A stretch of 64,000 bases of DNA, from contig OX344751.2 of assembly GCA_947034885.2 (NCBI GenBank), positions 20,894,001-20,958,000 on the forward strand, given 5' to 3'. Below the pieces are notes generated by a model. The model made no database searches, was not told where the DNA came from, and saw only the letters and a program-made list of their open reading frames with translations. The translations under genes and the position numbers were made by a program. The number at the start of each line of letters is the position of its first letter. Position 1 is the first letter of the stretch. Shown here one piece after another: positions 1-64,000 of the stretch. The stretch is from Thuidium tamariscinum (Eukaryota > Streptophyta > Bryopsida > Hypnales > Thuidiaceae).

Positions 1-398
1 GCTGTATGCCATGAGCTACCCATCACCATTGCCATCACAAGTTGTATCTTATATCCTTCTCTCTTTTCAACTTACTTCCTACACCCTTGGATAATGAAGA
101 TCAAAGGTTGTGATTGGAAAGTGACAACCAATTATGTCCAATAACCTTCTTGCTGCTCCCTTGCTGCTCCCACAGCTCGAAGGTTATCTAATGCATATAC
201 AATTAAATATAGCTTGTGATTAGGTGAAATGCCTAATGAACTTAACACTGTTAATAAAACATAACAAGACTTTTGTTCAGTATTTACGTTGGCCATCAAC
301 CAATCAAAAGTGACATTTGATCTAGTTACTAGAGAGACAAAATGACTTTTCCACTGAACAGTAATAGCAAGAACATTCCGAGAGAACTAATGGTTACA

Positions 399-930
399 TC
401 ATTGTGAGCTACTGTAGTGGAATTGGAAAAATAACACTAGCAATTTGAAAACATAAAAAACAACAGTGAAAAAATCTACAAAATTTCTATTTGCATGAGA
501 AAACGGTAAAAGACAAAACAGACTCAGCACTTGAAAAAACAGTTCAAGATGGGAATCAAAGGAAGGTAGCTGGTAAAAGTCAAAAAATACCCTGAACGCT
601 GATTTGCACGGCCGTTCCGGTTTGTCTTTGGACATGATTCTCCTATTTGGAACTATTGGACTCATAAGCATTCCGAAGATTAGCATGACTTGCATTCGAC
701 AGACTTAACTCCCAATTTGAAAATTTCAATTTCGGAATTCATTCAAAATATTTTTGGTGCAATGAAATCAGATCTACACTATTTTCATTTCCCATTTCTA
801 CAGTAGCCTGCCAGTCAGTTTTCCGGTCTTCAGTGGACCCCTGGCCGGCTTCGAGAACTGAAGCATCACTGCTGATGGAAGACTTTCTGGAAAGGCAGGC
901 TAAGCTTAAATGATTCCAGAATGATTCCAA
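399..930 (-). other. possible unassigned minus-strand exons
   Basis: Two open stretches lie downstream of ATG101 on the same strand. The one at 739-930 reads as a plausible hydrophilic protein end, rich in Ser, Glu and Asp, and stops at 739. The one below about 660 contains a short basic stretch (SKDKPERPCKSAFR) just before a GT that could be a splice donor. I recognise neither. They could be the 3' untranslated region of ATG101, the 3' exons of another gene whose body lies elsewhere, or chance. Confidence 0.15.
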
Positions 931-1342
931 GCTAGTTGCTCTTCATTGACCCACTCTGCATCATCTGATCACAAAACCACATTCTTTAGCACAAATAAAC
1001 TCCCAGACTCAATACTCGTCCTCGGGAAAATGGACCCAGCCAATCAGAAATCTCGCAATGCTGGAAATGGGAATTTCATCAAAGCAGCCTTCTTGCAAGC
1101 GCCACGTAGAGCATGGAGCACGCACAACAGAGCACCACGTGTGCTGACTGTACGTTCAATATCCATACAAAAAGGCCAGGTTATCCAAGTACGTAACTGT
1201 GATACCGAAAGAAAACAATGCACGATGTTGTAAGTTAAGCTTACTACAGTACGCAAGTCCTTATCTGTTGACAAACCTCCCCACGAGCGATTACTAAACT
1301 TATGTACACAGGAATCTGAAGATTAATTTATAGACAAGGATT

Positions 1343-4212
1343 TTAATTCAACATCGTAGGAGGTCCGGTTTGCAGCAGTCGCTTGAACACGTCCATTCCA
1401 AAGGAAGAGTCTGAGGAGCTGCAAACAGTCATAAAAAATCATCACTTCAGCAAGCAAGCACATTCAATATACTCCATTATGGTAAACTCCACATACAAAT
1501 TCTTCTACAAAATGTAAATGGACTGAACATGAGAGGCTGGGGTCGATTTTGGGTACATCTGTATCCATCACTTTGAAAATTCATGAATTCTTCAAATGGT
1601 CTTAAAGATAAAAGCGAAAAGGTATGTAAGCACTTGGTGTTAAAGAGTGGTATTATCAAGAGTCTTAAGAATGAATCTCGTTACACCTGTGGATTAGATT
1701 TTACTTTGCTAACACCACTCCTGAACCGAGTACAAACATACCTTAATTAAGGCACTTAAATCCTCCTTCACTTGCCAAAAAGACCGAACAAGTTCATGAA
1801 GTTTAATAATAGAAGCCATGCTTACTTGGATGCTTTCAGGTGTACATGCAAACGACTAAGTGAAACAGGATGCATGACTGTCAAGGACACTAATAAATGC
1901 AAATTGATATGGTATTAAACACGTCACACCGCAAGAGGAGTCCCTGCAGTACCTTGGAATAGAGATCTCAAAGGGAAATGAGATGACAACATCCGGTTGC
2001 AGAACGGGAGGAATGTGATCCTTCTTCTCATTTACAATCAGCAAGACTTGGGTGATCACATCTCGTAAGGCAGCCTCAAGTGTTGCATGGCGTCTTTGCC
2101 GGTCATCCATCATTGTTTCTGTTTGTGGAAGGAAGTAACACAAAACAATTCACCAACTTAGTCGCAAAGTAAAATCTGTAGACAACGGTGTAAAGAGTAC
2201 AGTAGCACAGAGGACCCGTCAAACAGGCCTGATGTTTTACATGGTATGGAGGGTAACGAAGTTAATTCGGAAGTCAAGAGATCTTGATTTAATAAAAATC
2301 AAAGGTCAACGAAATCAATCCCTAGGAGACCCCTCTTCTGTAAACTATTATTGTTAGATCCTATGCGGAACAGCTTACTTAGGTCTAATTTAGGACACCG
2401 TAAAATGAGTGATTAGATGGTTCCTTCGTAATCACAAACTGTACTCGTTCCGTTCTGTAGCATACATGATTTACGAAGAGCACCCTGAAGTCAAGACCAT
2501 GGGTCTTCAGCTGCGGGGTTCTTCAGCATAACTCTGCAGGAAGAAATCCTACTGTATTTGGTTTTCGTGTCCGGATCCTCTAGTACAAACTAGCAAAAGA
2601 GTACAAACAGTACAGTGAGCAAAATCAATGACTTTCATCAGAAACAGTGATCTTGGACTGGAAGGAAGATGAATCAAGCAACATGCTTGCGCATAATTCA
2701 AAAGGCAAAAAACAACACAAAAACTTCTAAGAAAGTGGAAGAGAGTGGCTGACAGAAACCTACCTCCCGTTTCTCCTGACTGAGAACTGTCGTAGAATTT
2801 TTTGGCCTTGAGGGGTGCAGGAGGGATAACATGAAGCTGAATGCACCATTGTTCCCAATACAACCGTTCTACCTTGCTGAACCACGCCATATGTTTGTTT
2901 CTCGTTTCATAAAAGGATAAACACACCTGTTGCACAAAAGATTGATTGAAATCTGACCGGAAAGATGGATTGAGAAATAAAATCGGGAGCAGAAAGTCAC
3001 GAAGGAAAAAAAGGAGGAGTTTCTCAGTGACAAACCCGAGACTTCTTGTTTGGGTACTTTTCCACCCATGACAAAAAATGGTCAATTTTCTCCTCAATCT
3101 TTTTCTCTGTAGCTGAATCACCACACTGTACCTGGCGACCACACATCCACACGACTTAGCACAGTGCAGCTTGTACTGGAAAAATCGGAGGAACAATTCA
3201 GATTGCGTTGGATACGTAATCGCAATGAGTCAATAAAATGCCTAAAGCCTGATCTTTCTCATGACATTTTTAAACTTAAAATTCACCACGCTCTTGCTTT
3301 AACCCCTGCAAGTCTGGATTCATGGTTCATTCGATAGATCAAATTCAAGTCAGATGGGACCAAAATTTTAGGTCATCAGATCCGATCAAGACTGAATACA
3401 AATGAACTAAAGAAGTTCCCATATAACATACTCAAACTACTAAAATAACATAAGACCCAAGTTAAGTTTCCTGGGATTTAGGGGCTTAGGCTTCCGTGAT
3501 TACAAGATCTTTAAAGAAACCTCTGCTTAAAATTTGCTGACCATCAGAAGCCGATCGACTTTTTTCAATCAATTCCAATACAACTGCAGAAATTCAAAAC
3601 CCCAGATAAGATGTCAAGCGCTTACATAGGTGATCTCAAAAAGCTCAGAATCAACGTCACGAGGTCGCACCAACCCCAGTGCTCTGTTGAACATAATTGT
3701 ATGGAGAATACCTGTCAATAGCGTACATATCAATTAGAAAATCTTAAAATCACGACCTGTCCTTATTACGACGAAAAGTTGCATTGAAAGCATCTGTCGG
3801 TATAATAGGATATGACGCTTAAATCACTGAAACCGTGGCACAATTCGCAGGAACAAACCTCAACACCAAACGGATTTTTTTCACTCAAACCCTAAATACA
3901 AACTCCGGGACCAACAAACCTCCTTCCGCAAGAAAACGACTCTGAGAGTAAATCCCAATCTCAAGCGAACGAAAAGGAAACTCGAAATGCGAAAGGAAGT
4001 AACCATACATCTCAAAACTTCCCGAATCTGATAGTGCTCCACTTCCTGCGAAACCACCGCTCCTTCATCAACACACGATCCTCGGAGAAAAATTTAAATC
4101 ATCATCCAATCACCAAAACAGCAATCCACCACTACTCGAAAGAGAAAACAAAGAGGGCGTAACGAGAGAGTGCGCTTACAAGCTCCTTGAGGTAAAAGAC
4201 CTCACAATTCAT
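1343..4212 (-). CDS. ATG101: autophagy-related protein 101 (ATG101), seven exons
   Basis: ATG101 is a HORMA-fold protein that pairs with ATG13 in the ATG1/ULK kinase complex, which starts autophagosome formation in the cytosol. The exons are 4180-4212, 4009-4045, 3626-3711, 3036-3131, 2764-2926, 1953-2118 and 1343-1418. All junctions are GT-AG with matching phases, giving 218 residues, close to plant homologues of about 215. Plant-type motifs run in order: MNCEVFYLKEL at the start, EVEHYQIREVLRC, RALGLVRPRDVD, a WF then RLYWEQW segment (the conserved WF-finger region), VNEKKDHIPP, ISFPFEI and KRLLQTGPPTML at the end. The reading frame is intact, so it is probably functional. The start is fixed by the conserved MNCEV and a splice donor 33 bases later. 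It is the first gene of the ordinary, non-transposon part of the window. Confidence 0.95.
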
Positions 4213-4399
4213 GGCCTAATCGCTTAAAGAATCACAATTCTTGCTCTGTTGTATCGTGGTTCTGTAGACCCTTGAACTTGGCGGCCATGAAATTGCGATC
4301 AAGTTCACTGCAATTGCGAAGAGGCAAAAAATTGGAGGAGCCGATCGATACCCTACAAACAGGGCATCGGGCTTCGGGTTGGAGAGAGCTTTAAACGGG

Positions 4400-5255
4400 C
4401 AAGTAATGGGTCTCTTTTTTTCTTATTTCTTTTATTTCTTTTTCTAGTACTTAGTTACTTGTTTTTTTATGAAAATCATTTACACATATACGTGGACAAA
4501 ATATAGACAAATAATTAGTTTAAATGATATACAATGTTTAATTCAGGGGCGTAAAATCCTATGACATAGACAAAATGCTAAGAATTAAAATCCCACCTCA
4601 CTTGATTTTCTTATAAATTGGAGATATGTGAAAAATTGTTCTTATTTTGGAAGTTGGTATTATAAAAATCTTCATACCAATCGGAGACATTTTGCAAATG
4701 GAACAACTAATGTAGTAAGCGAAGGTGACACAAGACTAGTTCTACATGTGGTTTGATTCATAGCCTTAAAATGACAAAAGATCCAAGAAATAAAATGTAC
4801 AAACATATGGTTAATTAGCTAGCATAGTAATTATCTTGAAGGTTATCTCAATTGGAAATTGGAACAATTTTAATTATTTTCAAAGTCACAAAGTAGAACA
4901 ATTAAAATTGTAGCACTCCTAAAACTAAAAGCACTCATTGTTGTCAAAATTTAGAATGCTTATAGTACAAAGCCTTAGCACTAATATTGTTACATTGATT
5001 GTGACTATTTTTAGTGGTGCTAAGTTGCCTTTGAGATGATACCAAAGTATTGTCCATTGTAAAATGAAAGTCCATTCTTTCTAGAGTGTTTTACTACTAA
5101 GTCTTGAAGAGGACAATATGGGATCGTCACAATCCAATATTGATTCTCCATAGGTTTTGATATTACCATGGATTAGAATATTATTTTATTCTTCATTCAT
5201 GATTTTTCTATATGAAAGCAATGATACACGTTGTAGGTTGTAGAAGCTTGTTGCA
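4400..5255. other. AT-rich intergenic region, no gene seen
   Basis: This stretch upstream of ATG101 is AT-rich with stops in all frames. I see no coding region, RNA gene or clear repeat in it. Confidence 0.6.
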
Positions 5256-5259
5256 TCCT

Positions 5260-5790
5260 CACTACATTAAATAGTACTACATATATTTAGTGTTAGCAAC
5301 ACTATTTACGAACCATGACACTAAATATCATTAAACCTACTAAAGTAAGTTACATTAAATCTCATTTCTAATACTAAAAGTACTTTATGGTAAATCTGAA
5401 ATCTGAAGAAGTTTACATTTAGTGTTAGAACAAAAATTCCCAAATTTTGGGAACGTTGGGAACACTATGCTGATGTAGTCAAGCGATTGCCACGTTAGAA
5501 AATACAAATTAATTAATTATTAATTAATTTTAAAATAATTTTTAAAATAATTTTCTTGCTTTTTAATACATTCTAAAGTTTTTTGGAAAAAAAATTAATT
5601 TTTTTTTTCAAAATTCAGACCAGTAGGGGGCTGGTCTGCAGTAGTGAGAATAGTTTCAAGGAACTATCTAAAACTGGGCCGAGAAATCCTCTTATGTTTA
5701 ACACTCCAAAGTTGAGATTTAGTGTTGTGTGGAGTAGGGGGTAATTACACTAAATGTAATCCAACACTAAATATACTATTTAGTGTAACA
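5260..5790. mobile_element. MITE-like element with imperfect inverted ends
   Basis: The left end (5260-5300) and the reverse complement of the right end (about 5755-5790) share the pattern CAyTAAATAGTA followed by ATATTTAGTGTT, with a short insertion on the left. Both ends also repeat TTTAGTGT internally. The roughly 530-bp body has no coding capacity. This is the form of a small non-autonomous DNA transposon. CACTA-like ends are suggested by the left CACTA, but I found no clean target-site duplication, so the superfamily is open. Confidence 0.5.
5500..5690 (+). repeat. AT tract plus CCAG/CTGG hairpin, shared with 31.68-31.85 kb
   Basis: A run of TTAATTAATTATTAATTTTAAAAT is followed by a T/A-rich tract, then CAAAATTCAGACCAG, a short loop, CTGGTCTG and an AGTGA...CAGTTT-like tail. 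The same order (TTAATTAATTATTAATTTTAAAA, T-run, CAAAAAATTCAAACCAGC, loop, GCTGGTTC) recurs inside the inner MULE near 31.68-31.85 kb. The two are diverged copies of one repeat. This copy lies inside the MITE-like element, so it may be that element's body. Confidence 0.45.
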
Positions 5791-5799
5791 TCACATTGG

Positions 5800-7990
5800 G
5801 TTCTTGTGCTTTTAGGGTGAGCGCAAGTGAGGCCCACAAGCTTGTAAATAATTTTAGAGACATCTTGAAACTCTATTTTAAAATTTGATGATTTTTTGTT
5901 CAAAAGATGTTGATACATTACATATTTTTTTACATTGTCAAATGGATGTTGTTATATGATTTGATTATCTTGGTAGTACATGATTAATGATAATTTTGGC
6001 CTTTCTAAGGATACTTTCTAAGTTTTTAGTTACTATAGGAATGAAAGAGGTTTTATTTGTCTATATTGTATCTTGCAAAAGGTTGTACCTTAGCATTGAA
6101 AATGTGTAAATATAGCATGACACCATATTGTAATTTTTCATTGAGCATGTAGCAAGAGCTCAAATAGAAAAACAAAGTATTAGAATACAAGCTTATCTTT
6201 GGAAGTCAATTTAGTACTAGAAAAGAATTAGTTAAATGCCCAAGAACTAGGATGTACCCAAAAAATGGTCTTTTAAAAACATATGGTCTTCAAAGGTAGA
6301 AGCATACACCAATGGGATACAAAATCCATAATAATTTGCTTGAAAAATTTCAAGAACATTATACACTATGGGTATCCTTGTCAAAATACAAGTAGATGAA
6401 TAAGCCCATTAATCCTTGATGGGTAGGTGGACAATTATGAAAATTATTCATTTTTATATTAGAAGAATCATAAGTGTAATGAAAATCCAAAAACTTTCAC
6501 TAGAAGTTATAGTGTTGTAGAAGATTTCTCCTTTCTACCTTAAATTTCAAGGATGAATATTTGTACTTCTATCCTGTATAGGAAAATTCTTCATCATTCA
6601 TTGGACACCAAATGTTTGCTTCAATGTTTAAAGGTTAAGCAAACAATGTTGGAGAATCGAGTACAATGAAGGGTTGAATTAGATTTGAAGAATTTGATTG
6701 AATATAAAGAGTCAATGCATTCAAGTATAAAGAATTGAATTGATGATGAAGAGTCAATCACTTTCAATGTGGTATGTGAAAAAATAATGATGAGACAATA
6801 ATATGATTAGTTTTGTCTAGTTTTTCCTTAACTCTGAGATGGCAAACAAATCATTGTAGAGGTAATCCTATGGGTACTTTATAAATCATGTACTAAAACC
6901 CCCTCCAAAGCACTCACTTAGAGGTAAACCATTGTGCAAGACTTCTCATGTTTTTAACTATTTCTAAAGACGAACACCCACAATTTCGTTTTAAATAGGC
7001 ATTTATCAATAAATTTTGACTCTCAACTTCCTTCATTTTGGGAATTGATCTTGTTATACTAGAGTTTAACTAGTAAAAGAATTGATGTGATTTTTATTCA
7101 TAGTTGTTTAAACTGTATTTCTTCTAATTTGTTGTATAACAATGTTTAAGTTTTTTTGAATTCTTTTGTCTTTTGAAACATATGGGGTAGAATCATTCAA
7201 TTTAGAATGATCTCTCCCTATTTTTAATTTAAGAATTTTCCAAGGATTTTTTTTAATAATTAACAATCTTATGTATAATTGAATGCATTTTCAAAAAAAA
7301 TATTTTTCAGTATAATTTGTGAAAATCTAAGGTTTTTCTTTTTTAGAAGTTTGAAGCAAAGTTCACTTCAATATTTTATAAAAAGACATGAAGCCTTGAT
7401 AGTTTTTAATTTCTTCAAAGTCTTCTTCAATAAATATTCATTATCAAATATCTATTGGTAACATGTCTATAAATGCTAATAGGTTGCTAGATTAAAAAAC
7501 ATATACCATGAATTTTTTGGAGGGATTTACTTTAAAATGAATACAATTTGAAATCCAAATACTTTGAAACACCAATTGCTTTTCAAAATTGCAATTTCCC
7601 TCATTGTCTAACATTAAAGTATAAACACTCATTATCAATTTTAAAGAAATAATAACAATTGTACCATGAAGTATGAACATGAATGAGTATAGAAGGCATG
7701 GTGCACTATATAAATAAATGCCATCATCAAAAGAAATCATTAGATGTTAACTATTTTATGAATCCACCACTTTGGTGTTCATTGCATTCTCTCTAGCATG
7801 AGAGAGAACTTGATTTACAAATGCTATATTATCAATTATCATTGCTCCACAAGGATGCACTTTGGAAGTGAATAACTCTTCATGTTTAGACTAAAATTCC
7901 CTTCTTCAATGCAACCCACCATCTTACAATAATATTTTTAAAAACACATTATTTGTACATATAAATTCCAGTTGCTTTTGAGTAAAATCA
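5800..7990. other. AT-rich region without recognisable genes
   Basis: Only short, low-complexity open frames occur here (for example at 7279-7461 and 7492-7740), with no motif I recognise. I see no tRNA-like or rRNA-like sequence. Confidence 0.5.
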
Positions 7991-7993
7991 AAA

Positions 7994-9240
7994 TTGCCTT
8001 CATTGGTAATTATGGGTGCTCATACCAACCAAATACAATATGGATCTTTGATTGAAAACAGTCAAGTTTATTCTTATCCGAGTGCTTACACCTCAGCCAA
8101 GATACCGTCTACTACGATCATGGCTCTCTTTGCATCCTCGCAATTCCAAGAGAGGCTCCCACACAATGATGCTCAGCAATCTTTTGCACATTATCAACAT
8201 CCTCAATTCCACTTGCACTTCAATGAATCACTTAACTTCACAATCATTGATGCATTCCATCTCAGCATCCTGGTGTCAACTTCTTGACTGTGATGTTGGT
8301 ACCACCAAGCTCTCTCCCAATCTGCCTCGGCTGCCATGACCAACAATCACCCCATTATACTTCAAATCATGGATACTGATCACCATGTTCCTGTCACGGC
8401 TCCAAAAGGTTCCATTGTTCTGAGACTTCGAAAATCATGCAGCTCAGTAGACGCAATGCAAGGTTTTCAGCGGTTCAGGGTTTAAGAGAGATTGTGAAGA
8501 CCAAAAGAGATTGTGATATCAGGAAAAGGTACCATAGTTAACAGTCACCAATTCTAAATTTGTAAGGAAGGGAATACCATAGCTAACATGCTGTAAAACC
8601 ATTAGGGATTTATTCCGCCTCCTATACTCAACCCTGTAGCCAACAGCAGCTCATCTATTCTAACATTTGACCGGATTTATAATGTTCTGTAGTGTAAAGA
8701 TGACTTTGGGTCATCTCGTATCACTAACAATTGTCTACAACCTACCTTTGAAATTGCATAAGAAAAATCAGACGTTGTGATAAAGCTTGGTCTCAAGAAC
8801 TTGACTCTTCTGTCCAAAGTGATCTCTCCACAGTTGCATAGTGATGTCCCTAAAAATTTCCTCCTACATACTGCTTAAAATGCTTAAAATGACGCAAGGT
8901 AGTATCCTCTACCTCAGAGTCAATAAGCAGAATCAATTCCAGACGTTCCAGACGTTTAGGGTTTAAGGAAGATTGTGAACACCACATCCCTTCCAAATCT
9001 GCATGAGCTGCCGGAGCTGTGACAGCATGAAAGGTAACAGCATGGAAACACGAGCACCTCTATGCAACAATCTCAACGGTTTCAGATTTCAGGTTTCAGA
9101 TTTAGGGTTCAGGGTTTAAAAGAGATGTAATCACCTGGAGCTCGGAGACCTAGCACATTGCGAATTGCTTTGCGTGTGCCGTCAGCACTTATGCATCATG
9201 TGTTTTCGCAATTTCCTCTTCATCGTGAAGCACTCTGAGT
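7994..9240. other. non-coding region with repeated AGGGTTTA-containing segments
   Basis: The open frames around 7994-8339 match nothing I know, and no protein-like frame is clear on either strand. A short segment of the form CAGGGTTTAAG(A)GAGATTGTGAA recurs in related form at about 8475-8500, 8955-8985 and 9095-9125. The last copy is preceded by a run of degenerate TTTAGGG-like units. This is the downstream flank of RPC4. Confidence 0.4.
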
Positions 9241-9246
9241 TTCGGG

Positions 9247-10341
9247 TTAGGTGTTCAAGTTGGTGATATCAGGCAACACATTATCAATATCAGGCGTAAG
9301 CACCACTCTCTTGTACACTTCTCCCAGAAACCCACACCGTTTAGTCGTGGTATTCACCGCTGCGAGTTCCTGCGCGAACGTGCATTCCGTTCCAGGCAGC
9401 GCATCCAGGATCACATCTCCGACCTTGAATTTCACAGCTCCACTTTCGTACACTAGCAGCTTGCCCATGGCGCCTCCTTGGGTGAGATCCTCCAGTTTGG
9501 CGGAGGCGGACCCTGTGGTGGTGGACTTGGATTTGGAGGAGAGGGGGAGGCCTTGGGGCAACTGGAAGAAGAAGAGCACGTCTTCCTCTCGGCTCTCCGT
9601 GAGACCGAGCTCCTCCGCGGGCTCGACCGCGTCCTCGTCGTCCTCGTGAACCTCGTCCTCGGGGTGGTCGAATTCCGCGTCGTGCAGGAGACGCGAATCG
9701 CCGGAAAAGGGCTTCCGGAGAGGGAGCGTCACGGGAAAGTAACGCTCCAAGTCGAAGACTTCGACGTTCTTGCCGGATGTTTGGTGCTTGGAGTGCTGCT
9801 CGTCGGCTTGCATGAATTCTTGCTTCTCAAAGGCTCGACTAGATCCTCCACCTCCTCCTCCTCCTCCTCCACCTCCACCTCCTCCTCCACTTCTACCACT
9901 TCCACCTCCACCTCCACCTCCTCTCCCACTACCACGACCAGTACCTCCTCCGGTGGATCCCTTGTGATGAAATCCGGCGGACGGGGCAGAGGTGCCAGAT
10001 GAGAAGCCGCCGAAGCCGAAGGCAACCTTGGAAGTGCGTTGGTTCGGGCGAAACGCTCTTTGGCCATCACTCTCCGCTTGCTGCAGCAATTTCTGGAGCT
10101 CCTTGGGAATCTCACCGGAGCCTTCGCCTGGTTCATCCTTTAGGTTGATGGACGGCTTCTTCAATCGCCGCGTCGGGACCTTCGGCTCGAACTTCTTTTT
10201 CCTCACTCCCCCGGTCGTGTACGCTTCAGCGGGCAACACCGTCGGACCTGATTGCTGTGATTGTTGTTGCTGTTGCCCCTTCTTACTTGCCGAATCTTCG
10301 TCCGGCAGTACCACTCTCGTCACTGCCTTCCGCGGCTCCAT
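9247..10341 (-). CDS. RPC4: DNA-directed RNA polymerase III subunit RPC4
   Basis: RPC4 (the counterpart of yeast Rpc53 and human POLR3D) is a TFIIF-like subunit of nuclear RNA polymerase III, involved in start and termination of tRNA and 5S rRNA synthesis. This single exon gives 364 residues from MEPRKAVTRV. The C-terminal third holds the family signature: GKLLVYESGAVKFKVGD, then an FAQE motif, and KRVVLTPDID before the stop. Upstream of it lie an acidic stretch and a low-complexity Gly tract of about 35 residues (around residues 130-166) coded by GGN repeats. An open frame continues 27 codons upstream without an ATG; I chose the ATG at 10341 because a telo-box pair follows immediately upstream, as in plant 5' leaders. 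The Gly tract is likely length-variable. Confidence 0.9.
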   Translation of the reverse strand: MEPRKAVTRVVLPDEDSASKKGQQQQQSQQSGPTVLPAEAYTTGGVRKKKFEPKVPTRRLKKPSINLKDEPGEGSGEIPKELQKLLQQAESDGQRAFRPNQRTSKVAFGFGGFSSGTSAPSAGFHHKGSTGGGTGRGSGRGGGGGGGSGRSGGGGGGGGGGGGGGGSSRAFEKQEFMQADEQHSKHQTSGKNVEVFDLERYFPVTLPLRKPFSGDSRLLHDAEFDHPEDEVHEDDEDAVEPAEELGLTESREEDVLFFFQLPQGLPLSSKSKSTTTGSASAKLEDLTQGGAMGKLLVYESGAVKFKVGDVILDALPGTECTFAQELAAVNTTTKRCGFLGEVYKRVVLTPDIDNVLPDITNLNT

Positions 10342-10352
10342 CTCTGCGAAAT

Positions 10353-10376
10353 ACCCTAAACCCTCAACTAGGGTTT
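10353..10376. promoter_or_regulatory. telo-box pair in the RPC4 5' leader
   Basis: Two telo-boxes lie back to back: CCCTAAACCCT and, inverted, CTAGGGTTT, just upstream of the RPC4 start. In plants the AAACCCTA element marks promoters and leaders of ribosomal and translation-related genes and is bound by Myb-like and Pur-alpha factors. Further TAACCCTA/TAGGGTTT motifs occur at about 10573, 10690, 10710 and 11527, around this head-to-head gene pair. Confidence 0.6.
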
Positions 10377-11227
10377 GGACCTCACGGATCGAGAAAGGAA
10401 CCAATTTGCCCAATTCCACCACAGAAACACCCTCAATGAGATGCGCTTCAGCAATGGAATCTCACAACACGAAAATTCACAATATACCATCGAATTCCAG
10501 TGCACATATGCCCGTCAAATCGCAAGCTGAACTTAAGAGCTGGTGCGACTCGGCCTTCAGGACCTGGACCACTAACCCTAGGTGCCAAATTTGGGAACAT
10601 GAAAATACTTATAAGAAACCAAAAATCAATTCCTCTAAAGCGATGAATGTTGGTGTCCTTTTCATGCCAAATCGTAGTACTATCAGTAAACCCTACATTC
10701 TCCAATTTAGGGTTTCAAGTCTCCTGGTCAAGAAAGTCCCTTTTGAAGACGTTGATTCGCCTCATATCATTGTTGAAAGGAGCTTCGACTATCTTGGGCC
10801 TGTTTGTTAATTCAAGGTAATCCAGAATGCTCCGATCTCTGACCATCTTCTTTCTTTGGCACACCTTATTCATTCTGAGAAGGGCAGTTCATGACATTTA
10901 TCACTCCAAGAGCTTCTTCTCGGCTTGATATTCTTGAACAAGCAGAATCAGCATCACACCTTTTCATCTGTATTGACTGAATCCAAAAGATTTCCTGTTT
11001 ACTATGTTAAGTATTATTAGAGGAACAGAGAAATGGGTGCACCCATAGAAGCACGTCAGAACTGAGGGGAAGTTATGAATTTTGTGTAGGCCGTTCTCTT
11101 ACGCACAGCGTGGAGATCCACATTACTGTTAGAGATAGAATTTGCATTTTTCACAGCAAAGACGACAGTGTTTGTGATTTCGAGATGGTGAGCAGAAGCA
11201 AGTGATGCCAGATCGCAGGAGTGATTG

Positions 11228-13746
11228 ATGGGGCGTAAGGAGGTTTCGGAGGCGGTGGTGAAGGTAGCGTGGGCGGCGCAACAAGAGACGGAGTTGAAGG
11301 CGCTTCTCGCTGCCGAGGTGCTGGAGAATGACAAGCTGCGCAAGAGTGTGGAGGCTTACAAGAAAGTGATCGAGGATCTGGAACTAGCCGATGATGATGG
11401 TGCCGCAGCAGTTGCCCTCAATTCCAATTCTGTAGAATCGGAATTATGCCAGGACCCTGGTACCCCTGATGTGAGCAGCACTAACACAAATTCCTTTCTG
11501 TTTTCTTATCCAAGTGCAACACAAATTAGGGTTTTCTCAGGAGAGCATTAGGAATATCAGAGTGCACGACTCAATTGCATGATTCGTTCCCTTCTATCCA
11601 TTTCAAGACCTGCACGGTTCCGAGTCCCAAATTCTCAACAAACTTACTTTTCCTCCACTTAGAGTCTTGAAGCCTCCTCTGAGAATCACCTCTTTCTGTT
11701 GAATGTAAGTCTCACAACTTTAAAAACGGGATTCTTGTCTTTCTTTCCATGTCAAGCCCCTGCGCAATTCTGAGCTCCAAATTCTTATCAGAAACACTTT
11801 CATTCCACGTACAGATTTGAAGCCTCGTTTGAGAATCACCTCTTATTGCAGAATCGCCTGTTATTGTAGTAAGTTACACAAGTCTCGACAATTGTTGTAT
11901 CATGATTGTCAAATGTGGCAAGATCTCTGGATACAATCATGCGGGGTTGAATGTGGTGGTACCAGATGTATGATCAACTGAGAGACAAGCTGTCGTCGTC
12001 TGAATTTCTTGAACAATTGGCGAGCAATGAGGGTGCAAAACCACTTGATTCTTCGGTGCTTAAAGTTGGAGGTATGGCCAATGATTACGGATCTCCATGC
12101 CGACTTTGACTTGCTTAGAATCATGATTATGACGATATTGAATACAAAAAGGGTGTCAGTTTGCAATTCAATGTGCAGGTACGTTTCCAAGCAGAAAGCA
12201 ATTCTTCAAACTAAGCTTACTTCGGAGTTTGGGAATGCTATTCTGAGATCGCCTTCTTCTACAGGGAGTCGTATTACATTGCAATGATGTTTCAAACTTT
12301 CTTCCTACTCCTAATCACCAATTCTTCTGGCGCACAAGGTAATGTGTTATGAGATTTGAGTGTTTGGAGGCAAGCTGTAATGCTCTCTTCGCCCAAGTGT
12401 CTCTTAGTAGTGGATTTCAATCTTTGAATAATGGATATTAAATGAGAATCAGGATGAATTCATTAGTGGCCAATCACTAAAAGAAACTTTGACCCAAATT
12501 GGTGATTAGTATGTTACCCAAATGATTAACAAAGAGGACTAACTATTATTTGCTCATTATTGAAAATCCAACATTATATACTTTTCATTCCCCACGTTCA
12601 AAATCTACTCTTCTTTACGTATGAATTCTGTTTAAGCCAATTTGTTGAAAACTGGAGGACCCTAAGGAAGCCATATCTCCCATTACAACTATTACTCCGT
12701 TTATATATGTTGATGTAGTGCAGATCAGGAGGCAGGAGCTTGGTTGTTTGTGTCGGATGACAAGATACCGGGAAAGGAAGAAAGAGATGGACTCGGAACA
12801 AGCGAAGGTTATGTGGTGATAACTCAGCAAGACATTGTGGATGGTGTAGCATGTTTCGTGGCCCGCTCTATTTCTTCTCTTCCCCAAAGCAAGGTCCGCA
12901 GTCGCAACATTTTACCCTCCGAATCCACAATAACCGCTACTAATTCTCACTTCTTTTATTAGCCAGAGCAGGATTGGTTAGCTTAGGAATGATCAGCACC
13001 CTAGAAAGTATGCTTGACCATTTTGCTGTGATGAATTACTCCGGGTGGTGTGATTTTGACACCAATTCTGGAACCTGCAGAGTATGAACCCAGATGAACT
13101 TCAACAAGGTAAACTCACTTCCCCTTGATTCCAATCATCCACACTGCCATATTACTGCTATTACCGTCTCAAATCATTGCGGGAAGTTTCCTCCTGAGAT
13201 AGTTTGATTAGTACCCTCATGTAATGTGCATTCGGGACAGCTATTGTATCGGCGTTTTCAGAGCTACAGAAGACAGGAAAATTGCGGAACCTGTGGAATT
13301 GTGCGCATTTGCTGTACGCTGCAACATCGTGGGGTTCCACTGCCCTAGGGTAAGCATCTTCACAAACTCCCTGTTTTCAAAGAGAAATACCGGTATCACT
13401 CGTGTCCTTTCAGCCACACATTTAATCAATTATGAAATTGGATAAGAAGGCTCGCCTGAACTAGAGTATTAAGGTCACGATTGCTGAACTTCACCACTTC
13501 AGATTAATTGATGTCAGTTGCGGAAGCAGTTAATTTATTAAGATGAGTCAATCGATGACTTGCTTGAATGTATTGACTGGTATTGGCGACGACTTTGATA
13601 TCATACGTACCAACTAAGTTAAGTGTTCTAACTGAACAATAAAATCTCCTGAATGCACTAGGTTGTACAGAAATCCAGTGATTAGGCGAGCGGCATGGAT
13701 GGCAGTATATACTTCCTGTTCCATCACTCTGCGTCTCTTCCCATAA
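11228..13746 (+). CDS. conserved-looking plant protein of unknown function, eight exons
   Basis: I do not recognise this family by name. The exons are 11228-11470, 11966-12064, 12119-12178, 12265-12338, 12719-12893, 13081-13108, 13262-13349 and 13662-13746. All phases agree and the frame is open for 283 residues. The N terminus (about residues 10-52) is an amphipathic Ala/Glu/Leu helix likely to form a coiled coil, followed by an acidic linker. A middle region contains HQFFWRTS and GAWLFVSDDKIPG, then EGYVVITQQDIVDGVACFVA. The C terminus (ELQKTGKLRNLWNCAHLLYA, then LYRNPVIRRAAW) looks like two helices with hydrophobic faces, possibly membrane-associated. The donor of exon 2 (AAA|GTTGGA) is weak; a better-looking GTATGG lies seven bases on but breaks the phase. 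It faces away from RPC4 and converges on the V-ATPase gene. Confidence 0.75.
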
Positions 13747-14172
13747 TTGCAAATACAAGGACTCTTTGGTTCCAACATTTTGCAGCAAAGGCGCCCTCGG
13801 TTACCCCGGTAACAGAACAAAGATATGAACCACAGCGTGCTTGTGAGGTCAAAACTCATCCACCAAGCCTTAAGCGAAGAATAAGACCGTAAATCAAGGG
13901 CAGAAAACCCAGTCAACACAAGTTGCAGTCAAGAAGACGATAAAAACATGGACAAATTAAAATTGTAACATTTGTTTCTTGATTCTACGTACAAAAGAAT
14001 AACCTACAATGCTTACGGCCATAACCGTGAAGGTCATGCAGAACTAGTGCTCCAGCTGATTTACTCTTACCAATAATCTCACAGATTCAGGTTATCCCCT
14101 TTTCTGAAGAATCCCTAGCAGTAGGTACAGGGAGTTTATAAGATATAAGATAAAGCCAAATCGGATGCTAAC

Positions 14173-15362
14173 CTAGTCAGCTCGCGATTGTCCAGCACGG
14201 GACGACAAGATGATGCCCACAATCAGTCCATACAACGCAAGCGCCTCAGCGAAAATCAGAATCAGAATCATGCCCACGAAAAGCTTAGGCTGCTGGGCAT
14301 TCGCTCTGCATAAACAGACACACATCATCAAATCGAACACAACTAGCACAATATCGTTACAAACTAACACAGGCCTGAAGTATGCTACAGAACAAACATC
14401 AACTCATTGAAAATAAATTCTGGTTTCTAACTTGGAGAGGCAGCAGATCACACACGAAACATGTTAGCACAACTGACAGCTATACATCAGAGGCTGAATT
14501 GATACCTGACACCGGCATCTCCAACAATGCCAATGGCCATGCCTGCAGACAGACCGGCCAAACCGCAAGACAAACCAGACGAAAGATGCGCGTAACCGTC
14601 AAACACGTAGTAGGGCTTCGACTTCGGGTTTATTCCAGTGCTGATAATCACAGCGATAATCAATCCGTAGATACCCAACACTCCTGCCATGACCACTGGC
14701 ACGATGGACTTCATCACCAGCTCGGGCCTCATGACGCCCATGGATGCCACTCCCACTCCACTCTTGGCTGTCCCATAGGCAGCGCCCATGCCTGCACACA
14801 GAGACGTTTGCCAGTAAATAGACGGGGAAAACACACACGAAACTGATAGACATACTCTGGCAAACGTTAGGTTTAACACTTGATTAGCAAGCAGGATCTA
14901 AATCTTTCTCAAAAGAAAATCATCCACTATTCTGAAGGCAGGATTTTCTTAAATTGAGTTCCAATCTGTCGTTGTATGCAAATACAAAGTAGCTATCCTG
15001 TACCAACAATACTCCGTGCAGTTCCAAGCTTGACCACCACGGCATCCGGTTACCGAACTACAACCTTTCTCGACATATTAAAATCACCTCTACAACGTGT
15101 CGGAGAACTTCATTACCCAAACTCACAAGATATTCAAGAGTCTTGTAATCTAGACCATTGCAAAACTCCCGACCCAAACCCTAAATGAACAATTCCGGGT
15201 CATTTCCGAAATCCACACCACCTCAATCGGCTCCAACTACCAATACTAGAAAGGAAAGGGGTTTCGACGATTCATACACGAGAACACGAGAGCAGCAGCG
15301 GCTCCGATGAAGCCAAAGAACGGAGCGACCTCGTCGCCATTAAACACCGCGGATGTGGCCAT
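14173..15362 (-). CDS. VHA-c: V-type proton ATPase 16-kDa proteolipid subunit c, three exons
   Basis: Subunit c forms the membrane rotor ring of the vacuolar and endomembrane H+-ATPase and carries protons across the membrane. The exons are 15278-15362, 14506-14791 and 14173-14305, joined at GT-AG with matching phases; the product is 167 residues, the normal length. It has the duplicated two-hairpin, four-helix layout: an Ala-rich helix 1 after [44 protein letters not shown], and helix 4 with the proton-binding glutamate in [11 protein letters not shown] (about residue 144). The C terminus is GQSRAD, as in other plants. The sequence is nearly identical to angiosperm homologues. Its AT-rich upstream region shows no other gene. 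A degenerate second copy lies about 1 kb upstream. Confidence 0.97.
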
Positions 15363-15399
15363 GATGGCAACGCGCTATTCCTGACAGCAAAACCAAAAC

Positions 15400-16470
15400 G
15401 AGAAATTTATGGGACTGCTGCGAGTGCGGCAACGGTAAGAGGATTCGAAACTCGAAGTGAAGCTTGCGCTCCGGAGAACAGATTCACAGGAAATAACTTA
15501 GCTGTGAAGAGGAAAGCTTGCAAGTGTGTGCAACGCCAAAGCTCGAGTGAAGTCCGCAAGTGCTGTCCCTATCACCGTACCCTACCTATCACCACGCACA
15601 CTGCACTGATTTGTCCTAATAGTGAGGGGGATTTTAGAGTCACCTGCCGGAGAAAATTAGTGTCACCACAAAAATTTTATGCTTGTGGAAATTGATACAA
15701 TAGAGAATTATTTCAATATACATTAATTAAAAATAGTGTGATTTTGGTAAAGTAGTGTTGCACATAATTAAGGAAAAATTCAAAATAGAGAATTCAACCT
15801 TCACTATAATGAAAGTTTGAGTTTTGAGGGTTGTATACAAAGGATTATTTTTCCATTACCAATCTAAAATAGAGTCAACCTCTTCTAATGAACACGTCAT
15901 AGCATATGAGTATGATTCATATTAAATTGTCATTTGTTTTGGATTGGTTGAATCTTGTTGGCAATTGAAATATGAATTATTTTTTATTCTCTTAGCTTAT
16001 AAGTATATAAGTATACTTGCCTTTTGGTTGCCAATGCTGTGTTATAAACAAGTACAAAATTACAAATATGTACAAATGTTGTGTTGATCATAAACTCAGT
16101 TCATTTATTTGAGGATTGTTCTTCATGATAGGCGTAGAAGTAGAAATAGGGTTGAAGGCAAAGCACAAATGATTTAAATGAAAGTGTATTGTATACAAAT
16201 TTTAGTCAACCTCAAGCTGCAATTGCTCAATTGAACATCAAGTGTGTTTGTGTATTCAAGATTGAATCACTTGCATTAATTCAAATGTATAATTATAATA
16301 TTACCAACGCTCTTTGCACTAATCACAATCTATAAAGCTCTATGCATTGTCTGATTCTTGCAGGAAACAAGTCTACAAATAGGCTCATTGCACTCCTATT
16401 TCAGGGCCATTTCTTGAAAGTATTGGACAAGCTTATTATTTCTATCACGAAGATGAAACTTTGGCTTATG
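15400..16470. other. upstream region of the V-ATPase gene, no gene seen
   Basis: The 15.4-15.7 kb part is of mixed composition and probably contains the promoter and 5' leader of the V-ATPase gene. The rest is AT-rich with no coding signal. Confidence 0.5.
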
Positions 16471-16474
16471 GCTT

Positions 16475-17070
16475 TGTCAACTCTAAACTATCGAATACAT
16501 GAAGACATAATGATGCATATAATCAGTCTATATAACACAAGAGCCGCAACAAAAATGAAGATTGACAGAATCATGCCCATAAAAATCTTAATTGGACTAT
16601 TTGGCATTCACCATGTACAGATACACAACATCAAATTAGAAATATAGTAAACCATTATGCACAAGCTTAAAATATAATGTAGAACAACAATACCCAATGA
16701 AAACAAATTCTAGGTTTTCAAGTAGGAGAGGAAGCATTTCACACATGAAACGTATTATTATAATAACCAACTATACATCATAGGTTAAATTGGGACCTGA
16801 CCCTAGCATTGCCAACAATGCCAATGGCCATGCCTACAAATAAGACCAACCAAACTACATTTAAGACAAAACAAATGAAAAAATGTAGGTAGTTGTCAAA
16901 TATGGAATAGGGCTTCGATTTTGGATTGATTCTAGTACTAATCGATGGTCACAATAGTAATTAGTTTGTAGATGCCCCAACACTCCCATCATAACAACTA
17001 GCATGATGGACTTCATCTTCAGTTCTAGCTGCATGACATCCACAATGAATGTCACTATGATAAATTTTGG
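16475..17070 (-). pseudogene. decayed duplicate of the V-ATPase subunit c gene
   Basis: The segment aligns along its length with 14173-14790: the exon 3 equivalent at about 16475-16615, the intron at about 16616-16795, and most of the exon 2 equivalent at about 16796-17070. Because the intron is also recognisably shared, this arose by DNA duplication and not from a spliced mRNA. The reading frame is destroyed by many substitutions and small indels. Most differences are C-to-T or G-to-A changes, so the copy is much richer in AT than the parent. It lies in the same orientation, about 1.1 kb upstream of the parent start. Confidence 0.85.
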
Positions 17071-17099
17071 TGGTAAAGGAGTCCACGTAAGGGAAGAAA

Positions 17100-17930
17100 T
17101 CCATTACAAAAATGTTGTTGTAGACAAGAAAGATAGAAAATAGTGGATTTTTTCAGTGGTTAAGGACAAAAATTAATATTTGTACAATCTTACCATATTG
17201 TAAGGAATTGGTATATTTCACCTTCATATGGCATGCAACATACTTTTACCACCCTAGAATACAATATAAGCCCTCAAACCGTCATTGAAGACTCATTAGT
17301 TAGTTTTTTCGATCCCTACAAAATTACACATATAAATATATATAAATTTTTTTTAAAAGAGTGTAGAACTAAAATAGGCATTTACATGCCAATATAGTAT
17401 TTAGTCTAGAATAGTATTTATATGTGGTCATAGTCATAGCTTCAAAAACATTTTAAATAGGTTAGAAGCCAAGAATTAGAGTGAAAGATAGGAAAAGTGG
17501 ATAATAAGCCCTACATGCGGCTAAACCTAGCTATTTGGTCCATGAAAGGCCTAAGTAGAATCTAGGATAGGGATTGATGGAGAGATTTCAATTTCTCCGA
17601 AGTATCAACGAAGTACGGAATCTCGATTGTTAGTATGTAGATGTTTTCTACACAAGATAAGCCAATGGAAGATATCTAGTCACTTAATCCAGTGGTCCGA
17701 GAGTAGAAGTGCACAAGAGTCTAATGGTAGGATCAATCCCCGAAGATTCTTCAAATTATCGGATTCAATTGAAGGGACCATAATTTATATCCTTCTTTTT
17801 CAAAGATGTAGGTCGATGATTTGGACCTACCTTTAATTTATAGGAGGTCTCCCAAAAAAGTCTCAAAATTTTTTAATAGTCGAAAGATGCCTTTCTAGAT
17901 AGTTAACTATAGATTTCTTGGATGAAAATT
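17100..17930. other. AT-rich region, no gene seen
   Basis: No convincing coding frame or RNA gene is visible. The part after about 17550 may be the decayed leading section of the repeat that is clear from 17940 on. Confidence 0.4.
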
Positions 17931-17939
17931 TCTAAAAAA

Positions 17940-18350
17940 TTCTTGAGGTATGGTAAAATGTCACTAAAAATTAGGATATGTTGCTTTATGTTAATAAAGC
18001 AGCCTTATTGGTTTCAAGACATTCTAATAGTTAGAAGGACCTGAACCAACAAGATTCTTTGACAACTAGCGCATTAAAAAGCTACGATGGGATTGACTAG
18101 CATATCCAGAGTATTCAAAGACAAATTGGGACCAATATTAGTTTTTTTTTATCCCCTTATATCTACTTTAGAGCCTAGCAAAGTTATTTTTGGCTAAAAA
18201 ATCAAATTCCAAAAGTTGGATTTTTAACCCTACTTGGCATCCAACCTCACTAGGTTTCATTGAGGTTTTGGACATAGATAAAGAGGAAGCATTTTTCTAT
18301 TCCAAAAAAATGTCGTTCTAGACCCAATGGAAAAATTCGTTTGCAATTTG
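17940..18350 (+). repeat. diverged copy of the LTR-like repeat at 58.5-60.6 kb
   Basis: Starting at GGTAAAATGTCACTAAAAA this stretch aligns with 59228 onwards. Shared blocks in the same order are a TTAATAA...GC segment, AAGACATTC, GGGATTGACTAGCATATC against GCGGATTGACCAGCGTATC, AAAAGTTGGATTTTTAA, and a GCAATTTGGAG-like block. It is AT-shifted compared with the 59-kb copy, as expected for an older or methylated repeat. No coding frame remains. Confidence 0.6.
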
Positions 18351-18699
18351 GAGTCATTCTCCAAAAGTTACAAAAATAAGCTAGTATATGCGGTGGACAT
18401 TTGGGTTTGGGGGTCCGAAGATGGACAAAAAGTGGACCCCATAGAAATTTCTTGGATTGTATTTCCCAACAACATTATACTATTCGAGGGAACTTATATG
18501 GTTTTCTTTGGCTATTTTAACACCATCATCCCATCAAGCTGTACAAGAATCTAAAATTATTCATAAAAGAATCGCGCTACAAGCACCTTCTAGCCAAAAA
18601 ACTCCAATAGAATTTTACTGCCAATGGTACGACACATCAACTTTTTTTTCATCCATGTCCTTTCTTCCTACCTATATAATGTGAAATGCTATCACCATT

Positions 18700-21600
18700 C
18701 GGAAACAATCGTTTTCAAAAGATGCTTTTTCCATCCAAGGGTCCACCTTCCTTCCGCTCATGTGAACTGTGAAGTACCTTTTAGATTTAGGTGAGGTTCA
18801 TATTTAACCAAGTGTCTAAATTTTAATTTCAGATTTAAGTTTTCTAATTAGAAAATAAAGGGCGGAGGAGAGCTATGCTCATGTTTAAAAGGACGCTCAT
18901 TTTTCCTTCAAACTCTCTCTCTTTATTTATACGTATATTGTATGGAACCATTGGCTCCAATTTACGTTAGAACTCTTGACATTTTAGGCCAAGAGACCTT
19001 TGATGGTCTCTTGGATTTTTTTTATAACTCTGTGTTGTATGTTTCTACCCTTGGAGGTATAAAAACCCTTTTTAGGTGCAATTTGGTGAGTCTCTTGGTG
19101 TTCAAGAATTGAAAAGTGAATGACTTGAGTAGATTTACATTAAAAGTGAGTGACTTGAATGGATCTACATTGAAGGTGATGACTTTAGAATAATATACTA
19201 ATCCTAAAGTGTCTCTCCTATGTCCTTGCAATGCCATTTGGGAGCCTCTAGTTTGTGAGGGTGATTTATGAATGATCAGTTTAAGATAGTTGTCACGTAT
19301 TCATTTAGCATCATCTCTTCTTCCTCCTTTTTTTATTAGGAAATTTTGGATGAGTTCTATAGAGAAGTTATTGGCGGTCATGATGTATCTCTTCCTTGCT
19401 AAACTTTTGAACAAATGCTTCATAATGTGGCGACCTTGCTAGCTTTTGCCTTTTCTACTTATGGAAGGAAAATCAAGCAGTTGCACACTTGTATATAGTC
19501 TATGTCCTCATCATTTGATGTATCTGCATCATTGTTGGGATTCCCAAAATTCCCGCAATAAATTTGGAAGTTGCACACATACTTCAAAAGGACATTGGTT
19601 GCGACACAGACCTTCAAATCAAAATACATAGATTTTTTTGAAAAGTAATAGCAAATGGGAGAGTATTTTCCCTTATACATTACCATACTTTCATCCACAA
19701 TGAGTTACTAATTTGGAGTCCACATCTATTTAAACCGCTTACACATTTGGTCTACTAACCACCTCACTTTATAAAATTTATTATAAGTTTAATTTTTGCA
19801 GTCTTATACATGTGCGGATGTGATGGCCACATGAAGGCAACAGGTAATTCTTTCAAATTTGTCCCGCCTCAAGATGTCAAATTTAACAAGACAATGAAAA
19901 AGTTCTTCATCTCGAGATCAATATATTTTCATATTGGGGACTTTCGTCATGTTCATGTGTGGGCAATTCTAACTCCATTTTTGAGCTAGAATCCAACACA
20001 CGAGATTTGATGGCAATTTGAAGTAGTAAATTCTAGATTGATCAAAGTAAACACCTTCCAAACAATAGACACTCAAATGAAGTAATCAGTTCCTACAAAA
20101 GTCTAAAAAATAACTAAATAGTGGAAAAATTGGTCTAATTTATTGGTTAATGGTTAGCTAGTTGAATGTTAAGGTTTATGGATTTTACTCAAAATTTTAT
20201 CTAATTCAATCCCTAGATCTTGTTTTAAGGTTTCTAAAATGGTAAAGCAAGTTAATTTTAAAAATTTCTTTCAAAAGTTATGAAAGGATGAAAAATAGCC
20301 CCTAATAAGCCTTTAAAACTTCATCTATTGATTACAAATAGAAAATTAGGTTGATTTTGTTACAAATTTTAATCCTGACTTTCTAATGTCTTCTAGTTCT
20401 AAATTTAATTTAATTGTTTATTTTGGATTAATTTGGAGGAAGTTCATCCAAATGGATTCTAAACTTCGTCCATTGATATTTCACTAAAAAATTAATGATT
20501 TTTAAAATGGAAAATAGTTTTAAAATACTATTTAGATTTTCTAAGAGATTCCCAAATGAAATTTCCTTTAAATATTTCTCCAAAATTCTTAGTTAAAAGA
20601 ATGTTTAATCTTGTATAATAGTGGATTTTGATCTAAACTATTATTTTTAGGATTTTTTGAGGTTTTCAAACAAAAAAAAGAGATTATCTTTCAAACATAG
20701 TAAAAGTGAAAATTTTAATTTTTTTAAGAAAAGTTATTAATGGATGAAGTTTTGGTCAAAGTTAGCGGAATAACTTTCATTTACAAATCACTTTTAATCT
20801 AATGAGCGATTTCAAGTTCTAAATCCTTAACCCCTATTATGTTTTTAAGATTTCCCTATTCTAATCTAAATGTTGTTTAAAAGGTTAATTTTAAATGAAA
20901 ATTGCTAATCTAAAATCAAATGGAACTAGAAATAAAAAAGTTTTTCAAATCATATCTTGCCCATGAAGGACTCCATAGTATTGTCATTGGAAAACATCAT
21001 GCTCATCCGCTCCCCATAGATTTTGCCTTCCATTTGGCTAAACCATTACAACCTTGAATTAATTCATAGTTTTTTGAAGTATTTGTTGTTGGTTTATTGT
21101 TTTTTCTTTAATTTCCTACCTAATTTGTTATAGAATTTTTATTTCTTTTGGTTGATTTTGGATAATCTTTAATTAATTAAGAATTATTTCAATATTCAAA
21201 ACAATTATATCTTATAGATTCTAATTAATTTTTAATTTCTCCAATTAATTTGAAAGTATTAGTTGGTTATTTGTTTGATCTCTTTGTCTTATTGAGCTGA
21301 ATAAAACAAAATCATACTACAATCCAAATTCACTAAATTTCCTTAAAAATATATTGACTAACTAACCAATGAAGTTTCATGTCTTCAAGAAGTTTCTAGA
21401 CTTGCTACTTGTTGATCTATCATTTTTTGGATGATCGAAGATGTTGTTATTCATGATATAGCTGGCCTCAATGCTCAAGTCATTCAAGCATTTCCAGAAC
21501 ACTTCTGTAGCCAACATCCTGCCAAGTGCCAACCTCATGAAAGCCAACCAATGATGGCTACAATGTCACTAATTCAAACTTTTAAAGAGCCAAAGTTTGA

Positions 21601-21980
21601 CACTTCATTCTCTTGTAGTCAAAGCCGATTGAACAAAAGGAAGTGCCATTCTCCAAAAGCCAAACCAAATCGAGGCAAAAAGAAGAAGCAAATGGGTGCA
21701 ATATTTGTACCCTCTATTACTTAAATAATTTAACCACCTTCGTAAATCAGGTGTTAAATTTTTCTCTCACCTATTTTGCGAATCGGCCCTTTTCATTCTT
21801 GTAGCTCATGAGTCTATTATCACAACTTATTCTATTGATCCCAAAGACAATGTTTAGTTGATCAACAAAATCACAATAAATTGGATCAATCAGTTCTTGG
21901 ATAATTACAATATAATTCTTCTATTCCAATGTGGTCATTTGACTTGTAGACTTAAAAAAGAACTTCAAATCAAAATACAA
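18700..21980. other. gene-poor AT-rich region
   Basis: Only short frames occur. The one at 21431-21724 gives a Cys/His/Lys-rich peptide that I do not recognise; because it leads into the pogo-like remnant it may be the ruined 5' part of that transposon. Nothing else is supported between 18.7 and 21.4 kb. Confidence 0.4.
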
Positions 21981-22029
21981 ACTACCTACCACTTGGAGGT
22001 CTTGTAAAGAAAATTTTCATCTAGGGAAT

Positions 22030-22870
22030 TTGATAGAAATCTCATAGAAAACCTAGATGAAATGCATATCGTTATTAATCTTGACAATGATCGAACTTTA
22101 GGGTTTGGAGGAGATACAACTATCAAATACGTTGAAGATGTTTTGAATTGCGACTCTATAACCTTTGTAGTTTGCATTTGAAGAGGCCATTGTGCCACAA
22201 TAGAAGCTCCTATACTCATTTTTAAAAATTGAAATTAGGAGCTATCCTATACGAGGTTTGATTGATAATATTCCTAAGGTTTCTTATAAAATGAGCCTTA
22301 AAGGTCAGATGGACCAAACCATCTTTATTGAATATTTTTAGAAACTTCAAACATATCAAGTTAATCTTTATCAACATATGAAGATCATATAGATTGATAA
22401 TTGTACCAACTATATTATGACCCCTAGATTGGTTGTTGTTTTAGTTGTTAAAAACACAATTTTCAAATTTCTGCCTCCATGTTTCACTCACCTTTGTCAA
22501 TTAACAAATACATTCCTTATTTCAAAAATTAAAGATGCATGAATAAGACAATGGGAAGCCAAAAAATTAAGTGAATACATCAAAATGATTGGCAAAATGC
22601 ATCTTGGGCAGATGAACAATAGTTAGGAAAATTGACAAATCTTGAGAAACGTTTTTTTCATCAATTGGTTGTTGATAGGTTAGAAAATATGAATCAAGAA
22701 GCGGATGATGAGAACATATCCTATACTAGAAAAGTAGTATTTTGTTGTGGCTTGGCATTAAGACTTAATGAATTTTGGAGTAAAGGACAATTGTTTTCAC
22801 ATCTCCAAGAGATAATTACAAAACATTTGCAAGACTTCCAAGGGCAAGAACTACTCAATTTCAATAAAAC
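22030..22870 (+). pseudogene. decayed pogo-type (DDE_1) transposase
   Basis: Translation across several frames gives the order of motifs of DDE_1 transposases of the pogo/Tigger group: NLDEMHIVINLDNDRTLGF with the first catalytic Asp, then IKYVEDV, VVCI followed by a stop and RGHCATIEAPILIFKN, PIRGLIDNIPKVSYKMSLKG, IDNCTNY at the second Asp position, FKFLPPCFTHLCQ, and SKIKDA followed by a stop and RQWEAKK. A C-terminal helical part continues in 22632-22860. Stops at about 22178, 22208 and 22541 and frame changes show it is dead. DDE_1 enzymes cut and paste DNA at TA target sites. No terminal repeats are recognisable. Confidence 0.75.
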
Positions 22871-22984
22871 AATTAAATTTAAAATTTTGATATTTTACTA
22901 TTTTTTTACTTTAATTTTTTACCTATGTTTAGGATTATTATGTTATATTTCTAGTTGTTTCTACATTTAGCAACTTATATATAT

Positions 22985-23118
22985 ACTATAAAAAATTTCA
23001 ACATTTCAACATTTCATTGTCTATTTCAACAATTTAGCATTTTATTATTTATTTCAGCATTTCAGCATCTCATTGCTTATTTCAACATTTAAGCATTTCA
23101 TTATCTATTTCAGCAATG
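22985..23118. repeat. short tandem repeat of ATTTCAACATTTCA-like units
   Basis: Variants of ATTTCARCATTT(C/A)ATTRTCTATTTCARCA repeat four to five times with a period near 28 bases. The array sits directly outside the GTGAGC-rich end of the outer MULE. Confidence 0.6.
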
Positions 23119-23127
23119 ACTCTAAAT

Positions 23128-23180
23128 TGTGAGCCTAAAAGCGTGAGCCTGAAAGCTGTGAGCGTACATTATGCGAGCCC
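23128..23180. repeat. GTGAGC-rich left terminal repeat of the outer MULE
   Basis: The hexamer GTGAGC occurs three times at about 23129, 23143 and 23158, followed by GCGAGCCC at 23173. The ends of the inner MULE at 31129-31187 and 46441-46496 are built from the same hexamer and its variants. The units are spaced more widely here. The position, about 0.8 kb beyond the transposase stop, parallels the inner copy (about 0.64 kb). Confidence 0.5.
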
Positions 23181-23958
23181 AGATATTTAATTGAAGTAAA
23201 TTGTAATTTTTTTCAATATTCCAAAAAAAATTCAATGGACTTCTGATTTAAGGTGACCCGAGTAGTATACATGTACCCCTAGTTCACTGGTTTAGGGTGT
23301 GACAGAGACCTTATAACCGTGGACCTAAAACCGTGGACTTTGAACTATGGGTTTAGGGTTTAGGATATACTACTTCATGTACACCTTTTACTTAAGACTT
23401 TTTCCTATGATTTAGAATTGAAGACGAAGAATGTGGGGCGATTGCAATGTCAAACAGTACGTTGATTGAATATTGGACTGGATTTAAAAAAGCTCCCAAG
23501 CACTGTTTTTGCTCCTATGAAAGAGTGACCCTCGATTTCAGGTTGATGGCCTCAGTAACTAATCATAAATTGTTGGATTCGTGTGGTATAAAATACGGAG
23601 AATAGGAGATTGACATATATTGGCTTAGGGTTCTTGAGCAACTTGAAAGCAAGTACATAATTGATAGAGTAATCTGTGGTTCAAAACAATTCATTATAAA
23701 TTTATCATACAATCTGAGGTCAAGGATTAGGGTTAGGAGGTTACAACAAAATGGCATAAGAGTTTTAGAAAAACAAGGGTAGTTAATGCAAAAAAAGATA
23801 TATTTCTTGAAGATTGAGTACAAATGAAGGCCTACAAAGACTTCATGAGGGACAAATAGTCATCCTCAATAGGTGTAGCGGGTGCTACATACAATCATGG
23901 ATGGCGTAGAGTTATCTAATAATCCAGTATAAATGTGTTGAATGCTAGTACTACTAAA

Positions 23959-26900
23959 TTAGACCTTTATTTTTATCATTCTTGCTTTCTCTAGTAGAGT
24001 CATAATCTCATCCATGCTAAAGCTAGGGGCATGAATGAACTTGTCCTTCTTTGGGTCAACCTTGCACAAATAACGGAAAATATAATATAAATGTTTGCAG
24101 TTAACATACTTCCCTCTCTTGCCGATGGATGCAGACAACATACCAATGAAGTACAAGCAAGTGCAAGTTGGGAAATTTGAAATAGTAACACGATATACCA
24201 TGTGATGAGGTTCTACACCAGATTGTAAAGTGATAACAACTCCAAGGCCTAGATAAGGGAGAATGTTCACTCCAAGGATATTGCCCGTGACATTTCTTGC
24301 ACTCTCCCATTGATTTTGATGATCATTAGTGGGTGCCTTGTCATTCCTCCGAATGTTTTTTCCATTTCGAATATATGGAAGCTTGTCGGAGTGAGCTGCC
24401 TTTGAGTAGTTCCATTCCAAAACCTCGAAAAGTCTGGAAGATGTGAATAAGCGACGTGGAGACAGTGATGGGCGCTCTTGAAGGCGAAACCCAGCTTCTT
24501 GAAAAAGTATAATCTCATGAGAAGTCAGACTTGTACCCAACATCACATGCCAAATTTCAGGGAGTTGAGGGCGACTAAGGACATGAGACCTCCTAGGTCC
24601 CATAACGCAACGTTGAATGTCGTTTGGGCAAAACTAGAAGTCATCTGTTTCAACATTCGTACCTTTGTACTCGCGTTTCTGGCCTTTATACATTGGTGCT
24701 GCTACAGCTTTAGAACCTTGAACTATGAACATCTTGCACTTCACCTCCATCTGCGCTTGAATGGCATGGCACTTCCTCTTGGACTTTACGGAAATGCGAG
24801 CAATGTGCCACTCTAAAGGGTCACAATTCGTCTCTAAAATGTGCATGACATGAGGAAACATTGGATCTCCTTCATCTGTAGATGCATTCAGAGCAATGCC
24901 AAATTTCAATTGTACTCTAGGGTGAGAGAACTTGACCTTATCTGGGCAGTGAGAATCACCTTCAGCCCCAATAGGCTCATCATGCTTGCGCTTTGTGGAG
25001 CCAAAGACTTCCTCTCCTTCTAAATGGGGTATACGTGTACACAGTTCCTCCACACCAGGCATACTGCACAACGCATCAGTAATCTTCTTCCCGTCCATAG
25101 ATGCTACTGCTCGCTTTAACTTCAGATCATGTCGGGACGGTCCAGTTCCAGAAGGCCCACCATTCAAATACACGCGATAATTTGTCATTTGCATAAATGC
25201 TCGAATCCAGTCGTCACAAGTGGCAACATATAAGTCAGTACCACGTTTCCCAGATGCTTGAAGCCACTTGTTGTGAATTGTTTCCGATAGGTTGCAAGAT
25301 GGAATATCCGCTTCTTTGTCTGCTGACAAACTCTGGAAGTACAGTGATAGGATATGTTAATAAAAGTGACAAATGAGAATAATATAACAAATCCTCAATA
25401 GCTATTTTAAAGAAGGGACAATCATTCAGCCAATACCATGAAAGAACTGTCCTGAGATATCCAAGATACTTTTGACTATTAATACAGAAAGAACCAAATC
25501 CGGCTAGGACATACAAGTGTCTTCATTTAGACCTGTGGTTTAAGTGAGGGCCCAAGCCGCGACATCAATCAATCACTAGGGGATCACGGGCCCTTTCCAT
25601 AAGATGAGAGGTTGTATATTGGTTACAAAATGGGAAACCACAATCCTACAGCGAAGGCCTCTCGGTGGCGAGATAGGATTCAGAGGACGATCCTAGTTGC
25701 AACTGAGGGACAATTTCACTAAGTAGGAATAGTTCATATGTGAAAATCTTGAAACTAAGGTTGTGATGAAGACAACATGGACTTTGTAAAAGAAGAAATA
25801 AATAAATGAAAAGACTTATTGTCTCCATGAATCCACCCCATTGGCGATAACGAAAGTGTCAAAAAGCTAACTATAGCTCTAGCTCTCTCAGTGACTCTTT
25901 AGAGGCTGCACTGGACGAATACCACCATGCCTTGATTTGAAGATACTTGCTCTCCGCTTCGTCTAGAGTCTTTGCATCTTTGTAATCTCTACAAAGCCTC
26001 ACGTGTTGCGCTTGCATATCTCTCTTGATGAGTCGTTCCATGTGTTGTTTCAAAGAAGTTGTCCAATGGAAAAGGCATGTGCGTTCTCTATCAACCATTT
26101 TGATGGATGCATTACCGGACCCATAAACGATCCTAACAGCATTCCAATTTGCTTGAGCACTATCTGCCATGAAGCTTTTGAAGTTGGGATTGTCCAAGCC
26201 ATTTTTCTCCATAACTCAATTCAAGCATCTCCACATAATGGTCTGGCCCTCCGTGTCCTCGGATTGCATGTCGCAAACCGCTATAGTCATCACCTTGCAA
26301 TAAATCGAATCATAAACATGGCAAGTGATTGTGGTCCATCCTTTGACACGCTTAACATGGTCAAACATAATCCAACAATTTGCTAGATCCCCACCTGCTT
26401 GCATGCGCTTCACGAGATCGACTCCACTGCCAGGGCCATGCACTAGCATCTTGAAGAGGTACACTTTCTCTTGTCCTTGTCCGGGAAATACATTGTCGTG
26501 AATGAACTCGATCTTGGCCTCCTTCATTGCAAGTAAGCGGTCGATCTCACCTCCCCCGCTGCCATTGCTTCAAAGGAAGAAATGATGTTCCGAACGTTTG
26601 GAGAACTTAAGACCTGGAACTTGTCCATCACTGCATCCAAGGCAGGCCCCTTCAACATTTCTTTCGGAGAATCACCTGAATGAACCAAAAACGTATCCAG
26701 GAATTCCTTGCTAGCAGCTAAAGCTATTGCGAAGGCTTTAGCTGTAGGTGTTTTTGCGACCTCCTTTTCTAGAAGGCCAGAAATGGTGTCCAAGCCCGGG
26801 TCATATGAGATGATCCTACGACATAGTAGATCCTAGTGTCACAGAAACTGACACAGGTAGGTGAAGCTTTACAAACTCTACACACTAATGTAGAATCTCG

Positions 26901-27184
26901 TGGTGGTATTGACCCTACGAGAAACGGAGTACTAGTATTACCCAACCACTCAATCTTGTTTTTCTTAGAGCACCTAGATATGTAATCGTAAGATGTGTTG
27001 GTACATATAAGGTGACCAACGCATGAAGACTTCCTAAATTTTAGTCCAAGGTTGTTGTGAATGTTTGAGGTCATCGTGCGACACCACGTATGACCATCGT
27101 ATCGTTTGTCCATGCCAGTCATACTCTTAGAAGAGCTGGACGAAGGTAATGAACAGCAAGGTGGCAATTCTAGGACAATATCAC
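23959..27184 (-). pseudogene. outer MULE transposase, 3' part (exons after the long intron)
   Basis: This is the catalytic and C-terminal portion of a Mutator-like transposase, continuing from 53085-53814. In order it has a zinc-finger region beginning MTGMDKRYDGH with several Cys, the core with FDHVKRVKGWTT, VYDSIYCKVMTIAVCDMQSE and FMADSAQANWNAV (candidate catalytic Asp positions), RTCLFHWTTSL, PSCNLSETIHNKWLQ, and a SWIM finger (CTC...NCKHLYYIF) near 24060-24170. It is 60-70% similar by eye to the inner copy. It is dead: a deletion with frameshift near 26790 removes the His pair of the zinc finger, another frameshift lies near 26550, and stops occur at 26213-26215, about 25857 and about 25848, the last two replacing Trp. 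The acceptor at 27185-27186 follows a pyrimidine tract. Confidence 0.85.
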
Positions 27185-28040
27185 CTGTTGAAGAAGGATA
27201 ATGACCTATTTAGAAATTATCCTATTAGTATAATAAGTTCGTTCCAAGGGAGATGGTCAAGTAGGAAATCTATGCTAATAGATTAATCCAATTTGAAACT
27301 CTATCACCAAAAACATTATTACAACGACAAACTAAATCCAATGAGGTTTACAAATTCTGTACTCAATTGTAATCACTCAACACTCTGCACTTCACCAATT
27401 TGGTACTCTCAGCTACCATAACCAACTAGCATCCCAACATATTGAATCATCCCGAATTGTATACTTCACATCACATCAGATCATCTTCCAATTTGGCATC
27501 CATGCCATAGCATACTCACATACATGTACAACATCCAAATTGATTCCCATTCACAGCATTCAGCTTTATAACCCAATTGGAAAATTAATCCAATAACATT
27601 CACACACAAGAACTCAAATCACTTCTCTTTAGCTTCAAATCAGCTCCATACAGCCTGATATTAATTCTGATTTGGTGACAAATCACCATTAACATTGTAA
27701 TTGTTTTCCATAAGTTCTTCTAAAATCTCCGAATAGGACCCTATCTGCAATTTAACAAATTGCTCTCTGTCCTCTCAGCTATTTCCTCCTACTTGGAATC
27801 ATGTTACAAATTTAACTTCCTCAATTATCACTGATTCCATAATTGTTTCCATCACAGCTAATAAACCCGAATTGTGGACTCAAATTTCTACAATGCACTC
27901 CTGTCCCCCAATTCCTATACTTCCTAATTGGTAATAATTATTCTGATTATTCCAAAATAGAAATCACTTCCACCACCTGTTCCAGTTCCCCGACTTGGAC
28001 ATAGACTCATACATAATTTCCAAACACTCAGCACACACAT
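27185..28040 (-). other. 3' remnant of the long transposase intron, CCAATTGG-rich
   Basis: This non-coding sequence lies between the splice acceptor of the outer transposase and the inverted repeat of element T. Variants of CCAATTGG and CCAATTTG (also CCCGAATTG, CCCGACTTGGA) recur every 30-60 bases. The same motif style, in the same orientation, fills 52512-53084, so the two stretches look like one former intron of about 1.4 kb split by T. Confidence 0.5.
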
Positions 28041-28073
28041 CATAAGAGGTTTTTTGGAGGCATTGAGAGACTG
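28041..28073 (+). repeat. left arm of the 33-bp inverted repeat of element T
   Basis: Its reverse complement matches 52479-52511 at 32 of 33 positions; the one difference is CTCTCAATG against CTCCCAATG. The arm includes a run of six T. Confidence 0.85.
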
Positions 28074-28899
28074 CGAGTTCACAAGAAGTTCTCATGAAGT
28101 TCCCATGAATAGGCTTTTGTTGTTGGTTTTTATGGGAACGAATCTGATGTGGTCGAGAGACTGCCACATCAGACCAATGAAGTATAAAGAAAGGGCCAGT
28201 CCTTGTCTGACAGGCCGGGTCCGGGATTGCAACAGCCGTGGTCGGTGCTTGATGAACAGGGCAACGACTCCGACAAACGACTCCGACATCAGTCTTCTCG
28301 TGTGTTGCTGCAGGTGGAGATTCTTCCGTCTACGAACAGTGATTCTTGGTTTTCTGAAAATTGCGAAGCAATTGGTTCTATCTCTTTTCTTCAAGTGTGA
28401 GTTCTCTGTTGTTTAAGTGAATTCCCAATTAACAGAACAATGAGTAAGTAGAGTCGTCAAATGTATGCAGCTGTGCGTGCTTGCGTGGGGGTGGAACGGC
28501 TCTCTCGATCCGTCGTTGCACTTTTTGCGACTGAAGGTGTAAGTGGTCTTTAACTGAGCTTTGACAATGAGAAGTTCTCGTGGGGCACTTACACAATTGT
28601 TCGTGTTTTAGGGTTTTCAGTTTTGAGTAACTTCCGTCTTCCTGTGAACGATGAGTGAGAAATTGATCCCAGAGAGCCGACGAGGTACACATCTGCTACC
28701 TCAATGTCTTCATATTTTGGGCTTCCGAGAAAGTTCTGCTGAAATGTGATGGTTTCATAATAATTTCATGCGGTTCAATCAGAATGGCAAGTTCAAAGCT
28801 GTAAATCCTAATCGGTAAATGATGCAGTCGGTGCTCTCCATGTCCCTCCCAGGACAAATGTCTCCGGTGACTTGTTGTCAAGAAGCTGTAAGAAATACT

Positions 28900-31120
28900 T
28901 CTTCTAATATAGTGTTGTGGAAGTGTTCAGCAGGACATATGGAGAGCTGAGGAAGCAAGAGAAGCTTGTCGGGAGGAGCGGAGCACGTCCACAAAATTCC
29001 ATGGACGCTTACAAAGTAGCATCCTGCTTTACTTCCTCGTCAAGAAAGAAGATCATGAAATTGGTATGCAATTCGAAACTTGCAGTGATGACACTGCTAT
29101 GAGAGTGTAATTCCATGGAGCATTGCAGTGTTTAGGTCAGAACAATGTACTTGTTTACATTTTGTGCGTTCCATTGCAAATCTCCAAATTCCAGCAGTCG
29201 AGGACTTGCATTATCCATCTTCTCAGCTAAACTCTTCATTAGGTGGAATTGGGGTACTGACTTAAAATGCCTACAATGGAGATGTTCATGAACTGAGGTT
29301 CGTATGCACTGATTTCTGACAACACTGAAAGTCATGTGTAAGCTACACATGGTTCGTGAGTGACTGCACCCATGCAATCGATAGAGCACGGTGATATTCA
29401 CTTCGAGGCTTCATTCCACGATCAAGGTTGTGCTCATTACAGGTCAGTAGAAAGGGATTCTAGTTGAGAGAGGAGGGAATTCATATTTTCCGAACCACAC
29501 TTCCGATAAAGGAGAAGTACAAATCAATAATAGTCATATGCTATTGTGAATCCATCAGCGGGTTTAAGGTTTAAAATTTTGCTGCAGTCAACAATAATCA
29601 CAGAACGAGGAATTTCATCATTCAAGCCTACACTACGCTTCATGACTCCAACAAGCAAATAATTATTAATTTACAATTGATACAAGATCTCGTCACTGCA
29701 ATTTAGGATTATGGAATCAATGCCTAGTAACAATCAGTATTGATTCTAAAGCATGCGAAGTATAGGATATCAGAAGTAAGAACTACGTACGAAGATCAAT
29801 TCCGAGAAAGCTTTGTCACTAAAGAACTTAACAATGGTGCCACTTGAATGGCCTGATGTCCAATTCTCTACGGTCAACCATATAGTAGCAATTTCCTTGA
29901 CTGGCCAACCTTCTCATCAGAAATGAGTTCAACTGTGGTCGGCATATGCTAGAATGATAGCGACATTCGAAGCTGAATTAGCCAGAAGACGAAAGAAACA
30001 CAGTCACAGTGAACCTAATCTTAAAAATTCTCTTTCGCATGATCTTCTCACATTTCTCACTCTTCAAAGTATGCCACGTATATGGAATGCAGATTGGAGT
30101 GCTAAGATCTTTCGACAAGTCTGCTTGTGCCATTCTTGGTCTGGCTCACTTTGCATTTCTTGGTATTCGTGCTTGTTCGTTCGACTGCGTCGACTGAGCT
30201 TCGCGTACTGACCTGCACTTCTCTTCTACCTATTATAAATGCTATGAAGTTGATTTGCCTCCATCGAGGAGGCTGAAATCCAAGAGCTGTCACTACATAT
30301 TGGACTCTAGAATGAGACCACTGCAGAAGCTAACTTGCTTTCATGTCAGTGACACCTTCTGCCGAGCCTCTGCTCCTTCGTCATTGCGCAAGTGACAGAT
30401 ATGAGGCCAAGAAGCTCTATCGATTCCATTCTCACTTTCAATGTTAAAGATGAACACGGTGATTGGATATCGACAAGAGTTTGCATTGGTAGTTGGATTA
30501 CTCTGCAACCTGGAAGAGTAGGTGCTCATGCTCGTGATGCTGCGGAGCATGGTGGCTCCTCAAATTTTGAGGGCGCTTACAAAGCAAAGGTGTTGAAATT
30601 TCGAGTCCATGAAGGTTCCAGTACAGTCTCCGAGGTTCTAGTCGCCCATGCATACATGCACCGACAATTGGGTATCGACGTCGAATCTGTTGTTGACAAG
30701 TGCAATTGTAAGGAACTATCCATAATTTTCATGATCTTCTCTTACTTGGATTCTTTGTCTATGCTAGGAGGTTTGAACTGCTTGTACTAGGCTTCGAATG
30801 TAGTAAGATTTGCACTGTCGATGTAGTTCTTTCTTGTTCTCTATACTTCGATCGTACTTTGCACTTGTGCAGAAGGTAACACACTCATGTTCCTTCGTTC
30901 CTGTCCACATACTTGTATCCATCAAAATGGGAGGATTGGATTGACGTGCGCTCCATAATAGGCGTCATATGGGTCGTCCATGCTGATATTGGCGAGGCAC
31001 AACGAGGGCATCGTACGCACGAGGACCTATTGCACAATGGCATTTTCTTCTATAATGCCATGTTCTTACTTCCTACTTCAGCGTCACGACGTGGTTCAGT
31101 GGAACCAATCCCTGAGGAAT
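28900..31120 (+). other. element T plus-strand gene T1, 5' segments (tentative)
   Basis: Protein-like segments lie on the plus strand: 28917-29099, 29954-30210, and most convincingly 30392-30711, which begins RPRSSIDSILTFNVKDEHG and contains FEGAYKAKVLKFRVHEG before a GTAAGG donor. The last could be a small beta-rich domain. I cannot assign a function or join the exons with confidence. The inner MULE begins at 31129 and T1-like coding resumes at 46584, so the gene may have been cut by that insertion. Confidence 0.3.
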
Positions 31121-31128
31121 GCTGGTAT

Positions 31129-31187
31129 GTGAGCAGGGAGCGGCGAGCGGGGAGCAGGGAGCAGGAAAAAGTGAGCATGGAGCAGGG
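31129..31187 (+). repeat. left terminal inverted repeat of the inner MULE
   Basis: The repeat is made of successive GTGAGC, GGGAGC, GGCGAGC and GGGGAGC units, with a final GTGAGCATGGAGCAGGG after a short A-run. The reverse complement of 46441-46496 has the same unit order with a few substitutions. Confidence 0.8.
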
Positions 31188-31679
31188 ATTTTAGGAAAAA
31201 AGACCTACCTAATCCTATTACCGTGGAAAAGGGTACCTAAAACCGTGTAATTAGTTTGTTCCAAAAATATTAAATTTGAATTTTTTTCAATCCAATTCTA
31301 ATCTAAAACCATGGAATTTTGGAAGCTTAGATCTATAGCTATATGATATAAGCATTATGATCATGTAATTTCAAACATTTAAAGTTCTCTACAAGAGCAA
31401 AGAATAGAGATAAGAGAACCAAAAATGATTTATTAAAGTTTAATTTATGAAATTTAAGAGACCCTATTATCGTATAATTTTCATAAAAATTTAATTTGTA
31501 TTAAAAGGGGCATGTAAAGCCGTGGATTGTTAAGGAAATTTGGATACCTAATAAAATGATGGTTTCTAGTTTTAATAAAAATAGAAAGAAATCTATGACC
31601 ATGGATTTTTGTCATTTAAGACATTAGATGTTTTTGGGGGCATTTAGAAGGCTAACATTGTTGAGAGATTATCATGCTA

Positions 31680-31850
31680 GATTTTACTATATTTTTAATT
31701 AATTATTAATTTTAAAAAATCAGTTTTTTGCTTCATAACTTTTTGATTTTTTTTTTTTTTTTTTTTTTTCCTTCAAAAAATTCAAACCAGCAGTCGCTGG
31801 TTCATTGCACAGTGAACAGTTTTAGGGAAGAACCCTGAAATAGTCTCCTA
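31680..31850 (+). repeat. second copy of the AT tract plus CCAGC/GCTGG hairpin
   Basis: An AT tract (TTAATTAATTATTAATTTTAAAA), a run of 22 T, and then ACCAGCAGTCGCTGGT, a 6-bp stem with a 4-base loop. The order matches 5500-5690. It lies between the left terminal repeat of the inner MULE and the end of the methyltransferase gene. Confidence 0.5.
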
Positions 31851-33149
31851 CGGAGCAAAAAAACATCTAATACTTATAATGGAAAGACCAAGTAGCTTAA
31901 AGAAATTGAATGAAAAACTATAATACTACAATACCACTCAAAAAAAGACATATATAGTTATGGCATAATATTGCAACCATTAAAGTTATAAACAATTGTG
32001 AATCATTTAGAAACAAATCTTTTGTTGTTTAAATTCACACAATGAGAAATTGAATACTCACCAAGATAAGAAGATACAATAAGTTTAAATATGTGGGTCA
32101 CTTGGATATAGCATTCAACATTTAGAACACACAATCAAATGCCTGTATAATATATATATGATAAAGCAAATGCCATAAAACTGAAGGGCAATTTAGAGCC
32201 ACAATAGTGAAATACACTGAAAAATGAAAACCACTCAAAGACCACCACTAGATCTACAGTCACTAGAGGTTGAACCTTCAATCTCAAATTTCTCTCTTTG
32301 ATCTGCCTCTATATCCAAGAACTCCTTTACCTTTGGATCATATCGAAGCTTTTGTCGATTCACTATTGGAGATGGAGCATCAACATATGCTTGAGCAATC
32401 CTCTCTGCATAAACCGGGAGAATGAAATTGAAAGGCGGACTCTGCTCATTTGCATCTTGTACTTGCTCTACTACGGTGTCTCTGCAAGACAAGAAAAAAA
32501 GGTTAGTAAAATACAATGTAATTCAAATATTCTTATAAAATGAAAAATGGTGACTTAACAAATAAATCACAACTTACGCACAAGAGATGAATCGATTCCT
32601 CTTTGGCTTCTTTGTAGGTGGTTGATCAAGCGGTGGGGTAGTGGCTCTATCCTTGGTTGTAAAAATAGAGGCTGCAACAGGGGCAAACGGGGCAATCATA
32701 GCCTTGAAAATGAGAGGATCATCTTCTAATGCTAAGATGTGCCGTCCAGTCTCCAAACTAGCCTTGATGGATGAACCTGTTGGAAAACAAAAAATATATG
32801 AATAAATTATGAAAAATCAGCTCCAAAGAATGATGAATAGAACTTAAAATTGTAGAAGAAAAAAAATACCTGTTGCAGCTTTGCAATCAAGGACAATATC
32901 TCCAGGCTTGCAAAATTGTAGGATGAGATCTCGTATAAAGGGTAAGTTCTTACGTGGACCTCTCCATGGAATTTTCTCATTCATAGAAAGGCTTTCAATA
33001 TTCGTAAGATTGAAGAGAGCATCATTTTTCTCTAAAGGCTCACCATCATAAGAAGAATTATGGTTTTCTTGGAATGAAAACCGTGAAGGAATCTCCCGCC
33101 GAATAAACAATTGAATCCAAAATCGAACAGACTGTAAACATTGAAAAGT

Positions 33150-33840
33150 TGAATATTAGAAAGAACTGTATCTCAGAAATTACAATATCAAGAGAGCTAC
33201 AGAAATTTCAGAAATCACAATGTCAAGGGAACTACAAAAATTTCAGAAATCACAATGTCAAATAAATCACTAAAACGAAGGACTTCAAAGTTTATTTTAG
33301 GATATACTTTCTACAACTTCCTACAAACTACTCACAAACTAAAATTTACAATGTCAAAGAAAATTTTAGAAATTACAATGTTAAGAAAATTACAAAAATT
33401 TCAGAAATCACAATGTCAAATAAATCACCAAAACGAAGGACTTCAAAGTTTATTTTAGGATATACTTTCTACAACTTCCTACAAACTACTCACAAACTAA
33501 AACTTACAATGTCAAAAGAAAATTTCAGAAATTACAATGTCAAGGAAATCGCAGATATTACAATGTTAAGGAAATTACAAAAATTTCAGAAGTCACAATG
33601 TCAAAGAAATCACAAAAATGAAGGACTTCAAAGTTAAGGGTAGAGTAGACTTTCTATAAATTCCTACAAACTAAAATGTACAATGTCAAAGGAAATTTTA
33701 GAAATCACAATGTCAAAGAAATAATAGAAATTACAATGTCAAGGGAATTACAAAAATTTCAGAAATCACATAAATTTCAATGTCAAGGGAATTACAGAAA
33801 ATTTCAGAAATCACAATGTCAAAGAAGTCACATAAACTTT
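33150..33840. repeat. intronic tandem repeat, AATTACAATGTCAARG units
   Basis: Units of the form ATTACARAAATTTCAGAAATCACAATGTCAA(A/G)G repeat through the intron between the motif IV and motif I exons. Inside is a higher-order tandem duplication of about 158 bp (about 33220-33380 and 33378-33535) containing ACGAAGGACTTCAAAG. The same unit fills another intron of the same gene at 36040-37085. Confidence 0.85.
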
Positions 33841-36039
33841 TTCATTTACCGTTAATGATGGATCCCGTGCAGATGTAAGATGTAGCTCATTGATTCCCCA
33901 CCAATCTTTGGCCAACTTCATGTCATACTGGTCGGCCAACTCATCAACTTCTTTTAGCAATCTTCGGTCATCACAATGTATGAGTAGGAGGGCACTATCA
34001 TCATGCAAATACATATCAGCCATCTCAAAGAGAGTCTCAACGTAATTCTCTTTGCGCGCGTTCCACTCTGGAATTGAAGTTGAAAGACCTGGAACAGGTA
34101 GATTCTCTGGAATGTTTGCAATGATCAAATCAAGTCCTGTATGCTTGTATTCTTTGCAAAAGTCGGATGTAACAGTACGATTGCGAGTAGCACTAATCTG
34201 CACATTTCATACATGTAAAGTTAAAATTAAAACCTTCAAAGCAATGCCATAAAAGATGAAATGTTGGAATTAAGTTGAGAATACAATACCTTAGCTATAG
34301 TGTCATGCAACCTTATCCATCGAGGATCAGGGTTAGTGGACTCTTGTAAACTATTCAAGAGAGTGATGAGAGAAGTGCACTCTACAAAGACATGAAGAGA
34401 GTCTTTAGGCTCTATCATTGAAGAGCTGGCTGAAGGGAATATGAATCGTTTCTTCTTTCGAATTCGATTACCAGTGGCATGAATAACATTCGATAAAGAA
34501 GAATCTGGAGCAGCAGGTGCAAGGCCATCATCATGGCCTTGGTCTGACATGGGGGTAGTCTCATGACTCTGTGAAGGCGCGGCTACAAGCTCATTTGCTT
34601 GAGACTTCTGTCTTTCGGCTTCTTCTTTCTCTGCCTTCTCTTTCTCCGCCTTCTCTTTGGCCACCCTCTCCATCTCTTCCTTCTCCTTCTTTGTGAGCCG
34701 CTTTTTCTTTGGTGCCTTCTCTTGTGGTTGATTGACTTCTTCTGCATCGTCAGGGTCAAGAATAGCAAGTTGTCCACCATCAAAAGCTGTCCTCTCTGCA
34801 ACCTCTGAGTCAGGGGTGTAATTCCGATGACAATCAAGGTACTACCCTCCCGCTTCCAAATGTGTAGCTTTGAACTTCTTCAATTGCTCACATGTAAATA
34901 TACAAAGATTAGAGTCTTTTTGCAACCAAGAAAGGAAAAAGGGTGGTACAGCTTCTGCTGAAATTGCATTTTTGGGAAGTAGAACCCGCATGAAGTACCT
35001 GAAGTCAAGGAGACAAATGTCATGATTGGCAAGTAATTCATGAATGAAAACAATAAAAACAAACAAAGCATTTTCATCAACTTTTAGAAGTAAAGGTAAC
35101 AAATAGGAACCAAAAATAAGAAACAATAGAAACTACATAATAAAATATTAAAGCAAGTAGATAAGTGCAATAGCATGATAGTACCTGTATACAATACGTC
35201 TCACTGCACTCTCAGCTCCAGGGAACTTTTTAAATATAGACTTCTTTGTATAGAGTTTCTGATCTTTGTTTCCAAAGAACGAGATAAATGCTTTGTCCCA
35301 AAGCAAAATGCGCTAACTTTCCATATAATCAGAGGGCTTTCGAACACCTTGTATGGTCCAATCTACGACAATGTTTTCATCTTTGCAAATGTTTGTAACC
35401 ATCTTAACAACTGCCTCCTCCATCTATTAAAATGAAATGAAGAATGTTAAAAATATAATAAAATGAAATCATAATAAGTGCAAGAAAGAAATGATTTGCG
35501 GTCACAATACAATACCTCAGCCCAAAAAGATGCTTTATTAATCCAAGAATCCCAAAAGAGGTCTTTATCCTTGGACCCTGGAAAGCGATAAGATTGTCGA
35601 ACCGTCAAGGATGCATTCCACCACCTTAACCACCGTGCCTTGTGTTTTGCTTCAATGTTAGCGGTGGTAATTTTTTGAAGCTTTTCAATCGTCATTTCAG
35701 GATTTGGATATTCACTGAAGTGTCTATCAATCTGAGCACATAAAAACATTTATATTAGATTGAAATGATGCAATATATAGATAAATTCAGAGATTACAAG
35801 TTTAAATGGAATACAAATGAACTCATACCTCTTTGAGAAAATCATTTCCGTTCTTTGGATTTGCCACCGCTAGGTATTTGTCAAAGTCTTTGGCATGAAC
35901 AGCCTTGACAAACTTGTCTGAGGCATTTTTCATTGCTTCCCAAATGCCTGGAGCAGTCCTCTCTTGGAGTGGTGTCCGCATCGTGTACTCTCGAGCTGCT
36001 TCATCGGCGGCCAATGCAATCTCCCGCTACAATTGAAAA

Positions 36040-37085
36040 TTACAAAAATTACTATGTCAAAGGAAATTTCAGGAATTACAATGTGAAAGAAATCATAGAA
36101 TTGACAATGTTCATAGAATAACAAAAATTTCAGAAATTACAATGTCAAAGACACTACAGAAATTACAATGTCATAAGAATTACAAAAGATTTCAGAAATC
36201 ACAATGTCAAGGAAATCATATAAATAGAGGACTTCAAAATTTATTATAGAATAGACTTTCTATAAACTAAAACTTACAATGCCAAAGGAACTACAAAAAT
36301 TTCAAAAATCACATTGTCTAGAGAACTACAAAAATTTCAGAAATCACACTATCAAGGGAACTACAACAATTTCAGAAATCACATTGTCAAGAAAACTACA
36401 AAAATCTTAGGAATCACATTGTCAAGAGAACTACAAAAATTTCAAAAATCACACTATCAAAGGAACTACAGAAATTTCAGAAATCACACTGTCAAGGGAC
36501 CTACAAAAATCTTAGGAATCACATTGTCAAGGGAACTACAAAAATTTCAAAAATCACACTATCAATGGAACTACAAAAATTTCAGAAACCACACTATCAA
36601 GGGAACTACAAAAATTTTAGAAATCACACTATCAAGGGAACTACAAAAATTTCAGAAATCACACTATCAAGGGAACTACAAAAATTTCAGAAATCACATT
36701 GTCAAGAGAACTACAAAAATTTCAGAAACCACACTATCAAAGGAACTACAGAAATTTCAGAAATCACACTGTCAAGGGACCTACAAAAATCTTAGGAATC
36801 ACATTGTCAAGGGAACTACAAAAATTTCAAAAATCATACTATCAAGGGAACTACAAAAATTTCAGAAACCACACTATCAAGGGAATTACAAAAATTTCAG
36901 AAATCACACTATCAAAGGAATTACAGAAATTTCAGAAATCACACTATCAAAGGAACTACAGAAATTTCAGAAACCACAAACTAAAACTTATAATGTCAAA
37001 AGAAATTTCAGAAATTACAATGTCAAAAAAATCACAGAAATTACAATGCTAAAAGATTGTCAAAGATATTACAATATCAAAAGAA
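36040..37085. repeat. intronic tandem repeat, about 35-bp GGGAACTACAAAAATTTCAG unit
   Basis: Close to thirty units of a roughly 35-base repeat fill the intron between two methyltransferase exons (37153 and 36026). Because 35-36 is near a multiple of three, open frames of over 260 codons arise on the plus strand; they are products of the repeat and not genes. Units in the middle (36300-36970) are most alike; outer units resemble the array at 33.2-33.8 kb. Confidence 0.9.
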
Positions 37086-38569
37086 TGTCAAAGAAATTAC
37101 AGAAATGACATATAAATGTTGCAAGAAAAACAAATTGGAAATGTGATTGCACCTTATACAAAAAGGAGATGAAGACATTGACTGTCAAAGAAAACCAACT
37201 CGGTCTCATTGCCTTCACCTTCTCATAGTATTGGTACTCTTCAGGAGATATAAAGTCCTTGAAATCAGCAAGAGGTAAAACTCCAAAATTTCGAATTCGC
37301 CGCAATCGAGCTAGAATTGTACTCTTCACATGATCATGCTCAGTAGACCTACACATTATACAATGCATTTGCATGAGAATGAAATCAAATTTCATGGCAA
37401 TGAATTCATATTTAGATTCTTCACAAATAAATTTAAATAGAATAAGAAACGTACCAGTTAATATCACTCATTGCATTTAGCAAGTTTGCCACTTGACCTC
37501 TTGGATCCAATATAATGCAATGAACTCGCCAATGCTAATCAAGTTCTGTAGGATGATAGTTGGTGATGTGTCGCATCCATGCCGAGACACGATGATTTCC
37601 ATCCCACACATAAAACATCTTGCCTCTCAATTGGGCAAGGTCATCATCAACCATCAACTCTTTCTCAAACTCCTCATTCACATGTTGCCAATGAGGACTC
37701 CACCTTGCAATTTCTTCTTCAGTCACGTCCATAGTTTTTTCGAAATTGTTATATGGTGATATATATAGAACCCGATCACCATCTCGATAGCCAGTCATAA
37801 ACTCACTCTCCAATCTCTGAACATCCATTTCACCAACCGGTCGAACCTCGTCCATAACAATCATTCGACACAGAGGTATCTCAAGGCGTGATCTAGAAAC
37901 TGGTTGGATACGCAATGTGTTGATGAGTCCTGTAGTGTCCACTTTAAGCTGTTTGCGGTGGAGTTGCCCACTCTCCAATACACTTGTTACATCAGTTGGA
38001 CATTCACATCTTGGTTCATCATCTTCAAGATCAATAGATGCAACCTTCAAAAAAATGATAGATAAAATGGCATTAGAGAAGAGAGTGATTTACATTTAAA
38101 ACTTGTTGTTTTGAATAATTGTACATACACAAAGTAATGGAAAGGACATGAAGTTGAGAACATGTAGAAATTTCATTTACCTCAACAATTGGAGGTGCAA
38201 CTCTTCCCGTTTCTCCTGTAACAACTCTCTCACCATCATTGTTGTTCTCACCTTCTTCCTCCTCGACATATGTGATTTCAGTTTCTTCTTCTTCATTCAT
38301 CTGATTAGTTGAAATCATTGAAGAAAACTTGACATAAGTCCTCCATTATTTATAAATGAAGATGAAAGGAAAATGAACTCATTCTTGATTCTTATTTACA
38401 GCATCGTAGTATACAAATAAGACAACACAAATACAACAACATTGACAACTGAATTCATAAATAATCTCAAAGCAACTCATTCTATTAGAAAACTAGAGAA
38501 GCTACAAAGAAATCATGAAATGGCATCTTTTCTCAAAATTCAGCCTAAAGTAGTACAAGTTATGGACAG

Positions 38570-38896
38570 CCTCGTCAACGAGGACTATATGAGTTGAGTA
38601 TAGTTCAAACTAAAACATTGGCATTGATCCAAAGAATGTGCAAATATTGTCCTTCAAAATTTTTTTGTTAAGAACAGCCCAACAATCTTAGCATTTTTCA
38701 ATTAGATTCGAAGTTGTTTTGAGTGTCCTCGTCAACGAGGACTCTTCGAAATAGTCGTGTGTAATTCAACCTAACGATCTAAACAAAGAATGTATAATTT
38801 TAGGTTTTTTTGTCAATGAAGATTTCCCGAAAGGGCTGTAAACAAACCAATGTTGATTAGGGTAGCCGCTGTTTTGGGTATCCTCGTCAACGAGGA
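38570..38896. repeat. two 155-bp tandem units bounded by the palindrome TCCTCGTCAACGAGGA
   Basis: The palindrome (7-bp arms, 2-base centre) occurs at 38569-38584 (first base G in place of T, arms still pairing for 6 bp), 38726-38741 and 38881-38896, 155-157 bases apart. A degenerate copy with GTCAATGAAGA lies at about 38808-38822. A related perfect palindrome, CTCGTTAACGAG, is at 39117-39128. The sequence between them is also repeated (CAAAGAATGT, TTTTTTTGT). They lie in the intron between the second and third exons of the ParB-methyltransferase gene, near its 5' end. Confidence 0.8.
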
Positions 38897-39199
38897 CTCC
38901 TCAAAACTGCACGTCCCGCAATTGCTGCCCCCCCCCCGAAAATGCAAAAAACTTCGAACTAGAAATGACAGAGAAAAAATTAGAGGAGAAAACAAACCTC
39001 AATGTCTGGCTAAGTGTCTTCTTGCGGTCCACGCGAAGCCACCGCCGACCGCTCTGCAAATTCTCCCTCTTCCATCTGCAGCAACAATCGCCACAAATCG
39101 TACGCAAAGAAGATGCCTCGTTAACGAGCGATCTTCCTCTGTGCCAAACCCTCAGCAACTTCGACGCACAATTGGACTGGTTTGCAATGCTGGCCTCGG

Positions 39200-39240
39200 G
39201 GAGGAGGGAAGGGAAAAAAAAAAAAAAAAAAAAAAAAAGA
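39200..39240 (+). repeat. poly(A) run
   Basis: A run of 24 A after GGGAAGGG lies in the intron between the first two exons of the methyltransferase gene. It is noted only because it may mark slippage or an assembly weak point. Confidence 0.7.
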
Positions 39241-40174
39241 GTACAAAATTGGTAGATTTAGGTCAGCGCTTTATTTTGAATAGCAAATGTAATTTTGAGT
39301 AATTTGGTTTGAAATTTTTTTCATACATAGATTATAACCTTACAGTTAACTCCAAATTTTTTTAGAATTTTTAGACTCACTACTGATTTTACAAAAATTG
39401 TCTAAGTTCACAAAAAAGTCCGCGAGCAAGATTTGCCTAAAAATCTTCCGATTCTGAAGATTTCAGACCAGGTTCCAATCTGCTAAAATCGTTTTTAGGC
39501 CATAAAACATTCAATAACCATCCAATTTTTATGTGCCATATACCGTTGGAATCGTCTTCTTAAAATACACGAGAAGGTCTTCTCTGTCAAATGCAGCTCT
39601 ACCAAAAAAAAATTCATACTAATTCAACAAACAAACTAATCATTTTGGTATCTATTCTTCTATACTTTCAAGCATCTTCTGGCTTTGTTATGTAATGAAC
39701 TAGTAAATAAGTACTTAACAAGTGTTCTTCTAAACAAATTCTCACTACATCTTATTTAAAACATCAACTTCAAATGATCAAATAATATGATATACTTACC
39801 AAATCTTGTCTACTTTGGGCAGGTTCTTCACTATCTTCGTCACTCTCGTCCTCGCTCTCGTCCTTACTCTGATCGTCTTCTTCGCCATGTATGTTGTCCT
39901 CATTTCTTTCAACCATAGATACTGGTTCTTCAATAATCTTATCATGACATGAAATACCGTCACCAACTATGTCGGCCACTTCTTGGTCACCAAAATCAAG
40001 TGCTTTAGACGTCTCACCATAGCTATGCTTTCCTCTACTTAAAATTTTGGCCCCTCTCATCTTAGCTCTTGATCTGGCCTTCGGAGTTGTGTAATATAGT
40101 TTGTGTCTTTTTCTCTTCTTTTTTATCAACTTACTTGCAACCTGAGACTTAAGGATCTTGATTTCTTCAAGCAT

Positions 40175-41394
40175 CTGATCTACCACACATACATTCCGAA
40201 ACAAGCATCACAATAATACCGTCTCTATCACCTCCAAATTATCTATCATTCAACCCTACTAGCTGTAGACATAGTTCTAACAAACATTGAGTCTAATTTA
40301 AATAATGTTTTTAGCTATTCAAAGCCTTCAAAAATTGACAAAGGTGCATTATTCTCATCTCTCACAAATCTACAATCTTCTTTCACAACAAGAGTAAAAA
40401 TCACCTACTAGATGCATAGCTACTGTAACACAAACTCAAAACGCTTTCAAGATCAAAGAAGTATTACAATGATGTCCTACAACTTTAATAAAGATGGTAA
40501 GCAAGATGTACTAACAAGAAAAACTTAAACTCTCTGGCAACGGTAAATGACAATTGTACAAGTTTGAAGTTTATTCAAATTTTGAAATCTGACGGATCTG
40601 TTATTCTAAATGTTATTTCTTGTATAAATACTCTATCAATCTTCTACTATAACGTAAACCTGCAGGTGGATTTGGCGCTCCCACTACTTAAATGTTTGTA
40701 TTTCCTTTGATTCTTTGTTCCTACTTCATACAAATGACGGCTACTTCTAATGTGGGCCACTTCTAATGTAGGCCACTTCAAACTAAAATCTTCACATATA
40801 CTATATTTCATTTATTTTTTAATTCATAATTCATATTTATTATGAAATTAATTAATGTTAGACATGTTTATTTTCAAAATCGGATCATCACTAATCAAAT
40901 TATGTTGACCACTTCAAACCAACATCTTAACATATACTATATTTCATTTATTTTTTAATTCATAATTCATAATCATTATTAAATTAATTAACATGAGACA
41001 TGTTTATTTTCATAATTAGATTTTTATTAATCTAATTAATTTATTCAAATTTATACTATTATTAATAAATTTGGTACTATGCTTTATTGTCTACTATGTC
41101 AGTATGTCAGTATGTCACCATTAGGTGTTTTTAGTTTGCTTCTCTTTTCTAATGAGGTTCTTTTAAGGGATCAAGATTAATGTCACTTCTTGAACTCTTG
41201 TCAGAATTCATCATTGAGAAATTTTCAAACGATTTCCTAACTATTGCTAAAGCCGTTGTAAACTACTTCATCATCATATTTGCTAACTACATATTTGTTT
41301 CCAGCACAATCTCTTTCTTTTCAATTCATTTCTTCTGAGTGCAGTATGGACGTAAATTAGAATGGTATCTTCATGAGACTTCAATCTTTAAGCA
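40175..41394. promoter_or_regulatory. divergent promoter region of the inner MULE with a 125-bp tandem duplication
   Basis: This 1.2-kb AT-rich stretch separates the 5' ends of the two divergent genes, so both promoters should lie here. A unit of about 125 bp is repeated in tandem (about 40780-40905 and 40906-41040); each copy carries ACATATACTATATTTCATTT and AGACATGTTTATTTTCA. Individual TATA boxes cannot be told from the AT background. Confidence 0.55.
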
Positions 41395-44300
41395 ATGGTA
41401 GACTTTACAGAGATGGCTATTGTAAGGGCGAATGGTGAAGGGATTCCAATAACGTTTCTAGTAGGCAAAGATGGATTTGCTGTGGTTTCTGCGTTTCGAT
41501 TAAGTCTTAGGTTTCAGTTGAACGAGGATTCACTTTATATTGATGAAGAGGTGTTCGATGATCATAGTGGAGACCTTACTCACACAATTGGTCAAGTCCC
41601 TGTTTCAGATGGTGCTGGTAGATTGTGGCATTTGAAGCCTGGTCAATTTAGGGTGTATGGATTGCGTGAATCCATTATGGTAACTTCTACGAGTGTTTTT
41701 ACACCTCGTCAGTCCTCTACGTCCTCTCGTGAAACACCTTTAACAACACGAGTTAAATTAGAGCCTGATTTGAATGATGTCACCATTCTAAGTGATGATT
41801 CTGATGACAATTCTCCCAAGCAACTGCAAAGCTCTAAGATTCGATGTCATGAGTCAACTTTACCAAGTTCTAGTACATTGCCAAGTTCTAGTACATTGCC
41901 AAGCTCTAGTATTTTGCCCAATTCTAGTACTTTGCCCAGCTCCAGTACTTTGCCCAGCTCCAGTACTTTACCCAGCTCCAGTACTTTATCCAGCTCCAGT
42001 ACTTTATCCAGCTCCAGTACTTTATCCAGCTCCAGTACTTTACCTAGCTCCAGTACTTTACCTAGCTCCAGTACTTTACTCAGCTCAAGTACTTTGCCCA
42101 GCTCTAGTGCTTTGCCGAGTTCTTATGAGCCATTATTTGCCAATCCTTCTAGTAGCAACGAATTTATTACATCTGTCATTGATTGTTTAAGAGAATTGCG
42201 TACACTGAAGGGATGTAGAAATGTCTTGAAAAAAATTGATTATGACACTATTACTATTCATAGAGTGAGCATATTACCTCCAACTTTCAATGGAGATGTC
42301 ATTTTTGAGTTTCCACCACTTACTACCTCTACTGCTCTATCTCAAGCTAAGCAAATGAGTGGGATGGATAAGCGGTATGATGGGCATGTCTGGTCTAAAA
42401 CTATTACAACAAATATAACAAATACTATGGGATTATCATTCTGTACATTTTCATGTGTAGGACATCTTCAGTGCATCAATCCGGGCTGTGAGTTTCTTAG
42501 TCGTATTCATCAAACCAAGCCTGTCAATGAACTAGAATGGGAAGGGTTCACACCATCACTATTTGAAGTAGGAAGTGCACATCCTCAAGGATCAACACTT
42601 GTTTGTAAAATATGCAAGCAACCTCCATTCTGTATTGCTCGATGTTCTGCAAGGGTATATTATGTGTTTGGAAAACAGAACTTCTCTCGTGCATTTGTAC
42701 ATCTTGGCATTCATCAACATCCTGTCAAAGATGGTGAACTCAGAGACATCAAGGAGCGAACCCGTATTCTTATTGGTGAACAAATGGAGAGAACACCAGT
42801 TGCGACAAACTCTTCAATTGTGTTGGAGGCTACAAAAGAACTTGTGGGAGAATTTTTGCTACGTCCAGATGGAGTTCCAGTGAAGACCCTCAACATTGAT
42901 GAACTTCTTCCAGTTCTTGACAAGTGCAAATATTTCAGCTCTCCAAATATTCGAAATGAGGTAACTTCATTCAAATACTTAAGGAGGTTTGGAGTTATGG
43001 ATAGCATTACAAAATTGAGGGGTATAAGCTCTTGGGCATTTGTTCAAGAGAATAAATTTCTAGGTCAAGGATCGAATATGGATAAAGTTTTTGTCTTCAA
43101 AATGTCGGAAGTTGGACCCGGTAGTGGAGTAGACTTGGTCAAGCAAATGCAACCCGACGGTGACCTTCAGGATGCTTGGTTAATGTTTGATCATGTTAAA
43201 CGTGTTAAAGGTTGAACTACCATGGCATGGCATGTCTACGACTCCATGTATTGTCGTGTTATGACTATTGCCATCTGTGATATGCAATCTGAAGACTGTG
43301 CTGCTCAAATTGTATTTTGGAAAAACTTGAATTCGGTTCTTGCAAGACATGGTGTATCTCACCTTAAATTCAAGGGATTTATGGTTGATAGTGCCCAAGC
43401 AAATTGAAATGCTGTGAGGACAATCTATGGATCAGGTGACATTCATGTTCCAATGGAAAACCAAGAAAGGACTTGTCTTTTCCATTGGACTCAATCAATG
43501 GAAAAGCATACAAAAGCTGATATTCGATCAAACTTACAAGATCATCATCGTTTGCTATGCAAACAATACAAGAATGCTATTTCCTCTGAAGAATCAGAAA
43601 CTTGATATCTTGCCATCAAAGCTTGGTGGTTATCATCTGGTGCTACGATAGAAGAAGGACTTCATCGATTAGAACTTTGGCTATCGTTCTGGCATTTCCG
43701 TTACCACCAATGGGGAGGATTTGAACAACTTGTAAGTATCTATTCTTCATCTATTCTATTTCAAATATCTATTTGTTTAAATCTATTTATAGCAAAAAAT
43801 TCAAAATTTAATTTTATAACCATTACTAATCATTTGGACAATGTCAATTTGAAAATGTATATATAGTATATATGATTTCACTACAATTCTTATAATTACT
43901 ATAAATAGATCATCTAAGACAGTATGGGTTATTATTTATTGCATTATTAATCAAAAAAATTATATTAAATTAGAGACCAATAATCCTTGTCAACAAAGAT
44001 CATGAGATTTGAATCTTCAATCATTTTATTTTTGTAACACTGAAAGTAGACATAATTTAGCATGTCTTGCCACTTCATCAACGACAATGACACAGCTTAA
44101 CCTCCTTTCCTAGTTTTTTGATAAAAAAATGACATGAACTAAAAAAGAGGTCTGTTTTCTTTGTCCTTAATGATAAAAAGTTTATTGTCTTTTCTTGATT
44201 CATATTATAATTTCCTTCTTACTTTGATTACTAATTATACTATCAATATTAATAGTAATAATGTTATACTTACAATACATTTATATTTTTTTCTAACAAA

Positions 44301-45801
44301 ATTTTCATTTTTGATTTCATTGTCATTTCAGAATCTGAGTGAATCTGAGCTCGCAGAAATGCCTTCTTGCAATTTAGCCGAAACTGTCCATAACAAGTGG
44401 CTTCAACAATCTGGAAATCGAGGAAACAATTTATACATTGCCACTGTTGACGACTATGTAAGAGCCTTTATGCAAATGGTCAAGTATTATCAATATCTTA
44501 AAGGCGATCAAGTTGGAACAGGACCTGGAAAGGAAGAATTGTTACTCCGAGTTGCTCAACGATCAGCGCAACGATCGGGGAATCCAAAGGTGCTCACTGA
44601 AGCTATGTCCAACATTCCAGAAGTGAAAGAATTTCTCAATAGGGAGCCTCGTCTTGAAGGTGAAGAAGTGTTTGGATCACAAAAACGCAAGCCAGATATG
44701 CCATTGGGCTGTGAATATGATTCACACCGCCCGGACAAAGTGAATTTTTCTCATCCACGCATTCAAATGAGGTCGAAGAGAGCCTCCACAGGCACTCAAA
44801 ATTTGAATCCTATTATTGAAGATGTTATTCCAACTGCAGATACTGAGATGGAGGATCCGATGACAACTGAGGGCAATTTAAGAGAAGGTTTTATTTACAG
44901 AGTTCCTCATGTGTCAGCAATTCAAAAGAGCAATTGTGATGAGTTTCAGTGGCACATTGCAAGGCTTCATAAATCCTCAGCAAAGGCTTGCTTTGCCCTC
45001 CAAGCTATTTCAAAGAAGAAGTGTACAGCAAGGATTGTTCAAAGCAATATTGCTACAGCAACACCAACGTATACATGAATGATGACCAATTATAAGAAAA
45101 ATCGAAATGAGCAAATGCAATTTTTCTTTTGCAATGACGACATTGAACGTTGTGTGAAGGGTACAAGTCGGAAGTGGGTGTTGTCAAGACCTAATGTCCC
45201 TGCCATATGGCCTGTCAAAATGGGTACCAATATGTCAAAGCAAGAGATTTTGGCATTTGAAACTGCTGGCTTTCAGCTTCCACAACGTCAAGTTATTTCA
45301 CCCCGAAGACTGTTTGGTGGAAAAGCAGGTTTAGATTTGGTCTCTGCTTATCCTGTTCCATGTATACCAAATGAGCATCCAAAAATTCGGTCAGGGAAAA
45401 CCATTCGTCGGAATCCAAAGGCACCAACAGTAAAACACGCGAACAATTGTGCATCTGCAATTACACTGAAAGCATGCATTCGTCGGGTAACAATGGTTCC
45501 TCACCTTGGATTTGGTTGCATTGTTTGCCTTGACTCTGGATTGGAGCCAAAAATTGAACAATATATGCTTACTATTTCATCATTTCCAGAGTGTTCATGT
45601 CCGTACTTCAAAGAAATGGCTACAAAGTCATTAGGCAAGCGAGGACAATGGGCAAATTGTAAGCATCTCTATTTTGTTTTTACAATCTTTTGCAACCTTG
45701 AGTCAGCAATAGATGCCTTCATTCATGCCCCAAGTTTCAGTTTCAATGAAGTCAAGAAGATCCTTCTTAGTGGGATATTAAATCATTTAGCTCTAAGTTA
45801 G
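41395..45801 (+). pseudogene. inner MULE transposase, two exons, four in-frame TGA
   Basis: The exons are 41395-43731 and 44332-45801 (donor CTT|GTAAGT, acceptor TTTCAG), 1,268 codons with no frameshift. The outer copy starts at the equivalent of the ATG at 41413 (MAIVRANG), so that may be the true start. Order of domains: a variable N terminus with a Ser-rich TLPSSS repeat, the block LRTLKGCRNVL, a WRKY/GCM/FLYWCH-like zinc finger (Cys pairs from CVGHLQC to CKICKQPPFC and the His pair IHQHP), the MULE core with FDHVKRVKG, AICDMQSED and FMVDSAQAN (candidate catalytic Asp), the second-exon block PSCNLAETVHNKWLQ, and a SWIM finger CSCPYFK...NCKHLYFVF near the end. TGA stops are at 43213, 43405, 43603 and 45076; the first two replace Trp seen in the outer copy. 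Confidence 0.88.
41860..42125 (+). repeat. coding minisatellite, 18-bp unit (TLPSSS)
   Basis: About fourteen copies of an 18-base unit such as AGCTCCAGTACTTTACCC encode TLPSSS and close variants within the transposase N-terminal linker. The outer copy has a Ser-rich linker here without the repeat, so the array is specific to this copy and likely recent. Confidence 0.9.
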
Positions 45802-46440
45802 ATTTTTTATTGCAAAACAGTATCAACTTTTGTACCTTCTGTACTCATCAATGTATATGTAGTGAGACTAAAAAGGCCACTACTTCCATTTCACTTTCAG
45901 CATTGAGATTACTGTATAATTTTTGTTGTTTTCCTTATACCTATATTTTGCATTATGGTTTATTATATTCCATCATTGATATCATATATTTGTACCTTCA
46001 TTCTCTTCTAACCATTGTGTTTTGATTTTAATTTTTTAGTTTATAATTCAAATTCTCTCATTTCTTTTTGAAACAAAATACACAATCATCAATTCTAAAA
46101 ATGTCCACGGTAATGGGTCTATTTGAGATTTATTATATGACACAAAAGCAATTCAATTCAACTCTCAACTTCTTTGGTTTTAAGACAATTTACTTCCACG
46201 GTCATAGGCACTGTAGTAGTGAAGTTACAATTTTGAATGGTATATATTTTGATTTTTACCTTTTTCATCTGTTATTTTCGTCCATTGTCTTCTATTTTTG
46301 CATCCAACTTCATCCATTTTTTCCATCTACTTTCATCTATTTTTCATCTACTTTCATCTACTTTCATCTACTTTCATCCATTTTTTCCATCCACTTTCAT
46401 CCATTTTCATGCAACTTTATTTTTTTTCATCCCAAATCAA
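45802..46440. other. 3' flank of the inner transposase with CATCTACTTT microsatellite
   Basis: This AT-rich sequence between the transposase stop and the right terminal repeat contains CCACGGTAATGG and CCACGGTCATAGG (inverted subterminal motifs at about 46106 and 46197). A pyrimidine-rich array of TTTTCATCYAYTTTCATC units lies at about 46300-46430. Confidence 0.55.
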
Positions 46441-46496
46441 TGCTCCCCGCTCACAACTTGCTGCTCACCGCTCACCGCTCGCCGCTCACCGCTCAC
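46441..46496 (-). repeat. right terminal inverted repeat of the inner MULE
   Basis: Successive GCTCAC, CGCTCACCG and CGCTCGCCG units form the reverse complement of the left end at 31129-31187. The outermost GTGAGC is at 46491-46496. Confidence 0.8.
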
Positions 46497-46583
46497 GTAC
46501 TAGCGACGTTGACCAATTCTTCTTCCAGGATTTCATGATCCTGAGTGGCCACTTCCAGATATGAGTACTTCTGAGCATTTCAG

Positions 46584-47320
46584 ATTCTGTTTACGACGAG
46601 ATATCCTACTGTCCATGAGACCAAGTACATCATCGCGTTCCACACACTTGCAGTGGTCGATGCCCATCCATGTCATGATAGACCTCTTCTTAGACACTAC
46701 ATACCGGAGGACGACAATGTTCTTCGTGTTTCGTAACATTCCGGATGAATGCTTCACTTCTCTAATGGATGACGGGTGGGATGTGAAACATTGTGCTGCA
46801 GCTGATGTCATCAAATGCGTAGTTGCTAAACCAACTGTGATTTTCAAGTATCACATTGGACGCTCTATTCTGTATGTCACATTCGAATACAATCGACTTC
46901 GACTCCAAGATGGTATGGACTGGCATCACATTGATCAAGTTGAGTCCTTCCATACAATCAAATTGGAGTGCGAAGTACCAAATGAAGAGAAGAAGATAGA
47001 ACTTGAGGTGGGTGCAACTTGGACTCTGTCAAGTATACGAAACGAGCTCTCAATGCATTTGGGAATGGAGTTCTTTCCAGACTTCAACTTCCACATAACA
47101 GAAGATGGCAATAGTAACGACCAGGTACACTACTGTATGCACTCATGACTTTAGATTTTAAAGTGCTATGGACTGCTCTCATTCTCTGCTCACAAGCTAA
47201 TACCTTATGTCCTTCATGCACAGATTAGTTTGAAGGACGAGGATAGCCACATAGCTCTCGATTTACAGCCTCCAAAAGTACTCCGAGTAGTACTTGTCGT
47301 CATGAGGTACTGTTCAATTC
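46584..47320 (+). other. element T gene T1, 3' segments (tentative)
   Basis: A TTTCAG acceptor precedes an open stretch to 47124 (donor CAG|GTACAC), followed after a 100-base intron by 47224-47317. The conceptual peptide contains VIFKYHIGRSILYVTFEY, LECEVPNEEKKIELEVGAT, FPDFNFHITEDG, then SLKDEDSHIALDLQPPKVLR. The pattern suggests a small ubiquitin-like or other beta-grasp domain at the end, but this is only an impression. It begins 90 bases right of the inner MULE, which supports T1 having been split by the insertion. Confidence 0.35.
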
Positions 47321-47329
47321 ATTGGCAGT

Positions 47330-48460
47330 TACTGAAGTGTTGTCGACGCTAACTTCTCCTACAAGTCCCCTTCTCTACTCATAATTCCACTAATAAAACA
47401 TCACCAACTCTTGGTGATGCAATTCTGTAATCACGAAGTCATGATTTATAATTCATGTGCGAGGTTTGACCTCCACTACAACATGCTCGTAAGGCCTTAG
47501 TGCTGCGAAGCACCTGCCAATACAAAAATGGGACTGAAGCGATACTTTCAAGAAGGTGGGCTGCCTAGGTGGACCCCTGCTCCACCAGCTTTTTCCACAG
47601 ACGTCTTTTACTTTCTCTATGACTGACCCTCTTTTACTTTTCGTTTCTTACATATTCGCAGTGCTTGTTCATTTGTGGCAGATGAAAAGAACGCTCGCTT
47701 CTGGTGACTATGATGACGAACGTGGTCACAATGTTCATAACGACTTCTTTTTCAAATCTGTATCGATAGGAGTCGCCACTTCACTATCAGCTTCGATGCG
47801 TGCACTTATTTTCAAGCACACACTGCTTCAGTATTTTGTGATCGCCTGTAGCAGTGCAAAAGTGTTATATCATGCAACACGTTCTGGTACGCAGGTTCTT
47901 CCTTCTTGTGTGCTCTTGTGGCATGCATCTTCATCCTTGGCATTTCAATTGCATGTGAATTACATGTGCTGCCCACAAATCAACCGCTTAGAGTTAGTTG
48001 AAGTTAGTCATCAGTTGTGGATGTGTTCTGCAGAACTGTCAGACTGTTCCTCTACCTATATGTAGCGGTAGAAGTTATGAAGGCCAATAGTCGGCACCAT
48101 AATGTGCATGTAAAAGTTATGTGCCATTCCTTGTTGCTGTTTTTCTTCATGTCGTCTTCGTGCAGTAGCTTTGTTCGACAAGTTCTGCATTGGGGGCACT
48201 CATCCATAGTAGACGAAATGAAGTCTGCACCATCTGTACATGTGATTCGTGTTCCTTTTTTCAGCTGTCCCTTTCTTGATTGGGCCCAATGGCGAAGACC
48301 TCAGAAGGTGTTCTCGTAGGTCAGTACTGCCATATGTGATTGCAGAAGCATAATGACAAATATGATAGAGTAAATGGCATTGTCTAATGAGAAACGTACA
48401 AGTGCAAGCATGTAGTGCATCTACTCTTCCTATCTAGAGTGTGGTTTCTATAATTGTAGG
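47330..48460. other. no supported gene between T1 and T2
   Basis: The plus-strand frames at 47556-48319 show no motif or splice logic that I trust. Both T genes should end near here, converging. Confidence 0.35.
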
Positions 48461-48467
48461 TCGACAT

Positions 48468-51337
48468 CTAGTTCTCTTGTTGGTGCCTATGGTCTCTGGA
48501 TTGAAACTTATGCTGAATTACTCTATACCAGTGTTCGTAGGTTTGCAGCAGAGGACTTGTTTTATGCTTTGATCCTCTATGCTGAGTGTATCTGTGGTAT
48601 GCCACTTTTACAACGTGGTGACTGTTCTCCATCCCTTGGCATGACCACACAGCCAGTGAACCATATTCCTGAACGAAGAACGGCCCATACTTGACGAGGA
48701 CGTGCTGTGCAGGCAAGCAACATGTTAAATGAATTAAGGTATTGTCTTTACAATGAAAACCACTGCTGATTGAAATTTGGAAGGACAAATGTGAATTGAA
48801 GTTTTCGGCACAGGTTTGTTGAGGACTTACAATATAGTGTGTTACGGATTGTTCACCAAAGTATTTGATGAAGAGTCTTCCGAAGTCCTCAATTAAGTCC
48901 TGGAAAGATGCTCTCTGGTCTGCAGTCAATGTCAATTCTGTGAAGTATGGTGCCAATTTCTCTAGTGATTTCCACACTTCGATGCGACCATGGCGAGCAT
49001 GGTCATTATCTAAAAAATTTCTCTCTACACATACTAGATCTTGGTATAGTCTTTGTGAACCAGTTGGTAGAGGGCTTGGTTGGAAAAGCTTGCGCGCATG
49101 TCCACCACTTAGTGAAGGTTTCCTTGCAACACTGTTTCCCTTGCTGGAGATGTCCCTATCCTCTAGAATTTGGACTTCACCACCGTGCATTCCAATGCTT
49201 GATAGGATTCTTTTGATGTCTTCTATAGCTGCCTTCTGTAAAACCTTGTTCCTCATAGTCCACACAAATTGAAAGTGCATATGCAGAAGTTTCTCACAGA
49301 TTCGATTGAAGGCATGCATGGTACAAATATGAACACGATGTAGTGGTATAGGCAATATGGCATGCCATCGGCAGAGGTTGTCACCAATATTTACAGGAAT
49401 GGCATGAATGTCTTCAGCGAATAGTCCGCCACTCCAGGTGGGATGCCGTTTACTAGCAGCATTTCTTGCTTCTTCAGTAGTGAGCACTGAATTTTTATTC
49501 TTAGGTTGGTTGCAATATATGCAGTAGAAAGTAGCATTAGGTCCACTCTGTAGACCATATAGTGCCTTGATAGTTTTCATGTCTGCTGCTAAATGCCATT
49601 GCACATTGAAGTCTCCAACTCCATCAACTTCTAGAAGTTGACCTGATTCTTGAGCTGCAATAGTGTTAGGGATCTTCGTGAGTTTGAACATAGTATCTAG
49701 AGTTTTATAATTCTCTTTTGGCAATTGGAAACAACCAATAGGCCAAATGTCATGTTCAGATTGGACTGAGAAGTACTTCTCTGAATTTGGTGTTATGGAG
49801 TCGTCTAAAGCTCTGTTCATGAATGTTATGCTCATCCTCTCAAACTTCTGCATGTGGATAATTTCAGATTCATCCATCTTGAGGACGAAGATGAGTGGTT
49901 GCCCTTGAAGCTTTGCATGACATGTAGTGCATGAGTTCACTTCAAGGAAGAAATCAATGAAAGAAAGAGTATTTGCAGAGGAAATCATGACAGAATAGCA
50001 TGAACAGTGTGAATGCAGGTTCAGTGGTATTACCTTGAGGAGTAACTCTATAGAATTTCACCATTGTCCGCTGCACGGCTTCTATATCGCAGAAGAAGGT
50101 ATTGCATTCATTTAATATGATAGGTTTCATGACTTTAGTTTTCTTGTTGTAAGGAATCTGAAATGAACTGTGTACACTATAGTAGTCACCAATGAGGTTT
50201 GTTAGTTCTTTATTCATATCTTGCCACAACTGTCTTACGGAATGAGGCTTTGGGAGGCATCCCACCTTTAGTCCTGTCGCAGTAGACCTTGTTCCTGCTT
50301 TGAACTTCTTAAATATTGCTTCGAAGCCCTTGCGGGTAATCCCTATGTCATCGCAGGTTTGTAGAATTGCATGTGCATCTACAATGTCTCCAATCTTCTG
50401 TAAGTGCTGATTTATTAATTTTGTCGTAGCAGAGGTCCACTGTGGTAAACCAGACATTGTATCTATTTCAGTTTTGGATAACATGGACGCTATAACTTCA
50501 GCTGTTCTCAATTGGTCTCTTGAGTCACCAAACAAGCGTTTCCTCTTCGAAGTAGAGGCATTATGGTCTTGGACTTTCTTTGTCGTGCTTGGAGCGATGA
50601 CTTGTCTGGCCAGTCTACGGATTGCCCGAGTATGACCGCCTTGTTGAGAAAGACTATGAATATCACGTCGAGGCCGCACTTGGCATCGATAACCGAATGG
50701 TGTTTTCTTCAGTCTGTCGACTTTAGATTGTAGTCTCTCATAATTTCTGATAGCATCATCAATACTCTGTTGAAGTAGTAGCAATTGACTTTCATGTTGG
50801 CAGTTGAGGGATTGAAGCTTCAGCGAATGTTGCTTCTGGAGGTAGTTGAATTGGCTTCGCAGATCCTCAAGACTCACTTGTGCCTCTCTAGCTATTTGCA
50901 GTTGCTGCTTCTTGAGGTAGTTCAGTTGGCTTCGCAAATCTTGAAGACTCAGTTGTGCGTCTCTAGCTATTTGTAATTGTTGCTCGTACTTTTCAGTGAC
51001 ACTTTGCAATGTACTTTTAATTTGAGCAGAACTACTTACAAGCTAGTCTACACGCTCTCTGAGAAAGGATATAGTACCGTTCTGTTGATGCACCTGTTCA
51101 AAACTACTAGAACACGACCTCTCCACATTTCTGACATAACCGAGCAAACCCTTCTGACCATCACCAATGAATGTCAGAATTTCTAGTACCGAAGAGAATT
51201 GAGGGCGTATGTTAGTTACCGGGTCTGCAGGGTATATAGATCCATCGACCCACAAATCCACATGCGTTTCTTGAAGTTCTCTTCTACTGTGGAACTCAGA
51301 TTTCAGAGGTTGTTCATGCAAAGGTCGTCCCCTCAAA
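48468..51337 (-). CDS. element T gene T2: coiled-coil plus putative transposase
   Basis: Two exons fit, 50034 to about 51337 and 48468-49939 (donor CAAG|GTAATA, acceptor TTCCTTGAAG), in phase; the start is uncertain. The N-terminal part has a tandem pair of about 25-residue heptad repeats (QIARDAQLSLQDLRSQLNYL and a near copy), so a coiled coil, then a basic segment. The second exon has KMDESEIIHMQKF (possible first catalytic Asp), WHLAADMKTIKALYGLQSGP with a CIYC cysteine pair after it, and a His-rich end. This resembles, from memory, a family of large transposase-like proteins with a D-x-K-x(n)-CxxC core found in several eukaryotes; I cannot name it. A TAG at 51043-51045 interrupts the first exon unless a GTAAGT just after it is used as a donor. 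Confidence 0.5.
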
Positions 51338-52478
51338 ATTAGTGGCCTATATCGACTAGGAATTGTTGCTTATAACTTGTACATACCAGTAGATGTGGAA
51401 TCCGACATCAAGAATGCAATGATGCTTGTCGATATAGAAGTCCGGTCCAAAGGCGATAATGAATGTCGTACTTCAATCGAATAGGTCAGCTACAAGGATG
51501 TCGACGCAAACTGCACAGAATATGAAGATGCAATTCGCAGTGGTAATGACGGCTTTAAATCAGTTTAAGGAGCACATTCGTAGCCCTTTACCGTACTTTC
51601 GGATGCCTTCTTCTCAACTAATTCGTACTCCTGAACAATGCAATGCATACGGTTTGTATGGGTGAAAATCTGAAATCATGAAGAAGTCAATCTCGAAGTG
51701 TTCATGCTCGTTCTTGACACTTACATCATAGTCTTCTCTAAGTTCTTTGTTAATTACTGAGAATTTACAGCACTTCTGCTAGAAACTCTGCAAAATCAGC
51801 ACTTCTAGACAATATTTCAACGTAGCCGAAACTTCTCGACATGGAACTTCATCTGTGAGGGCGAACATAATTCATTACTCATTAGACACAAGTTGCTTAC
51901 TCATTCACTGCTCCTGACCATTTTCCAATTGAAGACGGAAGCTCTCGTCACCACTGAAACGAAACTACAAATTCATAAAGGAAGTACACAATTCATCGAA
52001 TTCGAAGGCACAATACCTGAAATGAAGCATTTGCCTTGAAGGACCACAACGAATATCTTCTCTCTTCAACTACAATTCACTAAAAATCAGGTACAGTATA
52101 GGATCGCAAAAACCTCACAACAATTCAGTAGTGTTCGTTACTGTCGTCAATCCAATTCTCAAACATCACTCCGGGAACTTGCTCACAGAAGAATTTCCAC
52201 CATCTCCAAGACGATGACAACATTGCAATGACCTATGCACGAACTTGCAAATGGCGGCGAGGGAGTAGATTTTCAATTACAACATGGACACCACGGTTGC
52301 CGCCGCCACTGATTTCCAATTATTGCAATGTCAGAATTACTGGTGCCAGTGTTACAGCGTGGCAAACTCGACTTCGAACTACCAATCACAAAGCCTGGTC
52401 GAGAACTCTGCAAACTTTATTCTAAAGTGGGAACTTCTAGAACTACAAAAGGGAGAACCCAGGGGAACTATATTGAAA

Positions 52479-52511
52479 CAGTCTCCCAATGCCTCCAAAA
52501 AACCTCTTATG
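52479..52511 (-). repeat. right arm of the 33-bp inverted repeat of element T
   Basis: It pairs with 28041-28073 at 32 of 33 positions across 24.4 kb. Confidence 0.85.
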
Positions 52512-53084
52512 CCACAAAAGCAACCACACACATTAGCACACAATTTCCTACTTGGAAACACAAGCACAAAAACTCAAATACGCAGCACGATAAGCTGGGA
52601 CTTGCAGCAGACACATTCAATACTAGGTGACAACAAAATTGAAAATCACAAACAAATAGGAATTCCCAAAAACAGTTACCAAAACTGCCCCGACTTGGAG
52701 CCTAACCACTCAACACTAACCGAATTGGAAACACAACCTAACTACCAACCAAATAAACCCAGTTGGAACTGACAAGTGGCCCTGCCTCCGACTACTCTGA
52801 ATTGACAAACCAAAATCCAACTTGGACACAAAAGAAACTCACCAACTAGGTTCTAACTTGACCCACAATAACCTCAAATTAACCCACTCGGCAGACTCCA
52901 TCACATCCAAATTGAATTCACACAACAAAATTGGTTCAAAATCTGCACTCCCAATTGGTAAAAAACATACAAATTCATCCAATTAGTGCATAAACCCCCT
53001 AAAAAGCCTTCAAAAACACAAAATTAACCCCAAAAATCCGCACGAAAAACTAAAGTAAAAATCCTGTTAGGTTATCTACATCAC
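52512..53084 (-). other. 5' remnant of the long transposase intron, CCAATTGG-rich
   Basis: This is non-coding. Motifs such as CCCAATTGG, CCGAATTGG, CCCGACTTGGAG and CCAACTTGG recur at short intervals, as in 27185-28040. The putative donor is G|GTGATG, reading the minus strand, at 53084. Confidence 0.5.
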
Positions 53085-53814
53085 CGTCAAATGATGTTGG
53101 AAGAAATGGAACTGTCTTACGCTCAATCGAATCAAAATCTCTCTGAGCTAGCTCGTTTCTACACCCTCGAATACTGCGTAGCTTTTTCAGAGATTCTATA
53201 ATACTAGAACTGCCTTGCTCTTGTGGATACAACGGCGGCCGAGAAAATACTGAACTACCAGCACTACTATCTCGCATACCAACGGATTGAGATGTGCCAA
53301 GGTGGACAGAAGTCCCAACGGTTTCTGATTTGGACGCAAGGCAATTATACTTTGTTGGGACTTTCTCTGAATCACTAGACAACTCAACAATAGGACAAGA
53401 GAAGCTTCCTTCATCATCCTTTGATGAAGGAAGACCGTAATGAAGAGAAGAGGGCGAGAGTCGATTAGGCTCTAACTTGACGGCTCGCAACGTAGGAATA
53501 GAAGTTGCGTCGGCCACAGACACTGGCGTCAAAACCTCTGTTGAAGCAACCATGACTTTTGATGCTAATCCATAAGCCCTGTAACGACCTGCACCTAAGC
53601 TCTAAAAAGGTCTGTCATCATTTCTAATTCTGCAAATAAGAATGGAGTGGATAAGCGTCCTAGATTCTGACAGTATCTCTTCCTCCACATAGATAGAAGA
53701 CTCAACAAAACCATATCGCACATGAAGCAAGTGGCTTGAAACTTCCGCTAGACCAGAGCAGTCAAGACAAAGAAGAAGAGGGATCTCGTGCCCATTTGCT
53801 CTGATTGATGCCAT
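53085..53814 (-). pseudogene. outer MULE transposase, first exon
   Basis: The ATG at 53814 opens MASIRANGHEIPLLL, matching the inner copy (MAIVRANGEGIP). Also shared are SIYVEEEI/SLYIDEEV, the run GRYRAYGL/GQFRVYGL, the Ser-rich linker and LKKLRSIRGCRNEL/LRELRTLKGCRNVL, ending in FLPTSFDGD where the inner protein has ILPPTFNGD. The next part of the protein is found only at 27184, 26 kb away in the reading direction. The exon ends in phase 1, fitting the phase of that acceptor. A TAG at 53602-53604 sits where the inner protein has Trp. Confidence 0.85.
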
Positions 53815-54672
53815 CGCATGAACACAGTACTGGAAAATGAAAAGTGAATGTAGTCTCCTTTGTGATGCATCATGACTTTAAGCAGAGACTGTCTTATTTA
53901 AGAGTCATGAAATTGTAGTATTTTTAAAAATAATTCAATTGTGGAACGCTAGTAAGAAAATCAGGTAAAAATGACATTAATTGGATCAAATTCCCATGAA
54001 AATAATATTGATGAGTACTAAAGAATGGAATAATATCATGCTATGAAATCTTGTTATATTGCGCTTGTCAGTCCAAGATGTGCTTACAGTCCAGTTAATC
54101 TTTTTGAGTTTTAACTTTGAGTAGGCAACCTAACTTTTCATAATGAACACAGGTACCTGTATAGACAGTTTGATTTACCTAGGACAAAATCACATCGCGT
54201 AAATCCATAGTACATACAAATGCAGACAAGAATCTGATAATATTTTACCTCTTAGAATTCCAAAAATACAACATATAAGTAACTGAAATTTATATAGTAT
54301 GATCATAATGGATCGACTAATCCGTTGGGAAATGGTCAGGAATTAAGAATCAGAAATCCATGAACAACAGTCTTTTATTAAAGGAAAGATCAATAAATGC
54401 AATTGTTAAATACTATAACAATGGTGACTTTCGAATCTACACCCAAAACGACTTGTATCGTAAATATAAGATCAAATGAAATCGGAAGTTCAAAAATTGA
54501 AACCAGAGATACTAACGGACAACATCAATCTGTAGACATATAAATTATGGTTTCACACTATGGAATAATTCATTTTCGAGATACAAATTAAGCGTTAGAG
54601 TAGACATGTTTTTAACTATAAGTCACAAGTTATTCAATACTTGGGTGAGTTCAGTTTTTATAGAGATGCTAG
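53815..54672. promoter_or_regulatory. divergent promoter region of the outer MULE
   Basis: This 0.86-kb AT-rich stretch lies between the divergent 5' ends of the outer transposase and the ParB-methyltransferase gene, equivalent to 40175-41394. I could not pick out individual boxes, and the inner copy's tandem duplication is not present here. Confidence 0.5.
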
Positions 54673-55669
54673 ATGATGGTTGAATCCATTGCCGAATGCA
54701 GTAGGAAGTCTGTAGGTAAGAAAAGAAAGAGGGGGATGAGTCGATGCTTTAGTAGTTTGAAGTCCTTGAAAATGTCTTGTGAAAATAGACGCAGACATCT
54801 CGTAATGGCTCAGTCATCACCAAATGAGGGACAAGATATCAATGGGATGTCGGAAGATACTTATATTGATGGAGTCAATGAAAATGGTGGACTACCTCGC
54901 CCGAGTATTCACCCCAAATTCCTTGCTCACATCCAGGAGAACAACGTCAACAGAACTCAACCATGCAATGTAAGTTCCTATACTCACCAAACCCAATGCA
55001 TGGTATTCCATCTATGCAAGGTCCGTCTTATGCTATTCCACACCGATTGAATTCACTATATCTTTCAAATTTTCAATTACATAGGTGTCAACAATGTTCA
55101 AATCAATTCAAATACTATGATATTTTTATTTAATATTCAAGAATATTTTTTTATTTCGTATAAGAAAAAAAAAAATTTAAAATTTAAAATGACCCTCGCC
55201 GGCCTGAGCCCAGCAGAATCCCGATTAGAGTTTCCTCGACAGAGGCCGGCGCGCACAGGCCCCCGACAGCCTCACTCCCTCCGACCGCGGCACTTTGAGT
55301 GCACCCTCTGGAAGGTTGTTGCTACCCTCCTAGAAATTTTGAATCTCCTTCGCGTGATCTCATTGTCCTCTTGGTGTGAATATTGATTCCATAGTCCTTT
55401 GCAGTCACACAATCAATTTACTTCTCAAAATACGAAATTCTCATTTGTGAATGCATTCCTCCCTTTTGATTTCTTGTTATTGATTTTCTTGTGTATTCTT
55501 CTAATGAGACAATCACTTTGTATCAGATTGTTCGCCTAGCATCAATGGAGACACGAAGCGAGGCGATTGTGAGGACGGAAGCCACGGCCGTGCGCCACAA
55601 AGAGAATGATCCACCTGATCTCGAGGTATGAAAATGAAGCCTATAATCTTGCATTGGAATCTCGTTTTA

Positions 55670-56255
55670 AGAAATTTGTGATCTGTGTCTGCGTTTGAGG
55701 TGGGCAATCACACCCCACCCCAATAGGTCGCGCGCCTCGGGGCCCTCTCGCCACCGAGAGCCCCACAGCAGGGGCCGTGGCCTGCCATTTCTTTTTTAAA
55801 ATTGGTGATCTGAGTCTGCGCTTGGGGTGGGCAATCACACCCCACCCCAGCAGGTCAAACGCCCCGGGGCCCTCTCGCCACCAAGAGCCCCGCAGTAAGG
55901 GCCGCGGCCTGCCATTTTTTTTAAAAAAATTGGTGATCTGAGTCTGCGCTTGGGGTGGGCAATCACACCCCACCCCAGCAGGTCAGGCGCCCCGGGGCCC
56001 TCTCGCCACCGAGAGCCCCGCAGCAGGGGCCGCGGCCTGCCATTTAAAAAAAAAATTGGTGATCTATGTCTACGCTTGGGGTGGGCAATCACACCCCACC
56101 CCAGCAGGTCAAACGCCCCGGGGCCCTCTCGCCACCGAGAGCCCCGCAGCAGAGGCCGCGGCCTGCCATTTAAAAAAAAAATTGGTGATCTGTGTCTGCG
56201 CTTGGGGTGGGCAATCACACCCCACCTCAACAGGTCGCGCACCCCGGGGCCCTTA
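55670..56255. repeat. GC-rich tandem array, about 127-bp unit, five copies, each with a palindrome
   Basis: Five units follow one another with a 126-128 base period. Each contains TGGGGTGGGCAATCACACCCCA (7-bp arms, 8-base spacer; spelled here as TGGGGTG-gcaatca core-CACCCCA) and GCCCCGGGGCCCTCTCGCC, and most end in an A/T run before ATTGGTGATCT. The array is far richer in GC than its surroundings. It lies in the intron between the second and third exons of the outer ParB-methyltransferase gene, the same intron that holds the palindrome array in the inner copy. Confidence 0.92.
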
Positions 56256-58469
56256 TTTGTATTTTCATAGTACTGACACTACCATTTTTTTTCCTATTGC
56301 ATGATCAGGTGGATGCTACTCGCATTACATCCTTAGTTCCGTCCTCTACCAACGCTGGAGTAGAAGATACTTAGGAACATAGAGTTCCTTCTCTTTCAAT
56401 ACCGGATCCTGTGGCTGGAGTAGTAGATTCTCATGGACAGGGCGTTCCTTCGAGTTCACTACCGGTCCCCACCCTAGAGGATGAAGACCAAATTCGAAGG
56501 TCCCAGAATGTTGATTCAATATCAACAATTGCTAGTTTGCGAATTTCCCCTCATCATCTCTCCCGAACGGCAATTCCTTTATGTCGTATGGTCCCCATGC
56601 CAATGGTTCGATCCACCTTGGATTGTGATGTGGACGAGTTGGAGACAAAATACGTTCACGGGTACGAAGATGGAGCAAGAGTATTTTATGTTTCTGTCTC
56701 AAATGAGGAGGGTGAGGTTGATGTATTTTCTGAAGCTGACAAGCTTCAATGGGGACCAATTTGGAATTCCGTGAATGCTGAGTTCAACAAGGAGCTCCGT
56801 AGTCACATTGAGTTGCAGCACTTGGTCGATGCCAAGTTCTACATTTGCGATGGCAACCACAGGTATGGTGCTTGGATGCGGCATATAAAAAGGCTTCACA
56901 GTGGAGATACTAAGTGGCACGTTCGAGTAGACTCCATCGTCTTGGACATGAAGGATAGGCTTGGGACAGCAATGCAAGTCATGCATGATGTGAACAAGTG
57001 AGTTCTCTTCTCTTATTACCACTGGTTTGTATTGAGCTATCTTTTGACCATTTGGAATACTTACAGTGTGTTTGTTTATGAAGGCACACGGAGAATTCAT
57101 TCGTGAAGACAAACCTTGTCCACACACTCTATCGTGTTCGTAAGTATGGAACAATGTCCATTGAGAAGTTTGCGGAGCTCTTGAGCGCAGAGGAAGTTAG
57201 ACTTTGCAGTGGCCACGCCCAAAGGAAGACTTGGTATACGATGCCTTTGGATGTATTCACCACATTCATTTTTCAGGTTTGACAATATAAACTTTGTCTT
57301 ATAGGTATGTAATTCAGTTTCAATGGACATTTTGTTTGATTTGTTGATTTCGTCATAACATTCAAATTGCTTATGAACTCTTTCTTGTTTTGGCAGCAAG
57401 AAATATCTATTGCATCAGATGCTGCAGTTCGCAAGTATCGCGAGGAGACTGCCCCAGAAGATGTATCTAGTGTTGGTATTACAAATGCTATGAGAAGTGC
57501 TACCAAGGATGCCACAGACAAGCTTTATAAAAAGCTTTCTAAGATTGTGTCCATTACTAATCCAGCATTGGGAGATGACTGGTTGAAAGAGGTGCGTCAT
57601 TATAGCTTTACAATTCTTGTCAACTTTTATGCTACTTTATGTTTATTTCTATCTTCTTATGTGTTGGCTTATGCTTGCAGATTGAGAGGCACTGGAGTTT
57701 GTACAGTGTCTAGGAGTTGACGCTTGACAAGCTTCAACTTATTGCTACTGCCAATGCTAGCCCACGACACAAGGTAAAGTGGTTGAAGTGGATAAATTCA
57801 TCCGCTCCTACTCGTGAAGCTCGTCGGGTTCCACCCCGACTAGCTAATGATGATAAGATTAGTTCTTTCTTATCGAAGGCGGTATGGTTTGTAGGGGTAA
57901 GTAAGGGTATGTAATTCATTTCTTTTGCTTTTATATAAGATGCCTAGTAAAGATGATTTCCCTAGATGTGCTGATATGATTTCCATTTGTGTTTAGTTGG
58001 AAGATGCAGCTCTTGAATTTTATGACAACATCCTCAAGTCTGACAACATCCAAGTTAACATGGACATGCCCGCTGAGCCAATGTGTCTTTCTGACTACAT
58101 CGAGTCTTGGAGGATGAAGTTGTGGGAGCACTCATATCCTGGAGTTTTCAAAGGAGCTCAGGCATTCAAGAAATTTGAGTCCTTTAAAGACTATAAAGGC
58201 TCCCTTCTCGCCGTGAGACGGGTCTTATACAGGTAGTTCTTTTACTTCATTTTGATTTGTACCTTCAGTTATTTACCTTAGTTTTTATTAGGAATTTGGA
58301 ATGTTGGCAATGTCTTTGGAATGTAATGTACATATTGACATAACTCATAATCACAGAAGCATCATTGTTCATTGCTTCCATCACGAGTTCTAATTGATGT
58401 CTAATTTTTTGTACCCTTCAACAAGATTTAGTATGGGCACAATATGGTTGTTGATTTTATGATTTGAAT

Positions 58470-60600
58470 TTGGGTATGTGTGAGCCCTCGAGATGGCACT
58501 CAGGACTTTGGGTCCATTTTTCGCGATTAAATAGCGAAAATTATCCAAAATATTCAAGAAAGACATAAAAAGAGTGTTGAGGGAATTTTGGTGTCAGTCT
58601 AGGCCAAAATGGTGGAAAACCAACTTAGAAGGTGGAAAATTCCTAATCCTAGAAATTTGAATCATTCTAAGTCTCCAAAGTAAATTTATGTGAAGATTTA
58701 GTAATTCCGAGAGAAATAAGGAATCGAGAGTTAGTCAGTCCTAGCGATTGTCTGTGCAAAGTCAACCTTTTAAGGATGCACATGACATACTGACTAAGCT
58801 AAAAAAGTCTACTACGAGCGTGGACGAGTTACCAGGGTTTAAATTCAATTTTGGAACAAATTGGATTTAAAGGTAAAACCACTACAATGGATTTGGAGAA
58901 TTCGAACTTCACGAGGTAAAAGATGGAGGATTGGAGATTGAAGACTACAGAGAGGTGTTCCAAGGGTAGGAGCATGCCAGGAGCGAACAAGAATCAAACA
59001 ATTGTCCAAGATTCCCGGGCATCGAGAATTAAATTGTCCAATTGGGCAAAGTAATTCCAAATTACTAAAATTAGAAAGGTGCAAGGTTGCGTGGGACTTA
59101 CACCAAGAATCTAGGAGTGCCCTAGATGTTACCCAATTTATTTCGGATTTTTCCGAAATTCCACGTTGACTCCATGGAAAGTCAACCGCACATAGAAATG
59201 TTCGTAAATTCATAGAAATTACGTATGATGCGGTAAAATCTCACTAAAAATTAGGATAGGTTTTTGTGTGCTTAATAAGCGCCCGGTCAATTTTGAAGAC
59301 ATTCCGACATTCCCAACTACCAAAACCGGCATCGACATCGAATTTCACTGAAAGTTACAAGTTGGCGGCGGATTGACCAGCGTATCAGGAGCGAATGATG
59401 TCCAATTGTCGCAAATAAGAAGTCATTCCTTACTCTCATGAACATTCCTAACAACCCTGGCCTGACAGATTCATCAAAATGCGCAAATCCTAAAAGTTAG
59501 ATTTTTGACTTTTAATTGGAGTTACCGTAATTCCAATTTGGGAGCGCAAATGGCCTAGGAGTGAGGGGTAAGGGGTCCTTTAGGCTAATTGGGGTCTTCT
59601 AAAGACAATGGCGCAAACAATTTTCCGTTTCGAGTTGTTCCCTAAAAGATAGAGAGGGTCAGCTCTTAGTTTGACTTTTTAATCATTAAATGCGGTTAAT
59701 TAGAAGTGATTTTGGAAATATCTCTTGGAAAATCAAAGATTGGATTTGGTCAAGATCTCTTTCTTGCATAAAAAGCCATCTTTGGGCTAAAGAAAGACAA
59801 TTTTCAAAATGACTTTTGGTTAATTTGCAAAATATCTATGTAAATTAGGGTTAATTCCAAAATATTTTGGGTTAAGATCTTGGATTTGATTTGGCCAAGA
59901 TTTCTTTTGCCAAATGGGGATGTTTTTAGAAATTTCCACCATTAAACAACTAATATTTTGGAATTACATTAGGGTAGTTTAGGGTAGGAAGTAACAAAGT
60001 GTTTTCACTAGCAATTACCGAGAGGGGCCCGGCCACGGGTATATAAGGGCCCCCCTCGAGGTTGCCAGTACCCTTATTTCTCGCACCGACACTTTGTTCT
60101 TCTGCTATTTGTGCCACCGACACGGTTGGGGCACTACTTGAACCAAGATTTTTGGCCAAGTCTTGTTTGTGTTTAGTTTTTTTTCTTCAAATTTGAAGGC
60201 TTAGGGCCCCTTCAACTTTCATTTATTTGTCACATCACTCAAGAGGCAAGGCCTCAACACTTTCTCTGCTACTAGTTCACTGAGATTTTGAGTATTGAGC
60301 GCCAAAGTTCGGTTTAAACACTATCATGTGTACCTCCTTTGGTTGCAAAATTCCAAAATACTAGGAAATTTTAAGAGTTTAAAGTGAAAGTCCGGTTTAA
60401 ACACTGTCATGTGTACCTCCTTTTGCGAATAAAACTCTCAAAATACTACAATTATCAAGACACGGCGGAGCTTTGCACCCGTAACACTTACTAAAACCTT
60501 GGGAGAATTTTACTCTCAACTGTTAAAAACCACGCAAGCCTTGGAATGAAATCAATTAGAACCAAATTTCTCGGGTTCCATTATTAAACACCCAGGCGGC
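58470..60600 (+). mobile_element. LTR-like insertion in an intron of the outer methyltransferase gene
   Basis: The sequence begins near TGTGAGCCCTCGAGATGG (58479). It contains a promoter-like GGGTATATAAGGGCCCC at about 60036-60052 followed by a likely transcribed leader, and two 80-base direct repeats with GGTTTAAACACTRTCATGTG at 60312 and 60392. It has no coding frames. The match to 17940-18350 shows it is a dispersed repeat. A single long LTR fits best, but the exact ends and target duplication are not established. The insertion explains why this intron is twenty times longer than in the inner copy. Confidence 0.5.
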
Positions 60601-60760
60601 CGGGTATCGGAGGCGGCCGGACACCAGCAGGCGGCGGGCCGGGTACCAGAGGCGGGCCGGTGGGTGGGGAGTCGGGCGTTGGGAGGGGAGTCGGGCGCTG
60701 GAGGGGAGTCGGGTCGCTAGGAAGGGAGTCGGGTCGCTGGAGGGAAGTCGGGGCACTCCA
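60600..60760. repeat. GC-rich tandem repeat, GGGAGTCGGG units
   Basis: Six or so copies of GGGAGTCGGGYGCTGGAGG-like units with a period near 20, adjacent to a CGGCCGG-rich stretch. It lies just beyond the LTR-like sequence. Confidence 0.8.
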
Positions 60761-61224
60761 GAGACTCACAGTACGTTTGAAACTCCAAAAACTTGGATTT
60801 TAATCATACTTATGGTTGGCAGTTGACGCCACACCTTTGTTATTTAAAACTAAAATCGAACATTTGGGAGTCACAAAATATTTCACCATCTTCTACACAT
60901 CCTAAACTCCATAGCCGCATCTGTCCACAAAAAACTTGCAAAACATACTAAGCAAGAATGAGAGAGAAGAAGATATAGTTAGGAAGATTAAGGTGACGAA
61001 ATCCAACATGTGAAGCAAATTACAATAAACAATTGATTTTCTTTTGGAATAACACTATAGAAATAGATTCTTATTCTTGGAGGTTGACCCTTGGGAATAA
61101 AAAACTAATTTCTTTAGGAATAACACTATTACTAATATTCTCATTCTTTAGGAATGTTCCACATTCTTTGGTAGCTAGTCATTAAATAGATTCTTAGAAG
61201 GTTTGGATTTTGTTGGTTTTGTTT

Positions 61225-61450
61225 TATTAGGTCTAATAAGCCAAAAAGAAAGAAACAAATTGACAACCAATTTCTTTAGAATTAACACAAATTCAAAAAT
61301 TAATTAGATTTGAAAAGATTTGAAGATGATTTTTTGATTAAAATATTCTAATAAGCCAAAGGGGAAACAAACAAATTGCCAACCAATTTCTTTAAAATTA
61401 ACACAAATTCAAAAATTAATTAGATTTGAAAAGATTTGATGACAATTTCT
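61225..61450. repeat. tandem duplication of about 118 bp
   Basis: Two near-identical units (about 61228-61342 and 61347-61460) share CTAATAAGCCAAA, CAACCAATTTCTTTA and AACACAAATTCAAAAATTAA. They are AT-rich and non-coding. Confidence 0.85.
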
Positions 61451-61728
61451 GATTTAAATAATTAAATCAATTTGGATTTTGGATATTAATCTAGAACCAA
61501 AGGGGAAAACAACTAAGACAACTAAACTTTAACTTTCATTTATTTCTTTAGAATAAAATATTTGCTAACCAAACTAGGTAGACTAATTCAATTGCGGTAT
61601 TTCTTAATTACCATGGAATTAGGAATTAAAAGAATTACGCAATTAAGTTAATACTACATAACCTTTAAATTCCTTTTTAATCAGGACAAAATTAATTGAC
61701 CAACAACGTGAAAATTATTATGGATTAG

Positions 61729-61824
61729 ATGGAGAGCCGGGATGATTTCGATGGCGAGGTCGTAGGAGAATATTTACACATGATGATGTTTGACGACGGG
61801 ACCATGGAGATTTACGCAGAGGAG
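61729..61824 (+). other. short exon-like open frame, 32 codons
   Basis: An ATG opens MESRDDFDGEVVGEYLHMMM, continuing acidic to a GAG|GTAAAC donor. Its composition differs from the AT-rich surroundings. It could be a captured exon, the first exon of another element gene, or chance. It has no counterpart in the inner copy. Confidence 0.25.
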
Positions 61825-64000
61825 GTAAACTGCTCACATTTGATTTTCATTCTCATTATTTTGCTGTTAAGTTTCTTTTTACCAAATACTTGGAATTAGA
61901 TTTAGGCAAAATCATTTAATAGAATAGAGTAGAATAGGATTTCTTGATTGACTTTCATAATAGACTAGATAAGATTATAACCACAAACTAGATTAGAAAA
62001 CACTTGAAAGACGTGACTAAAAGAGTTCATTGCTTGGAAGGCTTTCTTTTAACACTCAATTAGAAAAAAAACTCAATTAGACACAGGACCCGTGTGAAAA
62101 ACTCTTAGCTCGAGGGTGGAGTTAGGAGCGCTTACAGTATGGTATTCACTTATGTTGTATTTTACTTCTTTAGGTACTTTACATTTGAATTATATGGGAA
62201 ACAAGCTATCTCCAAGTCAGATTTGCCCCCATTCTTACGTACGTGGTGTGACTCAACATCATCTGATTGTATGTTTTCACCCACTCAATTGAAGGTTTGG
62301 CCAGTTGGCCATCTTCAACTTGGTGCGTGGTACTTGGATTGTAGCAAGGGATTTACAGCACCTGAAGAACTGGCGCTCTTCCAAAGCATCAAGGATTCCG
62401 TTGTTGTGGTGTCAGAGGTTGATGAGTTCTCTGGATTAGAAAGTGAGGCTTGTGACAAGGCTCTTAAGAAGCGGGAGTTGGAGAATAAGAAGAAAGAGGA
62501 GCAGTGGGAGGCGGCCAAAAAGAAGCTAGAAGACACCGAGGTGCAAAAGAGAGAGAGGTTGGCTGAGAAAGCGAAGACAACACTAAGGAGAAGAAAAAGG
62601 GGAAGAAACGCAAGGCAGAGGCTACCCCAGTGGAGCATGTGACAAGTGATGGGGCCGCTAACCCCACTTCCTCGGGTTTCTCGCTTACGAAATCTCAGAT
62701 GCAACAAGGCAATCTGACTTTGGCTTCGGTTGCGGTTGTGGATGCCAATGTGGATGATTGTATTTTAAATGTGTCTCTCATCAATTTGCTTGGTTCAGAT
62801 GATGGCCCTATCCCCGCTTCATTCACGAAGGTTCTCTTGCTTCTGGAAAAGGTAATTCTCTATGTAGTCAATGCTTTGAACTATGATCATGTTATTTCTT
62901 TATAGTTTAAGGTTGAATGTGAAAAAATTCTTTGTGTTTGGTTATGAACTTGTATCAAATTATTAATAGAATTGTCCCTTGTTTTCTCTTATTTGCAGCA
63001 TGCTTTGGACAAGGATCGTTTTTTCAATGGTATTCGGTTACTAAGCAAGCCTTAGTTGATCTGATTATAGTAGATGTTCCCGAGGGCTTACCTGTCCCTA
63101 ACCTCTCCATTCCGCCATCCTCTGTTCCAATTTGGAACAGCTTCTCAGAAGAATGGCTACAGACGATCTTTGATTTCGTAGAGAACTACCTCCATGATGG
63201 TGGTGGCCTTGTTCTCATGTACTCTCTAAGTCGTGAGATTCGTTCTTACGTTTTGGATTTCTGTTGGAAATATGGATTTACATCAAAAATGGAGTGGATG
63301 GTGTGGAACAGACTACGTCTCACCAATCCACTAGACCAATCTTCCACAGTATGTTCTTTTGGTCTTTTCAAATAGAATTTTTTTTTCCTTTTGAAAATGT
63401 TACATTGATTCTAATGTACTGGCTTGGATTTGCAGATTGTGCGCTTCAAAATGAACTTGTATGTGAAGTCTGAGAAGTCCCGCTTTACATTTTATCATGT
63501 TCCAGCGCACTAGGCTATCGACCTTGACATTGGCAGAGATGATCTTGTTCTAAATTGTTGTGAGAAGGAGGATTTGGCAATGAATGGTACCATTCCATGG
63601 CGTGGTTCTCGTGAAAAGGCACGATCATTCATGCAAATGATCATTGAGGGAACTACCTCACCTGATGACATCATCATGGATTGCATAGCCTCTACAGGTT
63701 TTATTCTTTATTGTATATCACTTGATATAGTGTTTTACCACATGTCTTTGGCATTTGAACTTTGAACTTCATATCTCATTTCTTTTAATGTGATTGGGCT
63801 TTTGCAGGAGCAAGCATCTACGCTTGTCGGGCTACTGGCCGCCACATTGTAGCGTTGGAGGCTGACAAGAGCATTTTTGATGCACTTTTAGCTCCGCTCA
63901 TACACCCCATTTCAACTCCAGAGCCAACTCCACAAAGCTCTACACTTGTTCCAATTGCTGACAATGAGGATGTGGTACCAATTCGTCAATTGCAGAAGAC

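Follow-up and report, generated by a model that had tools for sequence, protein, structure and literature searches.

Two transposon copies, one nested within the other, lie in the window (the 64,000 nucleotides of Thuidium tamariscinum contig OX344751.2 that we analysed). Each carries a transposase gene and, divergent from it, a partner gene with a ParB-like and a methyltransferase (MTase)-like part. The earlier note had described these two genes, in this arrangement, in an inner copy at 31.1–46.5 kb and an outer copy running from 23.1 to beyond 64 kb; both copies were confirmed, the inner with slightly wider limits (31114 to 46510/46511, about 15.4 kb) and the outer with a right end at about 64674, 674 bases beyond the window.

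31114..46511, no strand: inner element; homology to ten other copies ceases at or near these ends
31114..31185, plus strand: inner left end, with GNGAGC heptamers
46440..46511, minus strand: inner right end, inverted, with GTGAGC heptamers
23116..64000, continuing to about 64674 (position 674 of L076), no strand: outer element, from its ends and a 9/10 candidate target-site duplication (TSD)

The inner ends (GAGGAATGCTGGTATGTGAGC on the left and, reverse-complemented, AACGTCGCTAGTACGTGAGC on the right) are short, imperfect inverted sequences rich in GTGAGC-type heptamers, which are present at both. The number of heptamers at the right end differs among copies, and related motifs occur at the ends of the outer element. 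In the inner family, whose members are 15 to 17 kb long, eight of ten additional copies have a perfect 10-bp TSD; the other two are E7, with a TSD of 4/10, and E10, in which the left end is missing. Among 11 copies, position 46511 reads G in all but E5, which has A; we therefore assigned it to the element and took the TSD as 10 bp. The TSD of the window's inner copy is imperfect (8 of 10 bases match), and the 9/10 candidate of the outer element is located in locally repetitive sequence. Exon identity between copies is 96.4–99.6%. The elements also nest: the inner copy interrupts the outer element, and E10 lies, as judged by eye, inside another transposase gene.

The inner transposase gene spans roughly 41.4–45.8 kb on the plus strand, and nonsense codons interrupt both transposases of the window.

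41392..43863, plus strand: inner transposase, first large exon region (predicted), with FDHVK (43186–43200), MVDSAQAN (43381–43404) and CLFHW (43474–43488) and in-frame stops after 43212 and after 43404
44143..45798, plus strand: inner transposase, second exon region, with NLAETVHNKW (44371–44400)
45592–45666, plus strand: inner SWIM-type motif, CSC...CKH
23959..27209, minus strand: outer transposase, catalytic and SWIM part, with FDHVK (26351–26365), MADSAQAN (26147–26170) and NLSETIHNKW (25264–25293)
24091–24165, minus strand: outer SWIM-type motif
26216–26218, minus strand: stop in the outer transposase
53053..53877, minus strand: outer transposase, N-terminal frames

Both transposases contain a C-x-C-x19-C-x-H pattern, which the Pfam SWIM model scored at E 0.56, below its cut-off, and a D-D-(CxxH)-E order was seen by eye in the rows that cover these sites and in the outer copy, with Y for H in E1. 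The joined transposase matched no Pfam family, SWIM included, up to E 10, and none of the 40 places in the genome with the MULE domain PF10551 coincides with a listed transposase place. With hhalign, five transposases showed no homology to five MULE frames taken from this genome, which is weak evidence given the shallow alignments, and an AlphaFold model of 452 residues of one exon, from 9 rows, was poor (pLDDT 43.6). The label 'Mutator-like' given in the earlier note thus stands in part. In common with MULEs, which are defined in passages of PMC6446971 by a TSD of 8–11 bp, the element has inverted ends (short here, often long and sometimes absent in MULEs) and a TSD of 10 bp, with a candidate CxxH before the E of a putative D-D-E order and a pattern resembling SWIM, and on these features membership is plausible. 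Unlike MULEs, its transposase matches neither the Pfam MULE model nor any other, the first transposase exon is very long with a Ser-rich repeat, and the element reaches 15–17 kb with a large second gene.

That second gene, the ParB–MTase-like partner, covers roughly 38.3–32.2 kb of the minus strand in the inner copy (predicted exon borders).

37538..38089, minus strand: inner ParB/sulfiredoxin-like exon (frame limits), from a fold model and Foldseek
37577–37606, minus strand: inner GNHR box, WDGNHRVSAW
36163..37092, no strand: tandem array of 35-bp units, within a predicted intron of the inner partner gene
34239..36026, minus strand: frames of the linker that joins the ParB part to the MTase part, comprising several predicted exons and a K/E-rich stretch, from six-frame reading against the outer copy
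33814..34206, minus strand: MTase-like exon of the inner copy, in which DLIIANIPENLPVP stands at the motif IV position (34090–34131)
32847..33155, minus strand: MTase-like exon of the inner copy, in which DIVLDCKAATG stands at the motif I position (32868–32900)
32577..32816, minus strand: inner MTase-like exon, with TGRHILALED at 32721–32750
32238..32522, minus strand: probable last exon frame, by eye
55668..56300, no strand: 126-bp tandem array directly upstream of the outer ParB exon
56375..56998, plus strand: outer ParB/sulfiredoxin-like exon, with the box CDGNHRYGAW at 56846–56875
62923..63372, plus strand: MTase-like exon of the outer copy, in which DLIIVDVPEGLPVP stands at the motif IV position (63058–63099)
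63415..64000, plus strand: outer MTase-like exons, with DIIMDCIASTG (63667–63699) and TGRHIVALEAD (63834–63866); one more predicted exon falls in L076, past the window

The ParB relation is one of fold only. The ParB alignment retained the ORF of L001 and omitted those of L002–L020. An AlphaFold2 model of the ParB-like exon, from a 14-row family alignment, reached a pLDDT of 83.7, and the best 34 Foldseek matches to this predicted ParB/sulfiredoxin (Srx) fold were all ParB, Noc, KorB, PadC, Srx or SbnI proteins, with probabilities up to 1.00, a best E of 0.011, a TM of about 0.4 and no match at E ≤ 0.001. At the sequence level, a PHROG ParB-like profile matched the domain at E 0.0086; PF02195 (ParB) had no match in the genome, a Pfam scan of the fragments gave no ParB match, and a PDB sequence search with the domain returned nothing sensible. 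Because sulfiredoxin and kinase relatives share the fold, it need not bind DNA. Phage records held no match to the ParB domain, and viral contigs no relative of either the ParB or the MTase alignment. The sole match in bacterial genomes, an ORF of Paenibacillus, shares little beyond GYDDGDRVFY and was judged by eye to be chance.

The MTase part has its motifs in the permuted order of CcrM (IV ... X–I), and a four-family profile searched against the PDB matched CcrM over its whole length (profile 5–222) at E 7.1e-7. Of the models that the earlier note had proposed for HMM searches, N6_N4_Mtase matched at E 2.8e-5 and 3e-5, both below Pfam's cut-off, and ParBc did not match. The motifs themselves are replaced. 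Among fragments gathered by a model built from the same lineage, the catalytic [DNS]PP[YFW] occurs in 0 of 43 (35 of which cover the site) and the SAM-loop motif DP[FAY]xGxG in 0 of 45. In their place stand mostly DxPE(G/N)LPVP at motif IV, where the D is retained in 33 of 35 rows (counted by eye) and the aromatic residue of DPPY has become E, or D in some families, of the aligned rows, and a DCTASTG-like stretch in the SAM-loop position of 34 of 45 fragments. The gene is under purifying selection, with dN/dS of 0.05–0.29 in 31 ParB pairs and 0.07–0.26 in 5 MTase-IV pairs (dS 0.1–0.9). Selection on the altered motif IV site suggests a pseudo-enzyme or an unconventional enzyme, and conservation of the altered motifs could also mean changed catalysis. 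Most likely, the partner is no working adenine methylase. Without the catalytic and SAM-loop motifs there is less reason to start from an actively methylating enzyme, and the proposal that the element marks its own DNA by methylation runs against the lack of both canonical motifs in every fragment examined.

Pairing of the two genes extends across the genome. A divergent ParB or MTase exon lies near 182 of the 233 listed transposase places (shifted null, mean 3.9, maximum 9) and 47 of them have no partner among the places listed, counts that use 113 motif-IV places and omit motif-I exon rows. Conversely, of 204 listed ParB places, 130 lie no more than 15 kb from a divergent transposase (null mean 1.3, maximum 6), and for 71 no transposase is listed within that distance. 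In the inner family the partner is present at 30 of 32 listed transposase places, divergent in all 30; in the outer-like family it is present at 33 of 40 listed places within 15 kb and at 39 of 40 within 40 kb. From this pairing, the perfect TSDs and the near-identical exons it follows that the partner gene is an integral component of an element that has moved recently. It had been called a constitutive part of the transposon, and the 30/32 and 39/40 pairings, the TSDs and the GTGAGC-rich ends agree; copies elsewhere do hold both genes together, between terminal repeats. Shared inheritance of the pair, also claimed in the earlier note, holds within families and fails between them: quartet trees of transposase and ParB conflict (AU p about 0.005), which indicates that partners were exchanged between families. 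Co-divergence, scored by identity to the inner query, gave rho 0.81 (67 pairs), and as support for co-descent it was lost outside the inner family (rho 0.11, p = 0.53, 37 pairs).

The 35-bp array in the inner partner gene was seen as 19 overlapping 300-nt copies spaced 35 bp apart; TRF counted 19.9 units in the window and 11.1 to 31.9 elsewhere among the copies listed. Of 406 singleton differences between copies, 330 are C>T or G>A and 30 are the reverse transitions. As decay is mainly C-to-T, the host probably methylates element copies; the count, taken from element copies alone, speaks for deamination pressure and not for targeted silencing.

We considered what the partner does for the element. 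That two unrelated repeat families are adjacent by chance has next to no probability: both genes are repetitive and the elements nest, but the shift nulls peak at 6 against 130 observed divergent pairs and at 9 against 182 (among the places listed), and the two genes lie together between shared ends and TSDs, which contradicts mere neighbourhood. Captured cargo without function for the element, in Pack-MULE fashion, is very improbable; gene-fragment uptake by MULEs is described in passages of PMC6431247 and PMC6446971, whereas here a common layout persists in families just 35–60% alike in ParB and dN/dS is well below 1, so that selection and linkage contradict this reading. It is unlikely, too, that the partner would be an active unconventional methyltransferase marking the element's own DNA with the ParB part as guide. 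The CcrM-like permuted order over the whole length, the retained motif IV D and purifying selection on both MTase exons would fit such an enzyme, but the replaced catalytic and SAM-loop motifs speak against it. A better candidate, still on the unlikely side, is a transposition cofactor that would bind the GTGAGC heptamers or bridge the ends, as a ParB-like clamp or dimer, and act with the transposase in excision or insertion. The divergent pairing kept across families despite partner exchange, the heptamers at both inner-family ends with related motifs at the outer ends, and the second ORF of some MULE groups (in passages of PMC6446971) favour a cofactor; against it, nothing indicates that the partner rather than the transposase binds the heptamers, and proteins that have to come together at the ends could be swapped between families less easily.

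The reading we tentatively prefer, short of an even chance, is a two-gene cut-and-paste DNA transposon with a non-methylating, element-bound helper against silencing. One gene encodes a transposase, putatively of DDE type and with a SWIM-type zinc motif, whose insertions create the 10-bp TSD; the divergent gene encodes a predicted N-terminal ParB/sulfiredoxin fold joined to a C-terminal permuted CcrM-like MTase fold with replaced DPPY and SAM-loop motifs. This protein would remain on the element's own DNA, at the terminal GTGAGC heptamers or the internal tandem arrays, and would counter host cytosine methylation or silencing, as VANC does for VANDAL elements. The data show the linkage of the genes, mobility, the fold relations, the replaced motifs and selection, whereas DNA binding, anti-silencing and the loss of catalysis are inferred. 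Weighing against this reading are the ParB match in fold alone, the limits of the C-to-T count, the possibility of altered catalysis, and the 47 transposase and 71 ParB places left unpaired. In favour of an anti-silencing role are the C-to-T decay and the VANDAL precedent with tandem-repeat targets, tandem arrays being present here too: VANC binds tandem arrays in noncoding parts of VANDAL and silent marks are lost, according to passages of PMC10398659. A broader and more doubtful proposal is a separate superfamily of eukaryotic DNA transposons, just loosely related to MULEs and built around a transposase and a ParB-fold/CcrM-fold protein. In that protein an ancient bacterial DNA-modification fold would have gained a changed active site and a role in tracking the element or opposing its silencing, and the two gene modules would have been exchanged between families.

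Chromatin-modifier genes on transposons reveal how selfish DNA evades silencing. The partner gene is numerous and joins two bacterial-type folds; selection still acts on it although the usual catalytic residues are gone, and it has passed from one transposase lineage to another. Anti-silencing and transposition-cofactor roles are testable against each other within this one system. It also counsels caution, in that plant genes annotated as 'methyltransferase' need not methylate.

Among known systems, CcrM and the other beta-class permuted adenine methylases resemble the partner in the whole-length profile match and permuted motif order, and differ in that its DPPY and DPFxGxG are replaced, a ParB-like domain stands in front and its home is a eukaryotic transposon. 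With the ParB/Noc/sulfiredoxin superfamily it shares the predicted fold and a G-x-H-R box, although its scores are weak and the box reads GNHR, whereas partition ParBs carry GERR. DIRS elements carry an adenine methylase. Fungal transposons carry TET/JBP genes and Harbinger and MuDR elements carry SET genes (passages of PMC12730594), and retrotransposons can carry DNMT (passages of PMC5890265). All are alike in that a transposon-borne gene acts on epigenetic marks; within these passages, none was noticed with a ParB-like or motif-altered CcrM-like domain. No transposon with a ParB-like gene was recognised among the matches listed from open-licence PMC papers. VANC probably belongs to a protein family other than the partner's, and no VAN-type Pfam domain matched in the fragments scanned. 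Table 1 of PMC6446971, in the part that lists VANDAL, names no ParB or MTase-like folds. Apart from the 10-bp TSD found here, the VANDAL elements of Arabidopsis, with VANA, VANB and VANC, offer a parallel in design: they too are plant DNA transposons with more than one gene, an accessory protein among the products, and noncoding tandem arrays.

The earlier note had inferred, from two nested copies, that a transposase gene and a divergent gene joining ParB to a methyltransferase (MTase) form one unit, and this pairing recurs throughout the 363-Mb genome (19 contigs). We ran two own-genome searches per gene for the transposase, ParB and the MTase motif-IV exon (which carries the DPPY place), with about 150 places each; their unions held at least 233, 204 and 248 places, respectively, among the matches listed. 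Among these matches, a partner exon (ParB or MTase) was present at 186/233 transposase places, divergent in 182, compared with a mean of 3.9 and a maximum of 9 under a shift null (300 shifts); 47/233 had no partner exon among the matches listed. Viewed from the other gene, a transposase lay within 15 kb of 133 of the 204 ParB places listed, and was divergent in 130 (500 circular shifts: mean 5.4, maximum 16 in any orientation; mean 1.3, maximum 6 when divergent). For the inner family, all 30 ParB places among the matches listed had a divergent transposase within 20 kb, and 2 of 32 transposase places were unpaired. Transposase places among the matches listed were denser on one contig, C11 (2.69 per Mb versus 0.54 per Mb elsewhere), which is possibly a sex chromosome or one that is special in another way.

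The two elements in the window are:
31114–46511, partner gene (−) and transposase gene (+): inner element, which interrupts the outer one
23116 to about 64674, same gene pair, mirrored: outer element

Both transposases of the window contain nonsense codons. We fetched, as halves, copies at 10 of the 29 other ParB places of the inner family. Their homology to the window copy stops at or near identical bases, except in one copy (E10) whose left end is missing. A perfect 10-bp target-site duplication (TSD) flanks 8/10 fetched copies; E7 has none, E10 is the copy truncated on the left, and the window copy matches at 8/10 bases. This length assigns the terminal G to the element, as it is G in 10/11 copies; placing it outside would give an 11-bp TSD with perfect matches in fewer copies. 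Pairwise identity is 96.4–99.6% (five exon regions, 10 or 11 copies), and one of the ten copies has intact frames in all five exons checked (ParB, two MTase, two transposase). Inside the outer element but outside its gene pair, long frames of 529 and 362 aa at 48471–51042 (−) are possibly another nested element; no Pfam family matched the 529-aa frame. A long frame at 9247–10461 (−) presumably resembles a host RNA polymerase III subunit.

On its sequence features, the element plausibly behaves like a Mutator-type transposon. FDHVK, MxDSAQAN, CLxHW and NLxETxHNKW align by eye across the families compared, with a SWIM-type C-x-C...C-x-H motif downstream of the last; we take their catalytic roles from MULE motif order. 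Although this motif order and the putative SWIM-type motif would fit the Mutator-like label first proposed, we do not class the element as a MULE, because the transposase had no Pfam match up to E 10 and none of the 40 PF10551 places in the genome coincided with a transposase place listed.

The ParB exon of the partner gene had no Pfam match beyond chance-level ones, and PF02195 had zero matches across the genome. A structure model from 14 alignment rows (pLDDT 83.7) returned nothing in Foldseek at E ≤ 0.001 (best row E 0.011, probability 1.00), but the top 34 rows were all Noc, ParB, KorB, PadC, sulfiredoxin or SbnI. Because of these rows and the GNHR box kept in the alignment, we predict a ParB/sulfiredoxin-fold domain, with putative DNA binding. 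In the C-terminal part, a profile built from four families matched CcrM in the PDB (E 7.1e-7, profile positions 5–222), then DpnA-type and MboIIA enzymes; PHROG methyltransferases also matched (down to E 8.3e-6), and Pfam N6_N4_Mtase reached E 2.8e-5 and 3e-5 in two families, short of the model's own cut-off. The canonical motifs, however, were absent: [DNS]PP[YFW] occurred in 0/43 MTase fragments (site covered in 35) and DP[FAY]xGxG in 0/45, among fragments gathered with same-lineage models, which a canonical sister lineage might escape. The inner family supplied 14 and 13 of these fragments, and the others came from 25 and 24 further loci, with the outer copy as one locus. The DPPY place mostly reads DxPE(G/N)LPVP; a few families have D in place of E, and others replace P with Q, H or L. 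Intron number seems to differ between families, because at one locus (L021) the linker and motif-IV place share a single long frame (438 aa).

Between pairs at dS 0.1–0.9, which are non-independent, dN/dS was 0.05–0.29 in 31 ParB pairs, 0.07–0.26 in 5 pairs of the motif-IV exon and 0.05–0.51 in 3 pairs of the motif-I exon, which has the SAM-loop place; closer pairs scattered up to 1.03, as expected for decaying copies. The partner gene is under purifying selection; its protein probably lacks methylation activity. Singleton differences among inner-family copies numbered 406; 330 of them were C>T or G>A, against 30 in the opposite direction (T>C or A>G). Counted per site, CHG was the context changed most often in four of five regions (for ParB, from just 6 events), and CG in the remaining one. 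This bias, measured within the inner family alone, fits host cytosine methylation followed by deamination.

Strict co-descent of the pair does not extend between families. By transposase identity, the best match of the inner family is fam70 (73%) and that of the outer is famC8 (65%), both being further families; by ParB identity, the outer is closest to fam70 (56–58%), and the inner is 45% identical to famC8 and 43–44% to fam70. Likelihood tests on the transposase quartet rejected every tree except (inner,fam70), and the ParB quartet supported (inner,famC8) and rejected the transposase tree (AU 0.005, KH 0.01). The trees of the two genes are opposite, suggesting that partner genes were exchanged between transposase families. 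Hidden paralogy could also generate such conflict: the tests cover four taxa and, for ParB, one domain of 167 columns, with exon pieces joined (X at some joints), and for fam70 and famC8 the two genes come from different copies presumed to be one family each.

We recognised no transposon with a ParB-like gene among the top-listed papers of the open-licence PMC literature. Nearly as likely as the role we favour, the partner may be a cofactor that binds the GTGAGC-type heptamers, variable in number, at the element ends. Arrays of 35-bp and about 158–185-bp units occupy predicted introns at 33137–33836 and 36059–37102 and have a common ACAATGTC core, an 8-mer that occurs 21 times in the window (either strand), 15 of them between 33000 and 37200. 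We regard VANDAL elements and VANC as the nearest functional model, because of the variable noncoding tandem arrays, the methylation-like decay and the selected, probably non-methylating accessory protein. The partner would then be a VANC-like accessory factor, tied to the noncoding arrays and to loss of silent marks. VANDAL elements combine the accessory protein VANC, noncoding tandem repeats and lost silent marks (PMC10398659); the present element, too, has variable tandem arrays in its noncoding parts together with an accessory protein.
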